From: Kineococcus xinjiangensis
Lineage (GTDB): Bacteria; Actinomycetota; Actinomycetes; Actinomycetales; Kineococcaceae
DNA: 64,000 nucleotides
Reading direction: 5' to 3'
Assembly (NCBI RefSeq): GCF_002934625.1
Contig: NZ_PTJD01000011.1
Span: 62,001 to 126,000, forward strand
Under the pieces are notes generated by a model. That model worked only from the letters and a program-made list of their open reading frames with translations. It searched no databases and was not told the DNA's origin. Positions 1-64,000 of this stretch are shown here, piece by piece (positions within the stretch are counted from its first letter, which is position 1; the number at the start of each line of letters is the position of its first letter). Both the position numbers and the translations under genes were made by a program.

Positions 1-519
1 GGCCAGCGCCTCCCGGACGTCCTCGAGGTCGTGCTGCGCCATGCCGTCGAAGCAGTTGACCGCCACGACGAACGGGATGCCGCGGGACTCGAAGTAGTCC
101 ACGGCCGGGAAGCACTGGTCGAGCCGGTCGGTGTCCACGAGGACGACCGCGCCGATGGCGCCCTTGACCAGGTCGTCCCACATGAAGAGGAAGCGGTCCT
201 GGCCCGGGGTGCCGAACAGGTACAGCCACAGGTTCCCCGGCAGCGCGATGCGGCCGAAGTCCATGGCGACCGTGGTGGACGTCTTGCGCCCCGTGTTGAT
301 GCCCGCGTCGTCGACGCCGACGGAGTGCTCCGTCATCGCCGCCTCGGTGCGGAGGGGCTCGATGTCCGAGATGGAGCCGATGAAGGTCGTCTTCCCGACG
401 GCGAACCCGCCGGCGACGACGATCTTGACGACCGTGGGGGCGGCTGCCGGAGCGGAGGCGTTCCCCGCCGGCGTTGCGGCCCCAGCGGGCTGGCTCACGT
501 CAGAGCGAGGAAATGCCAT
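1..519 (-). CDS. cvnD: Conservon GTPase CvnD (partial, runs off left edge)
   Basis: Small Ras/Mgl-like GTP-binding protein, 173 codons visible, C-terminus outside the window. A Pro/Ala-rich leader is followed by the P-loop GGFAVGKTT (about residues 37-45), a switch region and FGTPGQDRF (G3-like). In Streptomyces such proteins form membrane-associated complexes with the other conservon products and act as slow GTP switches; that role is family knowledge. The ATG lies inside the end of the DUF742 gene (20-base overlap), so translation is coupled. Fourth gene of the HK-roadblock-DUF742-GTPase order. A P450 (CvnE) often follows, but that would lie outside the window. Confidence 0.93.
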   Translation of the reverse strand, partial: MAFPRSDVSQPAGAATPAGNASAPAAAPTVVKIVVAGGFAVGKTTFIGSISDIEPLRTEAAMTEHSVGVDDAGINTGRKTSTTVAMDFGRIALPGNLWLYLFGTPGQDRFLFMWDDLVKGAIGAVVLVDTDRLDQCFPAVDYFESRGIPFVVAVNCFDGMAQHDLEDVREALA

Positions 520-904
520 TGAGAACACTCTCCAGGACGCTGATGGTGGTGGCGGGTTCCGCCGTGGTGGTGGTGGCCGGGAGGCCGTGGACGCGGACCT
601 TGCCGGCGGCGGCCAGGTCGCTCACGACGACCCGGATGACTCCGACAGGCATGTGGACGTGCGCGGACAGCTCCGCGACCGAGAGGTACTGGCTCGCGGT
701 GAGCTCGAGGATGCGCTTGCGTTCCGGCGTCATCCCGACCTCGGGCTGGGCGATGGCCTCCACCAGCGCCTCGACGGGGATGCCCGTCGAGGAGGTGCGT
801 GTCCGGCCTCCCGTCACGGTGTACGGACGGACGGTGAACTCCTCGCCACCGTCTTCCTCGGCGTCGTCGGACCAGAGGTCCGCCTTGCCAGGAGGGGGAG
901 TCAT
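500..904 (-). CDS. cvnC: Conservon DUF742 protein CvnC
   Basis: 134-residue DUF742 protein. It carries the family's short winged-helix-like region (LTASQYLSVAELSAHVHMPVGV) and the stretch VRVVVSDLAAAGKV; the start is ATG just after the roadblock gene (5-base gap). DUF742 proteins are cytosolic conservon partners with a predicted HTH fold that interact with the GTPase and roadblock proteins. An upstream in-frame extension is open but lacks conservation and would overlap the roadblock gene, so the shorter start is preferred. Function is from family context only. Confidence 0.93.
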   Translation of the reverse strand: MTPPPGKADLWSDDAEEDGGEEFTVRPYTVTGGRTRTSSTGIPVEALVEAIAQPEVGMTPERKRILELTASQYLSVAELSAHVHMPVGVIRVVVSDLAAAGKVRVHGLPATTTTAEPATTISVLESVLNGISSL

Positions 905-909
905 TCCAC

Positions 910-1359
910 TCACCACCCCGCGGCAGCAGGCGCCGAGGACGTGGGCAGGTTGGCCCGCATCTCCGACACCAGCTGCGGGGTGAGGGTGGCCTCGCACCGC
1001 TGGACCAGCATCGCCATCTCGTAGCCGATGAGGCCGACGTCGCAGCCGGCGTCGGCGGCGACGGCGAGGACGGAGCCGTCGGAGATGTTGACGAGGAAGA
1101 AGAACATCTCGTCCATCTCGATGATGGCCTGGCGGACCTCGCCGGCGTCGAGCTGGCGTGCCGCCCCGCGGGACAGGCTCGACATGCCGGAGACGATGGC
1201 CGACAGCTGGTCACCGGCCTCGCGGTGCAGCTGGTCGGACATGGCCATCAGCAGGCCGTCCGCGGAGACGACCACCGTGTGGCGGACTCCGGGAGTGCTG
1301 CGGACGAAGTTGTCGAGGAGCCAGCTGAAGTCGGCGGCCTCGGAGCTCATCGCGGTCAC
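910..1359 (-). CDS. cvnB: Conservon roadblock/LC7 protein CvnB
   Basis: 149-residue roadblock/LC7 domain protein, with the core VRHTVVVSADGLLMAMS and a C-terminal LIGYEMAMLVQRC segment. Roadblock proteins form dimers that bind small GTPases and often act as activating or scaffolding partners. It sits between the sensor kinase and DUF742, as in all described conservons. It is separated from the kinase gene by about 200 bases of G-rich repetitive DNA, so it may have its own promoter or mRNA segment. Confidence 0.94.
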   Translation of the reverse strand: MTAMSSEAADFSWLLDNFVRSTPGVRHTVVVSADGLLMAMSDQLHREAGDQLSAIVSGMSSLSRGAARQLDAGEVRQAIIEMDEMFFFLVNISDGSVLAVAADAGCDVGLIGYEMAMLVQRCEATLTPQLVSEMRANLPTSSAPAAAGW

Positions 1360-1560
1360 AGTGGGTTTCCTCCGGTTTCGGTGCAGCGAGTGTCGGTGCA
1401 GCGGGTGTGGGTGCGGCGGGTGTGGGTGCAGCAGGTGGTGCGGTGCTGGGGCGGGCGCCCCGGTGGGGTGGTGCGGGCCCGGGGGGCGCCGGCGGCGGGT
1501 GCCGCCGGCGCGTCCGGGGCGGAGGTGGGATCGACCCAGGTGGGCTCGATCCAGGTCGGG
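1360..1560. repeat. G/C-repetitive spacer between cvnA and cvnB
   Basis: The part near the roadblock start is built from degenerate copies of a GTGTNGGTGCNGCGG-type unit repeated in tandem (about 1382-1440). No gene is supported here. On the minus strand it forms the 5' leader of the roadblock gene and may carry a promoter, but I cannot recognise one. Confidence 0.5.
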
Positions 1561-4533
1561 TCAGTCCTGGGTGCGCTCATCCGCACCACCCTCCGCGGTC
1601 GGGGCGTCGCCCGGCTCGGTCGTGGCACGACCGCGGGAGACACCGGCCTGGAAGCCGCTCAGCATCGAGCGGACGTCCGCCGGCGCGCGCCGCTGGCGGG
1701 CGGCTGCCGGACGGGCCGCGACCGGCTTGGCGGCCGCGGGAGTCGCACCCGCCTGACGGCGGACCAGCGGCTGGGAGCCGCCGCCCATCGTCGGGCGGAA
1801 GGTGGCGCCCTCCGCCAGGGCGGAGAGGGCGTCGGCGGCCACCGACGAGCGCTGCGGACGGGCAGGCTCGGCGGCGGGAGCCGGGGCCGGGGCGGGGGCC
1901 TCGACGACCGGGGCGGCTGCCTCGGCGACGGGGGCCTCGGCCTCGACGGCCGGAGCGGCTGCCTCGGCGGCCGGGACCTCCGGGCGGCGGCGCTGCGGCA
2001 GCGCCGGGCTGACCGGGACCGGAGCCGGGGCCTCGGCGACGGGGGCCTCGGCGACGGGGGCCGGCGCGGCTGCCGGCGCCTGCGGGGCGGCGGCCTCCGC
2101 GCGGCTGCGCGAGGTCCACAGGGCCTCGGCGGCCGTGCGCGGCGGAACCGGGGACTCCCGACGGGTCCGCGGCTTGCCGGTACCGCGCTTGGGCAGGATG
2201 TCCTGCGCCGCACCGGCGGGTGCCGCCGCGCTCGAGGCCGCGGCGGGTGCCGGGGCCTCCCCCGCCTTGCGGCGGCGCGGCATCACCTTGGGGGCCTCCT
2301 TGACCGCCGGCAGGTTCTCCGGCGTCCAGCCGGCCTCCACCGACAGGGGGACGTCCACCTTGGGCATCACGGGCACGGCGGGCAGGCTCTGCGCCTTCGC
2401 GGCCGCGGGGGCCTTCGGAGCCTCGGGGGCCTGGGCGCCGCCACCGCGGGTGGGCAGCGGACGACGCGTGGGCAGCGAGGAGCTCGCCGTCGGGCGGGTG
2501 GGCTGCGGAGTCGGCTCCGGAGTGATCTCCTGCACCGAGCGGACGGCCTCGTCGGACATCGCGTCCAGCGGGGCGGTGACGCTGCTCGCCGCGGGAGCGG
2601 CGGGCAGCTCGGCCGGAGCCGGCGCCGCCGTGACCGCGGGGGCCGCGGAGACCGAGCCGGGCACGAACAGCGAGGGGCTCAGGTCGAGGGTGACCGTGGT
2701 CCCCTTGCCCTCCTCGGCGGCGATGCCGACCTCGACCTCGAGGCGGCCGGCGAGGCGGCCCACCACGAAGAAGCCGAGGCGCTGGGCACCGACGACCTCG
2801 CTGGCCTTGGCGCCGGAGATGCGCTGCAGGGCGTTGGTGACCTCTTCCTCGGGCATGCCGAGGCCCTTGTCGACGATGAGGACCTGCACGCCGGTCCCGG
2901 TCTCGGTGGTGGAGACGACGACCCGGGAGCTGGGGTCGGAGAAGTTGGTGGCGTTCTCCAGCAGCTCCGCGATCATGTGCGCGAGGGACAGCGCGAGGTG
3001 GCCGACGACCGGGGGGTCGACCTGGAGGGCCAGGTCCACGCGGTCGTAGTGCTCGATCTCACCGGCCGCGGTGCGGATCACGTCCGACAGCGGCAGCGGG
3101 CGGCGCAGGCGACGGCCCGTGTTGATGCCCGCGAGGACGAGCAGCGACTCGGCGTTGCGGCGCATCCGGGTGGCGAGGTGGTCGAGGGTGAAGAGGTCCT
3201 CGAGGGTGTCGGGGTTCTCCTCGGTGCGCTCCAGCTGGTCCAGGAACGCGAGCTGGCGGGCCAGCAGCGCCTGGTCGCGGCGGGCGACGTTGACGAACAT
3301 CTCGGCGATGGAGGCGCGCAGGGCGGCCTGCTCGCCGGCGATGCGGATCGTCGTGGTGTTCAGGTCGTTGATGACGCGGCTGAGCTGGCCGACCTCGTCC
3401 TTGCTGTCGTCGTCCAGGGGGACGATCTCGACGCCGGGGCCCTCGCCGGGGGTCTGCATGCGCTCGACCATGCGGGGCAGCTCGTCGCGCACCTCGATGG
3501 CGGCGGCGGCCAGGCGGGCCAGGCGACGGCCGACGCTGCGACCGAAGACGATCGCGACGGCGAGGGCGAAGAGGATGACGAGCGCGCTGATGCCGGTGAA
3601 GAGGACGATCTGGGTCTGGGTGGCGTCCGCCTCCTCCTGCGCGGACTCCGCGAGCTCCTCACCGACCTGGGTGCCGAAGTCCTGGTAGACGGACACGAGG
3701 ACGTCGGAGTTCTTGACCCACGCCTTCAGGTCGACGGCGCCGGTGGTCGCGGTGCCGTTGAAGATCTTGCGGGCCTCGGAGACCTCGCTCTGCGCGGCGG
3801 CGTTGGTGGCGAGGGCGTCGTCGAGCTCCTGCAGCTCGTCCTCGGGCAGCACGACGGGCAGCTGCTTGCCGAACATCTCCTGCTGGACGACGGCGGCGAG
3901 GCGCACGGCGGTGGCCTGCTGCGGGTCCTGGCCGCGCAGCAGGAGGACGCCCGCGAGCTGCTCCTGGGACACGGCGTCGGACAGGGACTGCACGGTGGCG
4001 AAGGCGCGCAGCTGCGCGGCCAGGTGCGGCTCGTCGGAGTCGTTCGCGACGGCGGTGATGAGGCCGATGGAGCCCTGGATGAACGCGGTGTAGCTGCTCA
4101 GGACCTGGATCGGCGGGATGACGCCGGCGTCGACGGCCTGGCGCAGCTTCGGCAGCGAGTCCCGGGTCCCGGTGACCATCTGGCGGTAGATGGGGGCCGC
4201 GGTGCCCTGCGACCAGTCGATGCCGGAGGAGTTGACCTTGTCCGCGGCGGCGGCGTAGGTGGCGTCGGTGTCCCGGCGGGCGGTGATCAGCTGGAGGCGG
4301 GTCGCGGGGTGCTTGTCCAGCAGGTACTGCATGCTCAGCAGGCGCTCGCGCTGGAAGGCGCGGTAGTTGGCGCTGGCGGCGGCCCCACCGCTGGCGAACT
4401 GGGCGAGAGCGCGCTTCTCCGTGGAGTGCTCGACGAACTGCAGGTTGAGGGCGGTCACGGTGCCGAGCAGGAGGGCCAGCGGCACAGCGAGGAGAGCGAG
4501 CAGCTTGGCTCTGATGCTCAGGTTCCGGAGCAT
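1561..4533 (-). CDS. cvnA: Conservon nitrate/nitrite-sensing-domain sensor kinase CvnA
   Basis: 990-residue membrane histidine kinase of the nitrate- and nitrite-sensing-domain type. TM1 is at about 10-30, an extracytoplasmic NIT-type helical domain at about 32-305, TM2 (FTGISALVILFALAVAI) at about 308-330, then HAMP. The histidine helix is LDHLATRMRRNAESLL. The HATPase has its N box AELLENATNFSDP near 525 and GLGM and GFFVVGRLA glycine boxes. About 300 C-terminal residues are Ala/Pro-rich low complexity, usual in conservon kinases. Start ATG has a GGAAGG ribosome site; upstream in-frame codons are not kinase-like. No cognate response regulator is next to it; the output is expected through the roadblock/DUF742/GTPase proteins. 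Confidence 0.95.
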   Translation of the reverse strand: MLRNLSIRAKLLALLAVPLALLLGTVTALNLQFVEHSTEKRALAQFASGGAAASANYRAFQRERLLSMQYLLDKHPATRLQLITARRDTDATYAAAADKVNSSGIDWSQGTAAPIYRQMVTGTRDSLPKLRQAVDAGVIPPIQVLSSYTAFIQGSIGLITAVANDSDEPHLAAQLRAFATVQSLSDAVSQEQLAGVLLLRGQDPQQATAVRLAAVVQQEMFGKQLPVVLPEDELQELDDALATNAAAQSEVSEARKIFNGTATTGAVDLKAWVKNSDVLVSVYQDFGTQVGEELAESAQEEADATQTQIVLFTGISALVILFALAVAIVFGRSVGRRLARLAAAAIEVRDELPRMVERMQTPGEGPGVEIVPLDDDSKDEVGQLSRVINDLNTTTIRIAGEQAALRASIAEMFVNVARRDQALLARQLAFLDQLERTEENPDTLEDLFTLDHLATRMRRNAESLLVLAGINTGRRLRRPLPLSDVIRTAAGEIEHYDRVDLALQVDPPVVGHLALSLAHMIAELLENATNFSDPSSRVVVSTTETGTGVQVLIVDKGLGMPEEEVTNALQRISGAKASEVVGAQRLGFFVVGRLAGRLEVEVGIAAEEGKGTTVTLDLSPSLFVPGSVSAAPAVTAAPAPAELPAAPAASSVTAPLDAMSDEAVRSVQEITPEPTPQPTRPTASSSLPTRRPLPTRGGGAQAPEAPKAPAAAKAQSLPAVPVMPKVDVPLSVEAGWTPENLPAVKEAPKVMPRRRKAGEAPAPAAASSAAAPAGAAQDILPKRGTGKPRTRRESPVPPRTAAEALWTSRSRAEAAAPQAPAAAPAPVAEAPVAEAPAPVPVSPALPQRRRPEVPAAEAAAPAVEAEAPVAEAAAPVVEAPAPAPAPAAEPARPQRSSVAADALSALAEGATFRPTMGGGSQPLVRRQAGATPAAAKPVAARPAAARQRRAPADVRSMLSGFQAGVSRGRATTEPGDAPTAEGGADERTQD

Positions 4534-4711
4534 GACGACCTTCCGAGACGAGGACGGACAGTGGCGCGGCCGGAGTGTGCGCACTCCACCGATCCACAGG
4601 TGCATCGGTCCGCAGGAGCGGCGGGGTGAGGAGCGTCCAGCAGCATCACCCGTTCGGCGCAACGGGCGTGGTGCTGAAGCCCTGCCGCCGGACGGGGTCA
4701 CCATAGGCACC

Positions 4712-5353
4712 GTGGAGACCCCTGTGGACCCGGGTTCGACGGCCGTCGTGGTCCTGGCCGGCGGCGCGGCCCGGCGCTTCACCGCCCGCGCTGACGGACC
4801 GGAGTCGGACCACGACAAGGTGTGCGCACTGCTCGCCGGGCGCCCCCTGCTGGACCACCTCCTCGACGGCCTGCCGCCGGAGGTCCCCGTCGTGGTGGTG
4901 GGCCCGGCCCGCGCCACCTGCCGCCCGGTCACGACCGTCCGGGAGGATCCGCCCGGGGGCGGGCCGGTCGCCGGGCTGGCGGCGGCGGTGACGGCCCTGC
5001 CCGCGGGCACGGCCACCGTCGTCCTCCTCGGGGGCGACCACCCCTTCGCCGCTGCGGCCGTCCCGCGCCTCCTCGCCGCCCTGGCGGGCTCCCCCGCCGC
5101 CGCGTGCGCCGCGGGGGTCGACCCGCAGGGCCGCCGGCAGCCGCTGCTGAGCGCGCACCGGCTGCCGGCCCTGCGCGCGCGACTGGCGGGCGCACCGGCC
5201 GCGGGGCGGCGGTTGCGGGAGGTGCTGGCCGGGCCGGAGGTGGCGGTGCCCGTCACGGCGGAGGAGGTCCTGGACGTGGACACCGCCGAGGACCTCGACG
5301 AGGCGCGGCGCCTGCACGGACGCCGGCAGGGGCCGGGAGCGGGGGCGGGGTGA
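4712..5353 (+). CDS. MobA-like nucleotidyltransferase
   Basis: 213-residue protein with the nucleotidyltransferase signature VVLAGGAARRF near the N-terminus, KVCALLAGRPLLDHLLDGL, and a metal-binding-type GGDHPF after the Rossmann strand VVLLGG. It resembles molybdenum cofactor guanylyltransferases, which transfer GMP to molybdopterin in the cytosol. The expected lysine region after LAGG is altered (RRFTARADGPESDHDK), with an insertion, so substrate assignment is uncertain. GTG start chosen because the fold begins 12 residues later. Divergent from the conservon; no other molybdenum genes are in view. Confidence 0.75.
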   Translation: METPVDPGSTAVVVLAGGAARRFTARADGPESDHDKVCALLAGRPLLDHLLDGLPPEVPVVVVGPARATCRPVTTVREDPPGGGPVAGLAAAVTALPAGTATVVLLGGDHPFAAAAVPRLLAALAGSPAAACAAGVDPQGRRQPLLSAHRLPALRARLAGAPAAGRRLREVLAGPEVAVPVTAEEVLDVDTAEDLDEARRLHGRRQGPGAGAG

Positions 5354-5408
5354 GAGGGGCGGGCCGCCCGGCGTGCCCGGTGCCGGCGCCGCTCCTACCC
5401 TGCGGTGC

Positions 5409-6386
5409 GTGCGCGCCATCACCGTCCCCTCCCCCGGCGGCCCCGACGCCCTCGTCCTCGCAGAGCTGCCGGACCCGGTGGCCACCCCCGGCACGGTGGT
5501 GGTGCGGGTGGCCGCGGCGGGGGTGAACCGCGCCGACGTCCTGCAGCGGCAGGGCCACTACCCCCCGCCGCCGGGGGCTCCGGAGCACCCCGGGCTGGAG
5601 GTCTCCGGGACCGTGGAGGCGGTCGGGGAGGGCGTCGGCGGGATCGCGGTCGGGCAGGAGGTCTGCGCGCTGCTCGACGGCGGGGGCTACGCGGAGTTCG
5701 TGGCGGTGCCCGCCGGGCAGGTCCTGCCGGTGCCCGCGGGGGTGGGGCTGGTGGAGGCCGCGGCGCTGCCCGAGACCGCCTGCACGGTGTGGAGCAACGT
5801 GTTCATGCTCGCGGGGCTGCGCCCCGGGGAGCTCCTCCTCGTGCACGGCGGGGGCAGCGGCATCGGCACCGCGGCGATCCAGCTCGCCCGCTGCGCCGGG
5901 GCCCGCGTGGCCGTCACGGCCGGTTCGGCGGCGAAGCTCCAGCGCTGCGCCGAACTGGGCGCCGAGGTCCTCGTGAACTACCGCGAGCAGGACTTCGTGG
6001 CCGAGGTCCGGGAGGCCACCGGCGGACGGGGCGCGGACGTGGTGCTGGACGTGGTGGGCGCGAAGTACCTGCAGCGCAACGTGGAGGTGCTCGCCCCGAA
6101 CGGGCGGATCGTGGTCATCGGCCTGCAGGGCGGAACGCGGGGCGAGCTCGACCTGGGGCGCCTGCTGGCCAAGCGCGGGGCGCTGCTGGCGACGTCGCTG
6201 CGGGCGCGCCCGGCGGAGGAGAAGGCCGCGATCGTGGCGAGCGTCGCCGAGCACGTGTGGCCGCTGGTGGCGGCGGGACGGGTCCGGCCGGTCGTGCACG
6301 AGGTGCTCCCCCTGGCGGAGGCCGCCCGCGCGCACGCCGTGATGGAGGAGTCCTCCCACACGGGCAAGCTCCTGCTGGTCCCCTGA
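5409..6386 (+). CDS. Zinc-independent NAD(P)H:quinone oxidoreductase (MDR family)
   Basis: 325 residues of the medium-chain dehydrogenase/reductase family, quinone oxidoreductase (QOR) branch. GroES-like N-terminal half (AAAGVNRADVLQRQGHYPPP) and Rossmann half with the nucleotide motif LVHGGGSGIGTAAIQLA. It lacks the zinc ligands of alcohol dehydrogenases. Expected to reduce quinones or enones with NADPH in the cytosol. GTG start: the VRAITVP strand is the usual N-terminus of the family, and upstream codons are Ala/Pro filler. It lies 55 bases after the MobA-like gene and probably shares its transcript. A large hairpin repeat follows. Confidence 0.9.
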   Translation: MRAITVPSPGGPDALVLAELPDPVATPGTVVVRVAAAGVNRADVLQRQGHYPPPPGAPEHPGLEVSGTVEAVGEGVGGIAVGQEVCALLDGGGYAEFVAVPAGQVLPVPAGVGLVEAAALPETACTVWSNVFMLAGLRPGELLLVHGGGSGIGTAAIQLARCAGARVAVTAGSAAKLQRCAELGAEVLVNYREQDFVAEVREATGGRGADVVLDVVGAKYLQRNVEVLAPNGRIVVIGLQGGTRGELDLGRLLAKRGALLATSLRARPAEEKAAIVASVAEHVWPLVAAGRVRPVVHEVLPLAEAARAHAVMEESSHTGKLLLVP

Positions 6387-6463
6387 CCCGCCCGGCCCTC
6401 TTCCCCTCCCCCGCCTCTCTCCTCCCCCTCCCCTGCCCGCCCCACCCCTCCTGCCCGCCCCCC

Positions 6464-6529
6464 GCCCGGAAAGGACCCTTTCCGGGGTCAAGACCCTGTC
6501 CCCGACCCCGGAAAGGGTCCTTTCCGGGC
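6464..6529. repeat. Dispersed paired palindrome, copy 1 (GGAAAGG repeat)
   Basis: Two 16-base near-palindromes, GGAAAGGACCCTTTCC (6468-6483) and its reverse complement GGAAAGGGTCCTTTCC (6510-6525), sit head to head. Together they make perfect 26-base arms around a 14-base loop. It lies between two convergent genes and could end transcription from both, but the same element elsewhere in the window lies in 5' regions, so I class it as a dispersed REP-like repeat. Confidence 0.9.
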
Positions 6530-6530
6530 A

Positions 6531-6602
6531 GGAGGGGTGTCGGGAGGAGAGAGGGTGTCGGGAGGAGAGAGGGTGTCGGGAGGAGAGAGGGTGTCGGGAT
6601 GC
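6531..6602. repeat. 18-bp tandem repeat
   Basis: Three and a half copies of GTGTCGGGAGGAGAGAGG, directly after the paired palindrome and just before the 3' end of the minus-strand GGDEF gene. No coding role is seen. Likely a variable-number tandem repeat. Confidence 0.85.
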
Positions 6603-6618
6603 AGGGGTGGAGGGGCCC

Positions 6619-8211
6619 TCAGACGCCGTCGCCCCCGGTTCCCGGTGCCTCGGCGCCGACGGGGGCCTCCCCGGCTGCAGCGGGTCCGGGGACCGCCGGA
6701 GCCTGGGCGGGGGGCGGAGCGGGGACGGCGACGGCGACGGCCAGGACGCGGGCACGGCCGGCTGCCTTGGCCGCGTAGAGGCGTCCGTCGGCGAGGCCCA
6801 GCAGCTTGTGCGGGGCCAGCGCGCCGTCCCACTCCGCCACCCCCGCGGAGAACGTCTGCCCGAACGGCGTGACCGCCAGCAGCCGCTCCACGACCTGCGC
6901 CCCGGCCGCGGCCTCGAGTCCCGGCAGCACGAGCGCGAACTCCTCACCGCCGTAGCGGGCGATCGTCCCGCCGGGCAGGCACCAGCGCAGCTCCGCCGAC
7001 CACGTCCGCGCGGCCTCGCGCAGCAGCTCGTCCCCCGCGGGGTGCCCGTGCGTGTCGTTGAAGCACTTGAAGCGGTCGAGGTCGAGGAGCCCGACGCTGA
7101 GCGGCTCCCCGGAACCGGCCGCCGAGCGCATCGCCCGCCCCAGCTCGTGGTCGTACGTGCGCCGGTTCGCGAGGCCGGTGAGCGCGTCGGTGCGGGCCAG
7201 GACCTCCAGCTGCGCCCGGTGCGCCTCCACGGCCCGCACGAGCAGCAGCATGCGGGTCAGGGTGAGCAGGAACAGGACGACCGCGGCGGTGGCGACCGCC
7301 CGGACGTGCGGCTCGGAGCCGGTGAGGTCCCGCACGAGCAGGGTCGCCGGCGCGAGCAGGCCGGCGACGGCCAGTGCCGCGGCCCGGCCCGGGCCCAGGC
7401 GCTCCACCTCCGTCTCGGTGCGCTCGAGCAGCCTGCCCGCCTCCGGGTGCCAGAGGGCCAGCACCAGGAACAGGGAGAACATCGCGTAGCAGGAGTTGAT
7501 GAACGGCATGGCGGTGAGCGGGAGCTGCTCGACCACCACGGCCGCGTAGACGAGGTCGCCGACCAGGTAGCTGGCCAGTGCGGCGCTGATGAGCAGCAGT
7601 GCCGCCCGGCGGCCGGCGGCGCCGACGAGGAGGCGGGCCAGGACCCCCAGGACGAGCACGTCGAGGACGGGGAAGGCCACGCCGACGACCCGGGCGAGGA
7701 CGGGCACGTCGGAGTCGGTGAGCTGGTTCGCCACGAGGAAGACGTAGACGACGACGCCGAGACCCACGGTGATGGTCGCGGCGTCGAGGAACGCGCTGGG
7801 GTCCCGCCGGGCGGTGCGTCTGCGCACGACGACCACGCCCGCGGCGATGAGCTGGGCGTAGGTGGCGAAGTAGAAGAGGTCCGGCCAGTCCGCGAGGTGG
7901 TCCCGGTGCAGGAGCTCGTAGTTCAGCGTCCAGGCCCAGTCCCCGAGGATCCCCGTCCCGATGGCCCCGGCGAGCAGCCAGCCGACGGGCCCGAGCGTGC
8001 GGCGGCGGCGCACCGCCGCCGTGAGGGCCGCGGCGAACGCGGCGAGCAGCAGGGCGGAGGGGGCGAGCTCGTGGGGGATCCCGTCGGGGCTCGCGGTGAG
8101 CACGTTCACGCCGAACGCGAGCGCCAGGCAGCTCAGCACGGCGAGCAGGGTCGCGCGAACCCCCCACGGGCCTCGGACGTCCCGCGGGGTCGGGGCACTG
8201 GTCCCGGCCAT
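6619..8211 (-). CDS. Membrane GGDEF protein, putative diguanylate cyclase
   Basis: 530 residues. About nine hydrophobic helices (residues 15-340) form a membrane sensor region. A GGDEF domain follows with ARTDALTGLANRR, LDLDRFKCFNDTHGH and the active-site loop RYGGEEF, so it can make cyclic-di-GMP in principle. The usual inhibitory RxxD five residues before the loop is absent (PGGT occupies it), so no classical product inhibition is expected. The C-terminal 50 residues are Pro/Ala-rich. A paralogue with the same layout lies near 52-53.5 kb. ATG chosen because the in-frame region upstream is Arg/Pro-rich and lacks hydrophobic helices. Confidence 0.9.
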   Translation of the reverse strand: MAGTSAPTPRDVRGPWGVRATLLAVLSCLALAFGVNVLTASPDGIPHELAPSALLLAAFAAALTAAVRRRRTLGPVGWLLAGAIGTGILGDWAWTLNYELLHRDHLADWPDLFYFATYAQLIAAGVVVVRRRTARRDPSAFLDAATITVGLGVVVYVFLVANQLTDSDVPVLARVVGVAFPVLDVLVLGVLARLLVGAAGRRAALLLISAALASYLVGDLVYAAVVVEQLPLTAMPFINSCYAMFSLFLVLALWHPEAGRLLERTETEVERLGPGRAAALAVAGLLAPATLLVRDLTGSEPHVRAVATAAVVLFLLTLTRMLLLVRAVEAHRAQLEVLARTDALTGLANRRTYDHELGRAMRSAAGSGEPLSVGLLDLDRFKCFNDTHGHPAGDELLREAARTWSAELRWCLPGGTIARYGGEEFALVLPGLEAAAGAQVVERLLAVTPFGQTFSAGVAEWDGALAPHKLLGLADGRLYAAKAAGRARVLAVAVAVPAPPPAQAPAVPGPAAAGEAPVGAEAPGTGGDGV

Positions 8212-8370
8212 GGCCCTGCATCGACGCCGGTTCGCCACCGCTGCAGGCGGATCGGCTTCCCCGGGACGGCGGTTCACCCGGCCGGGGGAACGGAGAGGGT
8301 CCGGGCAGGACCGATCGAGGGAACCGCTCACTCGATGCCCGCACGGCCGCGGCTGGATCCAGGGATCCGC

Positions 8371-9153
8371 TCACTCGGCGCCGGCGAAGGCGGCGATCCG
8401 CACGCCGGCCCGCTCCAGGGCCGCCCGGACGGCACGGGCCATGTCGACCGCTCCGGGGGTGTCGCCGTGGACGCAGACGGAGTCCACCAGCACGGGCAGC
8501 AGCGTGCCGTCGGCGGCCGCGACCTCGCCGGTGGTCACCATCCGCACGACGCGCTCCGCGACGACGGCGGGGTCGTGCAGGACAGCGCCCTCGCGGCCGC
8601 GCGGCACCAGCCCGCCCTCGGGGGTGTAGGCCCGGTCGGCGAAGGCCTCCGCGACGGTCCGCAGCCCGGCGGCGCCCGCGACCCGCAGGAGGGCGGAGCC
8701 GGCGAGTCCGAGGACGGGCAGGCCCGGGTCGTAGCGCCGCACGGCCTCCACCACGGCACGTGCCTGCACCTCGTGGGTGACGACCGCGTTGTAGAGGGCG
8801 CCGTGGGGTTTGACGTAGCGGACGCGGCCGCCGCTGGTGCGGGCGAGACCGTCGAGCGCGGCCAGCTGGTACAGCAGGTCGGCGACGAGGTCGTCGGGGT
8901 CGTAGTCGATGAACCTGCGACCGAAGCCGGCGAGGTCGCGGTAGGAGACCTGTGCGCCGACGGCGACGCCGCGCCGGGCGGCGGTCTCGCAGGTGGCGAG
9001 GAGCGTGCGGGGGTCGCCGGCGTGGAAGCCGCACGCGACGTTGGCGCTGGTGACGAGGCCGAGCATGGCCTCGTCGTCACCGAGCCGCCAGGCACCGAAG
9101 CCCTCTCCGAGGTCGCTGTTGAGGTCGACGGCGGCGGGGGGTTGCGGGGTCAC
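8371..9153 (-). CDS. pxpA: 5-oxoprolinase subunit A (LamB/YcsF family)
   Basis: 260 residues of the LamB/YcsF family. Family blocks: [13 protein letters not shown] at the N-terminus, [54 protein letters not shown]. PxpA works with PxpB and PxpC to hydrolyse 5-oxoproline to glutamate with ATP. Neither partner is adjacent here, so it is an orphan in this window. GTG start with an AGGAG site 6-8 bases upstream. Confidence 0.93.
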
Positions 9154-9297
9154 GGCGCGCTCCTCGTCGGGACGGGCGGACGGACCCGCGGGGCCCGGTC
9201 CGGGGCGTGGCCCGACGGTATCCCCCACCCGGCGGTGCGGGGTCGCGCGACGCCGCTGCGGGGTGACGCGGCCGGCTCGCGCCGCGCGCACGCAGAA

Positions 9298-9326
9298 GCG
9301 GGGGGCCGCCCGTGGCGACCCCCCGC
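9298..9326 (-). terminator. Hairpin after the GH43 gene
   Basis: GCGGGGGG and CCCCCCGC arms around a 13-base loop, 13 bases after the stop codon of the minus-strand GH43 gene. No T tract, as is common in high-GC actinobacteria. Confidence 0.6.
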
Positions 9327-9338
9327 TCCGTTCCGGCG

Positions 9339-10826
9339 TCAGGCCGGGCGCAGCTGCCAGTGCTGGCAGGCGTTGCCCAGCCGAGACCACTGGCGCACGT
9401 TCGCGCCGTCGGCCGTGCTGCAGTTCTCCACGTCGAGCACCTTGCCGCTGTTGCGGTTGGTGATGTGCACCCAGCCGCCGAGGGCGGCCGTGGCCGGCTG
9501 GAACTCCTGGCAGGCGTTGCCCAGGCCGGTCCACTGCTGGACGTTCGCGCCGTCACCGGTCTGGCAGTTGGCGATGTCGAGGACCTTGCCGCTGGCGACG
9601 TTGATGATGCGGCTGTGCTCGTTGTAGCGGTCCTCGAAGCGCCACTTCTGGGCGTTGTTGCCGTTGCAGGTCCACTGCCGGACGTTGGCGCCGTCGGCGG
9701 TGGAGGCGTTGATGACGTCCAGGCACTTGCCGCTGTTGCGGTTGACGATGGTGAAGACGCCGGAGACGGTGGTCGTCTCGCCGGAGGGGCCGGCCAGCGA
9801 CGCGCCGAGACGGACGGGGACCCCGAAGTTCGGGGTGCCGTCGGAGTTCCAGGTCACCCGCTGCGCCCGCAGGGATCGGCCGTTGTCGCAGCCGTCGGTG
9901 GCGGCGTCGTTGGCGTGGTAGACGTTCCACGTCTCGGTGCCGTCGGGCGAGGTGAAGAACTGGTTGTGCCCGGGGCCGTAGACGCTGTTGGCGTCGTTGC
10001 GCTGGAACACGGGGTTCGGGGACTTCACCCAGGAGGTGGCCCTGGTGGGGTCGGCGCCGTTCCAGGTGAGCAGGCCCAGCTTGTAGTCGGGGGTCCAGCA
10101 CCCGCTGGCGGAGTAGGCCATGAAGGTCTTCCCGCCGCGCTGGAGGATGGCGGGGCCCTCCTGCACCGGGTGTCCCTGCCGCTCCCACGCGAGGGTGGGG
10201 GTGGAGATCTGCGTCCGCGGTCCCGAGGGGGTCCACGGGTTGGACAGGGGCATCACGGCGAGGTTCTGGGTGCCGCCGGCCTGGATGCTGCCGAACAGGT
10301 AGAGCTTCCCGCCGAGGTTGGCGACGCTGCCGTCGATGAACCAGTCGTCCCGGTTGGGGTCGAACAGCCGGTTCTTGTAGACGTACGGGCCCATCGGGTT
10401 CGTGCCGACGCTCTCCAGCACGTGCATGCGCTGGGTGATGTTGTAGTCCTGCACGCACTGGCCGGCGGTGTAGTACAGGTACCAGCGGGTGCCGTTGGGG
10501 CCGGCGAGCTTGTGCAGCTCCGGGGCCCACATGTTGCAGCCGCGGGACGTGTTGGTGTCGTGGTAGACGGCCACGTCGGGCGCGGTGGCCAGACCGGCGA
10601 GGGTCTTCGACGTGCGCATGGTCAGCGTCGAGCTCCAGCTCGTCGCGATCATGTAGTAGTTGCCGCCGTCTTGGACGATGTGCGGGTCGGCGCCCTTCTG
10701 GGGCTTGATCGGGTTGGTGAAGGTCTGTCCGGGAGCCGCCGTGGCCGAAACGGCCGGCAGGGCGGTGAGCACTCCGAGGGACAGCAGGGCGGCCGACAGC
10801 GCCGCCCTCATCCTGGGCATGGGCAT
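9339..10826 (-). CDS. Secreted GH43 arabinan hydrolase with ricin-type lectin domain
   Basis: 495 residues. Signal peptide with cleavage near ATA-AP (about 30). GH43 five-blade propeller at about 33-350. Its likely catalytic triad is Asp47 (GADPH), an Asp near 164 (WFIDGSV) and a Glu near 222 (VQEGP). It resembles exo-1,5-alpha-L-arabinofuranosidase/arabinanase subfamilies, judged from [12 protein letters not shown] and MWAPELH. A beta-trefoil ricin/CBM13 domain (about 358-495) has three repeats ending QKW, QEF and QHW. Exported, probably attacking plant arabinan or arabinoxylan. First of two in-frame N-terminal ATGs taken. Divergent from a second GH43 gene across a shared promoter region. 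Confidence 0.9.
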
Positions 10827-11090
10827 GGCACGTCCGTTCTCGAGTCGGCATCGACGCGATCGCAGGGCGAGATGGGGGGAGGGCCGGGCAGGAGACACCG
10901 TGAACCCGGGAGGGACGCAACACTCACCCGTCCGGGCGCGTTCGTCAAGCCCGGGATCCGTGGACCGTCCGGCGGCCCGCACCACGGCCCCGGCGAGGGG
11001 CCGCCGGTCACGGGTGTGGCCCGTCCGGTGACGGGGCGTGGTTCCAACGAGGCACGGGACACCCGTTCGGGTTGACCCGCACGGGCCATC

Positions 11091-11120
11091 TTGCAGCCCC
11101 CCCGACCGCCCGTGTAGCTT
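11091..11120 (+). promoter_or_regulatory. Putative sigma-70-type promoter of GH43 gene
   Basis: TTGCAG (-35-like, 11091-11096) and TAGCTT (-10-like, 11115-11120) separated by 18 bases. A start near 11127 would place the LacI-type site just downstream of it, a typical roadblock position. Confidence 0.45.
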
Positions 11121-11132
11121 CCGTCTTCTCGA

Positions 11133-11146
11133 TGTGAGCGTTAACA
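11133..11146. promoter_or_regulatory. LacI-type operator-like site, copy 1
   Basis: TGTGAGCGTTAACA. Read on the other strand it is TGTTAACGCTCACA, an imperfect dyad around a central CG, as bound by LacI/GalR-family repressors of plant-polysaccharide genes in actinobacteria. A near-identical site (TGTTTGCGTTAACA) precedes the third GH43 gene at 48181. No LacI repressor gene is in the window. Confidence 0.6.
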
Positions 11147-11247
11147 AAGCCGGTCCGTCACCGTTGACAGACGACCGCCCGCGTGGCCCACATCGCCTTC
11201 ATCCGCAGCCGCGTCCAGCGAGGGGCGCGGCGGTCGAGAGGACGCAC

Positions 11248-12732
11248 ATGGGCGTGCACCCCCACCAGGACCCGCTGTCCGGCACCGAGCGCCGGCCCGC
11301 GGGCAGGTTCCGCAAGCTGGGCGCGGCGGTCGCCGCCGTGGCCGCACTGGTCGCCGGCACCGCGGCCCAGGCGTCCGCGCAGTACGTCGAGATCAACAAC
11401 GTCGTGGTGGAGCAGCGCGCCGACCCGGCCGTCATCCGGCACAGCGACGGCTACTACTACATGACCGCCTCCGTGCCGGACTACAAGCGGCTCGAGCTGC
11501 GGCGCTCCACCACGCTGCAGGGGCTCGGCTCCGCGGCGACGAGCACGGTGTTCACCGCCCCCTCCACCGGCCCCCTCTCGGGCTGGATCTGGGCGCCGGA
11601 CGTCCGCTTCCACGACGGCGCCTGGTACCTGTACTTCTCCGCCTCGCCCTCGAACGCGACGTTCGACCAGCGGCTCTACTACATGAAGAACACCTCGGCG
11701 AACCCGATGACGGGCACCTGGTCTGCGCCGCAGCGGATGTACACCCACGTGGAGAGCTTCCAGCTCGACCCCGCCACGTTCGAGCTGGGCGGGCGGCGCT
11801 ACTTCACCTGGGCGCAGAAGGACCCGAACAGCGGCGACAACAGCCACGTGTTCATCGCGAGGATGACCAGCCCGACGACCATCGACCGCAACACGGTCGC
11901 CACGATCGCCAGGCCCACTTACGCCTGGGAGCGCGAGGGCTACCCCGTCGCCGAGGGCCCGCAGACCATCATCAGGAACGGGCGGGTGTTCATCGCCTAC
12001 TCCGTGGCGGCCACGGACTCCCGCTACAAGCTGGGCCTGGTCAGCGCGTCGACCTCGGCGGACCTGACCAACCCGGCCTCGTGGACGAAGTCGGCGACGC
12101 CGGTGTTCTCCACCGCCAACGGCGTCTACGGCCCCGGCCACGGCAGCTTCACCGTCGCGGAGGACGGCAAGACCGACATCCTCGTCTACCACGGCCGCGA
12201 CTACGCCGACCCGTACCCGGACGCGCTGCGCGACCCGAACCGGCACACCCGCATGCAGCAGCTGTTCTGGAGCGACAACGGCTACCCGTTCTTCGGGCAG
12301 CCGATGCCCAACGGCCGGACGCCGCTCGGCATCAAGGGCGCGCACAGCGGCAAGTGCGTGGACAACTGGGCCTTCGACAAGACGCCCGGGGCCCTGGTGC
12401 GGCTCTACGACTGCAACGGCAACACGGCGCAGCAGTTCGAGTTCAACTACCTCGGCAACCGGTACTACGAGATCCGCAACCGCAACACGGGGACCTGCCT
12501 CGACAACGCCAACGGCAGCACGGCGCTGAACGCGAACGTCGGTCTCTACCCGTGCAACGGCACCACCGCGCAGCAGTGGGGGATCCGCGACCGCGGCAAC
12601 GGCTGGTTCCAGCTCTACAACGTCGCCGGGCGCACCTGCCTCGACAACTACGAGTGGAACACCGCCAACGGTGCCCGGATCTCGCTGTACACCTGCAACA
12701 CGGGTGCGGCGCAGATGTGGCGCCGCGGCTGA
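11248..12732 (+). CDS. Second secreted GH43 hydrolase with ricin-type lectin domain
   Basis: 494 residues. Signal peptide with hydrophobic core KLGAAVAAVAALVAGTAAQ, cleaved near ASA-QY (about 45). GH43 propeller at about 46-355, with likely triad Asp near 59 (RADPAV), Asp near 174 (FQLDPATF) and Glu near 236 (AEGPQT). A ricin/CBM13 trefoil at about 360-494 has three repeats (GKCVDNW, GTCLDNA, RTCLDNY, each followed by QQF, QQW or QMW). Likely an extracellular arabinofuranosidase or arabinanase acting with its divergent neighbour. ATG chosen; the upstream in-frame region is not signal-like. A very strong terminator follows. Confidence 0.9.
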   Translation: MGVHPHQDPLSGTERRPAGRFRKLGAAVAAVAALVAGTAAQASAQYVEINNVVVEQRADPAVIRHSDGYYYMTASVPDYKRLELRRSTTLQGLGSAATSTVFTAPSTGPLSGWIWAPDVRFHDGAWYLYFSASPSNATFDQRLYYMKNTSANPMTGTWSAPQRMYTHVESFQLDPATFELGGRRYFTWAQKDPNSGDNSHVFIARMTSPTTIDRNTVATIARPTYAWEREGYPVAEGPQTIIRNGRVFIAYSVAATDSRYKLGLVSASTSADLTNPASWTKSATPVFSTANGVYGPGHGSFTVAEDGKTDILVYHGRDYADPYPDALRDPNRHTRMQQLFWSDNGYPFFGQPMPNGRTPLGIKGAHSGKCVDNWAFDKTPGALVRLYDCNGNTAQQFEFNYLGNRYYEIRNRNTGTCLDNANGSTALNANVGLYPCNGTTAQQWGIRDRGNGWFQLYNVAGRTCLDNYEWNTANGARISLYTCNTGAAQMWRRG

Positions 12733-12745
12733 GGAGTGCCTTCTC

Positions 12746-12782
12746 CGGAGGGGCCGGTGCGCTTGGCGCACCGGCCCCTCCG
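12746..12782 (+). terminator. Strong intrinsic terminator of GH43 gene
   Basis: Perfect 17-base arms (starting CGGAGGGGCC) with a 3-base TTG loop, 13 bases after the stop codon. Confidence 0.85.
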
Positions 12783-12997
12783 CACGTCCGGGTGGCGCCT
12801 CCCCCGTGAGGTCAGCGGCCCCCCGCAGCCGGGGAACCGGGCCGCGGGCGGGAGGATCGCGCCCAGAGCACGACCGCGAGGGCAGCCGCGGCGCCGGGTG
12901 AGCAGCACCCTCACGCCCCCCTGCGGCCCGGCACGGCCAGCGCCCCGGGCGGCGGCAGCCCTTGCCCGGCGGGAGGACGGGGAGGATCGTCGCCGGC
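12783..12997. other. Intergenic, no feature recognised
   Basis: 215 bases between the GH43 terminator and the methyltransferase. Pro/Arg-rich open frames only; no motif or promoter that I can support. Presumably carries the methyltransferase promoter. Confidence 0.5.
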
Positions 12998-13621
12998 ATG
13001 GGGTTCTTCGCCGAGCAGGTCCGGCCCCGGCTCCTCGACGCCACGATGCGCACTCCCGCCATGCTGGCCGCCCGCGCCCGCGCGTGCTCCGGCCTCAGCG
13101 GCGACGTCCTGGAGATCGGCTACGGCTCCGGCCTCAACCACGGCCACCTGCCGTCCGCCGTGCGCGGCGTCTGGGCCGTGGAGCCCTCCTCGACCGCGCT
13201 GCGCATCGCCGCCGGCCGCACGGCGGGTTCCGGCGTCCCCGTGATCCTCGCGGGCGACGACGCCCAGTCCCTGGACCTGCCCGACGCCCGCTTCGACGCC
13301 GCCCTGTCGACGTGGACCCTGTGCGGCATCCCGGACCCGGTCAGGGCCCTGCGCGAGGTCGCCCGCGTGCTGCGTCCGGGAGCGGCCCTGCACTTCGTCG
13401 AGCACGGTCTGGCGCCGGAGGAGTCCGTCGCCCGCTGGCAGCGGCGCGGCAACCGGTTCAACCGCAACCTCGGCGGCTGCCTCCTGGACCGCGACATCCC
13501 CGCACTGGTGCGGGCGGCGGGCTTCCCCGTCGTGGAGGTGCGGACCCACTACCTGCCGGGTGCACCTCGCGCCGTGGGCTGCACGTACGAGGGGCGGGCG
13601 CGCACCGCGGGACCCGCCTGA
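12998..13621 (+). CDS. Class I SAM-dependent methyltransferase
   Basis: 207 residues. The glycine motif I is VLEIGYGSGLNHGHLP, the acidic motif II ends VEPS, post-motif is LDLPDARFDAALSTWTLC, and motif III region is LREVARVLRPGAALHFVEHG. This is the UbiE/Methyltransf_11 type; many relatives act on quinones or small molecules, and the substrate here is unknown. ATG start from the family length. It lies 100 bases upstream of a TetR gene that has a clear palindromic operator, so it may be in the same transcription unit, but not necessarily under its control. Confidence 0.88.
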   Translation: MGFFAEQVRPRLLDATMRTPAMLAARARACSGLSGDVLEIGYGSGLNHGHLPSAVRGVWAVEPSSTALRIAAGRTAGSGVPVILAGDDAQSLDLPDARFDAALSTWTLCGIPDPVRALREVARVLRPGAALHFVEHGLAPEESVARWQRRGNRFNRNLGGCLLDRDIPALVRAAGFPVVEVRTHYLPGAPRAVGCTYEGRARTAGPA

Positions 13622-13666
13622 CGGACGCCGGCGGAACCGGTCAGCACGGACCCCAAGGTTGCTCTA

Positions 13667-13686
13667 CCACTTGGTCAACCAAGTGG
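13667..13686. promoter_or_regulatory. Palindromic operator of the TetR regulator
   Basis: CCACTTGGTCAACCAAGTGG: two perfect 9-base arms with a 2-base centre, 35 bases before the GTG start of the TetR gene. Position and form fit autorepression by the TetR protein. Confidence 0.8.
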
Positions 13687-13721
13687 ACCGCGACACGTCG
13701 GCGGGCGGCTACGCTCGACCC

Positions 13722-14393
13722 GTGGAGGACCCCGCCGAGACGGTGCAGCAGCGCGGCACCCGCATCGACGGCCGCCGTCGCCGCTACGAGCACCGCCGCG
13801 ACGAGCTGCTGCAGGCCGCCGCCGCGCACGCCCTCGAACACGGCCTCACCAACCTCACCCTGCGGCGGATCGCCGAGTCCGTCGGGGTCAGCCACGCCAC
13901 GCTCGTGCACCACTTCGGCACCCGGGACCGGCTCGTCGCCGAGATCGTGGACACCGTCCTCACCCGGTCCTTCACGGCACCCGAGGTGATCCGCCCCCCG
14001 GCCGGCGAGCACCCCCTGCGCGCGCTGTGGCGGCACGGCACCGGAGAACGCGGCCTGCGCTCGCTGCGGCTCTTCTTCGCCATCACCGGCCAGAGCCTCC
14101 ACGGCGAGGCGGCGCTCGCCGACGCCGTCCACCGCTCCCTGAGCGAACGCACCGGCCTCGTCGCCGCGGGGCTGCAGCAGGCGGGCTGCCCCGAGCGGGA
14201 CGCGCTGCCCCTGGCAACGCTCGTCCTCAGCGCCATGCGCGGCCTCGTCCTCGACCTGCTCGTCACCGGCGAGCGCGCACGGGTGGACGCGGCGTTCAAC
14301 GCCCTCGTCGCGGACGTCGACCGCCGCGCCGCGAGCTGGACCCGGCCGGCCGGAGCCGAGCCGGACGCCGGGGGCAACACGCAGGGCGGCTGA
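13722..14393 (+). CDS. TetR-family transcriptional regulator
   Basis: 223 residues. N-terminal HTH: RRDELLQAAAAHALEHGL, LTLRRIAESVGVSHATLVHHFGTRDRLVAEIVD, clear TetR family. The C-terminal ligand/dimer domain is variable and gives no ligand clue. GTG start placed just before the family's N-terminus. It faces the ankyrin gene, with a hairpin between the two stops, and follows the methyltransferase. The palindrome at 13667-13686 is its likely site; a search of the genome for that site would give its targets. Confidence 0.92.
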   Translation: MEDPAETVQQRGTRIDGRRRRYEHRRDELLQAAAAHALEHGLTNLTLRRIAESVGVSHATLVHHFGTRDRLVAEIVDTVLTRSFTAPEVIRPPAGEHPLRALWRHGTGERGLRSLRLFFAITGQSLHGEAALADAVHRSLSERTGLVAAGLQQAGCPERDALPLATLVLSAMRGLVLDLLVTGERARVDAAFNALVADVDRRAASWTRPAGAEPDAGGNTQGG

Positions 14394-14396
14394 ACG

Positions 14397-14430
14397 CCGG
14401 CCCCCTCTCCCCCGGGAGGACCGGGGCCGG
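14397..14430. terminator. Bidirectional hairpin between convergent genes
   Basis: CCGGCCCC and GGGGCCGG arms with an inner CTCCCCCGGGAG-type dyad, between the stop codons of the TetR and ankyrin genes. Confidence 0.6.
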
Positions 14431-14444
14431 TGGGCTGCGACGGC

Positions 14445-14921
14445 TCAGGCGGACGGGCCGCCCGCGGGCCCGCCGTCGCCCCGGAGCTGCCCGAGCATCT
14501 CCGGCAGGTCGAAGAACGTGGCGATCGCCACGGCCGAACGCCCGCCCAGCTCCGGGTCGGCCCCCGCCGCCAGCAGGTCGGCCACCACCTCCCGCGAACG
14601 CCGGAACGTCGCCGCGGCCAGCGCCGTCTGGCCCTTGTCGTTCACGCGGGCGGTGTCGGCCCCGCGCTCCAGCAGCATCCGCACGGTCTCCGGGTGCACG
14701 TGGTAGGCCGCGAGGATCAGCAGCGTGTCGCCGCCGGAGTTCGTCAGGTTGACCGGCAGCCCGGCGTCCAGCAGCTCCGCGAGGCGGGCGGTCTCACCGC
14801 TGCGCGCCAGGTCGAACGCCGCCTGCAACAGGCGCAGCTCCTCCGCGCCGAGCTCGTGGGGAGCCAGCCGGCCCGCTCCCGGCTCGGACGGTTCCTGCGT
14901 GTGGGGGGTCTGCTCGCTCAC
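14445..14921 (-). CDS. Small ankyrin-repeat protein
   Basis: 158 residues with about three ankyrin repeats: ARLAELLDAGLPVNLTNSGG, DTLLILAAYHVHPETVRMLLERGADTARVNDKGQTALAAATFRR, EVVADLLAAGADPELGG. Cytosolic protein-protein interaction module. Partner unknown. No signal peptide. ATG start is the only good one. Similar single-domain ankyrin proteins are common in actinobacteria; function not known. Confidence 0.9.
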   Translation of the reverse strand: MSEQTPHTQEPSEPGAGRLAPHELGAEELRLLQAAFDLARSGETARLAELLDAGLPVNLTNSGGDTLLILAAYHVHPETVRMLLERGADTARVNDKGQTALAAATFRRSREVVADLLAAGADPELGGRSAVAIATFFDLPEMLGQLRGDGGPAGGPSA

Positions 14922-14975
14922 CCCGGAAGTCTAGGCAGACGTCCACCCGCAGACCCCGGCCCTCGGCCGGCGGCC

Positions 14976-16079
14976 TCAGCGGGCGGAGAGGCGGAACTCC
15001 GTCGTGGAGCGGAAGACCTCACCGGGCCGCAGCACCGTGGAGGGGAACTCCGGCCGGTTCGGGCTGTCCGGGAAGGCCTGCGTCTCCACGGCCAGCCCCG
15101 CGCGGGGGCCGTACGCCGTCCCCGCCCTGCCCACGAGGGTGCCGGACAGGGATCCCCCGCTGAACACCTGCACCCCCGGCTGGTCCGTGGCGACCTGCAG
15201 GACGCGCCCCGAGCCGGGGTCCTCGACGGTCACCGCGAGATCCACCGGCCGCGTCCCGCCGGGGTGCTCCGACAGCACGAAGCAGTGGTCGTAGCCCTTG
15301 CCCCGCAGCAGCTGCTCGTTCGCGGCGTCGACCCGCTCCCCCACCGCGCGGGGGGTGCGGAAGTCGAACGGGGTGCCCGCCACCCCGCGCAGCTCCCCCG
15401 TCGGCAGGCCGGTCTCGTCCACCGGCAGGAACCGCTCCGCCGCCACCGTCACGACGTGGCCGTCCACGGTTCCGGAGCCGTCGCCCGCGAGGTTCCAGTA
15501 GGCGTGGTTCGTGAGGTTGACGACCGTGGGGGCGTCGGCGGCGGCCTCGTACGTCATGCGGATCGTGGCACCGTCGTCGGTGGGCAGCAGGACGTAGTCC
15601 ACCTGCACGCGCAGCGTCCCGGGGAAACCGTTGTCGCCGTCGGGGCTGACGAGCACGAACCGCACGCCCGGGCCCCCGGCGCCCTCCAGCGCCTCCGCCG
15701 CCCACACCTTCTCGCTGAACGGGTGCGGCCCGCCGTGGATGGCGTTGCCGCGGTCCGTCGGGGGGATCTCGTGGGTCTCGCCGTCCAGTTCGAAGCGGCC
15801 ACCGGCGATGCGGTTGGCGAAGCGGCCGATGGTCGCCCCGAAGGAGCGGCCCTTGCCCGCGTAGGGATCCAGCCCGTCGAACCCGAGCAGCACCTCCGCC
15901 TCGCGGCCGTCGCGGCCGGGCAGGACCACCGACTGCAACCGCGCCCCGTGGTCGGCGAGCGCCACCCGCACGTCCCCGCGCGGCCCCGGCACCGACAGGA
16001 CCCAGCGGCCGACGGGGGCACCGTCCGCCGTGCGGCCCCAGTCGGGTTCGTGCTGCGGGGAACCAGCTCGTGCGCCCAT
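14976..16079 (-). CDS. galM: Aldose 1-epimerase (galactose mutarotase)
   Basis: 367 residues of the GalM family, which interconverts alpha and beta anomers of hexoses. Diagnostic pieces: GATIGRFANRIAGGRF, GNAIHGGPHPFSEKVW (first active-site His), VNLTNHAYWNLAG (second catalytic His), and a late VETQAFPDSPNRPEFPST with the catalytic Glu. No signal peptide, so cytosolic. ATG start; an in-frame extension upstream is basic filler. Close to the GH43 genes, so it may handle released sugars, but it has its own neighbours and the link is inference. Confidence 0.93.
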   Translation of the reverse strand: MGARAGSPQHEPDWGRTADGAPVGRWVLSVPGPRGDVRVALADHGARLQSVVLPGRDGREAEVLLGFDGLDPYAGKGRSFGATIGRFANRIAGGRFELDGETHEIPPTDRGNAIHGGPHPFSEKVWAAEALEGAGGPGVRFVLVSPDGDNGFPGTLRVQVDYVLLPTDDGATIRMTYEAAADAPTVVNLTNHAYWNLAGDGSGTVDGHVVTVAAERFLPVDETGLPTGELRGVAGTPFDFRTPRAVGERVDAANEQLLRGKGYDHCFVLSEHPGGTRPVDLAVTVEDPGSGRVLQVATDQPGVQVFSGGSLSGTLVGRAGTAYGPRAGLAVETQAFPDSPNRPEFPSTVLRPGEVFRSTTEFRLSAR

Positions 16080-16144
16080 GCGGGCGACAGTAGCGGGCCA
16101 GGGCGGCCGGCACCCCCGCTGCACCGGGAGCGCGACGCGCCGCC

Positions 16145-16180
16145 GGGCCGGGGGCGCGGCGCGTGCCGCGCCCCCGGCCC
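16145..16180 (-). terminator. Strong intrinsic terminator after trypsin gene
   Basis: Perfect 16-base arms (GGGCCGGGGGCGCGGC and complement) with loop GCGT, 27 bases beyond the stop of the minus-strand protease gene. Confidence 0.85.
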
Positions 16181-16206
16181 GCAGGCGTGTCAGCGCCTGC
16201 GGTGGG

Positions 16207-17004
16207 TCAGGGCAGCGTCACGTAGTCGTCGAGGAACGCCCGCGCGGAGTCGCTGTCGAGGCGGTACGTCTTGTCGGTCGCCCGGCACACGGCGTCGCCC
16301 GTGACGGTGATGCTGACGATCCGGTCGCTGCGCTCCCCGCCCAGGAAGTGCGGGCCACCGGAGTCGCCGTAGCAGGTTCCGCCGTCGCCCGTGGCCGGGT
16401 TCATGGACAGCAGCAGCCAGTTCTCCCGCAGCGAGAGCGACGTCTGCAGGGCGAAGCGCCGCTCGCCCATCGGGTCGTACAGCTCCTTCGAGCCGCCGCC
16501 CTTGGTGTCCCGGACCAGGCCGTAGCCGACGGCCGTGAACGTCTGGTCGTCGAGGGCGTGCGCGGCCTTCAGCCGGTCCAGCGACCGCCGCGCCGGCAGC
16601 TGCGCCGGGGTGATGCCCGCCGGGGCGGAGTCGAGCAGGACGACGGCGATGTCGTGCCCGTCGTCCTGGCCGCCCGTGCCGTACTCCGGGTGCGTGACCG
16701 CCCTGCCGCCGATGACACCCGCCGGGTCCGCCGCCCCCTCGTCGTAGCGGGAGGCGAAGCTCACCGCGACCCTGTCGAGGCCCTCGGTGCAGTGGCTGGC
16801 CGTGAGGAACACCTTCGGCGCGATCAGGGTGCCGGTGCACATGACGTCGGGGCCGGGGCTGGCCGGGTCGTAGTCGTGGAGCAGGGCGCCCACGGAGGGG
16901 TGCCGGTCGCCGTCGGGCTGCCCGAAGGTGATGGCGTGGGCGGGGGTCGCCGTCACGACGAGGGCGGCGAGCGCCGTGCCGAGGGCGGTGCGCAGGTGCT
17001 TCAT
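16207..17004 (-). CDS. Secreted trypsin-like serine protease (S1)
   Basis: 265 residues. Signal peptide (MKHLRTALGTALAALVVTA, cleaved near AHA-IT at about 24). Chymotrypsin fold with His in LTASHC, Asp in GHDIAVVLL and Ser in CYGDSGGP; two Cys pairs are likely disulfides. Exported and probably active without a long prodomain. The ATG overlaps the TGA of the upstream small membrane gene (ATGA), so it is translated from the PspC-module mRNA, which is unexpected for an exoenzyme and suggests envelope-stress-linked proteolysis. Confidence 0.93.
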   Translation of the reverse strand: MKHLRTALGTALAALVVTATPAHAITFGQPDGDRHPSVGALLHDYDPASPGPDVMCTGTLIAPKVFLTASHCTEGLDRVAVSFASRYDEGAADPAGVIGGRAVTHPEYGTGGQDDGHDIAVVLLDSAPAGITPAQLPARRSLDRLKAAHALDDQTFTAVGYGLVRDTKGGGSKELYDPMGERRFALQTSLSLRENWLLLSMNPATGDGGTCYGDSGGPHFLGGERSDRIVSITVTGDAVCRATDKTYRLDSDSARAFLDDYVTLP

Positions 17005-17309
17005 CGGATCCCTTGCTGCCGGTCCACTGGGTGCGCCGGAGCGTAACCCGGCCCTGGGCCGACGTCACGCAGCGCGCGGCGCACCGCCGCGACGGCCACG
17101 CCGAGGACCACCGCCGCGCCCGAGGCGAGGAGGACGGCTGCGACGACCCACCGCAGGTCGAGCACCGCCGCCAGCGCCTCCCACGCCCCCACGGTCACCG
17201 CCACGGCGACCAGCGCGAGCCCCACCACCACCCCGGGCACGTGCACGGGGGAGAGCTCCACCAGCTCCTGCACCGTCTCCGCCACCCGCCCCGCCCGCTC
17301 CTCAGCCAC
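17001..17309 (-). CDS. Small two-helix membrane protein
   Basis: 102 residues. Amphipathic start (ERAGRVAETVQELVELSPV) then two hydrophobic helices (VVVGLALVAVAVTVGAWEAL and WVVAAVLLASGAAVVLGVAV). No family recognised. GTG start overlaps the end of the PspC gene by 8 bases and the stop overlaps the protease start by 4, so it sits in a tightly coupled three-gene operon. Inner-membrane location likely; function unknown. Confidence 0.7.
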   Translation of the reverse strand: MAEERAGRVAETVQELVELSPVHVPGVVVGLALVAVAVTVGAWEALAAVLDLRWVVAAVLLASGAAVVLGVAVAAVRRALRDVGPGPGYAPAHPVDRQQGIR

Positions 17310-18822
17310 GGGAACCACTCCTCTCGTCCTGTTCCGCGGCGCGCGGGGTCTCGATCCGCACCCGGCCCGCGCCGACCTCCGCGGCGACCACCACGTCCAC
17401 GCGCGGGTCGACGCCGGGCACGGTCCGCGCCCCGGCCGGCGCATCGGCGCCCTCGGCGCCCACGAGGAACGCCCGCACCTCCTGCGCGCCGGCCACGTAC
17501 CCGGCGTCGAGCACCTCCGTCAGCTGCGGGGCCCGGAGCTCCACGACGTCGGCCCCCTCCGGCACCTCGACGTCGCCGCGCGTGTCGGTGACCACCAGGA
17601 CGGTCTGGCCCAGGGCGGGCTCGACGTCGAGCGTTCCCGCGCCCACCGTGGCGGCCAGGTGGGCGGGACCCCCGTCGCGGGCCCGGCCCGCGCCGGAGGT
17701 GTCCACGACCAGCCGCCCGGCGAGCATCTCGCGCGAGCGCTGCGGATCCTCCTCGTCCGGTGCCGTCACGGGTGACCAGAGCTGCTCGTTCATCGGTTGC
17801 GGGCCCCACCCGCCCGGCGACGACGCCAGCACCGCCACCACGGCCAGCGGCACCGCGACGCCGACCGTGCCGGACCGGCGCCCGCGCACTCCGGCCAGGA
17901 ACGCCCCCGCGCCCAGGACGAGCACGGCGGCGGCGAGCGCGAGCGGCAGGACGCGCCCCGGCAGGACGCCGAACCGGTCGGCCAGCACGACCGCCCCGGA
18001 GGCCAGCAGCGCCAGCCCGAGGCAGGCGGCGGTCAGCAGCGGTGAGCCGGGCCTGCGCCGGGCGGCGCGCTCGCGGCGGCGACGGTCGGTCTCCAGCCGC
18101 GCCCGCGCGGCCCGGTCGGCGGCGCGGGCGGCCTGCTCCCGTCCGCGCTGGAACTCCTTGCGGGCGTGCTCGAACTCCACCCGGCCGCGGTCGGACCCGC
18201 TCGCGCCGTCCCCGGCCTGCGCCGCGTGCCCCCCGGCCTGCCGGTTCCCGGCGGTGGGGGGCTCCTTGCGCAGCGAGACCCGCGGCGCCTGCGCGGAGGG
18301 CCCGCCGGCGCGGTGGTTCGCGCACGTCGGCAGCCGGTCCCGTACCACCCACCACACGCCGGCGGCGGCGAGCGCGGTGACGAGCAGGCTCCAGCCCGGC
18401 GACGCGCCCCAGCGCTCCCACGCGAACATCCCCTGGCCGGTGAACAGGTCGAGGGCGACCAGCCCCCCGGCGAGGACCGCGCCGCCCGAGACGTCCCCGG
18501 CCAGCGCGCGCTCCGCCTCGATCCGCCCGTCGGCGTCGGGCAGCAGCGCCCACGCCGCGCCGTAGAGGGCCAGGCCCATGCCGCCGGCGAGCGTGAGGGC
18601 GACCAGCAGCGCCCGCACCACGACGGGGTCGATGCCGAGGCGGTGCGCGGTACCCGCGCAGACGCCCGTGAACCAGCGGTCCCCGTCGCGCTGGACGCCG
18701 AGACGGCGCACGGCTGCGAAGAACCGCTCCTGCCCGTCCGCGGTGCGCGGCGGCTTCCCCGCGGCCGGGTCCCGCGGAGGGTCCTGCGGTGGCGCCTCGT
18801 GCCGCGGCGGGGTCGTGTCCAT
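17302..18822 (-). CDS. PspC-domain multi-pass membrane protein with LiaF-like C-terminus
   Basis: 506 residues. The PspC domain (about 35-95) is RLGVQRDGDRWFTGVCAG through LALYGAAWALLPD. Further TM helices follow near 115-155, then a charged helical stretch rich in Arg/Ala (about 215-265), three more TM helices, and a beta-rich C-terminal domain (about 355-490) of the DUF4097/LiaF kind (LVVDTSG, GAGTLDVEP, GDVEVPEGADVVE). PspC/LiaF proteins sense membrane damage and hold kinases inactive. Divergent from a PspC-fused kinase gene, so they probably act as a pair. Confidence 0.85.
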   Translation of the reverse strand: MDTTPPRHEAPPQDPPRDPAAGKPPRTADGQERFFAAVRRLGVQRDGDRWFTGVCAGTAHRLGIDPVVVRALLVALTLAGGMGLALYGAAWALLPDADGRIEAERALAGDVSGGAVLAGGLVALDLFTGQGMFAWERWGASPGWSLLVTALAAAGVWWVVRDRLPTCANHRAGGPSAQAPRVSLRKEPPTAGNRQAGGHAAQAGDGASGSDRGRVEFEHARKEFQRGREQAARAADRAARARLETDRRRRERAARRRPGSPLLTAACLGLALLASGAVVLADRFGVLPGRVLPLALAAAVLVLGAGAFLAGVRGRRSGTVGVAVPLAVVAVLASSPGGWGPQPMNEQLWSPVTAPDEEDPQRSREMLAGRLVVDTSGAGRARDGGPAHLAATVGAGTLDVEPALGQTVLVVTDTRGDVEVPEGADVVELRAPQLTEVLDAGYVAGAQEVRAFLVGAEGADAPAGARTVPGVDPRVDVVVAAEVGAGRVRIETPRAAEQDERSGSRG

Positions 18823-18937
18823 GCTCCGATGCTGCTGCGCGGGCGGGGGCGCCCACCATGGGGGAAACCCCCGAACCGACCCTGAAGCCACCCCGGACGG
18901 GGGTCCGCGGGGGCGGCTCGCGTGCCACGATCGCGTC

Positions 18938-20194
18938 GTGCCCCCTCCCGCCGACGCCGCAGCGGCCCCCGTGCTGGTGCGCCCCCTCACGGGCCGCCGC
19001 GTCGCCGGGGTCGCGGCGGGTCTGGCCCAGCACCTCGGGATGCCGGTGGGCCGGGTGCGCGCCGCGCTGGTCCTGCTCGCCCTCGTGGCCGGTTTCGGCG
19101 TGGCGCTCTACGCGACGTGCTGGCTGCTCGCCCCGGACGCCCGCGACGCGCGCCCCGACGGCCCGAGGGGACGCCCCGACACCGGGCGGTGGATCCGGGA
19201 GCACCGCCAGGCGATCCTCGGCGCGGGTCTGGTCGCCACGGCCGCCACCAGCGCGATCCGGATGACGGGCACCACCCTCAGCGCGGGCACCGTCATCCCC
19301 GTCCTCACGGTGCTGGCCGGCCTGGTCATCGCGTGGAGCCAGCTCGACGCCGTGCGGCGGGCGCGCCTCGTCCACGGCTCGGGGCTGGGTCGCGTCTCGG
19401 GGCGGATGGCGGCGGCGCGGGTGGCGGCGGGGATCCTGCTCGTGGGGGTCGGCGTGGTGCTGCTCGTGGGCTGGGCCGACGTGACCCTGCTCTGGAGCTC
19501 CCTGCTCGCGGCGCTCGCGGTGCTCGCCGGCACGGCGCTGGTGCTCACCCCCTGGGCGGTGCGGCTGTGGTCGGAGCTCGGGGAGGAGCGGGCCGCGCTG
19601 GCGCGGGAGCAGCAGCGGGCGGAGTTCGCCGCGCACATCCACGACTCGGTCCTGCAGACGCTGGCGCTGATCCAGCGGCGCAGCGGCGACGCGGGTGAGG
19701 TGGCGCGGCTGGCGAGGTCCCAGGAGCGCGACCTGCGGGCGTGGCTGTACGGCAGCAGCGGCACCGACGACGGCACCGTCGGGACGGCGCTGCGGGCGGT
19801 GGCGGCGGAGGTGGAGGACGGCCACGGCGCGACGGTGGACGTCGTGGTGGTCGGTGACCTGGACGAGCGCCGCCTGGACCGGCGCTCCTCGGCGCTGGTG
19901 CAGGCGTGCCGGGAGGCGCTGCTGAACGCCGCCCGGCACGGCGGCGGGGCGGTGAGCGTGTACGCGGAGGCGGACGGCCCCGGGGGGCTGGAGGTGTTCG
20001 TGCGCGACCGCGGGCCGGGTTTCGACCTCGAGGCGGTCCCGGGGGACCGTCTCGGCGTGCGGGAGTCCATCCTCGGCAGGATGCAGCGCGCGGGAGGCCG
20101 GGCGGACGTGCGCTCCGCCGCCGGGGGCGGCACGGAGGTCGTGCTGCGGCTGCCGGCCCTGCCGGCCGAGCAGGAGGGGGAGGTGGCACGGTGA
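18938..20194 (+). CDS. PspC-fused histidine kinase (NarL/LiaS-type)
   Basis: 418 residues. N-terminal PspC domain (about 12-70: RPLTGRRVAGVAAGLAQHLG, VALYATCWLLAPD), then four hydrophobic helices (about 90-215). The HisKA_3 helix carries HIHDSVLQTLALI (phospho-His near 233), and a HATPase has ACREALLNAARHGGG, DRGPGFD and GVRESILGRM. The sensor is therefore the membrane region itself, as in LiaS/DesK-type kinases. GTG start taken at the beginning of the PspC domain. Its stop overlaps the response-regulator start (GTGA). Confidence 0.93.
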   Translation: MPPPADAAAAPVLVRPLTGRRVAGVAAGLAQHLGMPVGRVRAALVLLALVAGFGVALYATCWLLAPDARDARPDGPRGRPDTGRWIREHRQAILGAGLVATAATSAIRMTGTTLSAGTVIPVLTVLAGLVIAWSQLDAVRRARLVHGSGLGRVSGRMAAARVAAGILLVGVGVVLLVGWADVTLLWSSLLAALAVLAGTALVLTPWAVRLWSELGEERAALAREQQRAEFAAHIHDSVLQTLALIQRRSGDAGEVARLARSQERDLRAWLYGSSGTDDGTVGTALRAVAAEVEDGHGATVDVVVVGDLDERRLDRRSSALVQACREALLNAARHGGGAVSVYAEADGPGGLEVFVRDRGPGFDLEAVPGDRLGVRESILGRMQRAGGRADVRSAAGGGTEVVLRLPALPAEQEGEVAR

Positions 20195-20886
20195 GTGCGA
20201 CCGTGCGGGTCGTGATCGTGGACGACCACCGGATGGTCCGCAGCGGGGTGCGGGCCGAGCTCGCCGTCGACCCCGGCATCGAGGTGGTGGGCGAGGCCGC
20301 GGACGTGGCCGGAGCGGTGGCGGCCGTGCGGGCCGCGCACCCGGACGTGGTGCTGCTCGACGTGCACCTGCCGGACTCCGAGGGCGGGGTGCCCGCCGCC
20401 TCCGCGGGCTCGGGCGGGGCCGCCGTCCTGCAGGAGTGCGCGGACCTGCTCGCCGGTGAGGCGCCGGTGCGCTTCCTCGCCCTCAGCGTCTCCGACGCCG
20501 CCGACGACGTCATCGCGGTCATCCGCCGTGGAGCGCGCGGCTACGTCACCAAGAGCATCGGCGGCGCGGAGCTGGCCGCGGCGGTGCGGCGGGTGGCCGA
20601 GGGCGACGCGGTGTTCTCCCCCCGGCTGGCGGGTTTCGTCCTCGACGCCTTCGGCGCGGCCGCGGGCGAGGTGGCCGCCGTGGACGACGAGCTGGACCGG
20701 CTGTCGGCGCGGGAGCGGGAGGTCATGCGCCTCATCGCGCGCGGCTACGCGTACAAGGAGGTCGCCCGGGAGCTGTTCATCTCCGTGAAGACGGTGGAGA
20801 CCCACGTCTCGGCGGTGCTGCGCAAGCTGCAGCTGTCCAGCCGCCACGAGCTGACCCGCTGGGCCGCGGCGCGCCGCCTGCTGTGA
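20191..20886 (+). CDS. NarL/LuxR-type response regulator
   Basis: 231 residues. Receiver domain with acidic pair VDDH, phospho-acceptor Asp57 (VVLLDVHLPD), TS-region LALSVS and Lys in GYVTKS. LuxR HTH at the C-terminus: LSAREREVMRLIARGYAYKEVARELFISVKTVETHVSAVLRKL. Unusual: 13-15 extra residues (GGVPAASAGSGGA) sit between the phospho-site loop and helix 3. Cognate partner of the PspC-fused kinase (GTGA overlap); likely targets include the divergent PspC/protease operon. Its stop codon lies in a 16-bp exact tandem duplication. Confidence 0.94.
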   Translation: MSATVRVVIVDDHRMVRSGVRAELAVDPGIEVVGEAADVAGAVAAVRAAHPDVVLLDVHLPDSEGGVPAASAGSGGAAVLQECADLLAGEAPVRFLALSVSDAADDVIAVIRRGARGYVTKSIGGAELAAAVRRVAEGDAVFSPRLAGFVLDAFGAAAGEVAAVDDELDRLSAREREVMRLIARGYAYKEVARELFISVKTVETHVSAVLRKLQLSSRHELTRWAAARRLL

Positions 20887-20912
20887 CGCCCACCCGCTGT
20901 GACGCCCACCCG
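20881..20912. repeat. 16-bp tandem duplication over a stop codon
   Basis: CTGTGACGCCCACCCG occurs twice back to back; the first copy contains the TGA of the response-regulator gene. Confidence 0.85.
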
Positions 20913-20916
20913 CGGC

Positions 20917-21861
20917 TCAGGCGGGCTGGGCCTGCGGGGGCAGGGCGTCGGGCACCAGGTCGCGCAGGGCGGCGCTGACCTCGGCCGCGACGGCGACGAA
21001 CGCACGGGTCCGGCTGTCACCGCGGCGGTCCAGCACGGTGACGGGCACCGTGGGCCGTCCCGCCAGGGGGCGCAGCACGACGCCCGGCGGCGAGCGGCGC
21101 ACGGTCAGGTCGTTCGTCATGACGAGCACCTCGTGCTCGGCGTGCCAGCGCCACGCCTCGTCGATCGGGAGGGCGGGCGCCTGCGCGCGGCGCACGTCGA
21201 GCCCCTCGGCGCGCAGGTCGTAGCCGGCCATGAACTCCTGCGCCGACGGCGGCCAGCCGCCGGTGCCGGTCCAGGTGAGGTCTGCGACGTCTGCGAGGTG
21301 CACCTCCTCGACTCCCGCGAGGTCGAGCTGGGCGGGCACCGCGAGCAGCCGGGGGGTGTGGAAGAGGACGGTGACCTCGTCCCCGGGCAGCCCCCCGTCG
21401 CGGGTGACGACGACGTCGAGGTCGGGGTCGGCGGCCCCCCACGGGTCGAACAGCGTGAGGGGGCGCACCTCCAGCGCCAGCTCGGGGTGGCGGGTGTGGA
21501 AGGCGTGCACGATCGGGCCGGTCAGCTCCGCAGCGGCCATCGAGCCGCAGTACAGGCCCACCACGACGCGGTGCCGCCGTTCCGGCTGCGGTCCGCCCCG
21601 GGCGCGCTCGACGGCGAGCTGGAACTCCTCGGCGGCGGCGAGCAGGGAGCGGGCCTCCGGCAGCAGGACCCGCCCCGCCTCCGTCAGCTCCACGTGCCGG
21701 GTGGTCCGCACGAAGAGGGAGGTGCCGAGGTCGCGCTCCAGCCTGCGGACAGCCGCGGACAGGGCGCTCTGGTCCACGTAGAGGCGGCGCGCGGCACGCG
21801 TGAAGTGCAGTTCCTCCGCGACCACCGCGAAGTAGCGCAACTGCTGCAGGTCCACGGGCAC
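20917..21861 (-). CDS. LysR-family regulator, tandem copy A
   Basis: 314 residues. HTH at the N-terminus: LQQLRYFAVVAEELHFTRAARRLYVDQSALSAAVRRLERDLG, typical LysR. The effector domain follows, ending in a shared VLDRRGDSRTRAFVAVAAEVSAAL segment. About half of the residues match the next gene upstream, including that C-terminal motif, so the two come from a tandem duplication. GTG start; a second GTG two codons later is also possible. No divergent target gene is next to it: its upstream neighbour is its paralogue in the same direction. Confidence 0.9.
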   Translation of the reverse strand: MPVDLQQLRYFAVVAEELHFTRAARRLYVDQSALSAAVRRLERDLGTSLFVRTTRHVELTEAGRVLLPEARSLLAAAEEFQLAVERARGGPQPERRHRVVVGLYCGSMAAAELTGPIVHAFHTRHPELALEVRPLTLFDPWGAADPDLDVVVTRDGGLPGDEVTVLFHTPRLLAVPAQLDLAGVEEVHLADVADLTWTGTGGWPPSAQEFMAGYDLRAEGLDVRRAQAPALPIDEAWRWHAEHEVLVMTNDLTVRRSPPGVVLRPLAGRPTVPVTVLDRRGDSRTRAFVAVAAEVSAALRDLVPDALPPQAQPA

Positions 21862-21924
21862 CCCCGGCCAGAGCCTAGGAGATCTCCGGCGCCGGCGGGA
21901 GGGGGAGCGGGCCGTCGGCGCGCC

Positions 21925-22854
21925 TCAGCTCTCCGGCGCCAGCGGTACGGCCTCGGGCACGAGGCCGAGCAGGGCGTCGCTGACCTCCGCCGCCACGGTG
22001 GCGAACGCCTTGGTGCGGCTGTCGCCCCGCCGGTCGTAGACGGCCGTGGACACGGCGTCGACGTCGATCAGCGGGCGGGCCGCGACGCCGGGCAGCCGGG
22101 TGAGACGGGTTCCGGAACCGACGCTGCACGCCAGCAGCCCCTGGCGCACCGCAGCGGGCACCGCCTCCTCGAAGGACATGACGGGCAGCTCGCGCCGGTC
22201 CAGGTCGATGCCGTCGGCGCGCAGGTCGGCCATCGACATGAGCGCCTGGGCGTGCTCCGGCCACTCCTCCGCCCCGACCCAGGTCCGCTCGCAGACGTCC
22301 GCCACGCTCAGCTCCGATGCCTGCGCGAGGTCGTCGTCGGCGCCGAGGACGATCACGCGACGTTCCGCGTACAGCGGTGTGCGGGCGTCGTCCGGCAGGC
22401 CCGGCCCCCGCCCGAGGATCACGTCGAGGTCGGGCTGCTCCGCCCCCCAGGGGTCCGCGAGCTCCAGGGTGCGGACCTCGAGCTGCAGGTCGGGGTGGCG
22501 GGCACGGAAGGCGTGGACGATGGGCCCGGTCAGCTCCGCGGCCGCCCGCGGGCCCAGGTACAGCCCCAGCACGAGCCGGTGGCGCGACGGCTCGTCGCGC
22601 GCGGTGTCCGCGGCCGCCCGGAAGCGCTCCCCCGCGGCGATGAGCCGCCGGGCCTCGGGAACCAGCGCACGCCCCGACTCGGTGAGGTCCACCCGGCGGC
22701 TGGTGCGGTCGAAGAGCCGCACGCCGAGGTCGCGCTCGAGGCGGCGGATCGCGGCGGACAGGGTGCTCTGGTCGATGTAGAGGCGGCCCGCTGCGCGGGT
22801 GAAGTGCAACTCCTCCGCGAGGACGGTGAAGTAGCGGAGTTGCTGCAGGTCCAC
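21925..22854 (-). CDS. LysR-family regulator, tandem copy B
   Basis: 309 residues, same layout as copy A (VDLQQLRYFTVLAEELHFTRAA, LYIDQSTLSAAIRRLERDLG, VYDRRGDSRTKAFATVAAEV). GTG start chosen by alignment with copy A; upstream frame is filler. A perfect 20-base palindrome lies 33 bases upstream and is the natural candidate for its operator. Effector and targets unknown. Divergence between the copies is mostly in the effector-binding part, so they may sense different ligands. Confidence 0.9.
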   Translation of the reverse strand: MDLQQLRYFTVLAEELHFTRAAGRLYIDQSTLSAAIRRLERDLGVRLFDRTSRRVDLTESGRALVPEARRLIAAGERFRAAADTARDEPSRHRLVLGLYLGPRAAAELTGPIVHAFRARHPDLQLEVRTLELADPWGAEQPDLDVILGRGPGLPDDARTPLYAERRVIVLGADDDLAQASELSVADVCERTWVGAEEWPEHAQALMSMADLRADGIDLDRRELPVMSFEEAVPAAVRQGLLACSVGSGTRLTRLPGVAARPLIDVDAVSTAVYDRRGDSRTKAFATVAAEVSDALLGLVPEAVPLAPES

Positions 22855-22887
22855 GGAAGTGCTCCTCGCTCGGTTCTCGGCGCGTCC

Positions 22888-22907
22888 CCCTGTCAACGTT
22901 GACAGGG
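22888..22907. promoter_or_regulatory. Perfect 20-bp palindrome before LysR copy B
   Basis: CCCTGTCAACGTTGACAGGG. It holds a TTGACA -35-like hexamer on both strands. Position just upstream of LysR copy B suggests an autoregulatory operator. It overlaps the stop of the small gene that precedes it. Confidence 0.7.
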
Positions 22908-23228
22908 CCCCGCCCTCTTCCCCGATCGCGAGGCGGGGTGCATCCCGGGCGTGTCCCGCTGCTCCCCCGTGGGCGTCAGTCCCGCCCCGGCGCCTCCCGG
23001 GCCCGCAGGCCGGGGCGCGCGCGGGGCAGGTGCGCCCCCGGCGGAGGCCCGCCCGCCGCAGCGGAGGGTGGGGGCGTCGGCGGCGTGCTCGATGCGGAAC
23101 AGCCGCACCCGGCGCACCGCCGGGGCGTCCTCGGCCACCGCGTACGCCGACGCCCGGCAGCGCGACTCGCCGCCGTCGGCGAGGACCTCGCGGACGAGGC
23201 GCTCGTGCACGGCGTCCGGGCCACTCAC
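22893..23228 (-). CDS. Small hypothetical protein at the end of the T4SS-like minus operon
   Basis: 111 residues, no recognised domain. The first 57 residues look like real protein (VHERLVREVLADGGESRCRA, VRRVRLFRIEHAADAP); the second half is Pro/Ala/Gly-rich and may be an open frame by chance in GC-rich DNA. Support is the GTGA overlap with the stop of the preceding gene. The stop codon lies inside the LysR palindrome. Real gene likely, exact C-terminus uncertain. Confidence 0.5.
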   Translation of the reverse strand: MSGPDAVHERLVREVLADGGESRCRASAYAVAEDAPAVRRVRLFRIEHAADAPTLRCGGRASAGGAPAPRAPRPAGPGGAGAGLTPTGEQRDTPGMHPASRSGKRAGPCQR

Positions 23229-23692
23229 GACGGGAACCGTCCCCGGTAGGTGGCCAGCACCGCCTCGTAGTCGGCGTCGTCGATGAGGTCGGCGTCGAGG
23301 GCCCGGCCCACCTGGTCGTCGAAGGAACCCGGGTTCTCCAGGTACAGATCGTCGCCCTCGTGCTCGGGCAGCTCCCCGGGCGGCGCGTACTCCCAGCGGC
23401 CCAGCTCCTCCAGCATCTGCCCACGCGGGATCAGGCCCGCGGCGTAGCGCTGGGCGATCCGGTAGGCCGTGTCGTCGCTGAAACCGCCCGGAACCGGCCC
23501 GACGGAGGGGTCGTCCCGCAGTTCGGCGAAGCGCTCGTGCCAGCGCCGCACCACGTGCTGCACCTCGTGCTCCGGGGTGCCACCGGTCAGCATCGCCCGC
23601 ACCAGCCGCACCACGTCCCGGTGCGCGGCGGCCTCACGCGCGACCGCCCTGACCAGCATCGCCCTCAGCGGGTCGGTGGCCTGTTCCGGCAT
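23225..23692 (-). CDS. Conserved-looking hypothetical protein, 155 residues
   Basis: Soluble, acidic, mostly helical: AVAREAAAHRDVVRLVRAML, HEVQHVVRRWHERFAEL, then SDDTAYRIAQRYAAGLIPRG and an acidic tail (ALDADLIDDADYEAVLATYRG). No signal or membrane segment and no family that I recognise. It lies 80 bases after the ParA-like gene and overlaps the next small gene by four bases, so it belongs to the minus operon of the secretion-like locus. Could be an accessory, regulator or substrate; nothing decides this. Confidence 0.75.
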   Translation of the reverse strand: MPEQATDPLRAMLVRAVAREAAAHRDVVRLVRAMLTGGTPEHEVQHVVRRWHERFAELRDDPSVGPVPGGFSDDTAYRIAQRYAAGLIPRGQMLEELGRWEYAPPGELPEHEGDDLYLENPGSFDDQVGRALDADLIDDADYEAVLATYRGRFPS

Positions 23693-23772
23693 GTCTCTCC
23701 TCCTGCTCTCGTCGCGGAGCCCGCTCGTCCCCGCGCCCTTCCCCGTCCTCACGACCCGCGTGGCTGCCGCCG

Positions 23773-25308
23773 TCACAGCCCGTTCGCGACCGTCGCACAC
23801 ACCCTCAGCCAGGCGTGGCGGCTCTGCGCCGTCAGGGCGGTGAAGTCCACGGGGCCGCCGGAGACGAGCGACGGGTCGTGCGGGACGTCCACGACCGCCC
23901 GGGTGAGGCGGTTGAAGTGCTCGTGCAGCCGGCCCCGCAGGGCCGGGTCGGGCGTGCGGGCGGGCGAACTGAGCACGGTCACGGCGTGGGTGATGAGGTC
24001 CGCGCTGCCCGCGGCGCGCAGGGCGTCGACCAGCCACGCCGCCGACTGCGCGGTGTCCTCCCGCACCGTGGAGACGATGACGAGCTGGTCGGCCGCGCGC
24101 ACCGCCGCCTGCCAGTTGCTGGCCCGCATGTTGTTCCCCGTGTCGACGACCATGACGCGGTAGAACCTCGACAGGCTGGCGTGCAGGCGCTCGAAGGCCG
24201 CGGCGTCGATGCCGGCCGACGAGGCGGCGTCCTCGTCGGAGGCCAGGACGTCGAAGTGCGCGGCGCCCTGCGCGCGGACGTAGCGGTCCAGGTCGCCGAT
24301 GCGCGAGGTGCGGGCGTCGCCGTAGGAGTCCAGGTCGCGGAGCAGGTCCACCGCGGTGCGGTGGTGCCGTGCCGGGTTCGCCCGCCAGCCGAGGGTTCCG
24401 CGGGTCTCGTTGTTGTCCCACGCCAGGGTGGAACCACCGCGGTGCAGGCCGAACGTCGCCGCCATCAGCAGGGTGGCAGTGGTCTTGTGGGCGCCCCCCT
24501 TGGGGTTCACCACGACGATCGTGCGAGGGCCGTCGAAGCTGCGCTGGACGGCCTGCACCGCCATCCGGTGGCGCATCTCCGCGACGCCCGGTCCCGGTGA
24601 GACGAGCCCTCCGGTGAGCTTGCGGACCGTCGAGCGCCACCCGGAGCCGGCCGGGGCCACCGCGTCCGGCCGGCGGCCCGCGATGAGGTCGTCCAGGGTC
24701 GGCGGTGGACCGTCGCCGGTTCCTGCCACGGCCGGCGTGGCAGACGCGGGAGCGCCGACCGGGAACTCCGCGACCGGGAACTCCGCGACCGGAACCTGCG
24801 GAACGGGGACCTCCGCGGGTGCGGGCGCCTCGTGCGCCACCGCGTCCTCCGGGGCCCGGACTTCCTCCGGCACCCGGACTTCCTCCGGCGGCGCCGACGA
24901 GGGTCCGGGGGCTCGTCCGTCCCGGGGGGCCGGGACCGCGGCGACGGGCGCCACTCGGTCCGCGACCGGTTCCACGACCGGCCCCTGGTGGGGCTGCGGA
25001 ACACCCCCGGGTGCTGCGCGCCCCGTGCCGGGCGCCGGATCCGTCGCCTCCTCGACCCGGCCGTCGGGGTGGACGAGGAGGTTCCACTCCCCGTCCGGGT
25101 CGACGGCGGCGACGTGCACGGGCCTGCCCAGGGCGTCCGCGGCGTGCAGCGTCACGAACTCCAGGACGGCCCGGCGCGCGGAGGCGACGTCGGCGGCCGC
25201 GACGGGCTGCACCACACCGTTGATGGAGACCTCGGCGCTGGCGTCCGCGCGCACCACCACGGTGATGCACGGCCAGGTGCGGGCGTCGAGGGGTTCGGCG
25301 ACCGTCAT
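23773..25308 (-). CDS. ParA/MinD-like ATPase of the T4SS-like locus
   Basis: 511 residues. N-terminal 70 residues form a small domain (ITVVVRADASAEVSINGVVQ). A Pro/Ala/Val-rich linker with repeats such as PVAEFPVAEFPV covers about 80-215. C-terminal SIMIBI-class ATPase domain (about 255-510): VVVNPKGGAHKTT is a deviant Walker A whose usual Gly before Lys is His, with the signature first Lys kept; then DNNETRGTLGWR and VVDTGNNMRASNW (Walker B-like). Such ATPases position complexes on membranes or nucleoids. Related proteins occur beside TraG/VirB4-type genes in actinobacteria. Not a chromosome ParA: no ParB beside it. Confidence 0.85.
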   Translation of the reverse strand: MTVAEPLDARTWPCITVVVRADASAEVSINGVVQPVAAADVASARRAVLEFVTLHAADALGRPVHVAAVDPDGEWNLLVHPDGRVEEATDPAPGTGRAAPGGVPQPHQGPVVEPVADRVAPVAAVPAPRDGRAPGPSSAPPEEVRVPEEVRAPEDAVAHEAPAPAEVPVPQVPVAEFPVAEFPVGAPASATPAVAGTGDGPPPTLDDLIAGRRPDAVAPAGSGWRSTVRKLTGGLVSPGPGVAEMRHRMAVQAVQRSFDGPRTIVVVNPKGGAHKTTATLLMAATFGLHRGGSTLAWDNNETRGTLGWRANPARHHRTAVDLLRDLDSYGDARTSRIGDLDRYVRAQGAAHFDVLASDEDAASSAGIDAAAFERLHASLSRFYRVMVVDTGNNMRASNWQAAVRAADQLVIVSTVREDTAQSAAWLVDALRAAGSADLITHAVTVLSSPARTPDPALRGRLHEHFNRLTRAVVDVPHDPSLVSGGPVDFTALTAQSRHAWLRVCATVANGL

Positions 25309-25339
25309 GGGTCTCCTTCCTGCGTTGGGTCGGGGGCCG

Positions 25340-26392
25340 TCAGCCGAGAGGGGCGCCGCGTTGGGCCATGAAGGGTTCCGGGTCGACCTTCGTGTCGCGG
25401 AGGTGCACCTCGAAGTGCAGGTGGCAGCCGCTGCCCACGCCGTTCGCACCGACACGTGCGATCTGCTGCCCCGCGGAGACCTGCTCGCCCACCCGGACGA
25501 GGAGGTCCTTCGTGTACATGTGCCCGTACCAGGTCACGACGTCCCCGCCGTGGTCGATGACGATGGCGTTGCCGAAGCCGCTGGCGGGCCCGGACCGGAC
25601 CACCACGCCACCGGCGGCGGCGTAGATGGGCCCGTTGCAGCCGCCACCGCCGAGGTCCGTTCCCTTGTGGAAGCTGCTCGCACCGGGCGCGGGGGGAGGC
25701 CGTGGCCCGTAGTCGCTGGTGACGGGGCCCGACGACGGCCGGGTCCAGCCCTGCTCGGAAGGCGACGAGACGCTGCTCGTCGTGCACTCGGGGCTGCCGT
25801 TGACCGCCACCTCCCCCGGCACCACCACGGTGCCGGACAGCGCCTGCACGATCCTCACCGCATCGTTCCAGTGCTTCGCGTAGTGGAAGGGGTCCTTGTT
25901 CCGCTGGGTGCGGTGGGCCGCGAGGGTCGGCGGGAGGGTCTGCCAGCCCCGCACCTGCACGAGTGCCTCGAAGAAGTTCGTGGCGGAGATCGTGGGGTTC
26001 ATGCGGTCGGAGTAGGAACCCCACGCCCCGTCGTCGCGCTGCTGGAACAGCCCCCGGGAATCGGGCCCCACCTCGTCCCCGTGGTCCAGGACCCGGAGGG
26101 TGGACTCCCCGATGGCTGTCATCACGCCGATCGTCTGAGCGCGCTGGTCGAGCCCGAGCTGCTTCGCCGCGTTCATGATGAGCGCGGCGTTCTCGAGCTG
26201 CTTGCGGTCGTACGCACCGACGTTGCCGGGCGGCAGGGTGGACAGGTCCACCACGACCCCCGGACCGGTCGGGCCGCAGAGCGCGCCACCGGCATCGCCC
26301 CGCGCTGCGGACATGGTGAGGACGGCGGTGAAACCCACGACGGCCCCGAAGGGCAGCAGGAGCACCACCAGGAGTGCTGCGAGGAGCTTCAC
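25340..26392 (-). CDS. Lytic transglycosylase-M23 peptidase fusion (VirB1-like wall hydrolase)
   Basis: 350 residues with two predicted peptidoglycan-cutting modules. Residues 1-25 form a signal anchor (KLLAALLVVLLLPFGAVVGF). About 60-170 is lysozyme-like: AIGESTL with the catalytic Glu, then SRGLFQQRDDGAWGS. About 235-345 is an M23 LytM-type endopeptidase with zinc ligands in HKGTDLGGGG and HLHFEVH. A transglycosylase plus M23 pair is what Gram-positive conjugation systems use to open the wall. GTG start overlaps the lipoprotein stop (GTGA). Confidence 0.92.
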   Translation of the reverse strand: MKLLAALLVVLLLPFGAVVGFTAVLTMSAARGDAGGALCGPTGPGVVVDLSTLPPGNVGAYDRKQLENAALIMNAAKQLGLDQRAQTIGVMTAIGESTLRVLDHGDEVGPDSRGLFQQRDDGAWGSYSDRMNPTISATNFFEALVQVRGWQTLPPTLAAHRTQRNKDPFHYAKHWNDAVRIVQALSGTVVVPGEVAVNGSPECTTSSVSSPSEQGWTRPSSGPVTSDYGPRPPPAPGASSFHKGTDLGGGGCNGPIYAAAGGVVVRSGPASGFGNAIVIDHGGDVVTWYGHMYTKDLLVRVGEQVSAGQQIARVGANGVGSGCHLHFEVHLRDTKVDPEPFMAQRGAPLG

Positions 26393-26967
26393 AGCCCTTC
26401 CTCCGGCGCCGTGACCAGCTCGGCCAGCCAGGGCGAGTCCGCGCCGGCACGGGACAGGAGGACCTCGTGCGGTCCGGCGTCGGTGGGAACCACCACGACG
26501 GCGAGGTAGGCGGAACGGTCGTCGACCAGGGTTCCCGCTCCGAGGACGCGCGTCGCGGGAATGTTGCGGGGGTCGGTCCCCTGGTGGGCGAAGGCGCCCT
26601 GCGGTGTCAGCAGGGGCGCGAGGCCCGCCATCCACTGCTCCTCGGGGAGGTCCGGGCGGGCGAACGCCCGCACCGCGGCCTCGGCCCGCTCGAGAGCAGC
26701 GGCGCGGGACGCGTCGTCCCAGGTGGGCGAGGGCAGCGGTTCGGGGAGGACGTGGTCCGCGTCGGTGTGCCCGTGCGCCTGCCCGTCCGCTGCGTGGCCG
26801 TCGACCGCGGGACCCGGTGCGGCTGCCCCCTCGCCACCGGGGACGGGCTCACCGGTGCCCGGCACCGACGGGGCGGCCACCTGCCCCTCGGTGCCGGCTC
26901 CGCACCCGGTCAGCAGGACAGCGAGCAGGCAGGCCGCGAGGGGGACGGGGAAACCGGCGCGCGGCAT
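26389..26967 (-). CDS. Lipoprotein with VirB8/TcpC-like soluble domain
   Basis: 192 residues. Lipobox LLTGC (Cys at about 22) after a short signal peptide. Gly/Pro/His-rich linker to about 75. Compact C-terminal domain (about 85-190): AAVRAFARPDLPEEQWMAGLAPLLT, then strands RVLGAGTLVDDRSAYLAVVVVPTDAG. This helix-then-sheet pattern suggests an NTF2-like fold as in VirB8/TcpC; that is inference without a search. First gene of the minus operon, followed by the wall hydrolase with a GTGA overlap. Anchored outside the membrane. Confidence 0.8.
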   Translation of the reverse strand: MPRAGFPVPLAACLLAVLLTGCGAGTEGQVAAPSVPGTGEPVPGGEGAAAPGPAVDGHAADGQAHGHTDADHVLPEPLPSPTWDDASRAAALERAEAAVRAFARPDLPEEQWMAGLAPLLTPQGAFAHQGTDPRNIPATRVLGAGTLVDDRSAYLAVVVVPTDAGPHEVLLSRAGADSPWLAELVTAPEEGL

Positions 26968-27016
26968 GGCGGAACCTCCGGATGCTCAGCAGGGCGGGGC
27001 CCGTGCGGTGGGCGGC

Positions 27017-27052
27017 GCGTCACGATCGGCCGCCGCGTCACGATCGGCCGCC
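27017..27052. repeat. 18-bp direct repeat in the divergent promoter region
   Basis: GCGTCACGATCGGCCGCC occurs twice without a gap; each copy contains CGATCG. Possible regulator binding pair or simple tandem duplication. Confidence 0.7.
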
Positions 27053-27207
27053 GCGGCGCGGACCGGGCCCGGCCACCGTCGACGAGCGGTCTCCCCATGC
27101 TCGGTGGTGGACGGTCGGTGACGCCGCCGTCCGACCGGCCGTCGCCCGATCAGCACATCGGATTCACCCCGGTGACTGTGCGTTGCGCCATCCGGAGGTA
27201 GGGCTGC

Positions 27208-27235
27208 TGGACAACCCCGGGATTCTCCGTAGCTT
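27208..27235 (+). promoter_or_regulatory. Putative promoter of the plus-strand T4SS-like operon
   Basis: TGGACA (five of six to TTGACA) and TAGCTT with a 16-base spacer, about 70 bases before the first GTG. Same -10-like hexamer as the GH43 promoter at 11115. Confidence 0.45.
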
Positions 27236-27304
27236 CGAAGAGGAGCCGAGCCGTCGACCGGCACACGAGGCCCACCCACCGTCACCCCCTCCGAGGAGCG
27301 TCCA

Positions 27305-27940
27305 GTGCCGCACGCCGCAAACCCGTGGCTTGCCCGGCAGCCGGCGGACCTGGTGGCGCGAACCGGGGCGCACCCGCCCGCGTCGCCACCGGAACCGCAC
27401 CTCCCACCGCCCGCCCTGCTCGCACCCCAGCCGGGGATCGTGGCACCGCCCAGGCCGGACCGGCTCCCGCGCCGGCCCGTGGCCTGGGGGCCGGCGCTGT
27501 GGGTCGTGGGGGCCCACGGTGGTTCGGCGGAGTCGACGCTGGCGGGTCTGCTGCCCGGCGCCGCCGCGGCGGGACACGCCTGGCCGCAGCCGCCCGGTGG
27601 TCCGGACGTCCCGGTGCTCCTGGTGGCACGCAGCGACGCGAGGGGGCTGCGCGCGGCCCAGCACGCCGCCACCGAGTGGGCGGCGGGCGTGGTCGCCGGG
27701 GTGGAACTGCTGGGGCTCGCCGTCGTGGCCGACGCTCCCGGGAAACCGCCCCGCCCCCTGCGGCAGTTCGCCGCGCTGGTGGCCGGAGGCGTTCCCCGCC
27801 TGTGGCACCTGCCGTGGGTCGACGCCTGGCGCATCGGTGAGCAGCCTGTCCTGGCCGCAGCCCCCGGGGAGTTCCGCCGTCTCGCGGCGGACCTGCGGTC
27901 CCTCGTCCCCCCGACCGCCGCGGCCCGCGGCCCCTACTGA
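27305..27940 (+). CDS. First gene of plus T4SS-like operon: degenerate P-loop-like protein
   Basis: 211 residues. Pro-rich first 55 residues, then ALWVVGAHGGSAESTLAGLL, which resembles a worn Walker A (GxHGGxxxST) followed by LLVARSDARGLRAAQHAATEW and VVAGVELLGLAVVADAPGKPP. This pattern suggests a catalytically weak relative of ParA-like ATPases. Soluble. GTG start with GAGGAG eight bases upstream. Its place at the head of the operon suggests an assembly or regulatory part. Family name not certain. Confidence 0.78.
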   Translation: MPHAANPWLARQPADLVARTGAHPPASPPEPHLPPPALLAPQPGIVAPPRPDRLPRRPVAWGPALWVVGAHGGSAESTLAGLLPGAAAAGHAWPQPPGGPDVPVLLVARSDARGLRAAQHAATEWAAGVVAGVELLGLAVVADAPGKPPRPLRQFAALVAGGVPRLWHLPWVDAWRIGEQPVLAAAPGEFRRLAADLRSLVPPTAAARGPY

Positions 27941-27951
27941 AGGAGAACACC

Positions 27952-28263
27952 ATGATGCTGGCCCAGCTCGTGATGGACGCGCAGGCGACCATCACGCCGA
28001 TGATCGACCCCGTCGCCCTCGGCACCATGGCGCAGCCGCAGACCGCCGAGCCGCCGGGCATCGCCGGCTTCAAGAACATCCTGAGCTGGGCGATGTGGAT
28101 CGCCCTCTCCGTCTGCGTCCTGGGAATCATGGTGACCGGCGCCATGATGGCGATCGCCTCTCGCGACGGCCGCGGCGGCGAGCACGGCGCCCGCCTGCTC
28201 TGGGTCCTCGTCGGCTGCGTCGTGATCGGGTCCGCCTCCGGATTCGTCAACGTCCTGGTCTGA
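27952..28263 (+). CDS. Two-helix VirB2/TrbC-like pilin candidate
   Basis: 103 residues. N-terminal 45 residues with a Met/Gln-rich part (MAQPQTAEPPG), then two hydrophobic helices (FKNILSWAMWIALSVCVLGIM and LLWVLVGCVVIGSASGFVNVL) joined by a short charged loop ASRDGRGGEHGAR. Size, two helices with a basic cytosolic loop and position before VirB8/VirB6-like genes fit a VirB2/TrbC-type channel or pilus subunit. ATG with GGAGAA site 7 bases upstream. Inferred by layout, not by a family motif. Confidence 0.8.
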   Translation: MMLAQLVMDAQATITPMIDPVALGTMAQPQTAEPPGIAGFKNILSWAMWIALSVCVLGIMVTGAMMAIASRDGRGGEHGARLLWVLVGCVVIGSASGFVNVLV

Positions 28264-28282
28264 CGGACGGGACGCAGGCAGC

Positions 28283-29026
28283 GTGGACGGGCAGGACGCG
28301 GTAGCCCCGGACGAGGAGAGTCCCTGGACGTCGACGGGCTTCCTCCTCGCCGCGGCGGTGGTCGCGGCCCTCGCCGTCACCGGCGTGGTGATCATGGTGA
28401 TGGGGTCGTGGCGCGCAGACGCAGCGGACGCCGCCGGGGTTCCCGCCCCGGTCGCCGTGGAGACCGCCGCGACCTCGCCGGCCCGCAACACGCCCGGCTG
28501 CTCGCTGCCGGCGGGGGACCCGGTCCTGCCGCACACGGCTCCGGCGGGTTCGCGCTGGGTCCCGGCCGGGGGCATGACCGTTCCGGAGGCCCCGCGCACC
28601 CACGGCCCGGCCGTGGTGGCACCCTCGGGGTTCCGCTCCTGCTACGCCGCCTCCCCCACGGGCGCCCTGCACGCGGCGGTGGGGGCGTGGGCCGCCACCA
28701 CCGGGCCCGCGCTGCAGGACCTCGCCGCTGGAGCAGCAGAGGGCCACGGCCGCGACGCCTTGCAGCGCCGGCTCGGTGAGGGGAGCGCCCCCGTCGGCCC
28801 CCCGCCCCTGACGGTCGTCGGGTTCACCTTCGGGGAGTGCGATGCGCGGGCCTGCACGGTCGACGTCGCGTTCGAGACCGCAGCCGGCCAACCCGTGCAC
28901 GCCCTCGTCCCCCTCGCGCGGGAGCGCGAGGACTGGCGGGTGCTCCTGCCGCCGGACGGCGACCTCGCCGGCACCCTCCGCCGCCTTCCCGACCTGGCCG
29001 GCTTCATCCCGTGGACAGGAGAGTGA
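28283..29026 (+). CDS. Single-pass membrane protein, VirB8-like
   Basis: 247 residues. Short cytosolic tail, one TM helix (TGFLLAAAVVAALAVTGVVIMVMG, about 17-40), then an outside part with a Pro/Ala linker and an alpha/beta domain (about 120-240: YAASPTGALHAAVGAWAATTG, LTVVGFTFGECDARACTVDVAFET, WRVLLPPDGDL). The single N-terminal anchor plus outside domain is the VirB8/TcpC plan. GTG start 20 bases after the pilin-like gene. Cys pairs at CDARAC may be a disulfide. Confidence 0.78.
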   Translation: MDGQDAVAPDEESPWTSTGFLLAAAVVAALAVTGVVIMVMGSWRADAADAAGVPAPVAVETAATSPARNTPGCSLPAGDPVLPHTAPAGSRWVPAGGMTVPEAPRTHGPAVVAPSGFRSCYAASPTGALHAAVGAWAATTGPALQDLAAGAAEGHGRDALQRRLGEGSAPVGPPPLTVVGFTFGECDARACTVDVAFETAAGQPVHALVPLAREREDWRVLLPPDGDLAGTLRRLPDLAGFIPWTGE

Positions 29027-29030
29027 TCCC

Positions 29031-30434
29031 GTGGCCGAACTGACCGACTGGGCGTTGGAGCTGGCCGGCATGCCGAGCATCCCGTCGTTCGGCAGCGTCA
29101 TGAAGGACCTCTACGGGGCGATGCTGGAGTCCCTGGGGCAGGTCGTCGCCGCCCTGGGGACCTACTGGCTGCGCATGCCCGCCATCCCCGTCGCGGAGAC
29201 GGGCACCGGGCAGTTCCACGCCACCGCCGAAGTGCAGACCCTGCGCGGCATCCTCACGCCGGTGACGGCCGCTTCGGCCGTGCTGGCGGTCATCATCGGC
29301 GGCGCCAGGATGGCCTGGCAGCGGCGGGCCGATCCCGGCATCGACCTGGTCCGGTCCCTCATGACGCTGACCCTGGTGATGGGCGCGAGCGCCGGGGTGA
29401 TCCAGGTCGCGGTCATGGCCTGCGACGAGTTCGCGACGGGCGTCGTCGAGAGCGCCCTCAAGGCACCGCAGCCCGGGTCCTCGGCCTCGGCCTCGACGGC
29501 CCCCACGACCAGCCAGGTGCTGGGGGGCCGGGTGGTCGACCTGATGACGATCGGAACGGGCGCCACCACGGCGGGCGCGGTCCTGGTCGCGCTGCTGCTG
29601 GTCGTCGTCGCCGTGGTGGTCTCGCTGATCCAGGTCATGCTCATGGTGGTGCGCGACGGGCTCCTGGTCATCCTGGCCGGCATCCTGCCGCTGGCGGCGT
29701 CGTTCACGAACACCGAGATGGGCCGCGCCTGGTTCCGCAAGTGCCTGGGGTGGTTGCTCGCCTTCCTGCTCTACAAGCCCGCGGCGGCCGTCGTGTACGC
29801 GACGGCGTTCCTGCTGGCCGGCAGCAGGCCGATTCCGGCCGAGGGCGGCGAACTGCTCAAACCCGTCACCGGCCTCGTCCTCATGCTGCTCGCCCTCGTC
29901 GCCCTGCCGGCGCTGATGAAGTTCGTGGCGCCCGTCGTCGCGGCCACCGCGAGCGGGGCGACCGCGAGCGCGGCGGGGGGTGCGGCGTCACCGCTGCCGA
30001 TGGGCGCCAAGGCGCTGGAGCTCAAGGACGCCTCCGGGATGCGCCAGTCCTCGCAGGGCTCCGCGGGTCCCGAGGGGAGCCGGCCGCAGGGCGGTCCGTC
30101 GCCGGCGGGCGGGGCGGGCAGGGCTCAGCCACCGGCACCGCGTCCGGCCCCGGCGGGACCCGCCGGCGGCGGCGCGGCAGCAGGCGGCGGCGCGGCGACC
30201 AGCGGCGCAGCAACAGGCGGCGGCGCAGCAACAGGCGGCGGCGGCGGCGCAGCAGGCGGCGGCGGCGGCGCAGCAGCAGGCGGCGCGGCAGGAGCGGCCG
30301 GCCCGGTCGGCATCGGCCTGCTGGTCGCCGCCGAGGCGGTCAAGGCAGTCGACAAGGGCATGAAGACGGCCGCCGCCATCGGGCGCGCGGCGGCGGAGGA
30401 GACGACGGGAGAGGGACCCAGTGGCAGTCGCTGA
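29031..30434 (+). CDS. VirB6/TrbL-like polytopic channel protein
   Basis: 467 residues. About seven hydrophobic helices between residues 70 and 320 (TPVTAASAVLAVIIGGARM, LVALLLVVVAVVVSLIQVML, LLVILAGILPLAASF, CLGWLLAFLLYKPAAAVVYA, LVLMLLALVALPALMKF). The LYKPAAAVVYA region is typical of TrbL/VirB6 proteins of actinobacteria. The C-terminal 120 residues are Gly/Ala/Pro low complexity encoded by GCGGCGGC-rich repeats, ending in a small helical segment. Forms the membrane channel in T4SS. GTG start with AGGAG upstream. Overlaps the next gene by 14 bases. Confidence 0.88.
   Translation: MAELTDWALELAGMPSIPSFGSVMKDLYGAMLESLGQVVAALGTYWLRMPAIPVAETGTGQFHATAEVQTLRGILTPVTAASAVLAVIIGGARMAWQRRADPGIDLVRSLMTLTLVMGASAGVIQVAVMACDEFATGVVESALKAPQPGSSASASTAPTTSQVLGGRVVDLMTIGTGATTAGAVLVALLLVVVAVVVSLIQVMLMVVRDGLLVILAGILPLAASFTNTEMGRAWFRKCLGWLLAFLLYKPAAAVVYATAFLLAGSRPIPAEGGELLKPVTGLVLMLLALVALPALMKFVAPVVAATASGATASAAGGAASPLPMGAKALELKDASGMRQSSQGSAGPEGSRPQGGPSPAGGAGRAQPPAPRPAPAGPAGGGAAAGGGAATSGAATGGGAATGGGGGAAGGGGGAAAGGAAGAAGPVGIGLLVAAEAVKAVDKGMKTAAAIGRAAAEETTGEGPSGSR
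30170..30300. repeat. Gly/Ala-coding trinucleotide-type repeat in virB6-like gene
   Basis: Runs of GGCGGCGGCGCAGCAACA-type units encode GGGAATGGG-type stretches in the cytosolic tail. Length is likely to vary between strains. Confidence 0.8.
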
Positions 30435-31923
30435 GCGGCAACCCCGCACCTACGGGAACTGGCGCAAGCCGCAGTCCGCCGGGCTGGGGCAGCTCGGCAC
30501 CCTCGGCACGGCCATCCTGCTGGTGGGGTTCATCGCCATGATCATGACGATCATGGCCGCCGGCATCGGGCCGGCCCTCGCCGTCGCGGCCCTCTTCGCG
30601 GCCTTCCTCGGAACCCTGGTCGTCCGCGACCGCCACGGCCGCAGCGGCCTTCAGCGCATGGGCACCGCCCTCGGCAGCAGGCACGCCCGCGCCACCGGCA
30701 CGAGCCTCTACCGCTCCGGCCCGCTCGGGCGCACCCCGTGGGGGACGTTCCAGCTGCCCGGTCTCGCGGCGGCCTCGGAACTGACCGAGTGGCAGGACTC
30801 CTACGGTCGCCCCTTCGCCCTCCTGCACGTCCCCGCGACGAACCACTACACCGTCGTGCTCGCCACCGAACCCGACGGCGCCTCCCTCGTCGACGAGGAG
30901 CAGGTCGACTCCTGGGTGGCGCACTGGGGGGCGTGGCTGAACTCCCTCGGCAGCGAGCCCGGTGTCGTCTCCGCGGCCGTCACCGTGGAGACCGCCCCGG
31001 ACTCCGGGGCCCGCCTGCGCCGGGAGGTCGACGGCAACCTCCACCCCGACGCCCCCGCCCTGGCCCGGGCCATGCTGCAGGAGGTCGTGACGGCCTACCC
31101 CGAGGGTTCCGCGTCCGTCCGCGCCTGGGTGAGCCTCACGTTCACCGGCACCAGCAAGTCCGGCGCCCGCCGCAAGGACGCACCCGAGATGGGCCGGGAA
31201 CTGGCCTCCCGGCTGCCCGCCCTCACCCACAGCCTCCACGCCACCGGAGCGGGTGCCGCCCGCCCCGTCGGCGCCCGCGACCTCTGCGAGGTCGTGCGCA
31301 CCGCCTACGACCCGGACGCGGCCAGGCTCATCGACGCGGCGCACGCCGCGGGGGAACCACCCCTGCTGGACTGGCAGAACGTGGGACCCGGCTTCGCCGA
31401 AGCCCACCACGGCCACTACCACCACGAGAACGCCGTGTCCGTGACCTGGTCCATGACCTCCGCCCCCCGCGGCGTCGTGTACTCCTCGGTCCTCAGCCAG
31501 CTCCTGGCGCCCCACCCCGACGTCGACCGCAAGCGCGTGACCCTGCTCTACCGCCCGTTCGACCCGGCGCGCTCGGCGCGCATCGCCGAGCAGGACAAGC
31601 GCAACGCCGACTTCAAGACGACGACGTCGCAGCGCCCGTCCGCGCGCACCCTCGCCGCGGCGCGCTCGGCCGCGGCGACCGCGGAGGAGGAGGCGCGCGG
31701 GGCGAACCTCGTGAACTTCGGCCTCCTCGTCACCGCCACCGTCACCCGCCCCGACCGGCTGCCCGAGGCCGTCGCCGCGGTGGACAACCTCTCCGCGACG
31801 GCCCGGCTGATGGTCCGCCCCGTCTACGGCTCGCAGGACAGCGCCTTCGCCGCCGCGCTGCCGCTGGGCCTCGTCCTGCCCACGCACCTGAAGGTGCCCG
31901 CCGAGATCCGGGACTCCCTCTGA
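30421..31923 (+). CDS. SCO6880-type protein: VirB3-like helices plus VirB4 N-terminal-like domain
   Basis: 500 residues. N-terminal TM hairpin (about 22-70: LGTLGTAILLVGFIAMIMTIM and GPALAVAALFAAFLGTLVV) followed by VRDRHGRSG, resembling PrgI/VirB3. Then a large soluble domain without a P-loop, holding WVAHWGAWLNSLGSEPGVV and VNFGLLVTATVTRPD, as in the N-terminal half of VirB4 proteins. The next gene carries the ATPase half. I therefore read it as a VirB3-VirB4N fusion (inference; SCO6880-like family in Streptomyces). GTG start, 14-base overlap with the VirB6-like gene; TGATG junction with the ATPase gene. Confidence 0.85.
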   Translation: MAVAERQPRTYGNWRKPQSAGLGQLGTLGTAILLVGFIAMIMTIMAAGIGPALAVAALFAAFLGTLVVRDRHGRSGLQRMGTALGSRHARATGTSLYRSGPLGRTPWGTFQLPGLAAASELTEWQDSYGRPFALLHVPATNHYTVVLATEPDGASLVDEEQVDSWVAHWGAWLNSLGSEPGVVSAAVTVETAPDSGARLRREVDGNLHPDAPALARAMLQEVVTAYPEGSASVRAWVSLTFTGTSKSGARRKDAPEMGRELASRLPALTHSLHATGAGAARPVGARDLCEVVRTAYDPDAARLIDAAHAAGEPPLLDWQNVGPGFAEAHHGHYHHENAVSVTWSMTSAPRGVVYSSVLSQLLAPHPDVDRKRVTLLYRPFDPARSARIAEQDKRNADFKTTTSQRPSARTLAAARSAAATAEEEARGANLVNFGLLVTATVTRPDRLPEAVAAVDNLSATARLMVRPVYGSQDSAFAAALPLGLVLPTHLKVPAEIRDSL

Positions 31924-33437
31924 TGGCCACGCCCCGCACGAAGGCCCCCCGGGGGAAGGCCCCGTCCGCCGCACCACGTCCCGGCCCCCGGGGCTGGCCG
32001 GGACGTGGCCGCGGCAGTTCCGCCTACGTCCAGGCGCCCGACGAGTGGCGCGGCACCACCGTGCAGGTCTGCGGCCTGTGGCCCTTCGCCGCCGGGACCG
32101 GTTCCCCCATGACCGGCGTGCCGATCGGGCGGAACCTGCTGTCCGGCGCGACGCTGTGCTGCGACCCGATCTCCTGGTTCCAGCGGGCCAAGCTGATCTC
32201 CAACCCCTCCGCGTTCGTCCTCGGCAAGCCCGGCCTCGGCAAGTCCACCATCGTGCGCCGGATGGCACTCGGCCTGACCGGCTACGGGGTGCTGCCGCTG
32301 GTGCTGGGGGACCTGAAGCCGGACTACGTCGACCTCATCGAGGCCGTCGGCGGGCAGGTCATCACCCTGGGCCGCGGGCGCTCCCACCTGAACATCCTCG
32401 ACCCCGGCGAGGCCGCCGCCGCCGCGCTGCGCCTCACCGGGAGCGCGCGGCAGGGTGTGCTCGCCGACGCCCATGGGCGCCGCCACGCGATGGTGTCCTC
32501 CCTCATCACCATCATGCGCTCCGCCCCGCCCACCGACCGGGAGGAGACCATCCTCGACCGGGCGCTGCGCGTCCTCGACGACCGTCACGACGGGGTCCCG
32601 GTGCTCGGGGACCTGCTCCGCGTCGTCCAGGAGGCACCGGAGGACCTGCGCCACGTCGCCCTCGACCGCGGGGACATGCGCCGCTACCAGGACATCACCG
32701 AGGGGCTCGAGGCCACCCTCATCGGCCTGGCCGGCGGCGGTCGCCTCGGGGAGATCTTCTCCAAACCCACCACCGTGCCGATGCGGCGGGACCGCCCCGT
32801 CGTCTTCGACGTCTCCAGCATCGACGACTCCGAGATGGACCTGCAGGCCGCCGTCCTGCTGGCGTGCTGGTCCTACGGCTTCGGAGCCGTCAACGTCGCC
32901 CACGCCCTGGCCGACGCCGGGCTGGAACCGCGGCGGCACTACTTCGTCATCCTCGACGAACTGTGGCGGGCACTGCGCGCCGGGCGCGGGATCGTCGACC
33001 GCGTCGACGCCCTGACCCGCCTCAACCGCCAGCGCGGCGTGGGCATGGCGATGATCACCCACACCATGTCCGACCTGCTCTCCCTGCCGAGCGAGGAGGA
33101 CCGGATGAAGGCGCGGGGGTTCGTCGAGCGCTCCGGCATGGTCGTCTGCGGCGGGCTGCCCGCCGCGGAGATGCCCATGCTGAACTCCGCCATCCCCTTC
33201 TCCCGCGCCGAGCAGGACCTGCTCATCGGCTGGCAGGACCCCCCGGCGTTCGACGCCGTCGCCGGCAAGGAGGCCGAGCCCCCGGGCCGCGGGAAGTTCC
33301 TCGTCAAGGTCGGCGGTCGCCCGGGCATCCCCGTGCAGGTGCAGCTCACCTCCGCCGAGCGCGGCATCAACGACACGAACAAGATGTGGCACACCGCCTC
33401 CGGTTCCGAGGTGGCGGGCGGGGAGGGCGCCGCGTGA
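31923..33437 (+). CDS. VirB4-type ATPase (C-terminal ATPase half)
   Basis: 504 residues. Walker A LGKPGLGKST (about 99-108), Walker B HYFVILDELWRAL (about 339-351), MAMITHTMSDLL (sensor-like) and an arginine-containing end segment. First 95 residues are basic and Pro-rich, then VCGLWPFAAGTGSPMTGVPIG, the usual lead into the VirB4/TraC P-loop domain. Lacks the VirB4 N-terminal domain, which the previous gene seems to supply. Powers substrate transfer or pilus assembly at the inner membrane. ATG overlaps the preceding stop; GTGA overlap with the next gene. Confidence 0.93.
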   Translation: MATPRTKAPRGKAPSAAPRPGPRGWPGRGRGSSAYVQAPDEWRGTTVQVCGLWPFAAGTGSPMTGVPIGRNLLSGATLCCDPISWFQRAKLISNPSAFVLGKPGLGKSTIVRRMALGLTGYGVLPLVLGDLKPDYVDLIEAVGGQVITLGRGRSHLNILDPGEAAAAALRLTGSARQGVLADAHGRRHAMVSSLITIMRSAPPTDREETILDRALRVLDDRHDGVPVLGDLLRVVQEAPEDLRHVALDRGDMRRYQDITEGLEATLIGLAGGGRLGEIFSKPTTVPMRRDRPVVFDVSSIDDSEMDLQAAVLLACWSYGFGAVNVAHALADAGLEPRRHYFVILDELWRALRAGRGIVDRVDALTRLNRQRGVGMAMITHTMSDLLSLPSEEDRMKARGFVERSGMVVCGGLPAAEMPMLNSAIPFSRAEQDLLIGWQDPPAFDAVAGKEAEPPGRGKFLVKVGGRPGIPVQVQLTSAERGINDTNKMWHTASGSEVAGGEGAA

Positions 33438-35182
33438 GCGCCACCGGCAGGGGGGAGCGCGCAGGCCTCGAACCGCAGACGCTGCTGCTCGCCGTCGGCC
33501 TCGCCGCCGCCGTCACCGTGACCGCGGCGGTCAACGTGCCGCTGCGGCTGGCCGCGGCCCTCGCCGGCGCACCCGCCGACCTGCCCGCGAACCCCTTCGA
33601 GCTGACGCTGGCCGTGCTGACCGGACGCGTCGCCTGGCCGGCCACCGCGACGTGGCTGCTCGCTGCCTCCGCCGTGCTGCTGGCGCTGACCGCGGGCGCG
33701 GCGGTGACGGGCACCCGCCGGGCGCGGGGTTCGCGCACCCGCGTGGACCGCGCGGCGCCGCGGATGGGGCGCGGCCGCGACCTGGCGTCCCTCACCGCAC
33801 GCGGCGCCGCCGGCACCGCCGCCCGCCTGGGCGTGCAGGGCTCCCCCGGCCTCCCCGTCGCCGTCACGATCCCCGGCGGGCAGGTCCTGCACTCCTCCTG
33901 GGAGGACGTCTCCGTCGACATCTGGGGCCCCCGCACGGGCAAGACCACCTGCCGGGCGATCCCCGCGATCCTCGCCGCGCCCGGCGCCGTGCTGGCCACC
34001 TCCAACAAGCGCGACATCGTCGACGCGACCCGCGATCCCCGCGCCGCCGGTGGCGAGGTCTGGGTGTTCGACCCGCAGGGCATCGCCGACGAACCGCCGC
34101 GGTGGTGGTGGAACCCCCTCAGCTACGTCACCGACGAGGTGAGGGCGTCGGTGCTCGCGGAACTGTTCGCCACCGCCTCCCGCGAACCGGGCGCGCGCAC
34201 CGACGCGTTCTTCGACCCCGCGGGGCGGGAACTGCTCGCGGGGCTCCTGCTCGCCGCCGCCCTGGACGCGCGCCCCCTGGACCAGGTGTACCTGTGGCTC
34301 ACCGATCCCACCGACGACGAACCCGCGGACGTCCTCCGCCGGCACGACTTCGCACTGAGCGCCGCCGCCGTGGCCGAGGTCGTGAACTCCCCGGAGAAGC
34401 AGCGCGCCGGCGTCTACGGCACCGCGAAGCAGTCCGTCGCGTTCCTCACCAACCGGCAGGCGCTGCGCTGGGTGGTCCCCGACGGCCCCGCCGACGGGCG
34501 CCGGCAGTTCGACCCGCACGCGTTCGTCCGCACCCGCTCGACGCTCTACAGCCTCTCCCGCGAGGGCGGCGGCTCGGCCGGCCCGCTCGTGACCGCGCTG
34601 ACGGTCGCCGTCACCGAGGCCGCCGAGGACCTGGCGAAGCGCTCCCCCGGCGGGCGCCTGCCCGTGCCGATGGTGGCGGTGCTCGACGAGGCCGCGAACG
34701 TCTGCCGCTGGCGGGACCTGCCGAACCTCTACAGCCACTACGGCTCCCGCGGCATCTGCATCATGACGATCCTGCAGTCCTGGTCGCAGGGCGTGGAGGT
34801 GTGGGGCCGCGAGGGCATGCGGAAGCTGTGGTCGGCGGCGAACGTGCGCGTCTACGGCGGCGGCGTCGCCGAGGTGGAGTTCCTCTCCGAGCTGTCCCAG
34901 CTCATCGGCGACACCGAGGTGAGCGCCGTCTCCGTCTCCCGCGGCAAGGGCGGGCGCTCGGTCAGCCGCTCGACGCGGCGGGAGCGGATCCTCGACGTCG
35001 CCGACCTGGGCTCGCTGCCCCGTGGCCGGGCCGTCGTCATCGCCTCCGGCGCGCCCCCCACGCTGGCGCGCACCCTGCCGTGGAGCGAGGGACCGCACGC
35101 GGCGGCGGTGGCGGCCTCGATCAGCGCCCACGACCCCGCCGCCCGCCACCCCGGCGGCGCGCCGGACGGGGTGCGGCGGTGA
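33434..35182 (+). CDS. VirD4/TraG-type coupling ATPase
   Basis: 582 residues. Two N-terminal TM helices (LLLAVGLAAAVTVTAAVNV and ATWLLAASAVLLALTAGAAV). Walker A DIWGPRTGKTT near 165, family segment VLATSNKRDIVDATRDP, Walker B MVAVLDEAANVCRW near 412 and LQSWSQGVEVWGREGMRKLW. Type IV coupling proteins pick substrates, DNA or protein, and feed them to the channel. GTG start overlaps the VirB4-like stop. No relaxase gene is beside it, which is unusual for a conjugative T4CP. Confidence 0.95.
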   Translation: MSATGRGERAGLEPQTLLLAVGLAAAVTVTAAVNVPLRLAAALAGAPADLPANPFELTLAVLTGRVAWPATATWLLAASAVLLALTAGAAVTGTRRARGSRTRVDRAAPRMGRGRDLASLTARGAAGTAARLGVQGSPGLPVAVTIPGGQVLHSSWEDVSVDIWGPRTGKTTCRAIPAILAAPGAVLATSNKRDIVDATRDPRAAGGEVWVFDPQGIADEPPRWWWNPLSYVTDEVRASVLAELFATASREPGARTDAFFDPAGRELLAGLLLAAALDARPLDQVYLWLTDPTDDEPADVLRRHDFALSAAAVAEVVNSPEKQRAGVYGTAKQSVAFLTNRQALRWVVPDGPADGRRQFDPHAFVRTRSTLYSLSREGGGSAGPLVTALTVAVTEAAEDLAKRSPGGRLPVPMVAVLDEAANVCRWRDLPNLYSHYGSRGICIMTILQSWSQGVEVWGREGMRKLWSAANVRVYGGGVAEVEFLSELSQLIGDTEVSAVSVSRGKGGRSVSRSTRRERILDVADLGSLPRGRAVVIASGAPPTLARTLPWSEGPHAAAVAASISAHDPAARHPGGAPDGVRR

Positions 35183-35532
35183 CGGCGGGGATCCCGGATC
35201 CGGTCCACCCGTCGGTCGACGTGTTCGTGCGCGACCACCTCGCGGTGCTGTACCGGCGCCACCTCGACGGCCGCAACCGCACCTGGTGCCCCCAGTGGTG
35301 GAGGCACGGCGAGGCCGTCCTGCGCCTCGACGCCCTCTGGCGCAGCTGGGAGTTCCTGCGACTGGACCCGGACACGGGGATGTCGCTGTGGATGCGCGAC
35401 CACCTCGACCCGCACATGGCCGTGCTCCTGGACCCCGAGGGGCCCTTCCGGGGCTGCTCACCGGACAAGGGCCACGCCGAGCGGCTGGTCGAACTGCCCG
35501 TCGAGGACCCGCCGCCGGGCATGTTCGGCTGA
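35179..35532 (+). CDS. DUF4913 protein
   Basis: 117 residues. Tryptophan-rich conserved core VFVRDHLAVLYRRHL, WCPQWWRHGEAVLRLDALWRSWEFLR and WMRDHLDPHMAVLLDPEGPF, the DUF4913 signature. Commonly encoded right after TraG/VirD4-type genes in actinobacteria, as here with a GTGA overlap. Cytosolic; may be an adaptor for the coupling protein, but its function is not known. Last gene of the plus operon. Confidence 0.9.
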   Translation: MTAGIPDPVHPSVDVFVRDHLAVLYRRHLDGRNRTWCPQWWRHGEAVLRLDALWRSWEFLRLDPDTGMSLWMRDHLDPHMAVLLDPEGPFRGCSPDKGHAERLVELPVEDPPPGMFG

Positions 35533-35550
35533 AACCCGAGTCCGGGTCCC

Positions 35551-35700
35551 AGTGGTCTGGTGCAGGAGTTCGTGACCCGCCCCGGCAAGGCGGCGGCCGG
35601 GAGCCGATCGACCCCACCTGTCGACGCGGCCTCCGGCCCCTCAGCTGGATCCAGCCCGGCCTCCACCACGGCGGGTCACGAACCTTCGTGCCGGACCACT
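35551..35700. mobile_element. 150-bp element with imperfect terminal inverted repeats (MITE-like)
   Basis: The first 31 bases (starting AGTGGTC and ending TTCGTGACCCGCC) match the reverse complement of the last 31 at about 23 of 31 positions; the outer 7 and inner 13 are exact. The interior has no gene. No target duplication is clear. Its right end abuts CTAG and provides the stop codon (TAG) of the neighbouring minus-strand gene. A long-range hairpin terminator between convergent operons is an alternative. Confidence 0.5.
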
Positions 35701-37513
35701 AGCTGTACTGACCCCTGAGGTCGGTGGCGGACATCTCGAGCAGGGTGCCGGGCGCCGCCGGGGTGGTGTCGCGCAGCACGAAGGTCGACGGCATCTCGGG
35801 ATCGGGCTGGTAGGAGGTGTCGGCGGTCAGCTCGTCACCGACGGACAGCATCGACTCGAAGCCCGACTCCGTGACGCGGGTGGCTTCGGAGACGGAGCCG
35901 ATGTAGAGGAGGTCGTTGGCGTCGTAGTCGTAGAGGGCATCCGTGGTGACGATGGTGTCGTTCTCCTCGTCCACGACGAGGATGCCCTCGGCGTCACCCA
36001 GGTTGCCCTGCCCGGCCTCGGCCGGGAGGGTCTGCACCTTGCCGCCGACACCGAAGGCCTCGGTGGACAGGTTGTTCTCGTCGATCTCGAGGCTGGTGTC
36101 GTTGCCGGCGTCGACGAAGACGACCGGGTAGAAGGCCTCGACCGCGGTGGCGTCGGCCGTCACGGTGAAGCGCAGGGAGCCATCGGTCGCGGGTGCGATG
36201 CCACCGACGGTCGAGCCGGGGGAACCGACCTGAACACCGTTGACGACGGTGATGTCCCCGGCCACCGTGCCCGGGTCGATCAGGCCGCTGGTGCCCTGCT
36301 CGGTGAAGGTGTAGTAGCCGTTCTCGTCACCGCCGAGCTTCTCCGCGTTCACCAGGGTGATGCGGTACTCGTCGCCCGTCTCGAGGCCGGCGACGGTGTA
36401 GACGCGGGTTCCACCCCGGGCGAGCGTCTCGGTGCTGTACGGATCAACGTAGAAGCTCTCGTGCTGGAAGTGATCCCCGTCGCCCTCGGCGGCCGCGACC
36501 GCGGCGCTGACGACCGTCGGGTCGACGACGGCCACGCCGCCGAAGACGAAGCCCGGAGCGGTGAGGGTGCCGGCGTTGGCCTTGAGCCACCCGGTGGTGA
36601 CCGGTCCGAGGTCCGTCCCGGGGCGCGAGAGCAGCAGCGGGGCACCGGCGGCGCCGAGGAGGGGGCCGGCGATGAGCGCGTCGGCGAGGTCGTTGGCACC
36701 CAGGTTGCCGGTGCTGATGCCGCGGGCCAGGCCGATGGCATCGCCCTTGAAGACGCCCTCGGCGATCGCCCAGTCGGCGAAGGCGGCGGCGGTGCCGAAG
36801 CGGTCCTCGCCCTCGGCGCGGGCCTCCACGCCCAGCTCCATGGCGACCCCAGCGGAGACGGCGCCCCGCCCACCCAGCGCAACGACCTCGGCGGCCTCGA
36901 AGTACCCGGCGAGTGCGGCCGTCCCGGCCGGGGCCGAGTCCGGGCGGACCAGCAGGATCGGCGAGCCCGTCGCGGCGGCGACCGTGGAGGCCGTCAGCGC
37001 GTCGGCGATGCCGGTGAGCCCGTTGGCGACGAACACGTACGGAGCGGTCGAGCTCCTCGTGCGCGCGACGGCCGCGGCGGTGCCGAAGCGGTCGTCACCA
37101 CTGATGCGGGCGACGTTGTAGGGCTCCTTGAGGGCGTCCTCGACCTTCTGGCTCACGACTGCCGGGCCGCCGACGATGGTGATGTTCCGGACACCCAGCT
37201 CCTTGAGCGCATCCAGGGTGGAGTCCGGGATGGTGTCCCGCTCGGTGAGCAGGATGGGCTGGGCCAGCGAGGCCGCCGAGAGGGCGTCCACGTTGGAGAA
37301 GCCGTTGACGAGGACCACGGAGGTGGTGTCCTCGAAGGCGGCGGCGGCGAGGGCGGCCGTCTCGAAGCGGTCGTCCCCACCGATGCGGGTCTGCAGGTCG
37401 AAGCCTGCCGCCGCAGAGGCGGTGCCGGCGAAACCGGCAGAGGTCAGGCCGACGAGGGCCGCGACGCCGGCCCCGATGCCACGTCGGCGCAACCGGGAGG
37501 TTGCTGCGGTCAT
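35699..37513 (-). CDS. Secreted protein with three cell-wall-binding repeat 2 domains
   Basis: 604 residues. Signal peptide with cleavage near ASA-AA (about 35). Three CWB2 repeats begin RIGGDDRFETAALAAAAF, RISGDDRFGTAAAVAR and AEGEDRFGTAAAFADWA, each with a GG-type loop (TIVGGPAVVS, VALGGRGAVS, FGGVAVV). CWB2 modules hold proteins on wall polymers. C-terminal part (about 350-604) is beta-rich and acidic, with TYTVAGLETGDEYRITLVN and VVFVDAGNDTSLEI; no enzyme seen. Surface protein with unknown ligand. Stop codon formed at the edge of the adjacent inverted-repeat element. Confidence 0.9.
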   Translation of the reverse strand: MTAATSRLRRRGIGAGVAALVGLTSAGFAGTASAAAGFDLQTRIGGDDRFETAALAAAAFEDTTSVVLVNGFSNVDALSAASLAQPILLTERDTIPDSTLDALKELGVRNITIVGGPAVVSQKVEDALKEPYNVARISGDDRFGTAAAVARTRSSTAPYVFVANGLTGIADALTASTVAAATGSPILLVRPDSAPAGTAALAGYFEAAEVVALGGRGAVSAGVAMELGVEARAEGEDRFGTAAAFADWAIAEGVFKGDAIGLARGISTGNLGANDLADALIAGPLLGAAGAPLLLSRPGTDLGPVTTGWLKANAGTLTAPGFVFGGVAVVDPTVVSAAVAAAEGDGDHFQHESFYVDPYSTETLARGGTRVYTVAGLETGDEYRITLVNAEKLGGDENGYYTFTEQGTSGLIDPGTVAGDITVVNGVQVGSPGSTVGGIAPATDGSLRFTVTADATAVEAFYPVVFVDAGNDTSLEIDENNLSTEAFGVGGKVQTLPAEAGQGNLGDAEGILVVDEENDTIVTTDALYDYDANDLLYIGSVSEATRVTESGFESMLSVGDELTADTSYQPDPEMPSTFVLRDTTPAAPGTLLEMSATDLRGQYS

Positions 37514-37638
37514 GTTCGCCTCCAAGGCAGTGAAGTGAGATCCCCCCTGAGGGGCCGGCTCTGCAGAGCCTGGTGCCGTCCGCTGCCCACCGTGGTGGAC
37601 GCCCCCGGACGACGATCGAGAACCTAGTGGCCCGGGTT

Positions 37639-37686
37639 CGGGTTCGGGTTCCGGGTTCCCCTCCTGACACCCGGAACCCGAACCCG
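37639..37686. repeat. 18-bp perfect hairpin of GGGTTC repeats
   Basis: CGGGTTCGGGTTCCGGGT and its exact reverse complement around a 12-base loop. It lies about 125 bases upstream of the cell-wall protein start and 100 bases before a small plus-strand gene. Too far for a terminator of either; likely a repeat element or a regulatory structure. Confidence 0.8.
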
Positions 37687-37788
37687 CGACCCGCGACCCG
37701 GCGCCGATCCGGAGTGCGGCTCCGGGTTCCCCTCCGCGCCCCCGGCTGCGACGCTGCCTGCTGTGGACCGCGACCACGGCCCCGGGCG

Positions 37789-38058
37789 GTGACGGTGCTG
37801 GACGCACCGCCCGGCCGGGGCCCGGACGAGGTCGTCTGGCAGCGCAGCCACGGCGGCCGGCTCCTGCACGCCCTGCCGCACCCCGTGGCCGCGGGACCGC
37901 CCGCGTCCGGGCCCGCCCTGTGCGGAACCCCCGTCGCCGTCGACCTGCGCCACCGGCCCGAGGAGGAGCGGAACCGGCCCCGCTGCCGGCGCTGCGCCGC
38001 CGCGGTCGCCGCCCTGACCGGGGAACTGCCCGAGGCCGAGCCGGACATGCTGTTCTGA
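37789..38058 (+). CDS. Small hypothetical protein with Cys motif
   Basis: 89 residues: DEVVWQRSHGGRLLHALPHPV, then a Cys in LCGTPVAVDLRH and CRRC near residue 68 (RPRCRRCAAAVAAL). Three or four Cys/His could bind zinc. No family named. GTG start (another GTG two codons on). The open frame continues 216 bases upstream through repetitive DNA, which I judge non-coding. Neighbours give no clue. Confidence 0.6.
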   Translation: MTVLDAPPGRGPDEVVWQRSHGGRLLHALPHPVAAGPPASGPALCGTPVAVDLRHRPEEERNRPRCRRCAAAVAALTGELPEAEPDMLF

Positions 38059-38095
38059 ACCGGCGCAGCCTGGTGGCCGGTTCGAGCGGCCCGGG

Positions 38096-38938
38096 TCAGG
38101 CGGCGTCCACGACCTCGCCGACCGGCGCCCAGGCGTCCAGCTCGTCGAGGCGGGCGGTGAGCGCCGCGCGCATCGCGGATGCGCCCGCCCGGCCGGTCGC
38201 CAGCCGCCGAGGGGGCCGGTCGGCGTCCACCGCCTCGAGGACGGCGGCGGCGACGTCCTCGGCGGAGTCGAACGCCGACGCGGGGAGCCGGCCGATCTCC
38301 TGCTGCACGTGGCGCACGGTCGGGTCGTAGTCGGCGATGGCCTCGGCGACGTCGAGGTTGGAGAGGAACGGGGTGGCCGTGAGCCCCGGTTCGACGAGCG
38401 TGACCCGGATCCCCAGCGGCGCGACCTCCTCGGCGAGCGCGTCGCTCAGCCCTTCCAGCGCGTGCTTCGTCGCCGCCAGCAGGCCGACGCCGGGGTGGGC
38501 GCTCTGGCCGTAGCAGGAGGACCCCTGCAGGACGTGCCCGCTGCGCTGGGCGCGCAGGACCGGCAGGGTCGCCCGCAGCACGTTGAGGGCGCCGAAGAGG
38601 TTGGTGTCGAAGACGGCGCGGGCCTGCTCGTCGCTGGCCTCCTCGACCGCGCCGAACAGCCCGTACCCGGCGTTGTTGGCCACCACGTCGAGGCGGCCGA
38701 ACTCCCGCAACCCGCGCTGGACCGCGGCGTCGACCTCCTCCGGGCGGCGCACGTCGACGGCCAGGGGCAGGACGTGGGGGTCGTGCTCGTCGGCGAGGCG
38801 GCGCAGCGGTTCGAGGGTGCGGGCCAGGGCCACCACGCGGTCGCCCCGCTCGGCGGCGGCCGCGGCGAGCGCGCGCCCGATGCCGGAGGAGGCGCCGGTG
38901 ATCAGCCAGGTCAGGAGGGTGGTGCGGTTCGTCGTCAT
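38096..38938 (-). CDS. Short-chain dehydrogenase/reductase
   Basis: 280 residues, classical SDR. Cofactor motif TGASSGIGRALA at about 14-25, NNAG at about 90, catalytic Ser in SSCYGQSAHPG. The usual YxxxK Tyr position is unclear: AATKHALEGL holds the Lys but the preceding region (GVGLLAATK) has no Tyr in the usual place, so activity may be altered. NADP(H) preference unknown. ATG start. Divergent from a CGNR regulator; the intergenic AT-rich dyad suggests regulation by that neighbour. Confidence 0.88.
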   Translation of the reverse strand: MTTNRTTLLTWLITGASSGIGRALAAAAAERGDRVVALARTLEPLRRLADEHDPHVLPLAVDVRRPEEVDAAVQRGLREFGRLDVVANNAGYGLFGAVEEASDEQARAVFDTNLFGALNVLRATLPVLRAQRSGHVLQGSSCYGQSAHPGVGLLAATKHALEGLSDALAEEVAPLGIRVTLVEPGLTATPFLSNLDVAEAIADYDPTVRHVQQEIGRLPASAFDSAEDVAAAVLEAVDADRPPRRLATGRAGASAMRAALTARLDELDAWAPVGEVVDAA

Positions 38939-38954
38939 GGTGATGACCGTAGGG

Positions 38955-39005
38955 GTTACGGCAATAACAAGTCCAGCGGTTTGCCCGATGTCGTTATTGG
39001 CTACC
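38955..39005. promoter_or_regulatory. AT-rich dyad CAATAAC/GTTATTG between SDR and CGNR genes
   Basis: GGTTACGGCAATAAC on one side and GTTATTGGCTACC on the other form an inverted pair separated by about 26 bases, with strong AT enrichment for this genome. Probably two operator half-sites, or overlapping divergent -10 regions. Confidence 0.6.
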
Positions 39006-39040
39006 CCTGTTAGACCGTCACCACCGCTAGGATCGGCGCC

Positions 39041-39640
39041 GTGGTGCAACCCCGATCGGACCTGCTCGCGGACTCCAGCGCCGCGGACGTCGTGCTGCGC
39101 TTCGCCAACACCCACGCCGACGGCGCGGGCCGCGAGGAGCGCTTCGCCGACGCCGCCGGCGTCGCCCGGTGGCTCACCCAGAACGGCCGGGACGACGCGG
39201 CCGCACACGTCACGGCGGCCGACGCCGCCGCGGTGCGCGAACTGCGCGACGCCCTCGTCACCGTCCTGCTCGGGCACTCCCAGGACCCCGGCACGCCCGA
39301 GGAGGCGCTGCAGCGAGCGGAGCAGTTCCTGCGGCGCACCGCCCACCGCCACCCCCTCGTCGCCGAGGTCGACCGCTCGGGCGTGCGTCTGTCCCCCGCC
39401 GGCGACGGCGTCCCGGGCGTCCTCGCCGAGGTGCTCGCGGCGGTCGCCGCACTCGCGCTGGCCGGCGACTGGCCCCGGCTCAAGGCGTGCCGGAACGAGC
39501 CGTGCCACTTCGCCTTCTACGACCGCAGCCGCAACACCTCCGGCGCCTACTGCAGCACCGCGTGCCGGACCCGCTGCGCCATGCGCTCCTACCGCGGGCG
39601 CCAGCGCGACACGGCACCGGCGGACGTCCCCGAGGCGTAG
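39041..39640 (+). CDS. ABATE/CGNR zinc-finger regulator
   Basis: 199 residues. N-terminal ABATE-type domain (FANTHADGAGREERFADAAG, REL RDALVTVLL) and C-terminal CGNR zinc finger: CRNEPCHFAFYDRSRNTSGAYCSTAC then R-rich end. The canonical CGNR is CRTRC here, so one motif residue set is changed but the Cys spacing is retained. These are thought to be DNA-binding stress regulators. GTG start; divergent from the SDR gene, its likely target. Confidence 0.9.
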   Translation: MVQPRSDLLADSSAADVVLRFANTHADGAGREERFADAAGVARWLTQNGRDDAAAHVTAADAAAVRELRDALVTVLLGHSQDPGTPEEALQRAEQFLRRTAHRHPLVAEVDRSGVRLSPAGDGVPGVLAEVLAAVAALALAGDWPRLKACRNEPCHFAFYDRSRNTSGAYCSTACRTRCAMRSYRGRQRDTAPADVPEA

Positions 39641-39802
39641 CCGGCCGCGTCGCGCGGGCCCACGGGAGGCCCCACCCGGACGGCACCTCCGGGTCCGCTC
39701 GGGGTCCGGTCAGGGTCCGTCCCCGATGCCGCGCCCCCTGCCGCCCGGCCACTGTGGAGGCAGCCGGTCAGCCCGACCGCCGCCACACCGGAGGAGATCA
39801 CC

Positions 39803-40054
39803 GTGAACGTCATCCACCAGAACTTCGAGCGCCAGGGACTCGTGCGGCCCCACGACGGGCGGCTCTTCGCCGGGGTGTGCGCGGGAGTGGCGCAGCGCTT
39901 CGGGATGGACCCGTGGGCGGTGCGCGCCCTCTTCGCCGTCAGCCTCGCCGTCCTCCCCGGCAGCCAGGTCATCGCCTACCCGGTCCTGTGGCTGCTGATG
40001 CCGGAGGAGCGCTCCACCTCCGTCCCCGCCGCGCCGCACCCGCCGAGCGCCTGA
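39803..40054 (+). CDS. Small PspC-domain protein
   Basis: 83 residues, almost only a PspC domain: GLVRPHDGRLFAGVCAGVAQRFGMDPWAVRALFAVSL then hydrophobic IAYPVLWLLMPEE. Inner-membrane stress protein; third PspC domain in this window. GTG start with GGAGGAG seven bases upstream. Stands alone between two other transcription units. Confidence 0.9.
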   Translation: MNVIHQNFERQGLVRPHDGRLFAGVCAGVAQRFGMDPWAVRALFAVSLAVLPGSQVIAYPVLWLLMPEERSTSVPAAPHPPSA

Positions 40055-40094
40055 CGGCTCCGCCGGGTGGGGCCGGGTGGGGCCGGGACCGGCC

Positions 40095-40181
40095 GACGGC
40101 GAGCCTGCGGGCAACGCCCGGCACGCGGCCCGGAGAGCGCGCCCCGTCGGCGCGTCGCCGGCAGCCCGCAGGCTCGCCGTC
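40095..40181. terminator. Long inverted repeat between convergent genes
   Basis: 18-base perfect arms (GACGGCGAGCCTGCGGGC and complement) around a 51-base GC-rich interior. It separates pspC (+) from the AI-2E transporter (-), whose stop codon lies in the right arm. Likely a bidirectional terminator. Confidence 0.65.
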
Positions 40182-41529
40182 AGCGCGCGTCCGGCAGCGG
40201 TGGCGGGTGCTCCCCCGGCGGCGCCAACGCCATCCGCGCGTGGCTGGTCTCTTTGATGTAGCGGTAGACCGTCGCCACCACGGCCGCCACCGGCACCGCC
40301 AGGAACGCCCCGGCGATCCCCAGCAGCGTGCCGCCCGCCGTCACCGCCAGGATCACCACCGCCGGGTGCAGGGAGACGATCTTGCCGACGAGGTAGGGCT
40401 GGAAGACGTTGCTCTCCAGCTGCTGCACGATCAGCACGAGCGCGATCACCACCAGCATCCGCACCCAGCCGTGGGAGACGAGCGCCACCAGCGCCGCCAG
40501 CGAGCCCGTGAGGATCGCCCCGATGAACGGCAGGAACCCGCCGAAGAAGACGAGGACCGCCAGCGGCAGCGCGAAGGGGATGTCCAGCACCGCCAGCCCC
40601 ACCCCGATGAGGACGGCGTCGATGAACGCCACCAGCGCCTGGGAGCGGATGTAGCCGCCCAGCACGCCCCACGTCCGGCCCAGCAGCTCCGGCAGGTGCG
40701 CGCCCGCCCGGGTGCCCACCTGATCCGACAGCCACGGCCCGAACTTCGGCCCGTCCTTGAGGAACAGGAAGCACAGCACCAGCGCCAGGACCGCCGTGAC
40801 GATGCCGCTGCCGACGCTGGACAGCCCGCCCAGCACGCCCAGGGCGACGTCCTGCACCACCGACTGCATCCGCGCCACCAGCACGTCCACCTGCCGGGAG
40901 AACTGCTCGGTGTCGACCGTGAACGGCACCCGGAACGGCAGGCTCTCCAGGAAGTCCTCCGGCGAGCGGTTCACGAACTGCTGGATCGTGCGCAGACCGC
41001 CGCTGACCTGGCCCGCCAGCTCCTGCACCTGCCCCGTGATGCGCGGCACGATGATCGCGACCAACCCGCCCAGCAGGCCCAGCATCCCGAGCATCGCCAG
41101 CGCCGCCGCGAGGGCGTCGGGCATCACCGTGCGCATCTGCCGCACCGGCGGCCACAGGATCGTCGCCAGCAGGACGGCAAGCACCGTGGGCAGGACCACC
41201 GTCCAGAGCTGGAGGACCACCCACGCCAGCAGCGCCACCCCCGCGGTGATCGCCAGCAGGCGCAGGCTCCACGTCGCCAGCCGCGTCACGGCCCGGTCGA
41301 GCAGCCCCCGGCCCTCCGGCGTCCAGAGGCCCGGCACGACCACGGCCAGGGGGGCGCGCCCCGGGACGGCCGCCGGGGAGGCGCCGGCGGGTCCGGGCAC
41401 CGGCGCGACACCCGGACCCGCGACACCCGGCTCTGCGACGGCCGGGTCCGCCGCGGCCCCGGGGAGGGACCCGGCCTCCACGGCCGCCACCGGCTGCCGC
41501 TGCCCGGCCTTGCGCTGCCGCCTCCGCAT
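40180..41529 (-). CDS. AI-2E family transporter
   Basis: 449 residues. A 75-residue Pro/Ala-rich head is followed by paired TM helices (LLAITAGVALLAWVVLQLWTV, VLPTVLAVLLATILWPPV), a long amphipathic helical section (about 165-235), and further TM helices with the family block FGGFLPFIGAILTGSLAALVAL and QQLESNVFQPYLVGK. The family includes autoinducer-2 exporters and Na+/H+ antiporter-like members; substrate not predictable. ATG start at the end of the basic MRRRQRK stretch. Confidence 0.9.
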   Translation of the reverse strand: MRRRQRKAGQRQPVAAVEAGSLPGAAADPAVAEPGVAGPGVAPVPGPAGASPAAVPGRAPLAVVVPGLWTPEGRGLLDRAVTRLATWSLRLLAITAGVALLAWVVLQLWTVVLPTVLAVLLATILWPPVRQMRTVMPDALAAALAMLGMLGLLGGLVAIIVPRITGQVQELAGQVSGGLRTIQQFVNRSPEDFLESLPFRVPFTVDTEQFSRQVDVLVARMQSVVQDVALGVLGGLSSVGSGIVTAVLALVLCFLFLKDGPKFGPWLSDQVGTRAGAHLPELLGRTWGVLGGYIRSQALVAFIDAVLIGVGLAVLDIPFALPLAVLVFFGGFLPFIGAILTGSLAALVALVSHGWVRMLVVIALVLIVQQLESNVFQPYLVGKIVSLHPAVVILAVTAGGTLLGIAGAFLAVPVAAVVATVYRYIKETSHARMALAPPGEHPPPLPDAR

Positions 41530-41609
41530 GATCCGCTCCCCGTGCTCCGTGTCCCGTGCTCCGTGGCCCGCGCCGGGCTGTCCGCCCGCCCGCCGATCGT
41601 CGCAGGAGG

Positions 41610-41660
41610 CGACGACCGGCGAGGGGGCGACCGGTGAGGGGGCGACCGGTGAGGGGGCGA
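41610..41660. repeat. 15-bp tandem repeat
   Basis: Three copies of GACCGGTGAGGGGGC (first slightly changed), upstream of the AI-2E transporter start and outside any gene. Confidence 0.8.
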
Positions 41661-41751
41661 CTTCGGCACCACCGTGGAGCGCCTGCGCAGATCTTGCGGG
41701 CGGAACCGCGCTCGACGAGACCGCGGGCCGCTTCCGGGTGAGCATGGGGCG

Positions 41752-42624
41752 GTGCTCGCCGAGACCCCGATGCGCGCAGCAGCGCCCACCGGCCCCCGCA
41801 CCGCCGCGGGACTGGCCGCCGCCGCCACCGCCCTCCTCGCCTCGCTGGCCGTCCTGTACGCCGTGTGCGTGCTCACGCCGGTGGGGCAGCGCCACGAGGA
41901 CGCCGTGCACAGCGCCGCCGGTGCGGGCGCGGAGGGCACCTGGCCCACCGGCGAGGTGCTGACCCTCCTCGGGCTGCTCTCCCCCGCCCACCTGCTCGCC
42001 GGCCTCGCGCTCGTCGCCGTCCCCGCCCTGCTGCGGCGGCGCCCGCTGCGGGCGGGGGTCGCCGCCGGGGTCGTGCTCGTCGCCGTCGCGCTCACGGAGC
42101 TGCTGAAGCTCGTGGTGCTGCCCCGCCCCGGCCTGGCGCCGGGCACGGGTGCCGCCCTGCACAACAGCCTGCCCAGCGGGCACGCCAGCGCGGCGGTGGC
42201 GCTCGTGCTGGCGCTGCTGCTCGTGGTCCCGGCCCGGTGGCGCCTCCCCGTCGGGGTGGTGGGCGGTGCGGCGGCGGCGGCCGTGGCGGGCGCCGTCGTC
42301 GACGCGGGGTGGCACCGCGTCAGCGACGTCCTGGCGTCGGTGCTGCTGGCGACGGCCGTCTGGTGCGCCGGCGGTGCCGTGCTGGCCCGGGCGGAGCGGT
42401 GGCCCCGGGCTCCGGAGGCGCGTGCGGTCGCGGCGGTGGCCGCCGTCCCGTCGCTGGCGTGCGCGGCGGCGCTGGTCGTCGTGTACGCCCTGCCGGTCGC
42501 GTCGCCGGCCACCGCGGCGATCGCGGCCCCCGCGGCGGCGGCCCTGGTCAGCGTGGTGACGGCCGCGGCACTGCGGGACGGCGACGCCCCCGGCAGCGGT
42601 GCGGCCCGGGGCGCGGCAGGATGA
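41752..42624 (+). CDS. PAP2-family membrane phosphatase
   Basis: 290 residues. Six or more TM helices. Phosphatase motifs: KLVVLPRPG (K-x6-RP), LPSGHASAA (PSGH) and GWHRVSDVLAS (H-x3-D). Acts on lipid pyrophosphates or phosphatidate at the membrane outer face. GTG start with a GGGG site chosen; the ATG six codons later (41770) is an alternative. The stop overlaps the start of bpa (ATGA). Confidence 0.88.
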   Translation: MLAETPMRAAAPTGPRTAAGLAAAATALLASLAVLYAVCVLTPVGQRHEDAVHSAAGAGAEGTWPTGEVLTLLGLLSPAHLLAGLALVAVPALLRRRPLRAGVAAGVVLVAVALTELLKLVVLPRPGLAPGTGAALHNSLPSGHASAAVALVLALLLVVPARWRLPVGVVGGAAAAAVAGAVVDAGWHRVSDVLASVLLATAVWCAGGAVLARAERWPRAPEARAVAAVAAVPSLACAAALVVVYALPVASPATAAIAAPAAAALVSVVTAAALRDGDAPGSGAARGAAG

Positions 42625-43223
42625 CCGGCGTGTCCGACGAAGCGCAGCAGACCCCCGACGCCGTCCAGCCCGCCGCTGTCGAGCCGCGCCCCGGGGCCGG
42701 CGACGACGACCAGCGCGTCGTGGTCGTCACCCCGCAGGGCATCGGCATCTCCGAGGCCCCCGGCGAGGGCGGGGCCGGGCCGGCGGAGATGGTGCCCTCC
42801 CCCACGAAGGTCATGCGGATCGGCAGCATGGTCAAGCAGTTGCTGGAGGAGGTGCGGGCGGCGCCCCTGGACGAGGCCGGCCGCGCCCGCCTCGCGCAGA
42901 TCCACGAGCAGTCGCTGCGGGAGCTGGAGGAGGGGCTGGCCCCCGACCTCGTGGAGGAGCTGCAGCGCATCGCCCTGCCCTTCGGGGAGGACACCCCGAC
43001 GGAGAGCGAGCTGCGCGTGGCGCAGGCCCAGCTCGTCGGCTGGCTGGAGGGGCTGTTCCACGGCATCCAGACCGCGGTGTTCGCGCAGCAGATGGCCGCG
43101 CAGGCCCAGCTGGCGGAGATGCGGCGGATGCTGCCGGGCGCGCAGGGCGGGCCCCAGCAGCCGGGGGTCCCGCTCGAGGCGATGCCGCGCAAGCAGCAGG
43201 GCGGCACCGGCCAGTACCTGTGA
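42621..43223 (+). CDS. bpa: Bacterial proteasome activator Bpa/PafE
   Basis: 200 residues. Central helical bundle (about 60-155: VMRIGSMVKQLLEEVRAAPLDE, RARLAQIHEQSLRELEEGL, LVGWLEGLFHGIQTAVFAQQM) and the C-terminal GQYL, the motif by which Bpa docks on the 20S proteasome. It forms a dodecameric ring that opens the core without ATP and feeds unfolded proteins. The genome therefore should have a 20S proteasome. ATGA overlap with the PAP2 gene and a small downstream helical protein. Confidence 0.95.
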   Translation: MTGVSDEAQQTPDAVQPAAVEPRPGAGDDDQRVVVVTPQGIGISEAPGEGGAGPAEMVPSPTKVMRIGSMVKQLLEEVRAAPLDEAGRARLAQIHEQSLRELEEGLAPDLVEELQRIALPFGEDTPTESELRVAQAQLVGWLEGLFHGIQTAVFAQQMAAQAQLAEMRRMLPGAQGGPQQPGVPLEAMPRKQQGGTGQYL

Positions 43224-43245
43224 CCGGGCAGCCGGGGCGGCCGGC

Positions 43246-43677
43246 GTGACGCCGCTGCGCTGGGCGTTCTGGCGCAGGCCGCCCGACCCGCTCGGGGAGG
43301 GCGTGTGGGCCCGCGCCGCGCACACGGTGGACCGGGCGGTGCGCCGCTACGAGCAGATGGTGGACGGGTGCCCGGCCGGGCCGGTGCGCGCGGAGCTGGA
43401 GGTGTTCCTGCCGCGCATGGACGCGGTGGCGCGGCGCGCGCACGCGGTGTGCGTGCGGGCACAGGCGCAGGCCCCCTCGACGCAGCTCACCGTGCCGGGC
43501 GGCGCGCACGGGGAGCTGCACCGCCGGCTGACACGGACCGCGACGGCGTGTGCGCAGGCCGCGGAGGCCGCGGCGATGGCGCGGGTGGGGGCGGACGACG
43601 GGACCGCGGCCGTCGAGGAGCGGGTGGCGGCGGTGGGCCGGGCCGTGGAGCGGGCGGAGCAGCTCGTCGGGGACTGA
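43246..43677 (+). CDS. Small helical hypothetical protein after bpa
   Basis: 143 residues, basic and helical: WARAAHTVDRAVRRYEQMVDGC, VRAELEVFLPRMDAVARRAHAVCVRAQAQA, HRRLTRTATACAQAAEAAAMA, VEERVAAVGRAVERAEQLVG. No TM or signal, no family named. GTG start 22 bases after bpa, same transcript. Could be a Bpa partner or substrate adaptor; inference from position only. Two 50-bp hairpin repeats follow. Confidence 0.78.
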   Translation: MTPLRWAFWRRPPDPLGEGVWARAAHTVDRAVRRYEQMVDGCPAGPVRAELEVFLPRMDAVARRAHAVCVRAQAQAPSTQLTVPGGAHGELHRRLTRTATACAQAAEAAAMARVGADDGTAAVEERVAAVGRAVERAEQLVGD

Positions 43678-43697
43678 GCGGGCGGAGCGCGGTCGTC

Positions 43698-43747
43698 GGG
43701 GACGTTCGGCTGCGCGACACCGGCGCGTCGCCCGCGCAACGTCCCCG
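43698..43747. repeat. 50-bp hairpin repeat, copy 1
   Basis: Identical to copy 2. Ends CGGGGACGTT and AACGTCCCCG form 10-base arms; an inner TGCGCG/CGCGCA pair can form a second stem. Confidence 0.92.
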
Positions 43748-43770
43748 CCACGGCTGGCTCGCGCTGTGGC

Positions 43771-43820
43771 GGGGACGTTCGGCTGCGCGACACCGGCGCG
43801 TCGCCCGCGCAACGTCCCCG
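43771..43820. repeat. 50-bp hairpin repeat, copy 2
   Basis: Exact copy of the preceding repeat, 73 bases further. The 23 bases between hold CGCCAC and GTGGCG, which form another stem. The block follows the small gene after bpa and may end its transcript. Confidence 0.92.
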
Positions 43821-43990
43821 CCGCACCGGTGCCCGCCCGGCCCGGCTGAGCCGAACGGGTGACGAGAGGGTGACGCACCGTGTGGCGTGTGTCACGTGAC
43901 GTGTGTCAGTGCGGGGTGCCAGGGTGTGTCCATCGGCGACGCCGGCACGACGGGTGCGGCGCGGCGCGAGGACGACCACGGGGGGACCGC
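43821..43990. promoter_or_regulatory. Upstream region of the trypsin-like protease gene
   Basis: No gene. Contains GTCACGTGAC, a perfect 10-base palindrome (43891-43900), inside GTGTGTCA-type direct repeats. Possible regulator site; promoter not identified. Confidence 0.45.
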
Positions 43991-44983
43991 ATGCACATCG
44001 ACTCGGCCCGCGAGCTGAAGCAGCGGCTGCGGGAGGACCTGCCCGGTGAGGCCGTCGCGCAGACCGCACCGCGGGCCGGGACCGCAGCGGTGGGCATCAG
44101 CGTCCTGGGCCACCGGCCCGACGGCGAGCTCCGCTACGGGGTGGCCGTCCGCTACGCCGGCCCGCGCGGGGAGGCGCTGCTGCACCGCGCCCGCGAGCTC
44201 GCCGGCACCACCGCCGGCCCGGAGGTGGACGTGCGCCACGTCGGCGCGGTGCGGGCCCTCACCGCGCCCGCCGAGGGGTGGACGTGGACCGCCGCGGCCA
44301 TGCGGCGGCGGGTGCGGCCGCTGCACCCCGGTCTGTCCATCGCCCACCGCGACGTGACGGCCGGCACCCTCGGGGCGTTCGTCACCGTCGCCGGCTCCGA
44401 CGGGGTGTTCGCCCTCTCGAACAACCACGTGATCGCCGACTCCGACCGGGCCGCGCTGCGCGACGCGGTGTTCCAGCCGGGCCCCGCGGACGCCGGCGGT
44501 GAGGTCGACCGGATCGGGGTGCTCGCCCGGGCGGTGCCGCTGATCAACGGCGGAGGGGTCGACGCGGCCGTCGCCCTGCTGGAGGGCGTCGACGGGGCGG
44601 ACGACGACGCGATCGACCCGACCTACCCGGTGGGCCGCCTCAGCGGCTGGTGCGACCCCGTCGACGAGGTCGAGGTGGAGAAGGTCGGCCGCACCACGGG
44701 TCGCACCCAGGGGCGCATCACCGCCATCGAGCTCGACGACATCGCCGTGGAGTACCCCGTCGGGCTGGTCAGCTTCGACGGCCAGATCGAGGTCACCGGG
44801 TCCAGCGGCGCGTTCTCCGCAGGCGGCGACTCCGGCTCGCTGGTCTACCGCCCGGACACCCGCCAAGCCGTCGGGCTGCTCTTCGCGGGCAGCGAGACGG
44901 GCGGGGAGAACGGGGAGGGCCTGACCTTCTGCAACCCGATCGGCCTTGTGCTGGAGTCCCTGGGTGCCACACTGGTGATGTGA
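43991..44983 (+). CDS. Trypsin-like serine protease (unexported form)
   Basis: 330 residues without a signal peptide. The N-terminal 110 residues are a mixed alpha/beta region. Chymotrypsin-like core: His in FALSNNHVIADSD, Asp in GGGVDAAVALLE, Ser in SAGGDSGSLVY. This is a class of bacterial trypsin-like proteins whose prodomain is often on the same chain. Here a prodomain-like domain is coded by the next gene (GTGA overlap). ATG start after a GGGGGA site. Confidence 0.88.
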   Translation: MHIDSARELKQRLREDLPGEAVAQTAPRAGTAAVGISVLGHRPDGELRYGVAVRYAGPRGEALLHRARELAGTTAGPEVDVRHVGAVRALTAPAEGWTWTAAAMRRRVRPLHPGLSIAHRDVTAGTLGAFVTVAGSDGVFALSNNHVIADSDRAALRDAVFQPGPADAGGEVDRIGVLARAVPLINGGGVDAAVALLEGVDGADDDAIDPTYPVGRLSGWCDPVDEVEVEKVGRTTGRTQGRITAIELDDIAVEYPVGLVSFDGQIEVTGSSGAFSAGGDSGSLVYRPDTRQAVGLLFAGSETGGENGEGLTFCNPIGLVLESLGATLVM

Positions 44984-45222
44984 GTCCTTCCCCAGACGAC
45001 CGCTTCGGCATGTCCGCAGCCCGGGCCGCGAAAGCTCACGTCCGCCAGATGCTCGCCGGTGACGACCGCGTCAACGGCATCGGCATCACCCGCGCCGAGG
45101 ACAGCTACGCGGTCAAGGTGAACGTGGTGTCATCGCACGACCTGCCGGAGGTGCCCGACGTCGTCGACGGGGTGCCCGTGAAGGTCGCGGTGGTGGGGCA
45201 CATCAGCGCCCGCGCAAGCTGA
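44980..45222 (+). CDS. Prodomain-like partner of the protease
   Basis: 80 residues: helix AARAAKAHVRQMLAG then strands VNGIGITRAEDSYAVKVNVV, HDLPEVPDVVDGVPVKVAVVGHI. This VxGxGI...V.V.....LP..v.GVPV pattern is seen as an N-terminal module in trypsin-like proteins of bacteria. Here it is separate, downstream and translationally coupled. Likely chaperone or inhibitor of the protease. GTG start. Converges with the HAD gene (ends overlap by 20 bases). Confidence 0.82.
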   Translation: MSPSPDDRFGMSAARAAKAHVRQMLAGDDRVNGIGITRAEDSYAVKVNVVSSHDLPEVPDVVDGVPVKVAVVGHISARAS

Positions 45223-46078
45223 GCAGCCGCTCCACCACCTGCGCCACGCCGTCCTCGGCGCAGTCGGGCGCCACGTCGTCGGCAGCGGCGAGCGCATCGG
45301 GATGGCCGTCCGCCATCGCATAGCCCCGCCCTGCCCAGCTCAGCATCTCCAGGTCGTTGGGCATGTCCCCGAACGCGACCACCCCCGCGGGCTCCACCCC
45401 CAGCTCCCGCGCCACCTGCGCCAGCGTCGACGCCTTGCTCACCCCCGAGGCCATGATCTCCACGAGGGAGGCCGCGGCGTTGGAGTGCGTCGCGTCGGCC
45501 ACCTCCCCCAGCACCGCCCGCGCCCGCCGCAGCATCTCGTCGCTGCTGGTGCCGGGGCACTTGGCGAGGACCTTGACCACCGGCGGGCAGTCCGCCAGCA
45601 GCTCCGGAAGCTGCGCCACCTGCGTCTCCGCGCCGGTGTCGAAGGTCGTCCGGTACCCGGGCTCCCGGCGGAAGCCGCGCAGGGTCTCCAGCGCCAGGGT
45701 GACCCCCGGCAGCGCCGGGCGCAGCCGCTCCGCCAGCTCCAGCACCGCCTCCGGGGCCAGCGCGTGGGTCCGCAGCACCGCCCGGGCGTCGAGGTCGTAG
45801 ACCACGGCCCCGTTCGCGCACACCGCCTGCCCGGTCAGGCCGGCCTCCTCGGCCACGGGCAGCACCCAGCGCGGGGGCCGGCCGGTGACGAAGACGACAC
45901 GGATCCCTGCCTGCCGGCACGCGCGGAACGCCCGCAGGGTGCGCGCGGAGACCCCGGTGTGGTGGGGGACGATCGTGCCGTCGATGTCGGTGGCGACCAT
46001 CCGCAGCGCCCCGGCCAGCAGCCGCTCGGCCTCGGCGGCGGGCAGCGACCCGGCAGGCCCGGCGGCGGGCAGGGTCAC
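45203..46078 (-). CDS. HAD-superfamily Cof-type phosphatase, tandem copy 2
   Basis: 291 residues. Motif I VATDIDGTIV, motif II VFVTGRP, Lys region SGVSKASTLAQV and motif IV AFGDMPNDLEML: complete HAD type IIB catalytic set. Usually dephosphorylates sugar phosphates or flavin intermediates; substrate unknown. GTG start overlaps the stop of copy 1 (GTGA). Its N-terminus is about 25 residues longer than usual. Its stop overlaps the opposing prodomain gene. Confidence 0.92.
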   Translation of the reverse strand: MTLPAAGPAGSLPAAEAERLLAGALRMVATDIDGTIVPHHTGVSARTLRAFRACRQAGIRVVFVTGRPPRWVLPVAEEAGLTGQAVCANGAVVYDLDARAVLRTHALAPEAVLELAERLRPALPGVTLALETLRGFRREPGYRTTFDTGAETQVAQLPELLADCPPVVKVLAKCPGTSSDEMLRRARAVLGEVADATHSNAAASLVEIMASGVSKASTLAQVARELGVEPAGVVAFGDMPNDLEMLSWAGRGYAMADGHPDALAAADDVAPDCAEDGVAQVVERLLSLRGR

Positions 46079-46890
46079 GACGGCGTCCCCGCCGCGGCGA
46101 GCAGCCGTTCCAGCACGTCGGCCAGGCCGTCGTCGACGACGTCGCCGCACACCTCGTCCGCCGCGGCGTGCACCTCCGCGGGGCCGTTGCCCATCGCGAC
46201 GCTGCGCGCAGCCCACTGCAGCATCTCGATGTCGTTGCGGCCGTCGCCCGCCGCCAGCGTCTCCGCAGGGTCCACGTGCAGCCAGGAGCGCACCGCGTCC
46301 AGGGCACTGGCCTTGGTGACCCCCTCGGGAGCCAGGTCGAGCCAGGCCGTCCAGCCGACCGAGTAGGCGGCGCCGTGCAGGCCGACGCGCTGCACCAGCT
46401 CGACGAACTCCTGGGGGGTGTGCTCCGGGCTGCGCACGACGACGCGCATGGCGGGCTCGGCGAACAGCTCGTCGAACGGCACGATCTGGATGTCGCCGGT
46501 CAGCTCGCCGTCCGGGAAGGGCGCGGTGAGCTTGTAGCCGCGGCCGAGGACCTCCACGGCGTAGAGGGCGTTCGGCAGGTGCTCGTGCAGCAGCTCCACC
46601 GCCGGGGTGGGGTCGAACGTGCGCAGCGACACCACCTCGTAGCCCTTCTCCTGACCGGGGTCGAGGCGGACGGTCACGGACCCGTTGCTGCACACGGCGT
46701 AGCCGCGGGCGAGGCCGAGGCGGTCCAGCACCGGCAGGGCCCCGTGCAGGGAGCGGCCCGTGGCGATGACGACGTGCGTCCCGGTCCTGGCCAGCGCCTG
46801 CACGGCGTCCCGCACCCGGTCGGAGAGGCGCTCGTCGTGGTCGAGGATGGTGCCGTCGATGTCGAGGGCGACGAGGCGCGGGAGGGTCAC
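46075..46890 (-). CDS. HAD-superfamily Cof-type phosphatase, tandem copy 1
   Basis: 271 residues. VALDIDGTILD, VIATGRS, PEGVTKASALDAV and AAGDGRNDIEML give a complete type IIB HAD active site, cap domain in the middle (about 85-185). Homologous to the next gene but different in the cap, so probably different substrate. GTG start. Divergent from the DUF559 gene across repeat copy 2. Confidence 0.92.
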   Translation of the reverse strand: MTLPRLVALDIDGTILDHDERLSDRVRDAVQALARTGTHVVIATGRSLHGALPVLDRLGLARGYAVCSNGSVTVRLDPGQEKGYEVVSLRTFDPTPAVELLHEHLPNALYAVEVLGRGYKLTAPFPDGELTGDIQIVPFDELFAEPAMRVVVRSPEHTPQEFVELVQRVGLHGAAYSVGWTAWLDLAPEGVTKASALDAVRSWLHVDPAETLAAGDGRNDIEMLQWAARSVAMGNGPAEVHAAADEVCGDVVDDGLADVLERLLAAAGTPS

Positions 46891-46971
46891 CGTCCGACCC
46901 TAACGAGGTGCTCGTCGACCTTCTCGCCGACGCCTCTCCGCCCTCCTCTCCGACCTCCTCCCCCACCTCCT

Positions 46972-47038
46972 CCCCCGGAAAGGACCCTTTCCGGGGTCAG
47001 GGGCCTCGTTCCGGCCCCGGAAAGGGTCCTTTCCGCGG
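46972..47038. repeat. Dispersed paired palindrome, copy 2
   Basis: GGAAAGGACCCTTTCC (46977-46992) and GGAAAGGGTCCTTTCC (47019-47034). The spacer pairs with one mismatch. It lies between the 5' ends of two divergent genes, so it is not a terminator here. Confidence 0.9.
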
Positions 47039-47159
47039 GAAGGGCCGGAGCGGGAACGGGCGGGCCGGGACGCCGTCCACAGCCCGGCCGGGAGCTGCGC
47101 AGTGCACAGCGCCCCGCACGCGGCCCACCGCGGGGCCCTGCAGCGGGCAGCGTGCGGGC

Positions 47160-48032
47160 GTGCGCACCCCGCTCCCCGCAGACCTCCCCCGCGTGTTCCG
47201 CGGAGCCGACGCCGTCGCCCACGGTGCCCTCACCGAGGAGCAGCTGCGCGGGCCCGCGGTCCAGCGCGTCCTCCGCGGCGTGTACGCCCGCTCCGGCACC
47301 GCCCTCACCCACGACGTGCGGTGCGAGGCGACCGGGCTGCTGCTGCCTCCCGGCGCCCTCGTCACCGGCCGGTCCGCGGCCACCGTGCGGGGAGTGCCAC
47401 TGGCCCGCCGGCAGGACCCGGTCGAGGTCCTCGTCCCGGAGCAGCCCCTGCGGCGCCTGCCCTCCGGGGTGCTGGTCCGCCGCTGCCGCTCGCTGCCCGC
47501 GGGCGAGCCGTGGGGGAGCACCGCCCTGGCACCCCCGCTGCGGATGGCCTTCGACCTGACGGCGCGGCACCCGCTGCCGGCGGCGGTGGGGCACCTGGAC
47601 GCGGTGGTGCGCGCCGGGCTGGTGGACCTCGACGCCCTGCACGCCTGGCTGGTGGGGGCCCGTGGCCCGGGGGTGCGCGCCGCCCGGCACGCGGCGCAGC
47701 TCTGCGACCCGCGGGCGGAGTCGCCGCCCGAGTCGGCGGTGCGCGTGCACTGCGTCGAGGCGGGGCTGGCCGTGACGCCGCAGGTCGTGGTCCGCGACCG
47801 CGGGTGCTTCGTGGCGCGGGTGGACCTGGCGGTCGACGGCACGCAGGTGGCCGTGCAGTACGACGGGCAGTGGCACGCGTTGCGCGAGCAGCTCGAGGCG
47901 GACCGCCGGCAGTTGCGGGAGCTGCGCGAGGCCGGGTGGGAGGTCGTCCACGTCACGGTGGCGCTGCGGCGCGAGCCCGACACCCTCGTCGCCGCCGTCC
48001 ACGCGGCCATCGCCCGGCAGGTGCGGCGCTGA
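47160..48032 (+). CDS. DUF559/AbiEi-like protein flanked by repeats
   Basis: 290 residues. N-terminal winged-helix-like part (RVFRGADAVAHGALTEEQL, VLRGVYARSG) as in AbiEi-type antitoxin-like proteins. C-terminal DUF559, a Vsr/restriction-endonuclease-like fold: PESAVRVHCVEAGL, RVDLAVDGTQVAVQYDGQWHA, WEVVHVTVALR. The common EYDG is QYDG, so one acidic residue of the nuclease-like set is lost. Many copies of this family occur per actinobacterial genome; function unknown. Bracketed by two copies of the GGAAAGG repeat. GTG start before RTPLPADLP. Confidence 0.85.
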   Translation: MRTPLPADLPRVFRGADAVAHGALTEEQLRGPAVQRVLRGVYARSGTALTHDVRCEATGLLLPPGALVTGRSAATVRGVPLARRQDPVEVLVPEQPLRRLPSGVLVRRCRSLPAGEPWGSTALAPPLRMAFDLTARHPLPAAVGHLDAVVRAGLVDLDALHAWLVGARGPGVRAARHAAQLCDPRAESPPESAVRVHCVEAGLAVTPQVVVRDRGCFVARVDLAVDGTQVAVQYDGQWHALREQLEADRRQLRELREAGWEVVHVTVALRREPDTLVAAVHAAIARQVRR

Positions 48033-48040
48033 GCCCACCT

Positions 48041-48108
48041 CCCCCGGAAAGGACCCTTTCCGGGGTCGGGAGCACCTCCGCGACCCCGGAAAGGGTCCTT
48101 TCCGGGGG
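48041..48108. repeat. Dispersed paired palindrome, copy 3
   Basis: GGAAAGGACCCTTTCC (48046-48061) and GGAAAGGGTCCTTTCC (48088-48103), with perfect 28-base arms and a 12-base loop. It begins 9 bases after the DUF559 stop codon. Confidence 0.92.
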
Positions 48109-48153
48109 AAGGGCGGGGGCGGGCGGGGAAGGGCGGGGGCGGGGCGCGCAGGG

Positions 48154-48194
48154 TTGACAGCGGGTGCGCCGCTCTGGTCATGTTTGCGTTAACA
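48154..48194 (+). promoter_or_regulatory. Promoter and LacI-type operator-like site before third GH43 gene
   Basis: TTGACA at 48154-48159 is a perfect -35 hexamer; a weak -10 (TCATGT) lies 18 bases on. TGTTTGCGTTAACA (48181-48194) overlaps or follows it and matches the site at 11133-11146 in 12 of 14 bases. This arrangement fits repression by a LacI-family protein. Confidence 0.6.
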
Positions 48195-48297
48195 TCCCGG
48201 GTCGCGGTGGCCCCGGCGGGCACTGGTGCGCGCCCTCGACACGGCCGCGCGAGCCGGGAGGTCCCACCGTCGTGACCTCACCCCTGGAGAGTCGCCC

Positions 48298-50580
48298 ATG
48301 CCCTCCCACCCCAGCCCCGCCGCACCCGCGCGCCGGGCGCCGGCCCTGCTCCGCAGGGGCACCTGCGGAGCCACCCTCGCGGCGCTCGCACTGACGCTGC
48401 TCGCAGCGCCCGGCCCCGCAGCCGCCGCACCGGAGGCGCCCGACGACGGCCTCGTCGTGGAGTACGAGCTCGACGAGACCGGGGGCACCACCGTCGCCGA
48501 CACCTCCGGCAACGGCCGCCACGGCACCGTCAGCGGCGACGCCACCTGGCTGGGCGGGGACGGGCTGGCCCTCGGCGGCGTCAACGGCCACGTCCGGCTG
48601 CCGAACGACGTCCTGCGCGGGCTGAGCGACATCACCGTCTCCACCGAGGTGCGGATCGACCGCGACCAGCCGGGCCCGTACTTCATCTGGGGCCTGGGCA
48701 ACACGACCGACTGGTACGGCGACGGCTACCTGTTCACGACCGGGAACTCGTACCGCACGTCCATCGCCACGGGGAACTGGTCCACGGAGCAGACCGTCAG
48801 CGCCGGGCGGGACCTGGCGCGCGAGACCTGGAAGACGCTGACCTACACCCTCAGCGACGGCACGGCCGTGCTCTACGAGGACGGCGTGGAGGTCGGGCGG
48901 CAGAGCGGCATCACCATCACCCCCGGCATGATCGGCGGCGGGCGCACCACGGCGAACTACCTCGGGCGGTCGAACTACACCCCGGACAAGCACCTCAAGG
49001 GCCAGGTCCGCGACTTCCGCATCTACGACCGGGCGCTGTCCTCGGACGAGGTGCGCCGCCTCGGGCCGCTCAGCGACGAGGAGCGCGTCGCGGGCGACCT
49101 CGCGGCACTCGACCTGGGGAACACCTCCGCCGTCACCGGGAACCTCGGCCTGCCCGCGACGGGCGCGAACGGCACCCGGCTGACGTGGGCGTCCAGCGAC
49201 CCGGCGGTGGTCTCCACCACCGGGGCGGTGACCCGCCCGCGCCACGGCGCCGGCGACGCCACCGTCACCCTCACCGTCACCTCCACCATCGGCACGACCT
49301 CCTCGAGCAGGAGCTTCACCGTGCGGGTCCTGCAGAACATCAGCGACGAGCAGAAGGTCCGCGAGGCCGCGGCCGACCTCGTGGTGTGGGACGCCGCGGC
49401 GGTGCGCGGGAACCTCACCCTGCCCACGACGGGCCTGCACGGCACGAGCATCCGGTGGGAGTCCGGCGACCCCGGCGTCGTCACCACCACCGGCGAGGTG
49501 CGGCGCCCCGCCGCCGGCCGGGAGCGGGTGCGGCTGAACCTGCACGCCTTCGTCAGCCTCGGCAAGACGAAGGTGAAGCGCACGTTCCGCGTCACGGTCC
49601 TGCCCCTGCCGAAGCAGGAGCCGATGGAGGGCTACGCGTTCGCCTACTTCGCGGGTGAGGGCTACGCCGACGGGGAGCAGGTGTACTTCGCCGCCAGCCG
49701 CGGCAACGACGCGCTGCACTGGGACGAGCTCAACGGCGGCGAGCCGGTCCTGCGGTCGACGTTCGGCGACCAGGGGGTGCGCGACCCGTTCATCATCCGC
49801 TCCCCCGAGGGCGACAAGTTCTACCTCATCGCCACCGACCTGAAGATCCACGGCAACGGCAACTGGGACGCCGCCCAGCGCACCGGCTCCAAGCACATCG
49901 AGGTCTGGGAGTCGACCGACCTCGTGAACTGGTCCGAGCAGCGCCACGTGCGGGTGGCGCCGGACACGGCGGGCAACACGTGGGCACCGGAGGCGTACTA
50001 CGACGACCGGATCGGCGCGTACGTGGTGTTCTGGGCGTCGAAGCTGTACGCCGCGGACGACCCGAACCACACCGGCAACACCCACAACCGCATGGTGTAC
50101 GTGACGACCCGGGACTTCCGGACGTTCTCCGAGCCGAAGGTCTGGATCGACCCCGGGTACTCGGTCATCGACTCCACCGTCATCAAGCACGGCGACACCT
50201 ACCACCGCATCACCAAGGACGAGCGCAGCGCCGCACCGGACGCCCCGTGCGGCAAGTTCCTGGTGCAGGAGAAGTCGACCGACCTGCTCGACACGTCGTG
50301 GGACTTCGTCTCGGAGTGCATCGGCAAGTCCGTGCCGGGCAACCCGGGCGTCCGTCAGGGTGAGGGCCCGACGGTGTTCAAGTCGAACACCGAGGACAAG
50401 TGGTACCTGTTCATCGACGAGTTCGGCGGCCGGGGCTACGTGCCCTTCGAGACGACCGACCTCGACTCCGGGACGTGGACGCTCGCGAGCGACTACCAGC
50501 TCCCCAGCAGGCCCCGCCACGGCACCGTCGTGCCCGTGACGAAGGCCGAGCTCGAGCGGCTGCGCGCCGCCCTGGGCTGA
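48298..50580 (+). CDS. Secreted LamG-Ig-GH43 multidomain glycosidase
   Basis: 760 residues. Signal peptide with cleavage near AAA-AP (about 44). LamG/concanavalin-like domain (about 50-215, ending FRIYDRALSSDEVRRL). Two atrophied bacterial Ig-like domains (about 220-315 and 320-425; TWASSDPAVVSTTGAVTRP and RWESGDPGVVTTTGEVRRP). GH43 domain (about 435-750) with probable triad Asp near 495 (VRDPFII), Asp near 622 (VIDSTVI) and Glu near 688 (GEGPTVF). Exported; likely arabinosidase or xylosidase. Shares an operator-like site with the other GH43 gene. ATG start. Confidence 0.9.
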   Translation: MPSHPSPAAPARRAPALLRRGTCGATLAALALTLLAAPGPAAAAPEAPDDGLVVEYELDETGGTTVADTSGNGRHGTVSGDATWLGGDGLALGGVNGHVRLPNDVLRGLSDITVSTEVRIDRDQPGPYFIWGLGNTTDWYGDGYLFTTGNSYRTSIATGNWSTEQTVSAGRDLARETWKTLTYTLSDGTAVLYEDGVEVGRQSGITITPGMIGGGRTTANYLGRSNYTPDKHLKGQVRDFRIYDRALSSDEVRRLGPLSDEERVAGDLAALDLGNTSAVTGNLGLPATGANGTRLTWASSDPAVVSTTGAVTRPRHGAGDATVTLTVTSTIGTTSSSRSFTVRVLQNISDEQKVREAAADLVVWDAAAVRGNLTLPTTGLHGTSIRWESGDPGVVTTTGEVRRPAAGRERVRLNLHAFVSLGKTKVKRTFRVTVLPLPKQEPMEGYAFAYFAGEGYADGEQVYFAASRGNDALHWDELNGGEPVLRSTFGDQGVRDPFIIRSPEGDKFYLIATDLKIHGNGNWDAAQRTGSKHIEVWESTDLVNWSEQRHVRVAPDTAGNTWAPEAYYDDRIGAYVVFWASKLYAADDPNHTGNTHNRMVYVTTRDFRTFSEPKVWIDPGYSVIDSTVIKHGDTYHRITKDERSAAPDAPCGKFLVQEKSTDLLDTSWDFVSECIGKSVPGNPGVRQGEGPTVFKSNTEDKWYLFIDEFGGRGYVPFETTDLDSGTWTLASDYQLPSRPRHGTVVPVTKAELERLRAALG

Positions 50581-50596
50581 CCCCGCCCGCACAGCA

Positions 50597-50632
50597 CGGG
50601 GGCCGTGCCGCGATCGCGCGGCACGGCCCCCG
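50597..50632 (+). terminator. Strong intrinsic terminator after GH43 gene
   Basis: Perfect 16-base arms (CGGGGGCCGTGCCGCG) with loop ATCG, 16 bases after the stop. Confidence 0.88.
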
Positions 50633-50643
50633 TCGCGTCCGGC

Positions 50644-50697
50644 GTCAGGACACCGGCGTCAGGACACCAGCGTCAGGACACCGGAGTCAGGACGTCC
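50644..50697. repeat. 14-bp tandem repeat over the serS stop codon
   Basis: Nearly four copies of GTCAGGACACCGGC; the serS stop lies in the third. The last residues of SerS are encoded by the repeat. Confidence 0.85.
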
Positions 50698-51953
50698 AGC
50701 CCCAGGAACGGGCGCAGCGCCTCCGGAACCCGGACGGAACCGTCGGGGAGCTGGTGGTTCTCCAGGATCGCCACCAGCCAGCGCGTCGTCGCGAGCGTGC
50801 CGTTCAGGGTGGCGACCGGCCGCGTCCCGGCGGCGTCCTCGCCGGGGACCCGCTCCCGCACGTTCAGCCGCCGCGCCTGGAACGTCGTGCAGTTCGACGT
50901 CGACGACAGCTCCCGGTACGCCCCCTGCGACGGGATCCACGCCTCGCAGTCGTACTTGCGGGCGGCCGAGGACCCCAGGTCGCCCGCCGCGGTGTCGATG
51001 ACCCGGTAGGGCACCTCCACCGCCGCGAGCATCTCCTCCTCCCACGCCAGCAGCCGCGCGTGCTCCTCGGCGGCGTCCTCGACGCGGCAGAAGGAGAACA
51101 TCTCCACCTTGTGGAACTGGTGGACGCGGATGATGCCGCGGGTGTCCTTGCCGTGGGAGCCGGCCTCGCGCCGGTAGCAGGCCGACCAGCCGGCGTAGCG
51201 GCGCGGACCGGCGGACAGGTCGACGATCTCGTCGGCGTGGTAGCCGGCGAGCGCGACCTCCGAGGTGCCGGTCAGGTAGAGGTCGTCGGCCTCCAGCCGG
51301 TAGATCTCGCTGGCGTGGGCGCCGAGGAAGCCGGTGCCGGCCATGACCTCCGGCTTCACGAGCGTCGGCGTGATCATGGGGGTGAAGCCGGCTGCGACGG
51401 CCTTGGAGACGGCCAGGTTCAGCATCGCCAGCTCCAGGCGGGCGCCGACGCCGGTGAGGAAGTAGAAGCGGGAGCCGGAGACCTTCGCGCCGCGGGCGGT
51501 GTCGATCGCCGCGAGCGCCTCGCCGAGCTCCAGGTGGTCGCGCCAGCGCTCGAGCCCCTCGGGCAGCTCGGGCACCCGCCCGACGTGGCGCAGCACCACG
51601 TAGTCGTCCTCCCCGCCGGCGGGGACGCCCTCCTCGACGACGTTGGGGATGCGGCGCAGCAGCTCCTCGAACTCCACCGCCGCCGCGTCGGAGGCGGCCT
51701 GCGCGGCCTTGACGCGCTCGGCGAGCTCCTTGACCGCGGCCAGCAGGGCCTGCTTCTCGTCCCCCTTCGCCTTCGCGACGTCCTTGCCGCGGCTCTTCTG
51801 CTCGGCACGCAGCCGCTCGAACTCGGCGATGGTCTCGCGACGGCGCACGTCGGCGGCGAGCACCGCGTCGACGACTCCCTCGTCCTCACCGCGGGCGCGC
51901 TGGCTGGCGCGGACCGCGTCCGGGTTGTCCCTCAGCAGGCGCAGGTCGATCAC
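50673..51953 (-). CDS. serS: Seryl-tRNA synthetase
   Basis: 426 residues, expected length. N-terminal coiled-coil arm (about 30-100), class II motif 2 ([28 protein letters not shown]) and motif 3 ([19 protein letters not shown]), [10 protein letters not shown] for serine recognition. Charges tRNA-Ser. GTG start. C-terminus seems shaped by a 14-bp tandem repeat. Convergent with the GH43 gene, upstream of nothing else on the strand. Confidence 0.97.
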
Positions 51954-51962
51954 CCGACGACC

Positions 51963-53459
51963 CTACCGAGTCACCGCCTCGCGGTCGGGGCTCGAGGAGG
52001 GCACCGCGGCGACGACGGTGCACGCCCGCCCGGCGTGCTTGGCGGCGTACAGGGCCTCGTCGGCGCGCCGCATCGCGTCCGCCGGCTCCTCACCGTCCGC
52101 CAGGACCGTGACGCCGATGGAGCAGGTCTGCCCCCGCGGAACCGCCTCGTGCACCGCGGACAGGTGCACCGCGGCCCGCTCGGCGTCGAGTCCGGGCAGC
52201 AGCACCGCGAACTCCTCCCCGCCCCAGCGCGCCAGGGTCACACCCCGTCCCAGCGCCGCCGTCCACGCGACGGCGGCCTCGCGCAGCAGGTCGTCGCCCG
52301 CGTCGTGGCCGAAGCTGTCGTTGAACCGCTTGAAGTGGTCCAGGTCCAGCAGCGCCACCGCCAGCGGGGTGCCGTCCACCCGCGCGGCGGCGCTCGCCCG
52401 GGCCACGTGGAAGTCCCAGGTGCGGCGGTTCGCCAGCCCGGTGAGGGCGTCCGTGCGGGCCTGCACCGCCAGCTGCGCCGCCTGCTGCCGCAGCTGGCCC
52501 AGCAGGTCGTTCGTCCGCAGCGACACGAGCAGCACGAGGACGAGCGCCGCGCAGCCGAGGAGGACCGGGTGGGCCCGGTGGCCGAGCAGGCCCAGCGCGG
52601 CGCTGAGCCCGGAGGGCAGGGCGGCGGCCAGCGCCAGCACGAGCAGTCGCCGCGTCGTCAGGCCCGTCGGCCGCTCCGCCGTCGGCGGGGCGGGCAGCCG
52701 CACGGCCGAGGAGCAGCAGATCGCGACGCTGATGAGGCCCCGGGAGAGCAGCCAGCCGGTGGCGGCCCACGTCGAGGGCCCCCCGCTGCCGGCGAGGCGC
52801 TCGAGGTAGGAGGCGACGTCGGCGACGACGAGCACGCCGAGGCCCGCCAGCAGCAGGTGCGCGGCCGGGGCCCGGTGCCCGGGCAGGAGCACCGTGCGCG
52901 CCAGCACGTACACGATCCCGATGTCGGCGAGGGGGTAGAGCCCGGCGACGATGCGGTCCTGCAGCGGCATGTCGCTGTCCGCGAGGAGGGGGGCGACGAA
53001 GAAGGTCCCGAGCACCGCGGCGCAGCTGAGCGTGACGATGGCCGCGTCGAGGAGCGCCGCGCGACCACTGCGCCCCGTGGGCTGGCGCACCAGTGCCAGC
53101 ACCCCGGCCAGGAGGACGGCGTAGCCGCTGAGGAAGAGGATCTCCGGGACCAGCCGGTGCCCGACGTCGACGCCCGTGAACGCCACGATGAACGCGACCT
53201 CCGCGGTGAGGAACAGCCCCTGCGACGCGGCGAGCAGCGCCCACGGGCGGCGCCGGTCCCTCGGCAGCCGGCGCACCCCCACGACGGCGACGACGGCCAT
53301 GAGCGTCGCCACGGCCAGGTAGAGGAGGACGGCCGGCGCCACTCCCCCGAACCCGCGCACCACCGCGTAGAGCGGGACGGGCAGCAGGCAGAGCGCCGCG
53401 GCGAGCCACGGCAGGGCGGGGCCGCGGCGCCGCCCAGGCGTGGTGCCCTCATCGACCAT
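51963..53459 (-). CDS. Membrane GGDEF protein, paralogue 2
   Basis: 498 residues, same architecture as the 6.6-8.2 kb gene: nine hydrophobic helices (about 18-310), then GGDEF with ARTDALTGLANRRTWDF, LDLDHFKRFNDSFGHD and loop RWGGEEF. The residues at the inhibitory-site position (RGVT) are not RxxD. Both share LADSDMP/LTDSDVP in the membrane part, so they are true paralogues. Starts with ATG; lies 9 bases upstream of serS, probably co-transcribed. Confidence 0.92.
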   Translation of the reverse strand: MVDEGTTPGRRRGPALPWLAAALCLLPVPLYAVVRGFGGVAPAVLLYLAVATLMAVVAVVGVRRLPRDRRRPWALLAASQGLFLTAEVAFIVAFTGVDVGHRLVPEILFLSGYAVLLAGVLALVRQPTGRSGRAALLDAAIVTLSCAAVLGTFFVAPLLADSDMPLQDRIVAGLYPLADIGIVYVLARTVLLPGHRAPAAHLLLAGLGVLVVADVASYLERLAGSGGPSTWAATGWLLSRGLISVAICCSSAVRLPAPPTAERPTGLTTRRLLVLALAAALPSGLSAALGLLGHRAHPVLLGCAALVLVLLVSLRTNDLLGQLRQQAAQLAVQARTDALTGLANRRTWDFHVARASAAARVDGTPLAVALLDLDHFKRFNDSFGHDAGDDLLREAAVAWTAALGRGVTLARWGGEEFAVLLPGLDAERAAVHLSAVHEAVPRGQTCSIGVTVLADGEEPADAMRRADEALYAAKHAGRACTVVAAVPSSSPDREAVTR

Positions 53460-53604
53460 GCCGTCGCATCGACCGCCGCGTCAGCCTGGTTGAGCGCGGG
53501 GCGCGGTGCGGGGGCGGACACCACCGCATCGGCGCAGCGCGGGCGGGCCACCGGCGGTGACCGCCGGTCGGGCGGGACCCCCCGCCGCCGGTACCGTCGT
53601 CGTC

Positions 53605-54696
53605 GTGAGCGGAGACCCGGGGACCCTTCTGCTGCTCGGGTTCCTCGTCCTGCTCGTGGTGATCGTCGTGGTGGCGGTCGCGGACATGCGCCCCCGCACG
53701 CCCCGGACCCCGCCCCGGCCCGAGCCGATCTCGCCGCTGCCGTCCACGGGCAGGCGCCCGCAGGCCGCCGTGGTCGTCAACCCCACGAAGTTCCCGGGCG
53801 GCCTCGACACCCTGCACGCCGAGGTGGAGGCCACGTTCCTGTCCCGCGGCTGGTCCCCGCCGCTGTGGATGGAGACCACCGCCGAGGACACCGGCCGGGG
53901 CCAGACGCGCACCGCCCTGGACGCGGGGGTGGACGTCGTGCTGGCCTGCGGCGGCGACGGCACCGTCCGCGCGGTGGGTGGGGCCCTGGCCGGGACGGGG
54001 GTGCCGCTGGGCCTGCTGCCCGCCGGGACCGGCAACCTCCTCGCCCGCAACCTCGACGTGCCCGTCGCCGACCTCGGCAGGGCGCTGGACGTCACCTTCA
54101 CCGGCTCCGACCACGCGATCGACGTCGGGCGCATGCTCATCGACCGCTCCGGCCGCGACCGCGCGCCCGAGGAGCACGCCTTCCTGGTGATGGCCGGCAT
54201 GGGCTTCGACGCGGCGGTGATGATCGGGGTGGAGGAGGTGCTCAAGGCCCGCATCGGCCCGGCTGCCTACGTGCTGTCCGGCCTCCAGGCGCTGCGGGGC
54301 CCGCAGACGAAGGTCCGCATCCAGGTGGACGACCGGAAGCCGATGACCCGGCGCATGCGGGCCGTGATCGTCGGCAACTGCGGACGGCTGGTGGGTGGGG
54401 TCGCGCTCATGCCGGCGGCGCGGGTGGACGACGGCTGGCTCGACGCGGTCGTGCTGTCCCCGCGAGGGATCGTGTCCTGGGCGGCGGTGACGTGGCAGGT
54501 GGTGACAGCCGCCCGCCGCGGCCACCCGCGGGTCGAGCACCTGCGCTGCCGGCGCCTGCAGGTGGTGAGCGCCTCCCCGACGGAGGTGCAGCTGGACGGC
54601 GACCCCCTCGGCGGTGCGCGGAGGCTCGTGGTGGAGGTCGATCCGGGCGCCCTGCTGGTGCGGGTCCCCGCGGCGCCCACCGGCGTCCGGCCCTGA
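53605..54696 (+). CDS. Diacylglycerol-kinase-family protein
   Basis: 363 residues. One N-terminal TM helix (LLLLGFLVLLVVIVVVAVA). Catalytic region: VVVNPTKFPGG, LACGGDGTVRAVG, LLPAGTGNLLARNL, typical DAGK_cat/LCB5 kinases. The C-terminal part has MPAARVDDGWLDAVVLSPRG and PTEVQLDGDPLG. Phosphorylates diacylglycerol or a related lipid with ATP at the inner membrane. GTG start. Convergent with pheA. Confidence 0.93.
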   Translation: MSGDPGTLLLLGFLVLLVVIVVVAVADMRPRTPRTPPRPEPISPLPSTGRRPQAAVVVNPTKFPGGLDTLHAEVEATFLSRGWSPPLWMETTAEDTGRGQTRTALDAGVDVVLACGGDGTVRAVGGALAGTGVPLGLLPAGTGNLLARNLDVPVADLGRALDVTFTGSDHAIDVGRMLIDRSGRDRAPEEHAFLVMAGMGFDAAVMIGVEEVLKARIGPAAYVLSGLQALRGPQTKVRIQVDDRKPMTRRMRAVIVGNCGRLVGGVALMPAARVDDGWLDAVVLSPRGIVSWAAVTWQVVTAARRGHPRVEHLRCRRLQVVSASPTEVQLDGDPLGGARRLVVEVDPGALLVRVPAAPTGVRP

Positions 54697-54704
54697 CCCG
54701 CCGG

Positions 54705-55697
54705 CTAGACCGACCGGCCGGCGCGCACCCGCTGCAGCCACGACTCGGCCGCGGCGAACGCCTCCTCCCCCGGTCCGCTGCCCGTCACGGCCGGGCTGCC
54801 GGCCTGCGGGTAGCTGCCGAGGAAGCGCACCCGCTCGCAGATGCGGTGCAGGCCCATGAGCGCCTCACCCACGCGGGACTCGGCGACGTGCCCCTCGCAG
54901 TCGATGGAGAAGCTGTAGCGGCCGAGGGCGTCGCCGGTGGGGCGGGACTCGATGCGGGAGAGGTTGATGCCGCGGGTGACGAACTGCTCCAGCACCTCGA
55001 TGAGGGCACCGGGGTGGTCGGCGCGCAGGAACGCCACGAGCGACGTCTTGTCGGCGCCCGTCGGCGCAGGGATGACCGGGCGCTCCCCCGGCGCGGCGGG
55101 GCGGGCCAGGAGCACGAAGCGGGTCTCGGCGCCGCGGGTGTCGCCGATGTCCTCGGCGAGGACCTCCAGGCCGAACCGCGCCGCCGCGAGGGGGGCGCAG
55201 ACGGCCGCGTCGTAGCCGGCGGCCTCGGCGTCCACCGGCTCCGCGAGGCCCGCGGCGGCGGCGGCCGTGGACAGCGACGGCAGGTAGCGCGCCCCCTGCA
55301 GGTTGCGGTCCAGCCAGCGGCGCACCTGGGCGTGGGCGTGGGAGTGGGTGCTGACGGTCCGCACGTCCGCCAGCGCGGTGCCGGGGCGGGCCGCCAGGAC
55401 GAAGGTGACGGGGATGACGACCTCCCCGACGACCAGCAGGGGATCGCCCGCGGCCAGGCCGTCCAGGGTGGCGGAGACCCCGCCCTCCACGGAGTTCTCG
55501 ATGGGGACGACCCCGATGTCGGCCAGCCCCGAGCGGACGGCCGCGATGGTGGCGTCCACGCTCGGGTAGGGGTCGGCGGGCGCTCCGGCGGGGGCGACGG
55601 TGCGCAGCGCGGCCTCGGTGAACGTGCCGGTGGGGCCGAAGAACGCGTAGCGGGGCGGCTGGTCCGGGGAGGCGGGCGGGGACGCGTCGGTCGGCAC
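54705..55697 (-). CDS. pheA: Prephenate dehydratase
   Basis: 330 residues. Catalytic domain (about 15-210): YAFFGPTGTFTEAAL, VPIENSVEGGVSATLDGL, and DTRGAETRFVLL with the TRF motif near 190. Then ACT domain (about 220-300): LVAFLRADHPGALIEVLEQF and INLSRIESRPTG, binding Phe. Converts prephenate to phenylpyruvate. GTG start, single-function form without chorismate mutase. Longer C-terminal tail (FAAAESWLQRVRAG). Confidence 0.96.
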   Translation of the reverse strand: MPTDASPPASPDQPPRYAFFGPTGTFTEAALRTVAPAGAPADPYPSVDATIAAVRSGLADIGVVPIENSVEGGVSATLDGLAAGDPLLVVGEVVIPVTFVLAARPGTALADVRTVSTHSHAHAQVRRWLDRNLQGARYLPSLSTAAAAAGLAEPVDAEAAGYDAAVCAPLAAARFGLEVLAEDIGDTRGAETRFVLLARPAAPGERPVIPAPTGADKTSLVAFLRADHPGALIEVLEQFVTRGINLSRIESRPTGDALGRYSFSIDCEGHVAESRVGEALMGLHRICERVRFLGSYPQAGSPAVTGSGPGEEAFAAAESWLQRVRAGRSV

Positions 55698-55789
55698 GGG
55701 GGACGAGGCTAGCCGGACCTCCCGGCGGTGCCCGCAGGTTCGCGCCGCACCGGTCCCGGCCCCGGCGACGGAGCGGGGATCATGGAGCC

Positions 55790-57097
55790 ATGGCAGCGCA
55801 CCCCCACGGCCACACCCACGACCCGGCCGCGCTGCGGTCCGTCCGCGCCCCCCGGGGCGTGCGGTGGCTCCTCGGGGTGCTGGTCGTGCTGCTCCTCGCG
55901 GCGGCCCTGGCGGGGGTGGCGTCGACGTGGCCCACCGGCGCCCGCCCCGGCGCCGCCCCCACCGCCACCACCTTCGTGGGCGAGGAGGTCGTCCACGGCC
56001 GTGTCGAGGGGGTCCGGCAGGACCGCTGCCCCGGCACGTCGGAGGACCGGCTGCCCGACGGTGAGATCCCCGCCGTCGTCGACTGCCCCCATGCCGCGGT
56101 GCGCCTGAACGACGGCCCCGGGGCCGGCTCGACGGTGGAGGTGCCCGTGCCGGCCCTGATCGCCCGGGGCGGCCTCGAGCGGGGCGACGCCGTGACGCTG
56201 AGCCTGTTCCCCGCCACCGCCGGGCAACCGGCCGTCTACGCCTGGAACGACTTCGACCGCCGCTTCCCCCTGGCCCTGGCCGTGGGCCTGTTCGCCGTGC
56301 TCACGGTCGCCGTCGCGGGCCGCCGGGGGGTCGCCGCCCTCGTCGGCCTCGGTGTCGGGGGCGCCGCCGTCCTCGGCTACGTCGTGCCGTCGCTGCTGGA
56401 GGGGAACTCCCCCGTCGTGGTGGCCCTCAGCGCCTCCGTCGCGGTCATGGGCGTCGTCCTCTACACCACCCACGGCGTCTCCACCCGCACGACGGCCGCC
56501 TACCTCGGCACCGTCGCGGGGCTGGGCGCCACCGCCCTGCTGGCGCACGCCGCCGTCGACGCGACGCAGCTGCGCGGGCTGGACGACGAGGACTCCTACA
56601 CCGTCTCCCTCCTCGCCGGCGGCGTGGACCTGCGGGGCTTCGTCCTGGCCGGGGTGGTCATCGCGGCGCTCGGCAGCCTCAACGACGTCACCATCACCCA
56701 GGCGTCGGCGGTGTGGGAGGTCCGCGCCCACGACCCCGCCGCCCGCTTCGCCACGCTGCTGCGCAGCGGGATGCGGGTCGGCCGCGACCACCTGGCGTCC
56801 ACCGTCTACACCGTCGCGTTCGCCTACGCGGGCGCGGCGCTGCCCACCCTGCTGCTCATCGAGCTCTACGAGCGCCCCCTGGGACAGGTCCTCACCTCGG
56901 GCGCGGTCGCGGAGGAGGTGGTGCGCACCGTCGTGGCGGGCGCCGCCCTGGCCCTGGCGGTGCCGTTCACGACGGCGCTGGCCGCGGCCGCGATCGGGGC
57001 CGGGACGCGTGTGGAGGGCACGCGGGTGGAGGGCACGCGGGTGGACGGGGCCGCGGCGGGCCCCGGCGAGGCCCCCGGCGCCGAGGGCCTGTCCTAG
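55790..57097 (+). CDS. YibE/F-like membrane protein
   Basis: 435 residues. One TM at about 27-45, a periplasm-side beta domain (about 60-160, with Cys near 80 and 97), then about seven TM helices. YibE/F signature: AHAAVDATQLRGLDDEDSY, LAGVVIAALGSLNDVTITQASAVWEVR. Found widely in Firmicutes and actinobacteria; transport role supposed but unproven. C-terminus has a GTRVEGTRVEGTRVDG stretch coded by a 15-bp tandem repeat. ATG start. Confidence 0.92.
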   Translation: MAAHPHGHTHDPAALRSVRAPRGVRWLLGVLVVLLLAAALAGVASTWPTGARPGAAPTATTFVGEEVVHGRVEGVRQDRCPGTSEDRLPDGEIPAVVDCPHAAVRLNDGPGAGSTVEVPVPALIARGGLERGDAVTLSLFPATAGQPAVYAWNDFDRRFPLALAVGLFAVLTVAVAGRRGVAALVGLGVGGAAVLGYVVPSLLEGNSPVVVALSASVAVMGVVLYTTHGVSTRTTAAYLGTVAGLGATALLAHAAVDATQLRGLDDEDSYTVSLLAGGVDLRGFVLAGVVIAALGSLNDVTITQASAVWEVRAHDPAARFATLLRSGMRVGRDHLASTVYTVAFAYAGAALPTLLLIELYERPLGQVLTSGAVAEEVVRTVVAGAALALAVPFTTALAAAAIGAGTRVEGTRVEGTRVDGAAAGPGEAPGAEGLS

Positions 57098-57130
57098 GGT
57101 CGCCCGCATGACCGGCGCAGGTGCCCACCC

Positions 57131-58309
57131 GTGACAGCCGCCCCACCACCCGGCTGGCCGCTGCCGGTCGCGGTGCTGGACGCCGACGCCCTGGAGCACA
57201 ACGTCGAGCGGATGGCGCGCTGGTGCCGCGACCACGGCGTCCTCCTGGCCCCGCACGGGAAGACGACGATGGCCCCGGCGCTGTTCCGCCGCCAGCTCGC
57301 GGCGGGGGCCTGGGGGCTCACCACGGCGAGCGTGGCGCAGGCGCGGACGGCCCGGGCGGCCGGGGCCCGGAGGGTGCTGGTGGCCAACCTCGTCGTCGAC
57401 CCCGGCGACATCGCCTGGGCGGGCGCGCAGGTCGACGCCGACCCAGAGGTCGTGGTGCTCGTGTACGCGGACAGCACAGCGGCGGTGCGGCGGCTGGAGG
57501 AGGTGCTGCGGGCCCGCGGGCAGCAGCGCCCGCTGCCGGTGCTGGTGGAGGTCGGCTACACCGGGGGCCGCACCGGGTGCCGCGACGTGGCGTCCGCCGT
57601 GGCGGTGGCGCGGCTGGTGCGGGACAGCCCCCTGCTGCGGCTCGCGGGCGTCAGCGGCTACGAGGGGCTCATCGCCCGCCCCGACCCGGCCGCGGAGGAG
57701 GTTGCGGTGCGGGAGTTCCTCGGCACGGTGCGGCAGGCGGCGCGGGCCCTGCACGCCGCGGGGCTGTTCGAGGCGGCCGGACCGGACGGCGTCCTCGTCA
57801 GCGCGGGTGGCAGCTCGTGGTTCGACCTCGTGGTGGACGTCCTCGGCGCCGAGCCCGTCCCCGGCGCCCGCACGGTGCTGCGCAGCGGCTGCTCCCTCAC
57901 CCACGACGCCGGCACGTACCGGCGGAGCTCCCCCCTCGACGGGCGCGGGACCGGCGACGACGCGCTGCGGCAGGCCCTGCACGTGTGGGCGCACGTGCTG
58001 TCGCGCCCGGAGCCGGGCCTGGCAGTGGCGGGCTTCGGCAAGCGGCACACGGGCACCGACCGGGGGCTGCCGGTTGCGCAGCTGGTGCTCGACGCCACCG
58101 GCGCGGCGCGGGACGTGGAGGGTGCCGTCACCGTCACCGCGGTCCACGACCAGCACGCGGTGCTGCGGGTCGCGCCGGAGGACCCCCTGGCGGTGGGGGA
58201 CCTGCTGCGGGTGGGGGTCGACCACCCGTGCACGACGTTCGACCGGTGGCGGCGGCTGCCGGTGGTGCGTCAGGGCCGGGTGGTCGAGGTGGTGGAGACG
58301 GAGTTCTGA
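57131..58309 (+). CDS. D-serine dehydratase-like PLP enzyme (fold type III)
   Basis: 392 residues. Alanine-racemase-type barrel: LAPHGKTTMAP with the PLP Lys (about 42-45), VEVGYTGGRTGCRD, SAGGSSW, and the C-terminal beta domain with DHPCTTFDRW, the His-x-Cys zinc pair of D-serine dehydratases. Probably deaminates D-serine or a D-threonine-like amino acid. GTG start. 33 bases after the YibE/F gene, maybe one transcript. Confidence 0.9.
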   Translation: MTAAPPPGWPLPVAVLDADALEHNVERMARWCRDHGVLLAPHGKTTMAPALFRRQLAAGAWGLTTASVAQARTARAAGARRVLVANLVVDPGDIAWAGAQVDADPEVVVLVYADSTAAVRRLEEVLRARGQQRPLPVLVEVGYTGGRTGCRDVASAVAVARLVRDSPLLRLAGVSGYEGLIARPDPAAEEVAVREFLGTVRQAARALHAAGLFEAAGPDGVLVSAGGSSWFDLVVDVLGAEPVPGARTVLRSGCSLTHDAGTYRRSSPLDGRGTGDDALRQALHVWAHVLSRPEPGLAVAGFGKRHTGTDRGLPVAQLVLDATGAARDVEGAVTVTAVHDQHAVLRVAPEDPLAVGDLLRVGVDHPCTTFDRWRRLPVVRQGRVVEVVETEF

Positions 58310-58322
58310 GCCCCTCCCACCC

Positions 58323-58356
58323 GCAGGGCCTCACTGCAGGGCCTCACTGCAGGGCG
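58323..58356. repeat. 13-bp tandem repeat over the phospholipase D gene stop
   Basis: GCAGGGCCTCACT twice plus a part copy; the stop codon of the minus-strand gene lies in the second copy. Confidence 0.82.
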
Positions 58357-59816
58357 GACGTCAGCCGTGCCAGGTTCTCCAGCAGCCGGTGCCGGTGGGA
58401 GCGCTGCATCCACTCCTTGAGGAACAGCTCCGTGCTGCGCTCGCGGTAGCCGCCGCTGATGCGGCGCAGGTCCGCGGCGAAGTCCTTGCCGCAGACCATC
58501 ACCGAGACCTCCAGGTCGAGGATGAACGAGCGGATGTCCATGTTGCTGGAGCCCACGACCGACACGACGTCGTCGATGATCATGTGCTTGTCGTGGAGGA
58601 CGTAGGGCGCGGGGTAGCGGAAGATGCGCACCCCGGCGCGCAGCAGCGTCTCGTAGTAGGAGCGCTGGGCGTAGTGCACGAGGAGCTGGTCGCCGATCTC
58701 GGAGACGAAGAGCTCCACGGACAGCCCCCGCTGGGCGGCGGTGGTGATGGCGAACAGCATCGACTCGTCGGGCACGAAGTACGGGCTGACGATGGAGATC
58801 CGCTCCTGCGCGCTGTACAGGAGGGTGTTGAAGAGGCGGAGGTTGTTCTCCCCCTCGAAGCCCGGCCCACTGGGCACGACCTGGCACTCCAGGGTGGCCA
58901 CGCCCGCGGGCAGGGTGACCGGCTCGATCTCCTGCTCCAGCAGCTCGTCGGTCTCGCTGTACCAGTCGGTGAGGAAGAGGGCGTCGACGCCGGAGACGAC
59001 GGGCCCCTCCATCCGCACCATGAGGTCCTGCCACTGCAGGCCGCGACGGCGGTTGCCGCGGTGGTTGTAGCTGCGGTCCACCATGTTCTGCGAGCCCACC
59101 CACGCCACCTCCGCGTCGACGACGAGGAGCTTGCGGTGGTTGCGCAGGTCGGGGCGCTGGTAGCGGCCCCGGTGCAGCTGCACCGGCAGCATGGGGTGCC
59201 AGATCACGCCGATCTCGGTGAGGTGGCGGATGGTGCGGCGGTAGCCGGGCATGCGCAGGGACCCGATGTGGTCGAACAGGACCCGCACCACCACGCCGCG
59301 GCGCACGGCGTCGGCGAGGGCCTCGAAGAACGGCTCCGTGGTGGCGTCGCGGGCGAGGATGTAGAACTCGGCGTGGACGTAGTGCCGGGCCCGGCGGACC
59401 TCGTCGGCCATCGCGCGGATCGCGGTCTCGTAGTCGTCGACGACCTCCGCCCGGTTGCCGCCGACGAGCGGCATGGCGCCGAGGTTGCGGTTGAGCTGCA
59501 CGACGCCGGGCAGCCACGGGGGCCACGGGTGGTCCTCGGCGACGAGGTCCATGCCGCGGGTGGCGTCGAGGATGAGCCGGTTGATCTCGCGCTGCTTGGT
59601 GCGCCGGCCGCTGGGCAGCTTGGGGTCGCCGATGAACAGGAAGAGCAGGGCCCCCAGGTAGGGGATGAAGAAGACCGCGAGCAGCCACGCCATGGCGGAG
59701 GAGGGGCGCCGGTTGACGGGCACCACGGCCACGGCGATGCACCGGATGACGATGTCGATCGTCAGGAGCACGCCGGGCAGGAGCAGGGTGAGCACCCAGT
59801 CGTCCGCCACGTCCAC
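58344..59816 (-). CDS. Cardiolipin synthase-type phospholipase D protein
   Basis: 490 residues. Two N-terminal TM helices (LLLPGVLLTIDIVIRCIAVAVV, AMAWLLAVFFIPYLGALLFLFIG), then two PLD domains with HKD motifs: NHRKLLVVD near 250 and HDKHMIIDD near 420. Makes cardiolipin from phosphatidylglycerol or a CDP-lipid at the membrane. GTG start; a second GTG two codons later. Downstream of whiB, same strand, separated by repeat copy 4. Confidence 0.92.
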   Translation of the reverse strand: MDVADDWVLTLLLPGVLLTIDIVIRCIAVAVVPVNRRPSSAMAWLLAVFFIPYLGALLFLFIGDPKLPSGRRTKQREINRLILDATRGMDLVAEDHPWPPWLPGVVQLNRNLGAMPLVGGNRAEVVDDYETAIRAMADEVRRARHYVHAEFYILARDATTEPFFEALADAVRRGVVVRVLFDHIGSLRMPGYRRTIRHLTEIGVIWHPMLPVQLHRGRYQRPDLRNHRKLLVVDAEVAWVGSQNMVDRSYNHRGNRRRGLQWQDLMVRMEGPVVSGVDALFLTDWYSETDELLEQEIEPVTLPAGVATLECQVVPSGPGFEGENNLRLFNTLLYSAQERISIVSPYFVPDESMLFAITTAAQRGLSVELFVSEIGDQLLVHYAQRSYYETLLRAGVRIFRYPAPYVLHDKHMIIDDVVSVVGSSNMDIRSFILDLEVSVMVCGKDFAADLRRISGGYRERSTELFLKEWMQRSHRHRLLENLARLTSALQ

Positions 59817-60151
59817 GCTCTCCGTCCGCTGCCGTCCTCTCGTCCCTGGACCGGGCTGCCCCGCCCGGTCGGTCGACGGCCCCGCTCCCGCGCCCACCGG
59901 GGGTGGCTGCGGGGTCGTGCCGGGCGTCGCACCCCCGATCCTCGCCGCAGGCCCGCCCGTGCGCACAGCCGGGGGGCGCAGGACCACCGCATCGGCTCAG
60001 CGCCGGCCCCCGGCACCGCCCCGCGCGGGCTGCCCGTGCAGACCTTCGTGCAGACCCTCCAACGGAAAGGACCCTTTCCGTTGTCGAGATGACGTCTCGA
60101 CAACGGAAAGGGTCCTTTCCGCGCGGTGTGCGGTGTCCGGGGAGCGCGGGC
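59817..60151. other. Intergenic region with repeat copy 4
   Basis: 335 bases. The part near the phospholipase D gene is GC-rich without a clear motif and must hold its promoter; the other part is the paired palindrome. No gene supported. Confidence 0.6.
60063..60121. repeat. Dispersed paired palindrome, copy 4
   Basis: GGAAAGGACCCTTTCC (60064-60079) and GGAAAGGGTCCTTTCC (60105-60120); perfect 27-base arms with a 5-base loop. The inner arms (GTTGTCGAGA) differ from copies 1-3 but still pair, which shows compensatory change. Confidence 0.93.
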
Positions 60152-60460
60152 TCAGCCGGCGCGGCGGGTCAGACGCTCCTCGCGGCGGCGCTGCGACCAC
60201 ATGCGCTCGCGGTCCTCCTCCGTCAGTCCGCCCCACACCCCGTAGGGCTCGCGGTACTTCATGACGTGCTCGCGGCAGGCGTCGAGCACGGGGCAGCGGT
60301 TGCACACGGCGACGGCTTCGGCGTCGCGCCGCTGGCGGGCTGCTCCGCGCTCCAGCTCCGGGTGGAAGAAGACCTCGGGGTCAGCGGCACGGCAGGCTCC
60401 GCGGAGTTGCCACTCCCACTGGTCGCTGGTGGGACGGAGCTGTCGGGACAGATCAGGCAC
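60152..60460 (-). CDS. WhiB-family iron-sulfur regulator
   Basis: 102 residues. Four Cys for the 4Fe-4S cluster: Cys23, Cys53, Cys56, Cys62 (C-x29-C-x2-C-x5-C), then GVWGGLTEEDRERM and a basic C-terminus (QRRREERLTRR) for DNA contact. WhiB proteins pair with the main sigma factor. Length and tail resemble the developmental WhiB/WhiB2 and WblA groups; I do not choose. GTG start with GGGGGG site. Upstream AT-rich leader. Confidence 0.95.
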   Translation of the reverse strand: MPDLSRQLRPTSDQWEWQLRGACRAADPEVFFHPELERGAARQRRDAEAVAVCNRCPVLDACREHVMKYREPYGVWGGLTEEDRERMWSQRRREERLTRRAG

Positions 60461-60509
60461 GGGTTATCCCCCCTTGAGGTCGGCGTCAGGCCTCTTACTC
60501 CCCCACCCT

Positions 60510-60556
60510 CCCGTAAGTTAAACGCAAAGTCACTAGCTAGGCGCAATCAGTGACGA
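60510..60556 (-). promoter_or_regulatory. Putative whiB promoter
   Basis: On the minus strand TTGCGC and TTTAAC with 18 bases between, in an unusually AT-rich stretch that overlaps the 3' end of the GT87 gene. A leader of about 60 bases to the GTG follows. Confidence 0.4.
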
Positions 60557-61825
60557 TTTGGTTGACCCCTGGATCGCCGTGTGCTCGCGCCGCACCAGCC
60601 GGTGCAGCGCCCACAGCGCCGCCACCGTCCACAGCAGGTCCCCGTTCTGCACCAGCCGCGCCAGCACCCGCGGCACCTCCGGCTGCGCCACGAGGTTGGC
60701 CCCCCACCACGGCCAGGGGCACCACAGCAGCACCGCGCCCACCCCCGCCACGACCAGGCGCCGCCGCGACCACCCCGCACCCGCCAGCGCCCCCAGCGCC
60801 ACCACGCCCCAGTGCACGTGGTGCAGCCACGACACCGGCGACAGCAGCACCGCCACCAGCCCGCACGCCGCGACCTCACCGACCCGGCTGCCCTCCCGGT
60901 GCATCCGCCGGGCCACCCCGAACCCCAGCACCGCCGCCACGGCCACCAGCGCCAGCCACAGCACCTGCGTCGCCACCGGCGACAGGTACAGCCGCAGCAC
61001 CATGCCGCGCAGCGACTGGTTGGAGGACCCGGCGTTGGGCCCGAGGCGGTCCGACGACAGCAGCGCGTCCGTCCAGAACGCCAGCGACGCCTCCGGCGCC
61101 AGCAGGAACGTGGCCGCGGTGACCCCGGCCGCCGCCACCACCGCGTTGCGCAGCTCCCGCCACTGCCTCGTCACCGCGAAGTGGATCAGGAACACCCCCG
61201 GCGTCAGCTTGATCGCCACTGCGAGGCCGACGAGGACGCCGCGCGGCCAGCGGAAGCGGCCGACGTGCCCGCGCGCCAGGTCCAGCAGGCACAGCGCGAT
61301 GAGGACGGCGTTCACCTGCCCGAAGCGGATCCCCTCCCCGACGGGCGAGAACCACACCGCGACCGCGCACACCGCGCCCTGCGCCAGCGCCGCGCGCTCC
61401 CCCGCGCGCGCCAGCAGCGGCCGGAACGCGATCCCCACGGTGATCCACAGCAGGGCGAGCTGGAAGGCGGTCCACACCCAGCCCAGGACCCCGAACGGCA
61501 CCAGGGCCAGCGGGATCGCCAGCACCGCCGAGAACGTCGGGTACGTGAACGGCAGGAGCTGCGGCACCTCCGTCTCGTAGGAGTAGACGGGACGGCCGAC
61601 GAGCAGGCTGCGCCCCGCCTCCCGGTACACCTGCAGGTCCACCTGCCACTGGTCCTGCGGGTGGTCGACGAGGTAGCGGTGCACCACCGGCGCGGCCGCG
61701 AGCAGGAACAGCAGCAGCCCGGCCCAGAACCAGCGCCCCCGCACCCCGTCCCCCGTCCCCCCGGTCCCGGGCACCCGCGCCGCCGGGGCCCGCACCTGGC
61801 TGCTGGAGTCGTCCGCACCGATCAC
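60533..61825 (-). CDS. GT87-type mannosyltransferase (DUF2029)
   Basis: 430 residues, about ten TM helices. Family features: catalytic Asp early in the outside loop (DLQVYREAGRSLL), VYSYETEVPQLLPFTYPTFSA, NAGSSNQSLRGMVLRL and SWLHHVHWG. Polyprenyl-phosphomannose-dependent alpha-1,2-mannosyltransferases of this kind act on lipoglycans in actinobacteria. GTG start with GGGGAG site; an in-frame GTG 13 codons earlier is possible. Divergent from the last gene. Confidence 0.9.
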   Translation of the reverse strand: MIGADDSSSQVRAPAARVPGTGGTGDGVRGRWFWAGLLLFLLAAAPVVHRYLVDHPQDQWQVDLQVYREAGRSLLVGRPVYSYETEVPQLLPFTYPTFSAVLAIPLALVPFGVLGWVWTAFQLALLWITVGIAFRPLLARAGERAALAQGAVCAVAVWFSPVGEGIRFGQVNAVLIALCLLDLARGHVGRFRWPRGVLVGLAVAIKLTPGVFLIHFAVTRQWRELRNAVVAAAGVTAATFLLAPEASLAFWTDALLSSDRLGPNAGSSNQSLRGMVLRLYLSPVATQVLWLALVAVAAVLGFGVARRMHREGSRVGEVAACGLVAVLLSPVSWLHHVHWGVVALGALAGAGWSRRRLVVAGVGAVLLWCPWPWWGANLVAQPEVPRVLARLVQNGDLLWTVAALWALHRLVRREHTAIQGSTKSSLIAPS

Positions 61826-61916
61826 CGGGGGATTCTCCCCGAGACCCCGACGCGCCCTCCCCACCGCGTCCCCGCGCCGCGCAGGTCCTCCCCGCGGCGC
61901 CGCCTAGCCTTGCCGG

Positions 61917-64000
61917 GTGCTCCAGCGACCGCTCGCGCTGCTCGCGACCCTGCTCGCCGCCGCGCTCGCCCTCCTCGCCGGCGCCGCCCCGGCCGCGGGC
62001 GCCGCTCCGGCCGGCCCCGGCGGGCGGCCCGTCGTCCTCGTCGGCTTCGCGGGCGTGCGCTGGGCCGACGTGGACGCCGAGCGCACCCCCGCCCTGCACG
62101 GCCCCGTCCCCGACGGCGCCATCGGCACGGTCGCCGTCCGCAGCGTCTTCACCGCCGCCTGCCCCGCCGACGGCTGGCTCGGCCTGTCCGCGGGCCGGCG
62201 CGCCACCGACTTCGCCGGCACCTCCGCCGAGCACGTGCGCGCCCCCTGCGCGCAGGTGGCCCCGGCGGTGGACGGGCGACAACCGGACCTGCAGCGCTAC
62301 CGGGAGATCGCCGCGGCGGGCACCTTCAGCGCGCAGCCGGGCCTGCTGGGCGAGGTGCTGCGGACGGCGGGGGTGCGCGCGGCCGCCGTCGGCCCGGGGG
62401 CGGCGCTGGCCCTCGCCGACACCTCCGGCCGCTCCCCCGTCGCCGGACCCGCGGACGCCTCCACCCCGGAGGCGCTCGCCGAGGCCACCCGCGCAGCGCT
62501 GGCCCAGGGCGCGGAACTGGTGGTGGTCGACGCCGGGGTGGTGCGCGACCCCGGCGACCTGCCCTGGGACGAACCCGCACCGGCCGCCACCCTGGCGGAG
62601 CAGGTGGCCGCCGTCGACGCCCGGGTGGCCGCGGTCCTCGCCGCGGTCGGCGAGGAGGCACCGGAGGCGAGCGTGGTCCTCGCCTCCCTCGCCGACGCCG
62701 GCCGCACGCCGCACCTGCAGTTCGCCGCCGCCACCGGCCCCGCCCCGCGCGGGGAGTACGCCGAGGCCCTCCTCGGCAGCCGCTCCACGCGGCAGGACGG
62801 CATCGTGCAGACCACCGACCTCGCGCCCACGCTGCTCGCCCTGACCCTCGGCCCGCGCTACCCGCAGGTGGCGCCGGAGCTGACGGGGGCCCTCGTCGGG
62901 GCGCCCGTGAACCCCCAGCCGGGCTCCCCGGAGACCGCCGCCGCCCGGCTGCGCAAGGTCCTGGACCTGGACCAGGCCGCGCAGGCGGTGCAGCCGCTGG
63001 TGCCGCGCTTCTTCACCGGGCTGGTCACCGCCCAGATCGTGCTCTACGTCGCGGCGACCCTCGCCGTGCGGCGGCGCTGGGGCGGGCGCGTGGGCCGCAG
63101 CCGGGTGCTGGCGTGGATGCGGCGCACGGCCGTCGTCTGCGGGTGCGTCCCCGCGGCGACGTTCCTGGCCAACCTCGTGCCCTGGTGGCGGGCCGGGGAC
63201 GACACCGCCTCGCACCTGCTCGCGGTCTCGGCGGCGGTGGCGCTGTTCGTCGCCGCCCTGGCAGCCCTGGCGCTGCTGGGCCCGTGGCGGCGCAGCCCGC
63301 TCGGCCCGCTGGCGGCGGTGGGCGCCGCCACGGCGCTCGTGCTGGCGGTGGACGTGGCGACGGGCACCCGCCTGACCACCTCCAGCCTCATCGGCCTGCA
63401 GCCGGTGGTGGCCGGGCGCTTCTACGGCCTGGGCAACACCCAGTTCGCCCTCTTCGCCACCGGCTCGCTGCTGCTGACGACGGCGCTGGCCGACCGGCTG
63501 CTGCGCTCGGGGCGCCGCCGGGCTGCCGTCGCGACCGTCGCCGTGATGGGGGTGGTCACCACCTTCGTCGACGGCGTCGTGGGCAGCGACTTCGGCGGGC
63601 CGCCGGCGATCGTGCCCGCGTTCACGCTGCTGGCGCTGCTCATCGCCGGCGTCCGGCTGTCGGTGCTGCGGGTGCTGGCCATCGGCGTCGCCACGGTCGG
63701 CGTCCTGGCCGCCCTGTCGGTCGGGGACTGGCTGCGCCCCACCGAGGAGCGCACCCACCTGGGCCGGTTCGTGCAGACGGTCCTCGACGGGGGCGCCTGG
63801 CAGGTCGTGGAGCGCAAGGCCCTGCAGAACCTCAACATCCTCGTCGGCTCCGAGCTGACGCTGCTGCTGCCGTTCGCGGCGGCGTTCGTGGCGTTCGTGC
63901 TGATGCGGCCCTCGGCGCTGGGGGTGCGGGCGCTGCAGTCCGCCTACGACCGGCACCCCGCGCTGCGGCCGGGGTGCGTGGCGCTGCTCGTGCTGTTCGC
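61917..64000 (+). CDS. Large membrane protein with phosphatase-like outer domain (partial)
   Basis: 694 codons visible, C-terminus beyond the right edge. Signal peptide (about 1-28). Outside domain at about 35-355: VVLVGFAGVRWADV at the start and GIVQTTDLAPTLLAL near 300, resembling sulfatase/alkaline-phosphatase-superfamily proteins, though metal ligands are not evident. Then about nine TM helices from 360, including FYGLGNTQFALFATGSLLL. GTG start in the correct position for the signal. Not in the window: its end and any partner. Confidence 0.8.
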   Translation, partial: MLQRPLALLATLLAAALALLAGAAPAAGAAPAGPGGRPVVLVGFAGVRWADVDAERTPALHGPVPDGAIGTVAVRSVFTAACPADGWLGLSAGRRATDFAGTSAEHVRAPCAQVAPAVDGRQPDLQRYREIAAAGTFSAQPGLLGEVLRTAGVRAAAVGPGAALALADTSGRSPVAGPADASTPEALAEATRAALAQGAELVVVDAGVVRDPGDLPWDEPAPAATLAEQVAAVDARVAAVLAAVGEEAPEASVVLASLADAGRTPHLQFAAATGPAPRGEYAEALLGSRSTRQDGIVQTTDLAPTLLALTLGPRYPQVAPELTGALVGAPVNPQPGSPETAAARLRKVLDLDQAAQAVQPLVPRFFTGLVTAQIVLYVAATLAVRRRWGGRVGRSRVLAWMRRTAVVCGCVPAATFLANLVPWWRAGDDTASHLLAVSAAVALFVAALAALALLGPWRRSPLGPLAAVGAATALVLAVDVATGTRLTTSSLIGLQPVVAGRFYGLGNTQFALFATGSLLLTTALADRLLRSGRRRAAVATVAVMGVVTTFVDGVVGSDFGGPPAIVPAFTLLALLIAGVRLSVLRVLAIGVATVGVLAALSVGDWLRPTEERTHLGRFVQTVLDGGAWQVVERKALQNLNILVGSELTLLLPFAAAFVAFVLMRPSALGVRALQSAYDRHPALRPGCVALLVLF

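Follow-up and report, generated by a model that had tools for sequence, protein, structure and literature searches.

Gene content of the locus

The window analyzed here is a 64,000-nucleotide stretch of the genome of Kineococcus xinjiangensis, a soil-type actinobacterium. Gene calling together with Pfam and NCBIfam profiles identified 12 intact genes of type IV secretion system (T4SS) type at positions 23225 to 35532, arranged in two divergent operons, in agreement with the gene order and families proposed in an earlier sequence-only reading and with its view that the locus forms a single, coherent chromosomal machine of T4SS type. An open reading frame (ORF) of 111 amino acids at 22893 to 23228 (minus strand), with which that reading began the module, has a coding score of 14.9, compared with >60 for its neighbors, and no Pfam family; it is probably not a gene and lies outside the module.

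Read from the center outward, the minus-strand operon encodes a lipoprotein (26389 to 26967) whose lipobox residue Cys22 is invariant in 34 homologues, a VirB1-like wall hydrolase (25340 to 26392) with an SLT-like N-terminal part and an M23 peptidase (Peptidase_M23, 7.4e-26), a ParA-like ATPase (23773 to 25308; NCBIfam ParA_partition, 2.7e-5; CbiA, 1e-3) with the motif KGGAHKTT and a long disordered N terminus, and a 155-amino-acid protein (23225 to 23692). The SLT part of the hydrolase gives a weak profile match, seen in a Nocardiopsis homologue only. The C-terminal 309 amino acids of the ParA-like protein are 69% identical to a protein encoded beside a Microbacterium plasmid T4SS, and homologues of the 155-amino-acid protein (38 to 53% identical) are found in four other T4SS loci (L077, L099, L114, and L125), two of which have a relaxase.

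The intergenic region between the operons (26968 to 27304) does not contain the small HTH (excisionase-like) gene of the plasmid relatives. On its far side, the plus-strand operon encodes, in order, a ParA-like DUF6668 protein (27305 to 27940; PF20373, 3.5e-12), a two-helix pilin-like protein of VirB2/TrbC type (27952 to 28263; T4SS_pilin, 8.8e-6; TrbC, 7e-4), a VirB8/TcpC-like membrane protein (28283 to 29026), a TrbL/VirB6 polytopic channel protein (29031 to 30434; PF04610, 9.7e-5), an SCO6880-family protein resembling VirB3 and the N-terminal part of VirB4 (30421 to 31923; NF042935, 4e-170), a VirB4-type ATPase (31923 to 33437; NF045971, VirB4-like CD1110, 4e-11), a VirD4/TraG coupling ATPase (33434 to 35182; TraG-D_C, 5e-34; T4SS-DNA_transf, 3e-20), and a DUF4913 protein (35179 to 35532; PF16259, 2e-38), which comes right after VirD4 in nearly all relatives.

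Predicted folds and motifs

Two VirB8-like proteins had been proposed. Predicted structure supports the assignment for the protein at 28283 to 29026: its AlphaFold model is confident (pLDDT 86), with one transmembrane helix (residues 18 to 50) and an NTF2-like alpha/beta domain, and the top Foldseek match, although nonsignificant, is the VirB8-like OrfG of ICESt3 (6zgn). For the lipoprotein, the lipobox was confirmed and the fold was not. No hhalign match to the other VirB8-like family was found, and homology between the two proteins was rejected on that ground; the lipoprotein is possibly a second VirB8/NTF2-like subunit. The DUF4913 protein is predicted to be all helical, in a model with no match in the PDB, and PDB sequence searches with VirB4, VirD4, the VirB8-like protein, and DUF4913 returned no match.

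The DUF6668 protein had been taken for a degenerate ParA. The Walker lysine is replaced by glutamate in 26 of 26 aligned sequences (GxHGGxGES/T), those from relaxase-bearing loci included, and a substitution that is family-wide rules out decay. Might DUF6668 be a pseudo-ATPase that partners the ParA-like protein?

Chromosomal setting

Core genes lie on both sides of the module, as the sequence-only reading had supposed from their housekeeping-like appearance. A kinase/regulator pair (18971 to 20886) on one side and a block running from bpa to serS (42621 to 51953) on the other are syntenic in sister genomes, and these flanks place the module on the chromosome. In the fetched stretches that span the gap between them (G003, G004, G008, and G011), the sisters carry unrelated genes that differ from genome to genome and never a T4SS. 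The module was therefore probably acquired, since it occupies a variable gap between syntenic flanks. Absence from sister strains with a clean empty site had been named as grounds against a resident machine; the locus is indeed missing from the gap, but other genes fill it and no clean empty site was seen. The search for relatives did not return a second genome of the genus.

Tandem duplicated LysR regulators (20917 to 22854; ∼73% nucleotide identity) directly adjoin the module. At the other end, a 150-nucleotide inverted-repeat hairpin with 31-nucleotide arms (35551 to 35700; very stable, z −6.3) follows the plus-strand operon and abuts the stop codon of a convergent CWB2 gene (35699 to 37513). 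It is present as a single copy in the genome, which excludes a repeated IS or MITE end; it may mark an element end, a bidirectional terminator, or something else. With 43 domain matches to its family in the genome, the CWB2 gene is unsupported as a dedicated substrate or adhesin.

Searches for a relaxase, an integrase, and element ends

No relaxase, integrase, tRNA, or att end had been visible near the locus, and dedicated searches upheld this. A six-frame search with the relaxase family profile gave no significant match in the window and the adjoining 17 and 20 kb on either side (∼101 kb); the same profile scores the relaxase of contig C19 of this genome at 1e-231. That relaxase is the sole PF03432 match in the whole genome, and TrwC and MobA_MobL relaxases, the other profile families searched, have no match anywhere in it. 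A relaxase hidden in the 155-amino-acid or ParA-like gene was rejected for want of profile support. No tRNA was found near the module, no direct repeats were found flanking it, and no nearby integrase rose above the family cutoff in a profile search confined to integrases other than serine recombinases; the nearest integrase-like match falls below that cutoff and lies ∼29 kb away, beyond core genes. An oriT remnant derived from C19 was rejected, as the matches listed included none to C19. Of the features that define an ICE, neither a relaxase in cis nor an integrase nor att or tRNA ends were found here. A relaxase elsewhere in the genome had been proposed as a sign of an ICE; one does occur, on C19, but neither it nor an integrase or att ends lie near the locus.

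The paralogous system on contig C19 and its relaxase

Contig C19 (49.9 kb) is plasmid-like and encodes a paralogous T4SS together with a MobC-like protein and the PF03432 relaxase, as well as a second VirD4-like gene, a primase-like protein, and ParA. From pilin to DUF4913 its gene order is that of the window module, and the two are ∼90% identical in VirB4, 74% in SCO6880, 71% in VirD4, and 39 to 59% in the other shared components (TrbL, 46%). Unlike the window, C19 has the relaxase, the MobC-like protein, an HTH gene, and the second VirD4-like gene; conversely, it lacks the ParA-like/DUF6668 pair. The window and C19 copies are sisters in the VirB4 tree (99% SH-aLRT), and the C19 system is the nearest relative found for the window module. 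Beside the C19 relaxase lies a gene (C19 12694 to 14757) of a family with no Pfam match; members of this family are also retained in some loci that have no relaxase (L097, L154, L084, L077, and L114).

Identity at fourfold sites between window and C19 is 0.67 for VirB4 and 0.59 for VirD4, compared with about 0.39 to 0.57 elsewhere. The raised synonymous identity of the VirB4 pair (window 31923 to 33437; C19 22344 to 24086) suggests a possible past exchange or recombination between the copies.

Actinobacterial plasmid relatives

The same two divergent operons and component families are found on a complete plasmid of Microbacterium sp. J1-1 and on Cryobacterium arcticum pP27867_2. In both, the first operon comprises M23, a small protein, and a ParA-like gene, with an HTH gene, and the facing operon comprises DUF6668, two small genes, a gene in the TrbL position, SCO6880, an ATPase, VirD4, and DUF4913. 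On pP27867_2, DUF4913 is followed by two hypothetical proteins, a relaxase, and MobC, a relaxase-MobC block that is missing from the window. The window differs further from both plasmids in its chromosomal location, its lack of the HTH gene, and its minus-strand gene order (lipoprotein, M23, ParA). VirB4 has matches in 478 plasmid records, and within the order, most strong homologues sit 5 to 12 kb from a relaxase.

The sequence-only reading had held that the locus differs in kind from conjugative systems. This view is not supported: actinobacterial plasmids carry the same two-operon module, and the C19 paralogue comes with MobC and a relaxase. Of an SCO6880/DUF4913-type conjugation system, the window holds the transport module genes and lacks the module of MobC and relaxase. 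As judged from gene content, its makeup is not unusual and presents no new architecture.

Integrity, composition, and evolutionary rates

All twelve ORFs are open, and the P-loop and metal motifs are present. The GC content at third codon positions (GC3) is 0.937 in the module, between the values of the C19 T4SS (0.891) and the chromosome (0.967); in SCO6880, VirB4, VirD4, and DUF4913, it is 0.958 to 0.967. Chromosome-like GC3 could also come from a high-GC donor. In three-way comparisons, unique changes are not consistently more numerous in the SCO6880 and VirD4 of the window than in the C19 copies; 1 of the 13 VirD4 outgroups gave a chi-square of 4.06, with more changes on the window side. 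VirB4 has fewer changes on the window side than on the C19 side, a test that, if VirB4 was exchanged with the plasmid copy, covers only the time since. These rates fit continued constraint on the window ATPases and do not date the loss of the relaxase.

Relaxase-free relatives in other Actinobacteria

Of the 80 close VirB4 relatives, 29 carry a relaxase within the fetched stretch, at a median distance of 4.1 kb downstream of VirB4. Over the ∼9 kb that follow VirB4, no relaxase was seen in 39, although some of them have one farther along the contig; L037 and L041 were covered by tblastn. The absence of a relaxase is scattered over the VirB4 tree, on which several changes are needed. Eleven genomes have a T4SS and no PF03432, TrwC, or MobA_MobL match: five of Nocardiopsis, two of Actinomyces, and one each of Marinactinospora, Geodermatophilus, Pseudoclavibacter, and a Cellulomonas MAG. 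Three Nocardiopsis loci (L095, L096, and L104) have flanks in common on both sides and a fourth (L110) on one side. In two Nocardiopsis species pairs, the machine genes have dN/dS ratios of 0.04 to 0.28. A protein of 368 to 447 amino acids encoded between VirD4 and DUF4913 in Nocardiopsis is fast evolving, with a dN/dS ratio of 0.55 in one pair, and is a candidate substrate or surface subunit. In Geodermatophilaceae (Geodermatophilus/Blastococcus; L105 and L118) and Georgenia (L116 and L134), on contigs that range from 84 kb to 1.4 Mb in length, the fetched stretch contains a VirB4 core without VirD4, DUF4913, or relaxase.

Directly after DUF4913, one Nocardiopsis locus that has no relaxase (L078, 13849 to 17463; also L081) encodes a nucleoside-hydrolase-family protein and two further proteins. 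These proteins are possible effectors.

Origin and function of the module

The reading that we favor, and consider probable, is that the locus is the transport module of an SCO6880/DUF4913-type conjugative plasmid or ICE, captured in a variable chromosomal gap without the DNA-processing module (MobC, relaxase, and associated protein). It draws on direct observations: the gene content, order, and homology of the locus, the absence of mob genes nearby, the complete paralogue on C19, and the same gap without the locus in sisters. Since a complete sister copy with a relaxase resides on a plasmid-like contig, capture of a plasmid module is a better reading of the chromosomal copy than a new kind of machine.

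We infer that the captured module still assembles into a channel that spans the wall. The M23/SLT protein would open the peptidoglycan; the pilin, TrbL, the VirB8-like protein, and the lipoprotein would form the conduit; SCO6880 and VirB4 would energize assembly; and VirD4 would recruit the substrate, perhaps together with DUF4913 and the ParA-like ATPase. Without a relaxosome of its own, the module would be limited to substrates provided in trans: most plausibly the C19 relaxosome or that of another mobilizable element, or else proteins that VirD4 recognizes. A functional channel with its substrate in trans is thus the most likely working model, with protein delivery and slow decay as live rivals; the candidates for what is moved are a trans-supplied relaxosome, proteins, or nothing.

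We regard it as rather unlikely that the module is instead a domesticated resident machine that exports host proteins or delivers effectors on contact, moves no DNA, and uses VirD4/DUF4913 as its substrate receptor. Intact motors, composition near that of the chromosome, and the lack of a rate excess would suit such a role, as would the 11 other genomes with a T4SS and no match to the three relaxase families, the Nocardiopsis locus kept at one site in several species under purifying selection, and the precedents of the MOBless T4SS (PMC3158045) and the Streptomyces cmdABCDEF operon (PMC2782261). However, no candidate substrate was seen beside the module, where the neighboring CWB2 gene comes from its 43-match family; sister genomes lack the locus in the gap; and the closest relative is a plasmid-like system. 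The resident machine of the sequence-only reading may hold, but for the window a capture that is recent or decaying, or a helper role in trans, may hold instead; the term is plausible for the wider relaxase-free group and unproven for the window. A broader version, to which we give similarly modest credence, places the window in a recurrent, unrecognized group of resident relaxase-free actinobacterial machines (Nocardiopsis, Georgenia, Geodermatophilaceae, Actinomyces, and the window's family), repeatedly derived from plasmid transfer modules and retained under selection for a role in protein delivery or for a cell-envelope or chromosome function.

It is doubtful, at about one chance in four, that the module is what is left, inert, of a conjugative element that had integrated here, lost its mob, replication, and partition genes only recently, and has yet to decay. 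The mob module and the HTH gene are missing, and relatives do hold remnants, one with only VirB4, VirD4, and DUF4913 kept (G053) and another reduced to a fragment with stops (G019), but the open ORFs, catalytic motifs, near-chromosomal GC3, and absence of rate acceleration in the window speak against it. A complete ICE with overlooked ends, relaxase, and integrase is very improbable and, although the module is of conjugative type, is disfavored by the absence of a relaxase match in the 101 kb, with the only PF03432 match on C19 and no TrwC or MobA_MobL, by the absence of a tRNA, flanking repeats, and a nearby integrase above the cutoff, and by the core genes on both sides.

Comparison with known systems

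The pairing of a relaxase-free chromosomal T4SS with a relaxase-bearing near paralogue in one cell offers a natural setting in which to ask whether transfer modules, once captured, come to serve plasmids as trans helpers or turn into protein-secretion machines. Further, Nocardiopsis and Geodermatophilaceae hold Gram-positive T4SS without a relaxase that are conserved between species, and we found no description of a relaxase-free T4SS machine in either group in the literature on such systems searched here.

The Streptomyces cmdABCDEF genes (SCO4126 to SCO4131), like the window, form a chromosomal cluster with a VirB4-like ATPase, and they are needed for normal sporulation (PMC2782261). SCO6878, SCO6880, and SCO6881 resemble CmdB, CmdC, and CmdD, and SCO6878 or SCO6881 null mutants lack the sporulation phenotype of cmd (PMC2782261). 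Compared with the window by description only, the cmd cluster differs in its reported makeup of five membrane proteins and one ATPase and in affecting sporulation and segregation.

Almost half of chromosomal T4SS have no relaxase nearby, and protein transport has been suggested for them (Guglielmini et al. 2011, PMC3158045). Such MOBless T4SS are defined by a neighborhood of 60 ORFs without a relaxase (PMC3158045). The window locus resembles them in having VirB4 with a coupling protein, a chromosomal location, and no relaxase in the neighborhood, and by the definition of the class, it fits as a member of this already known group, whose well-known examples are proteobacterial protein exporters.
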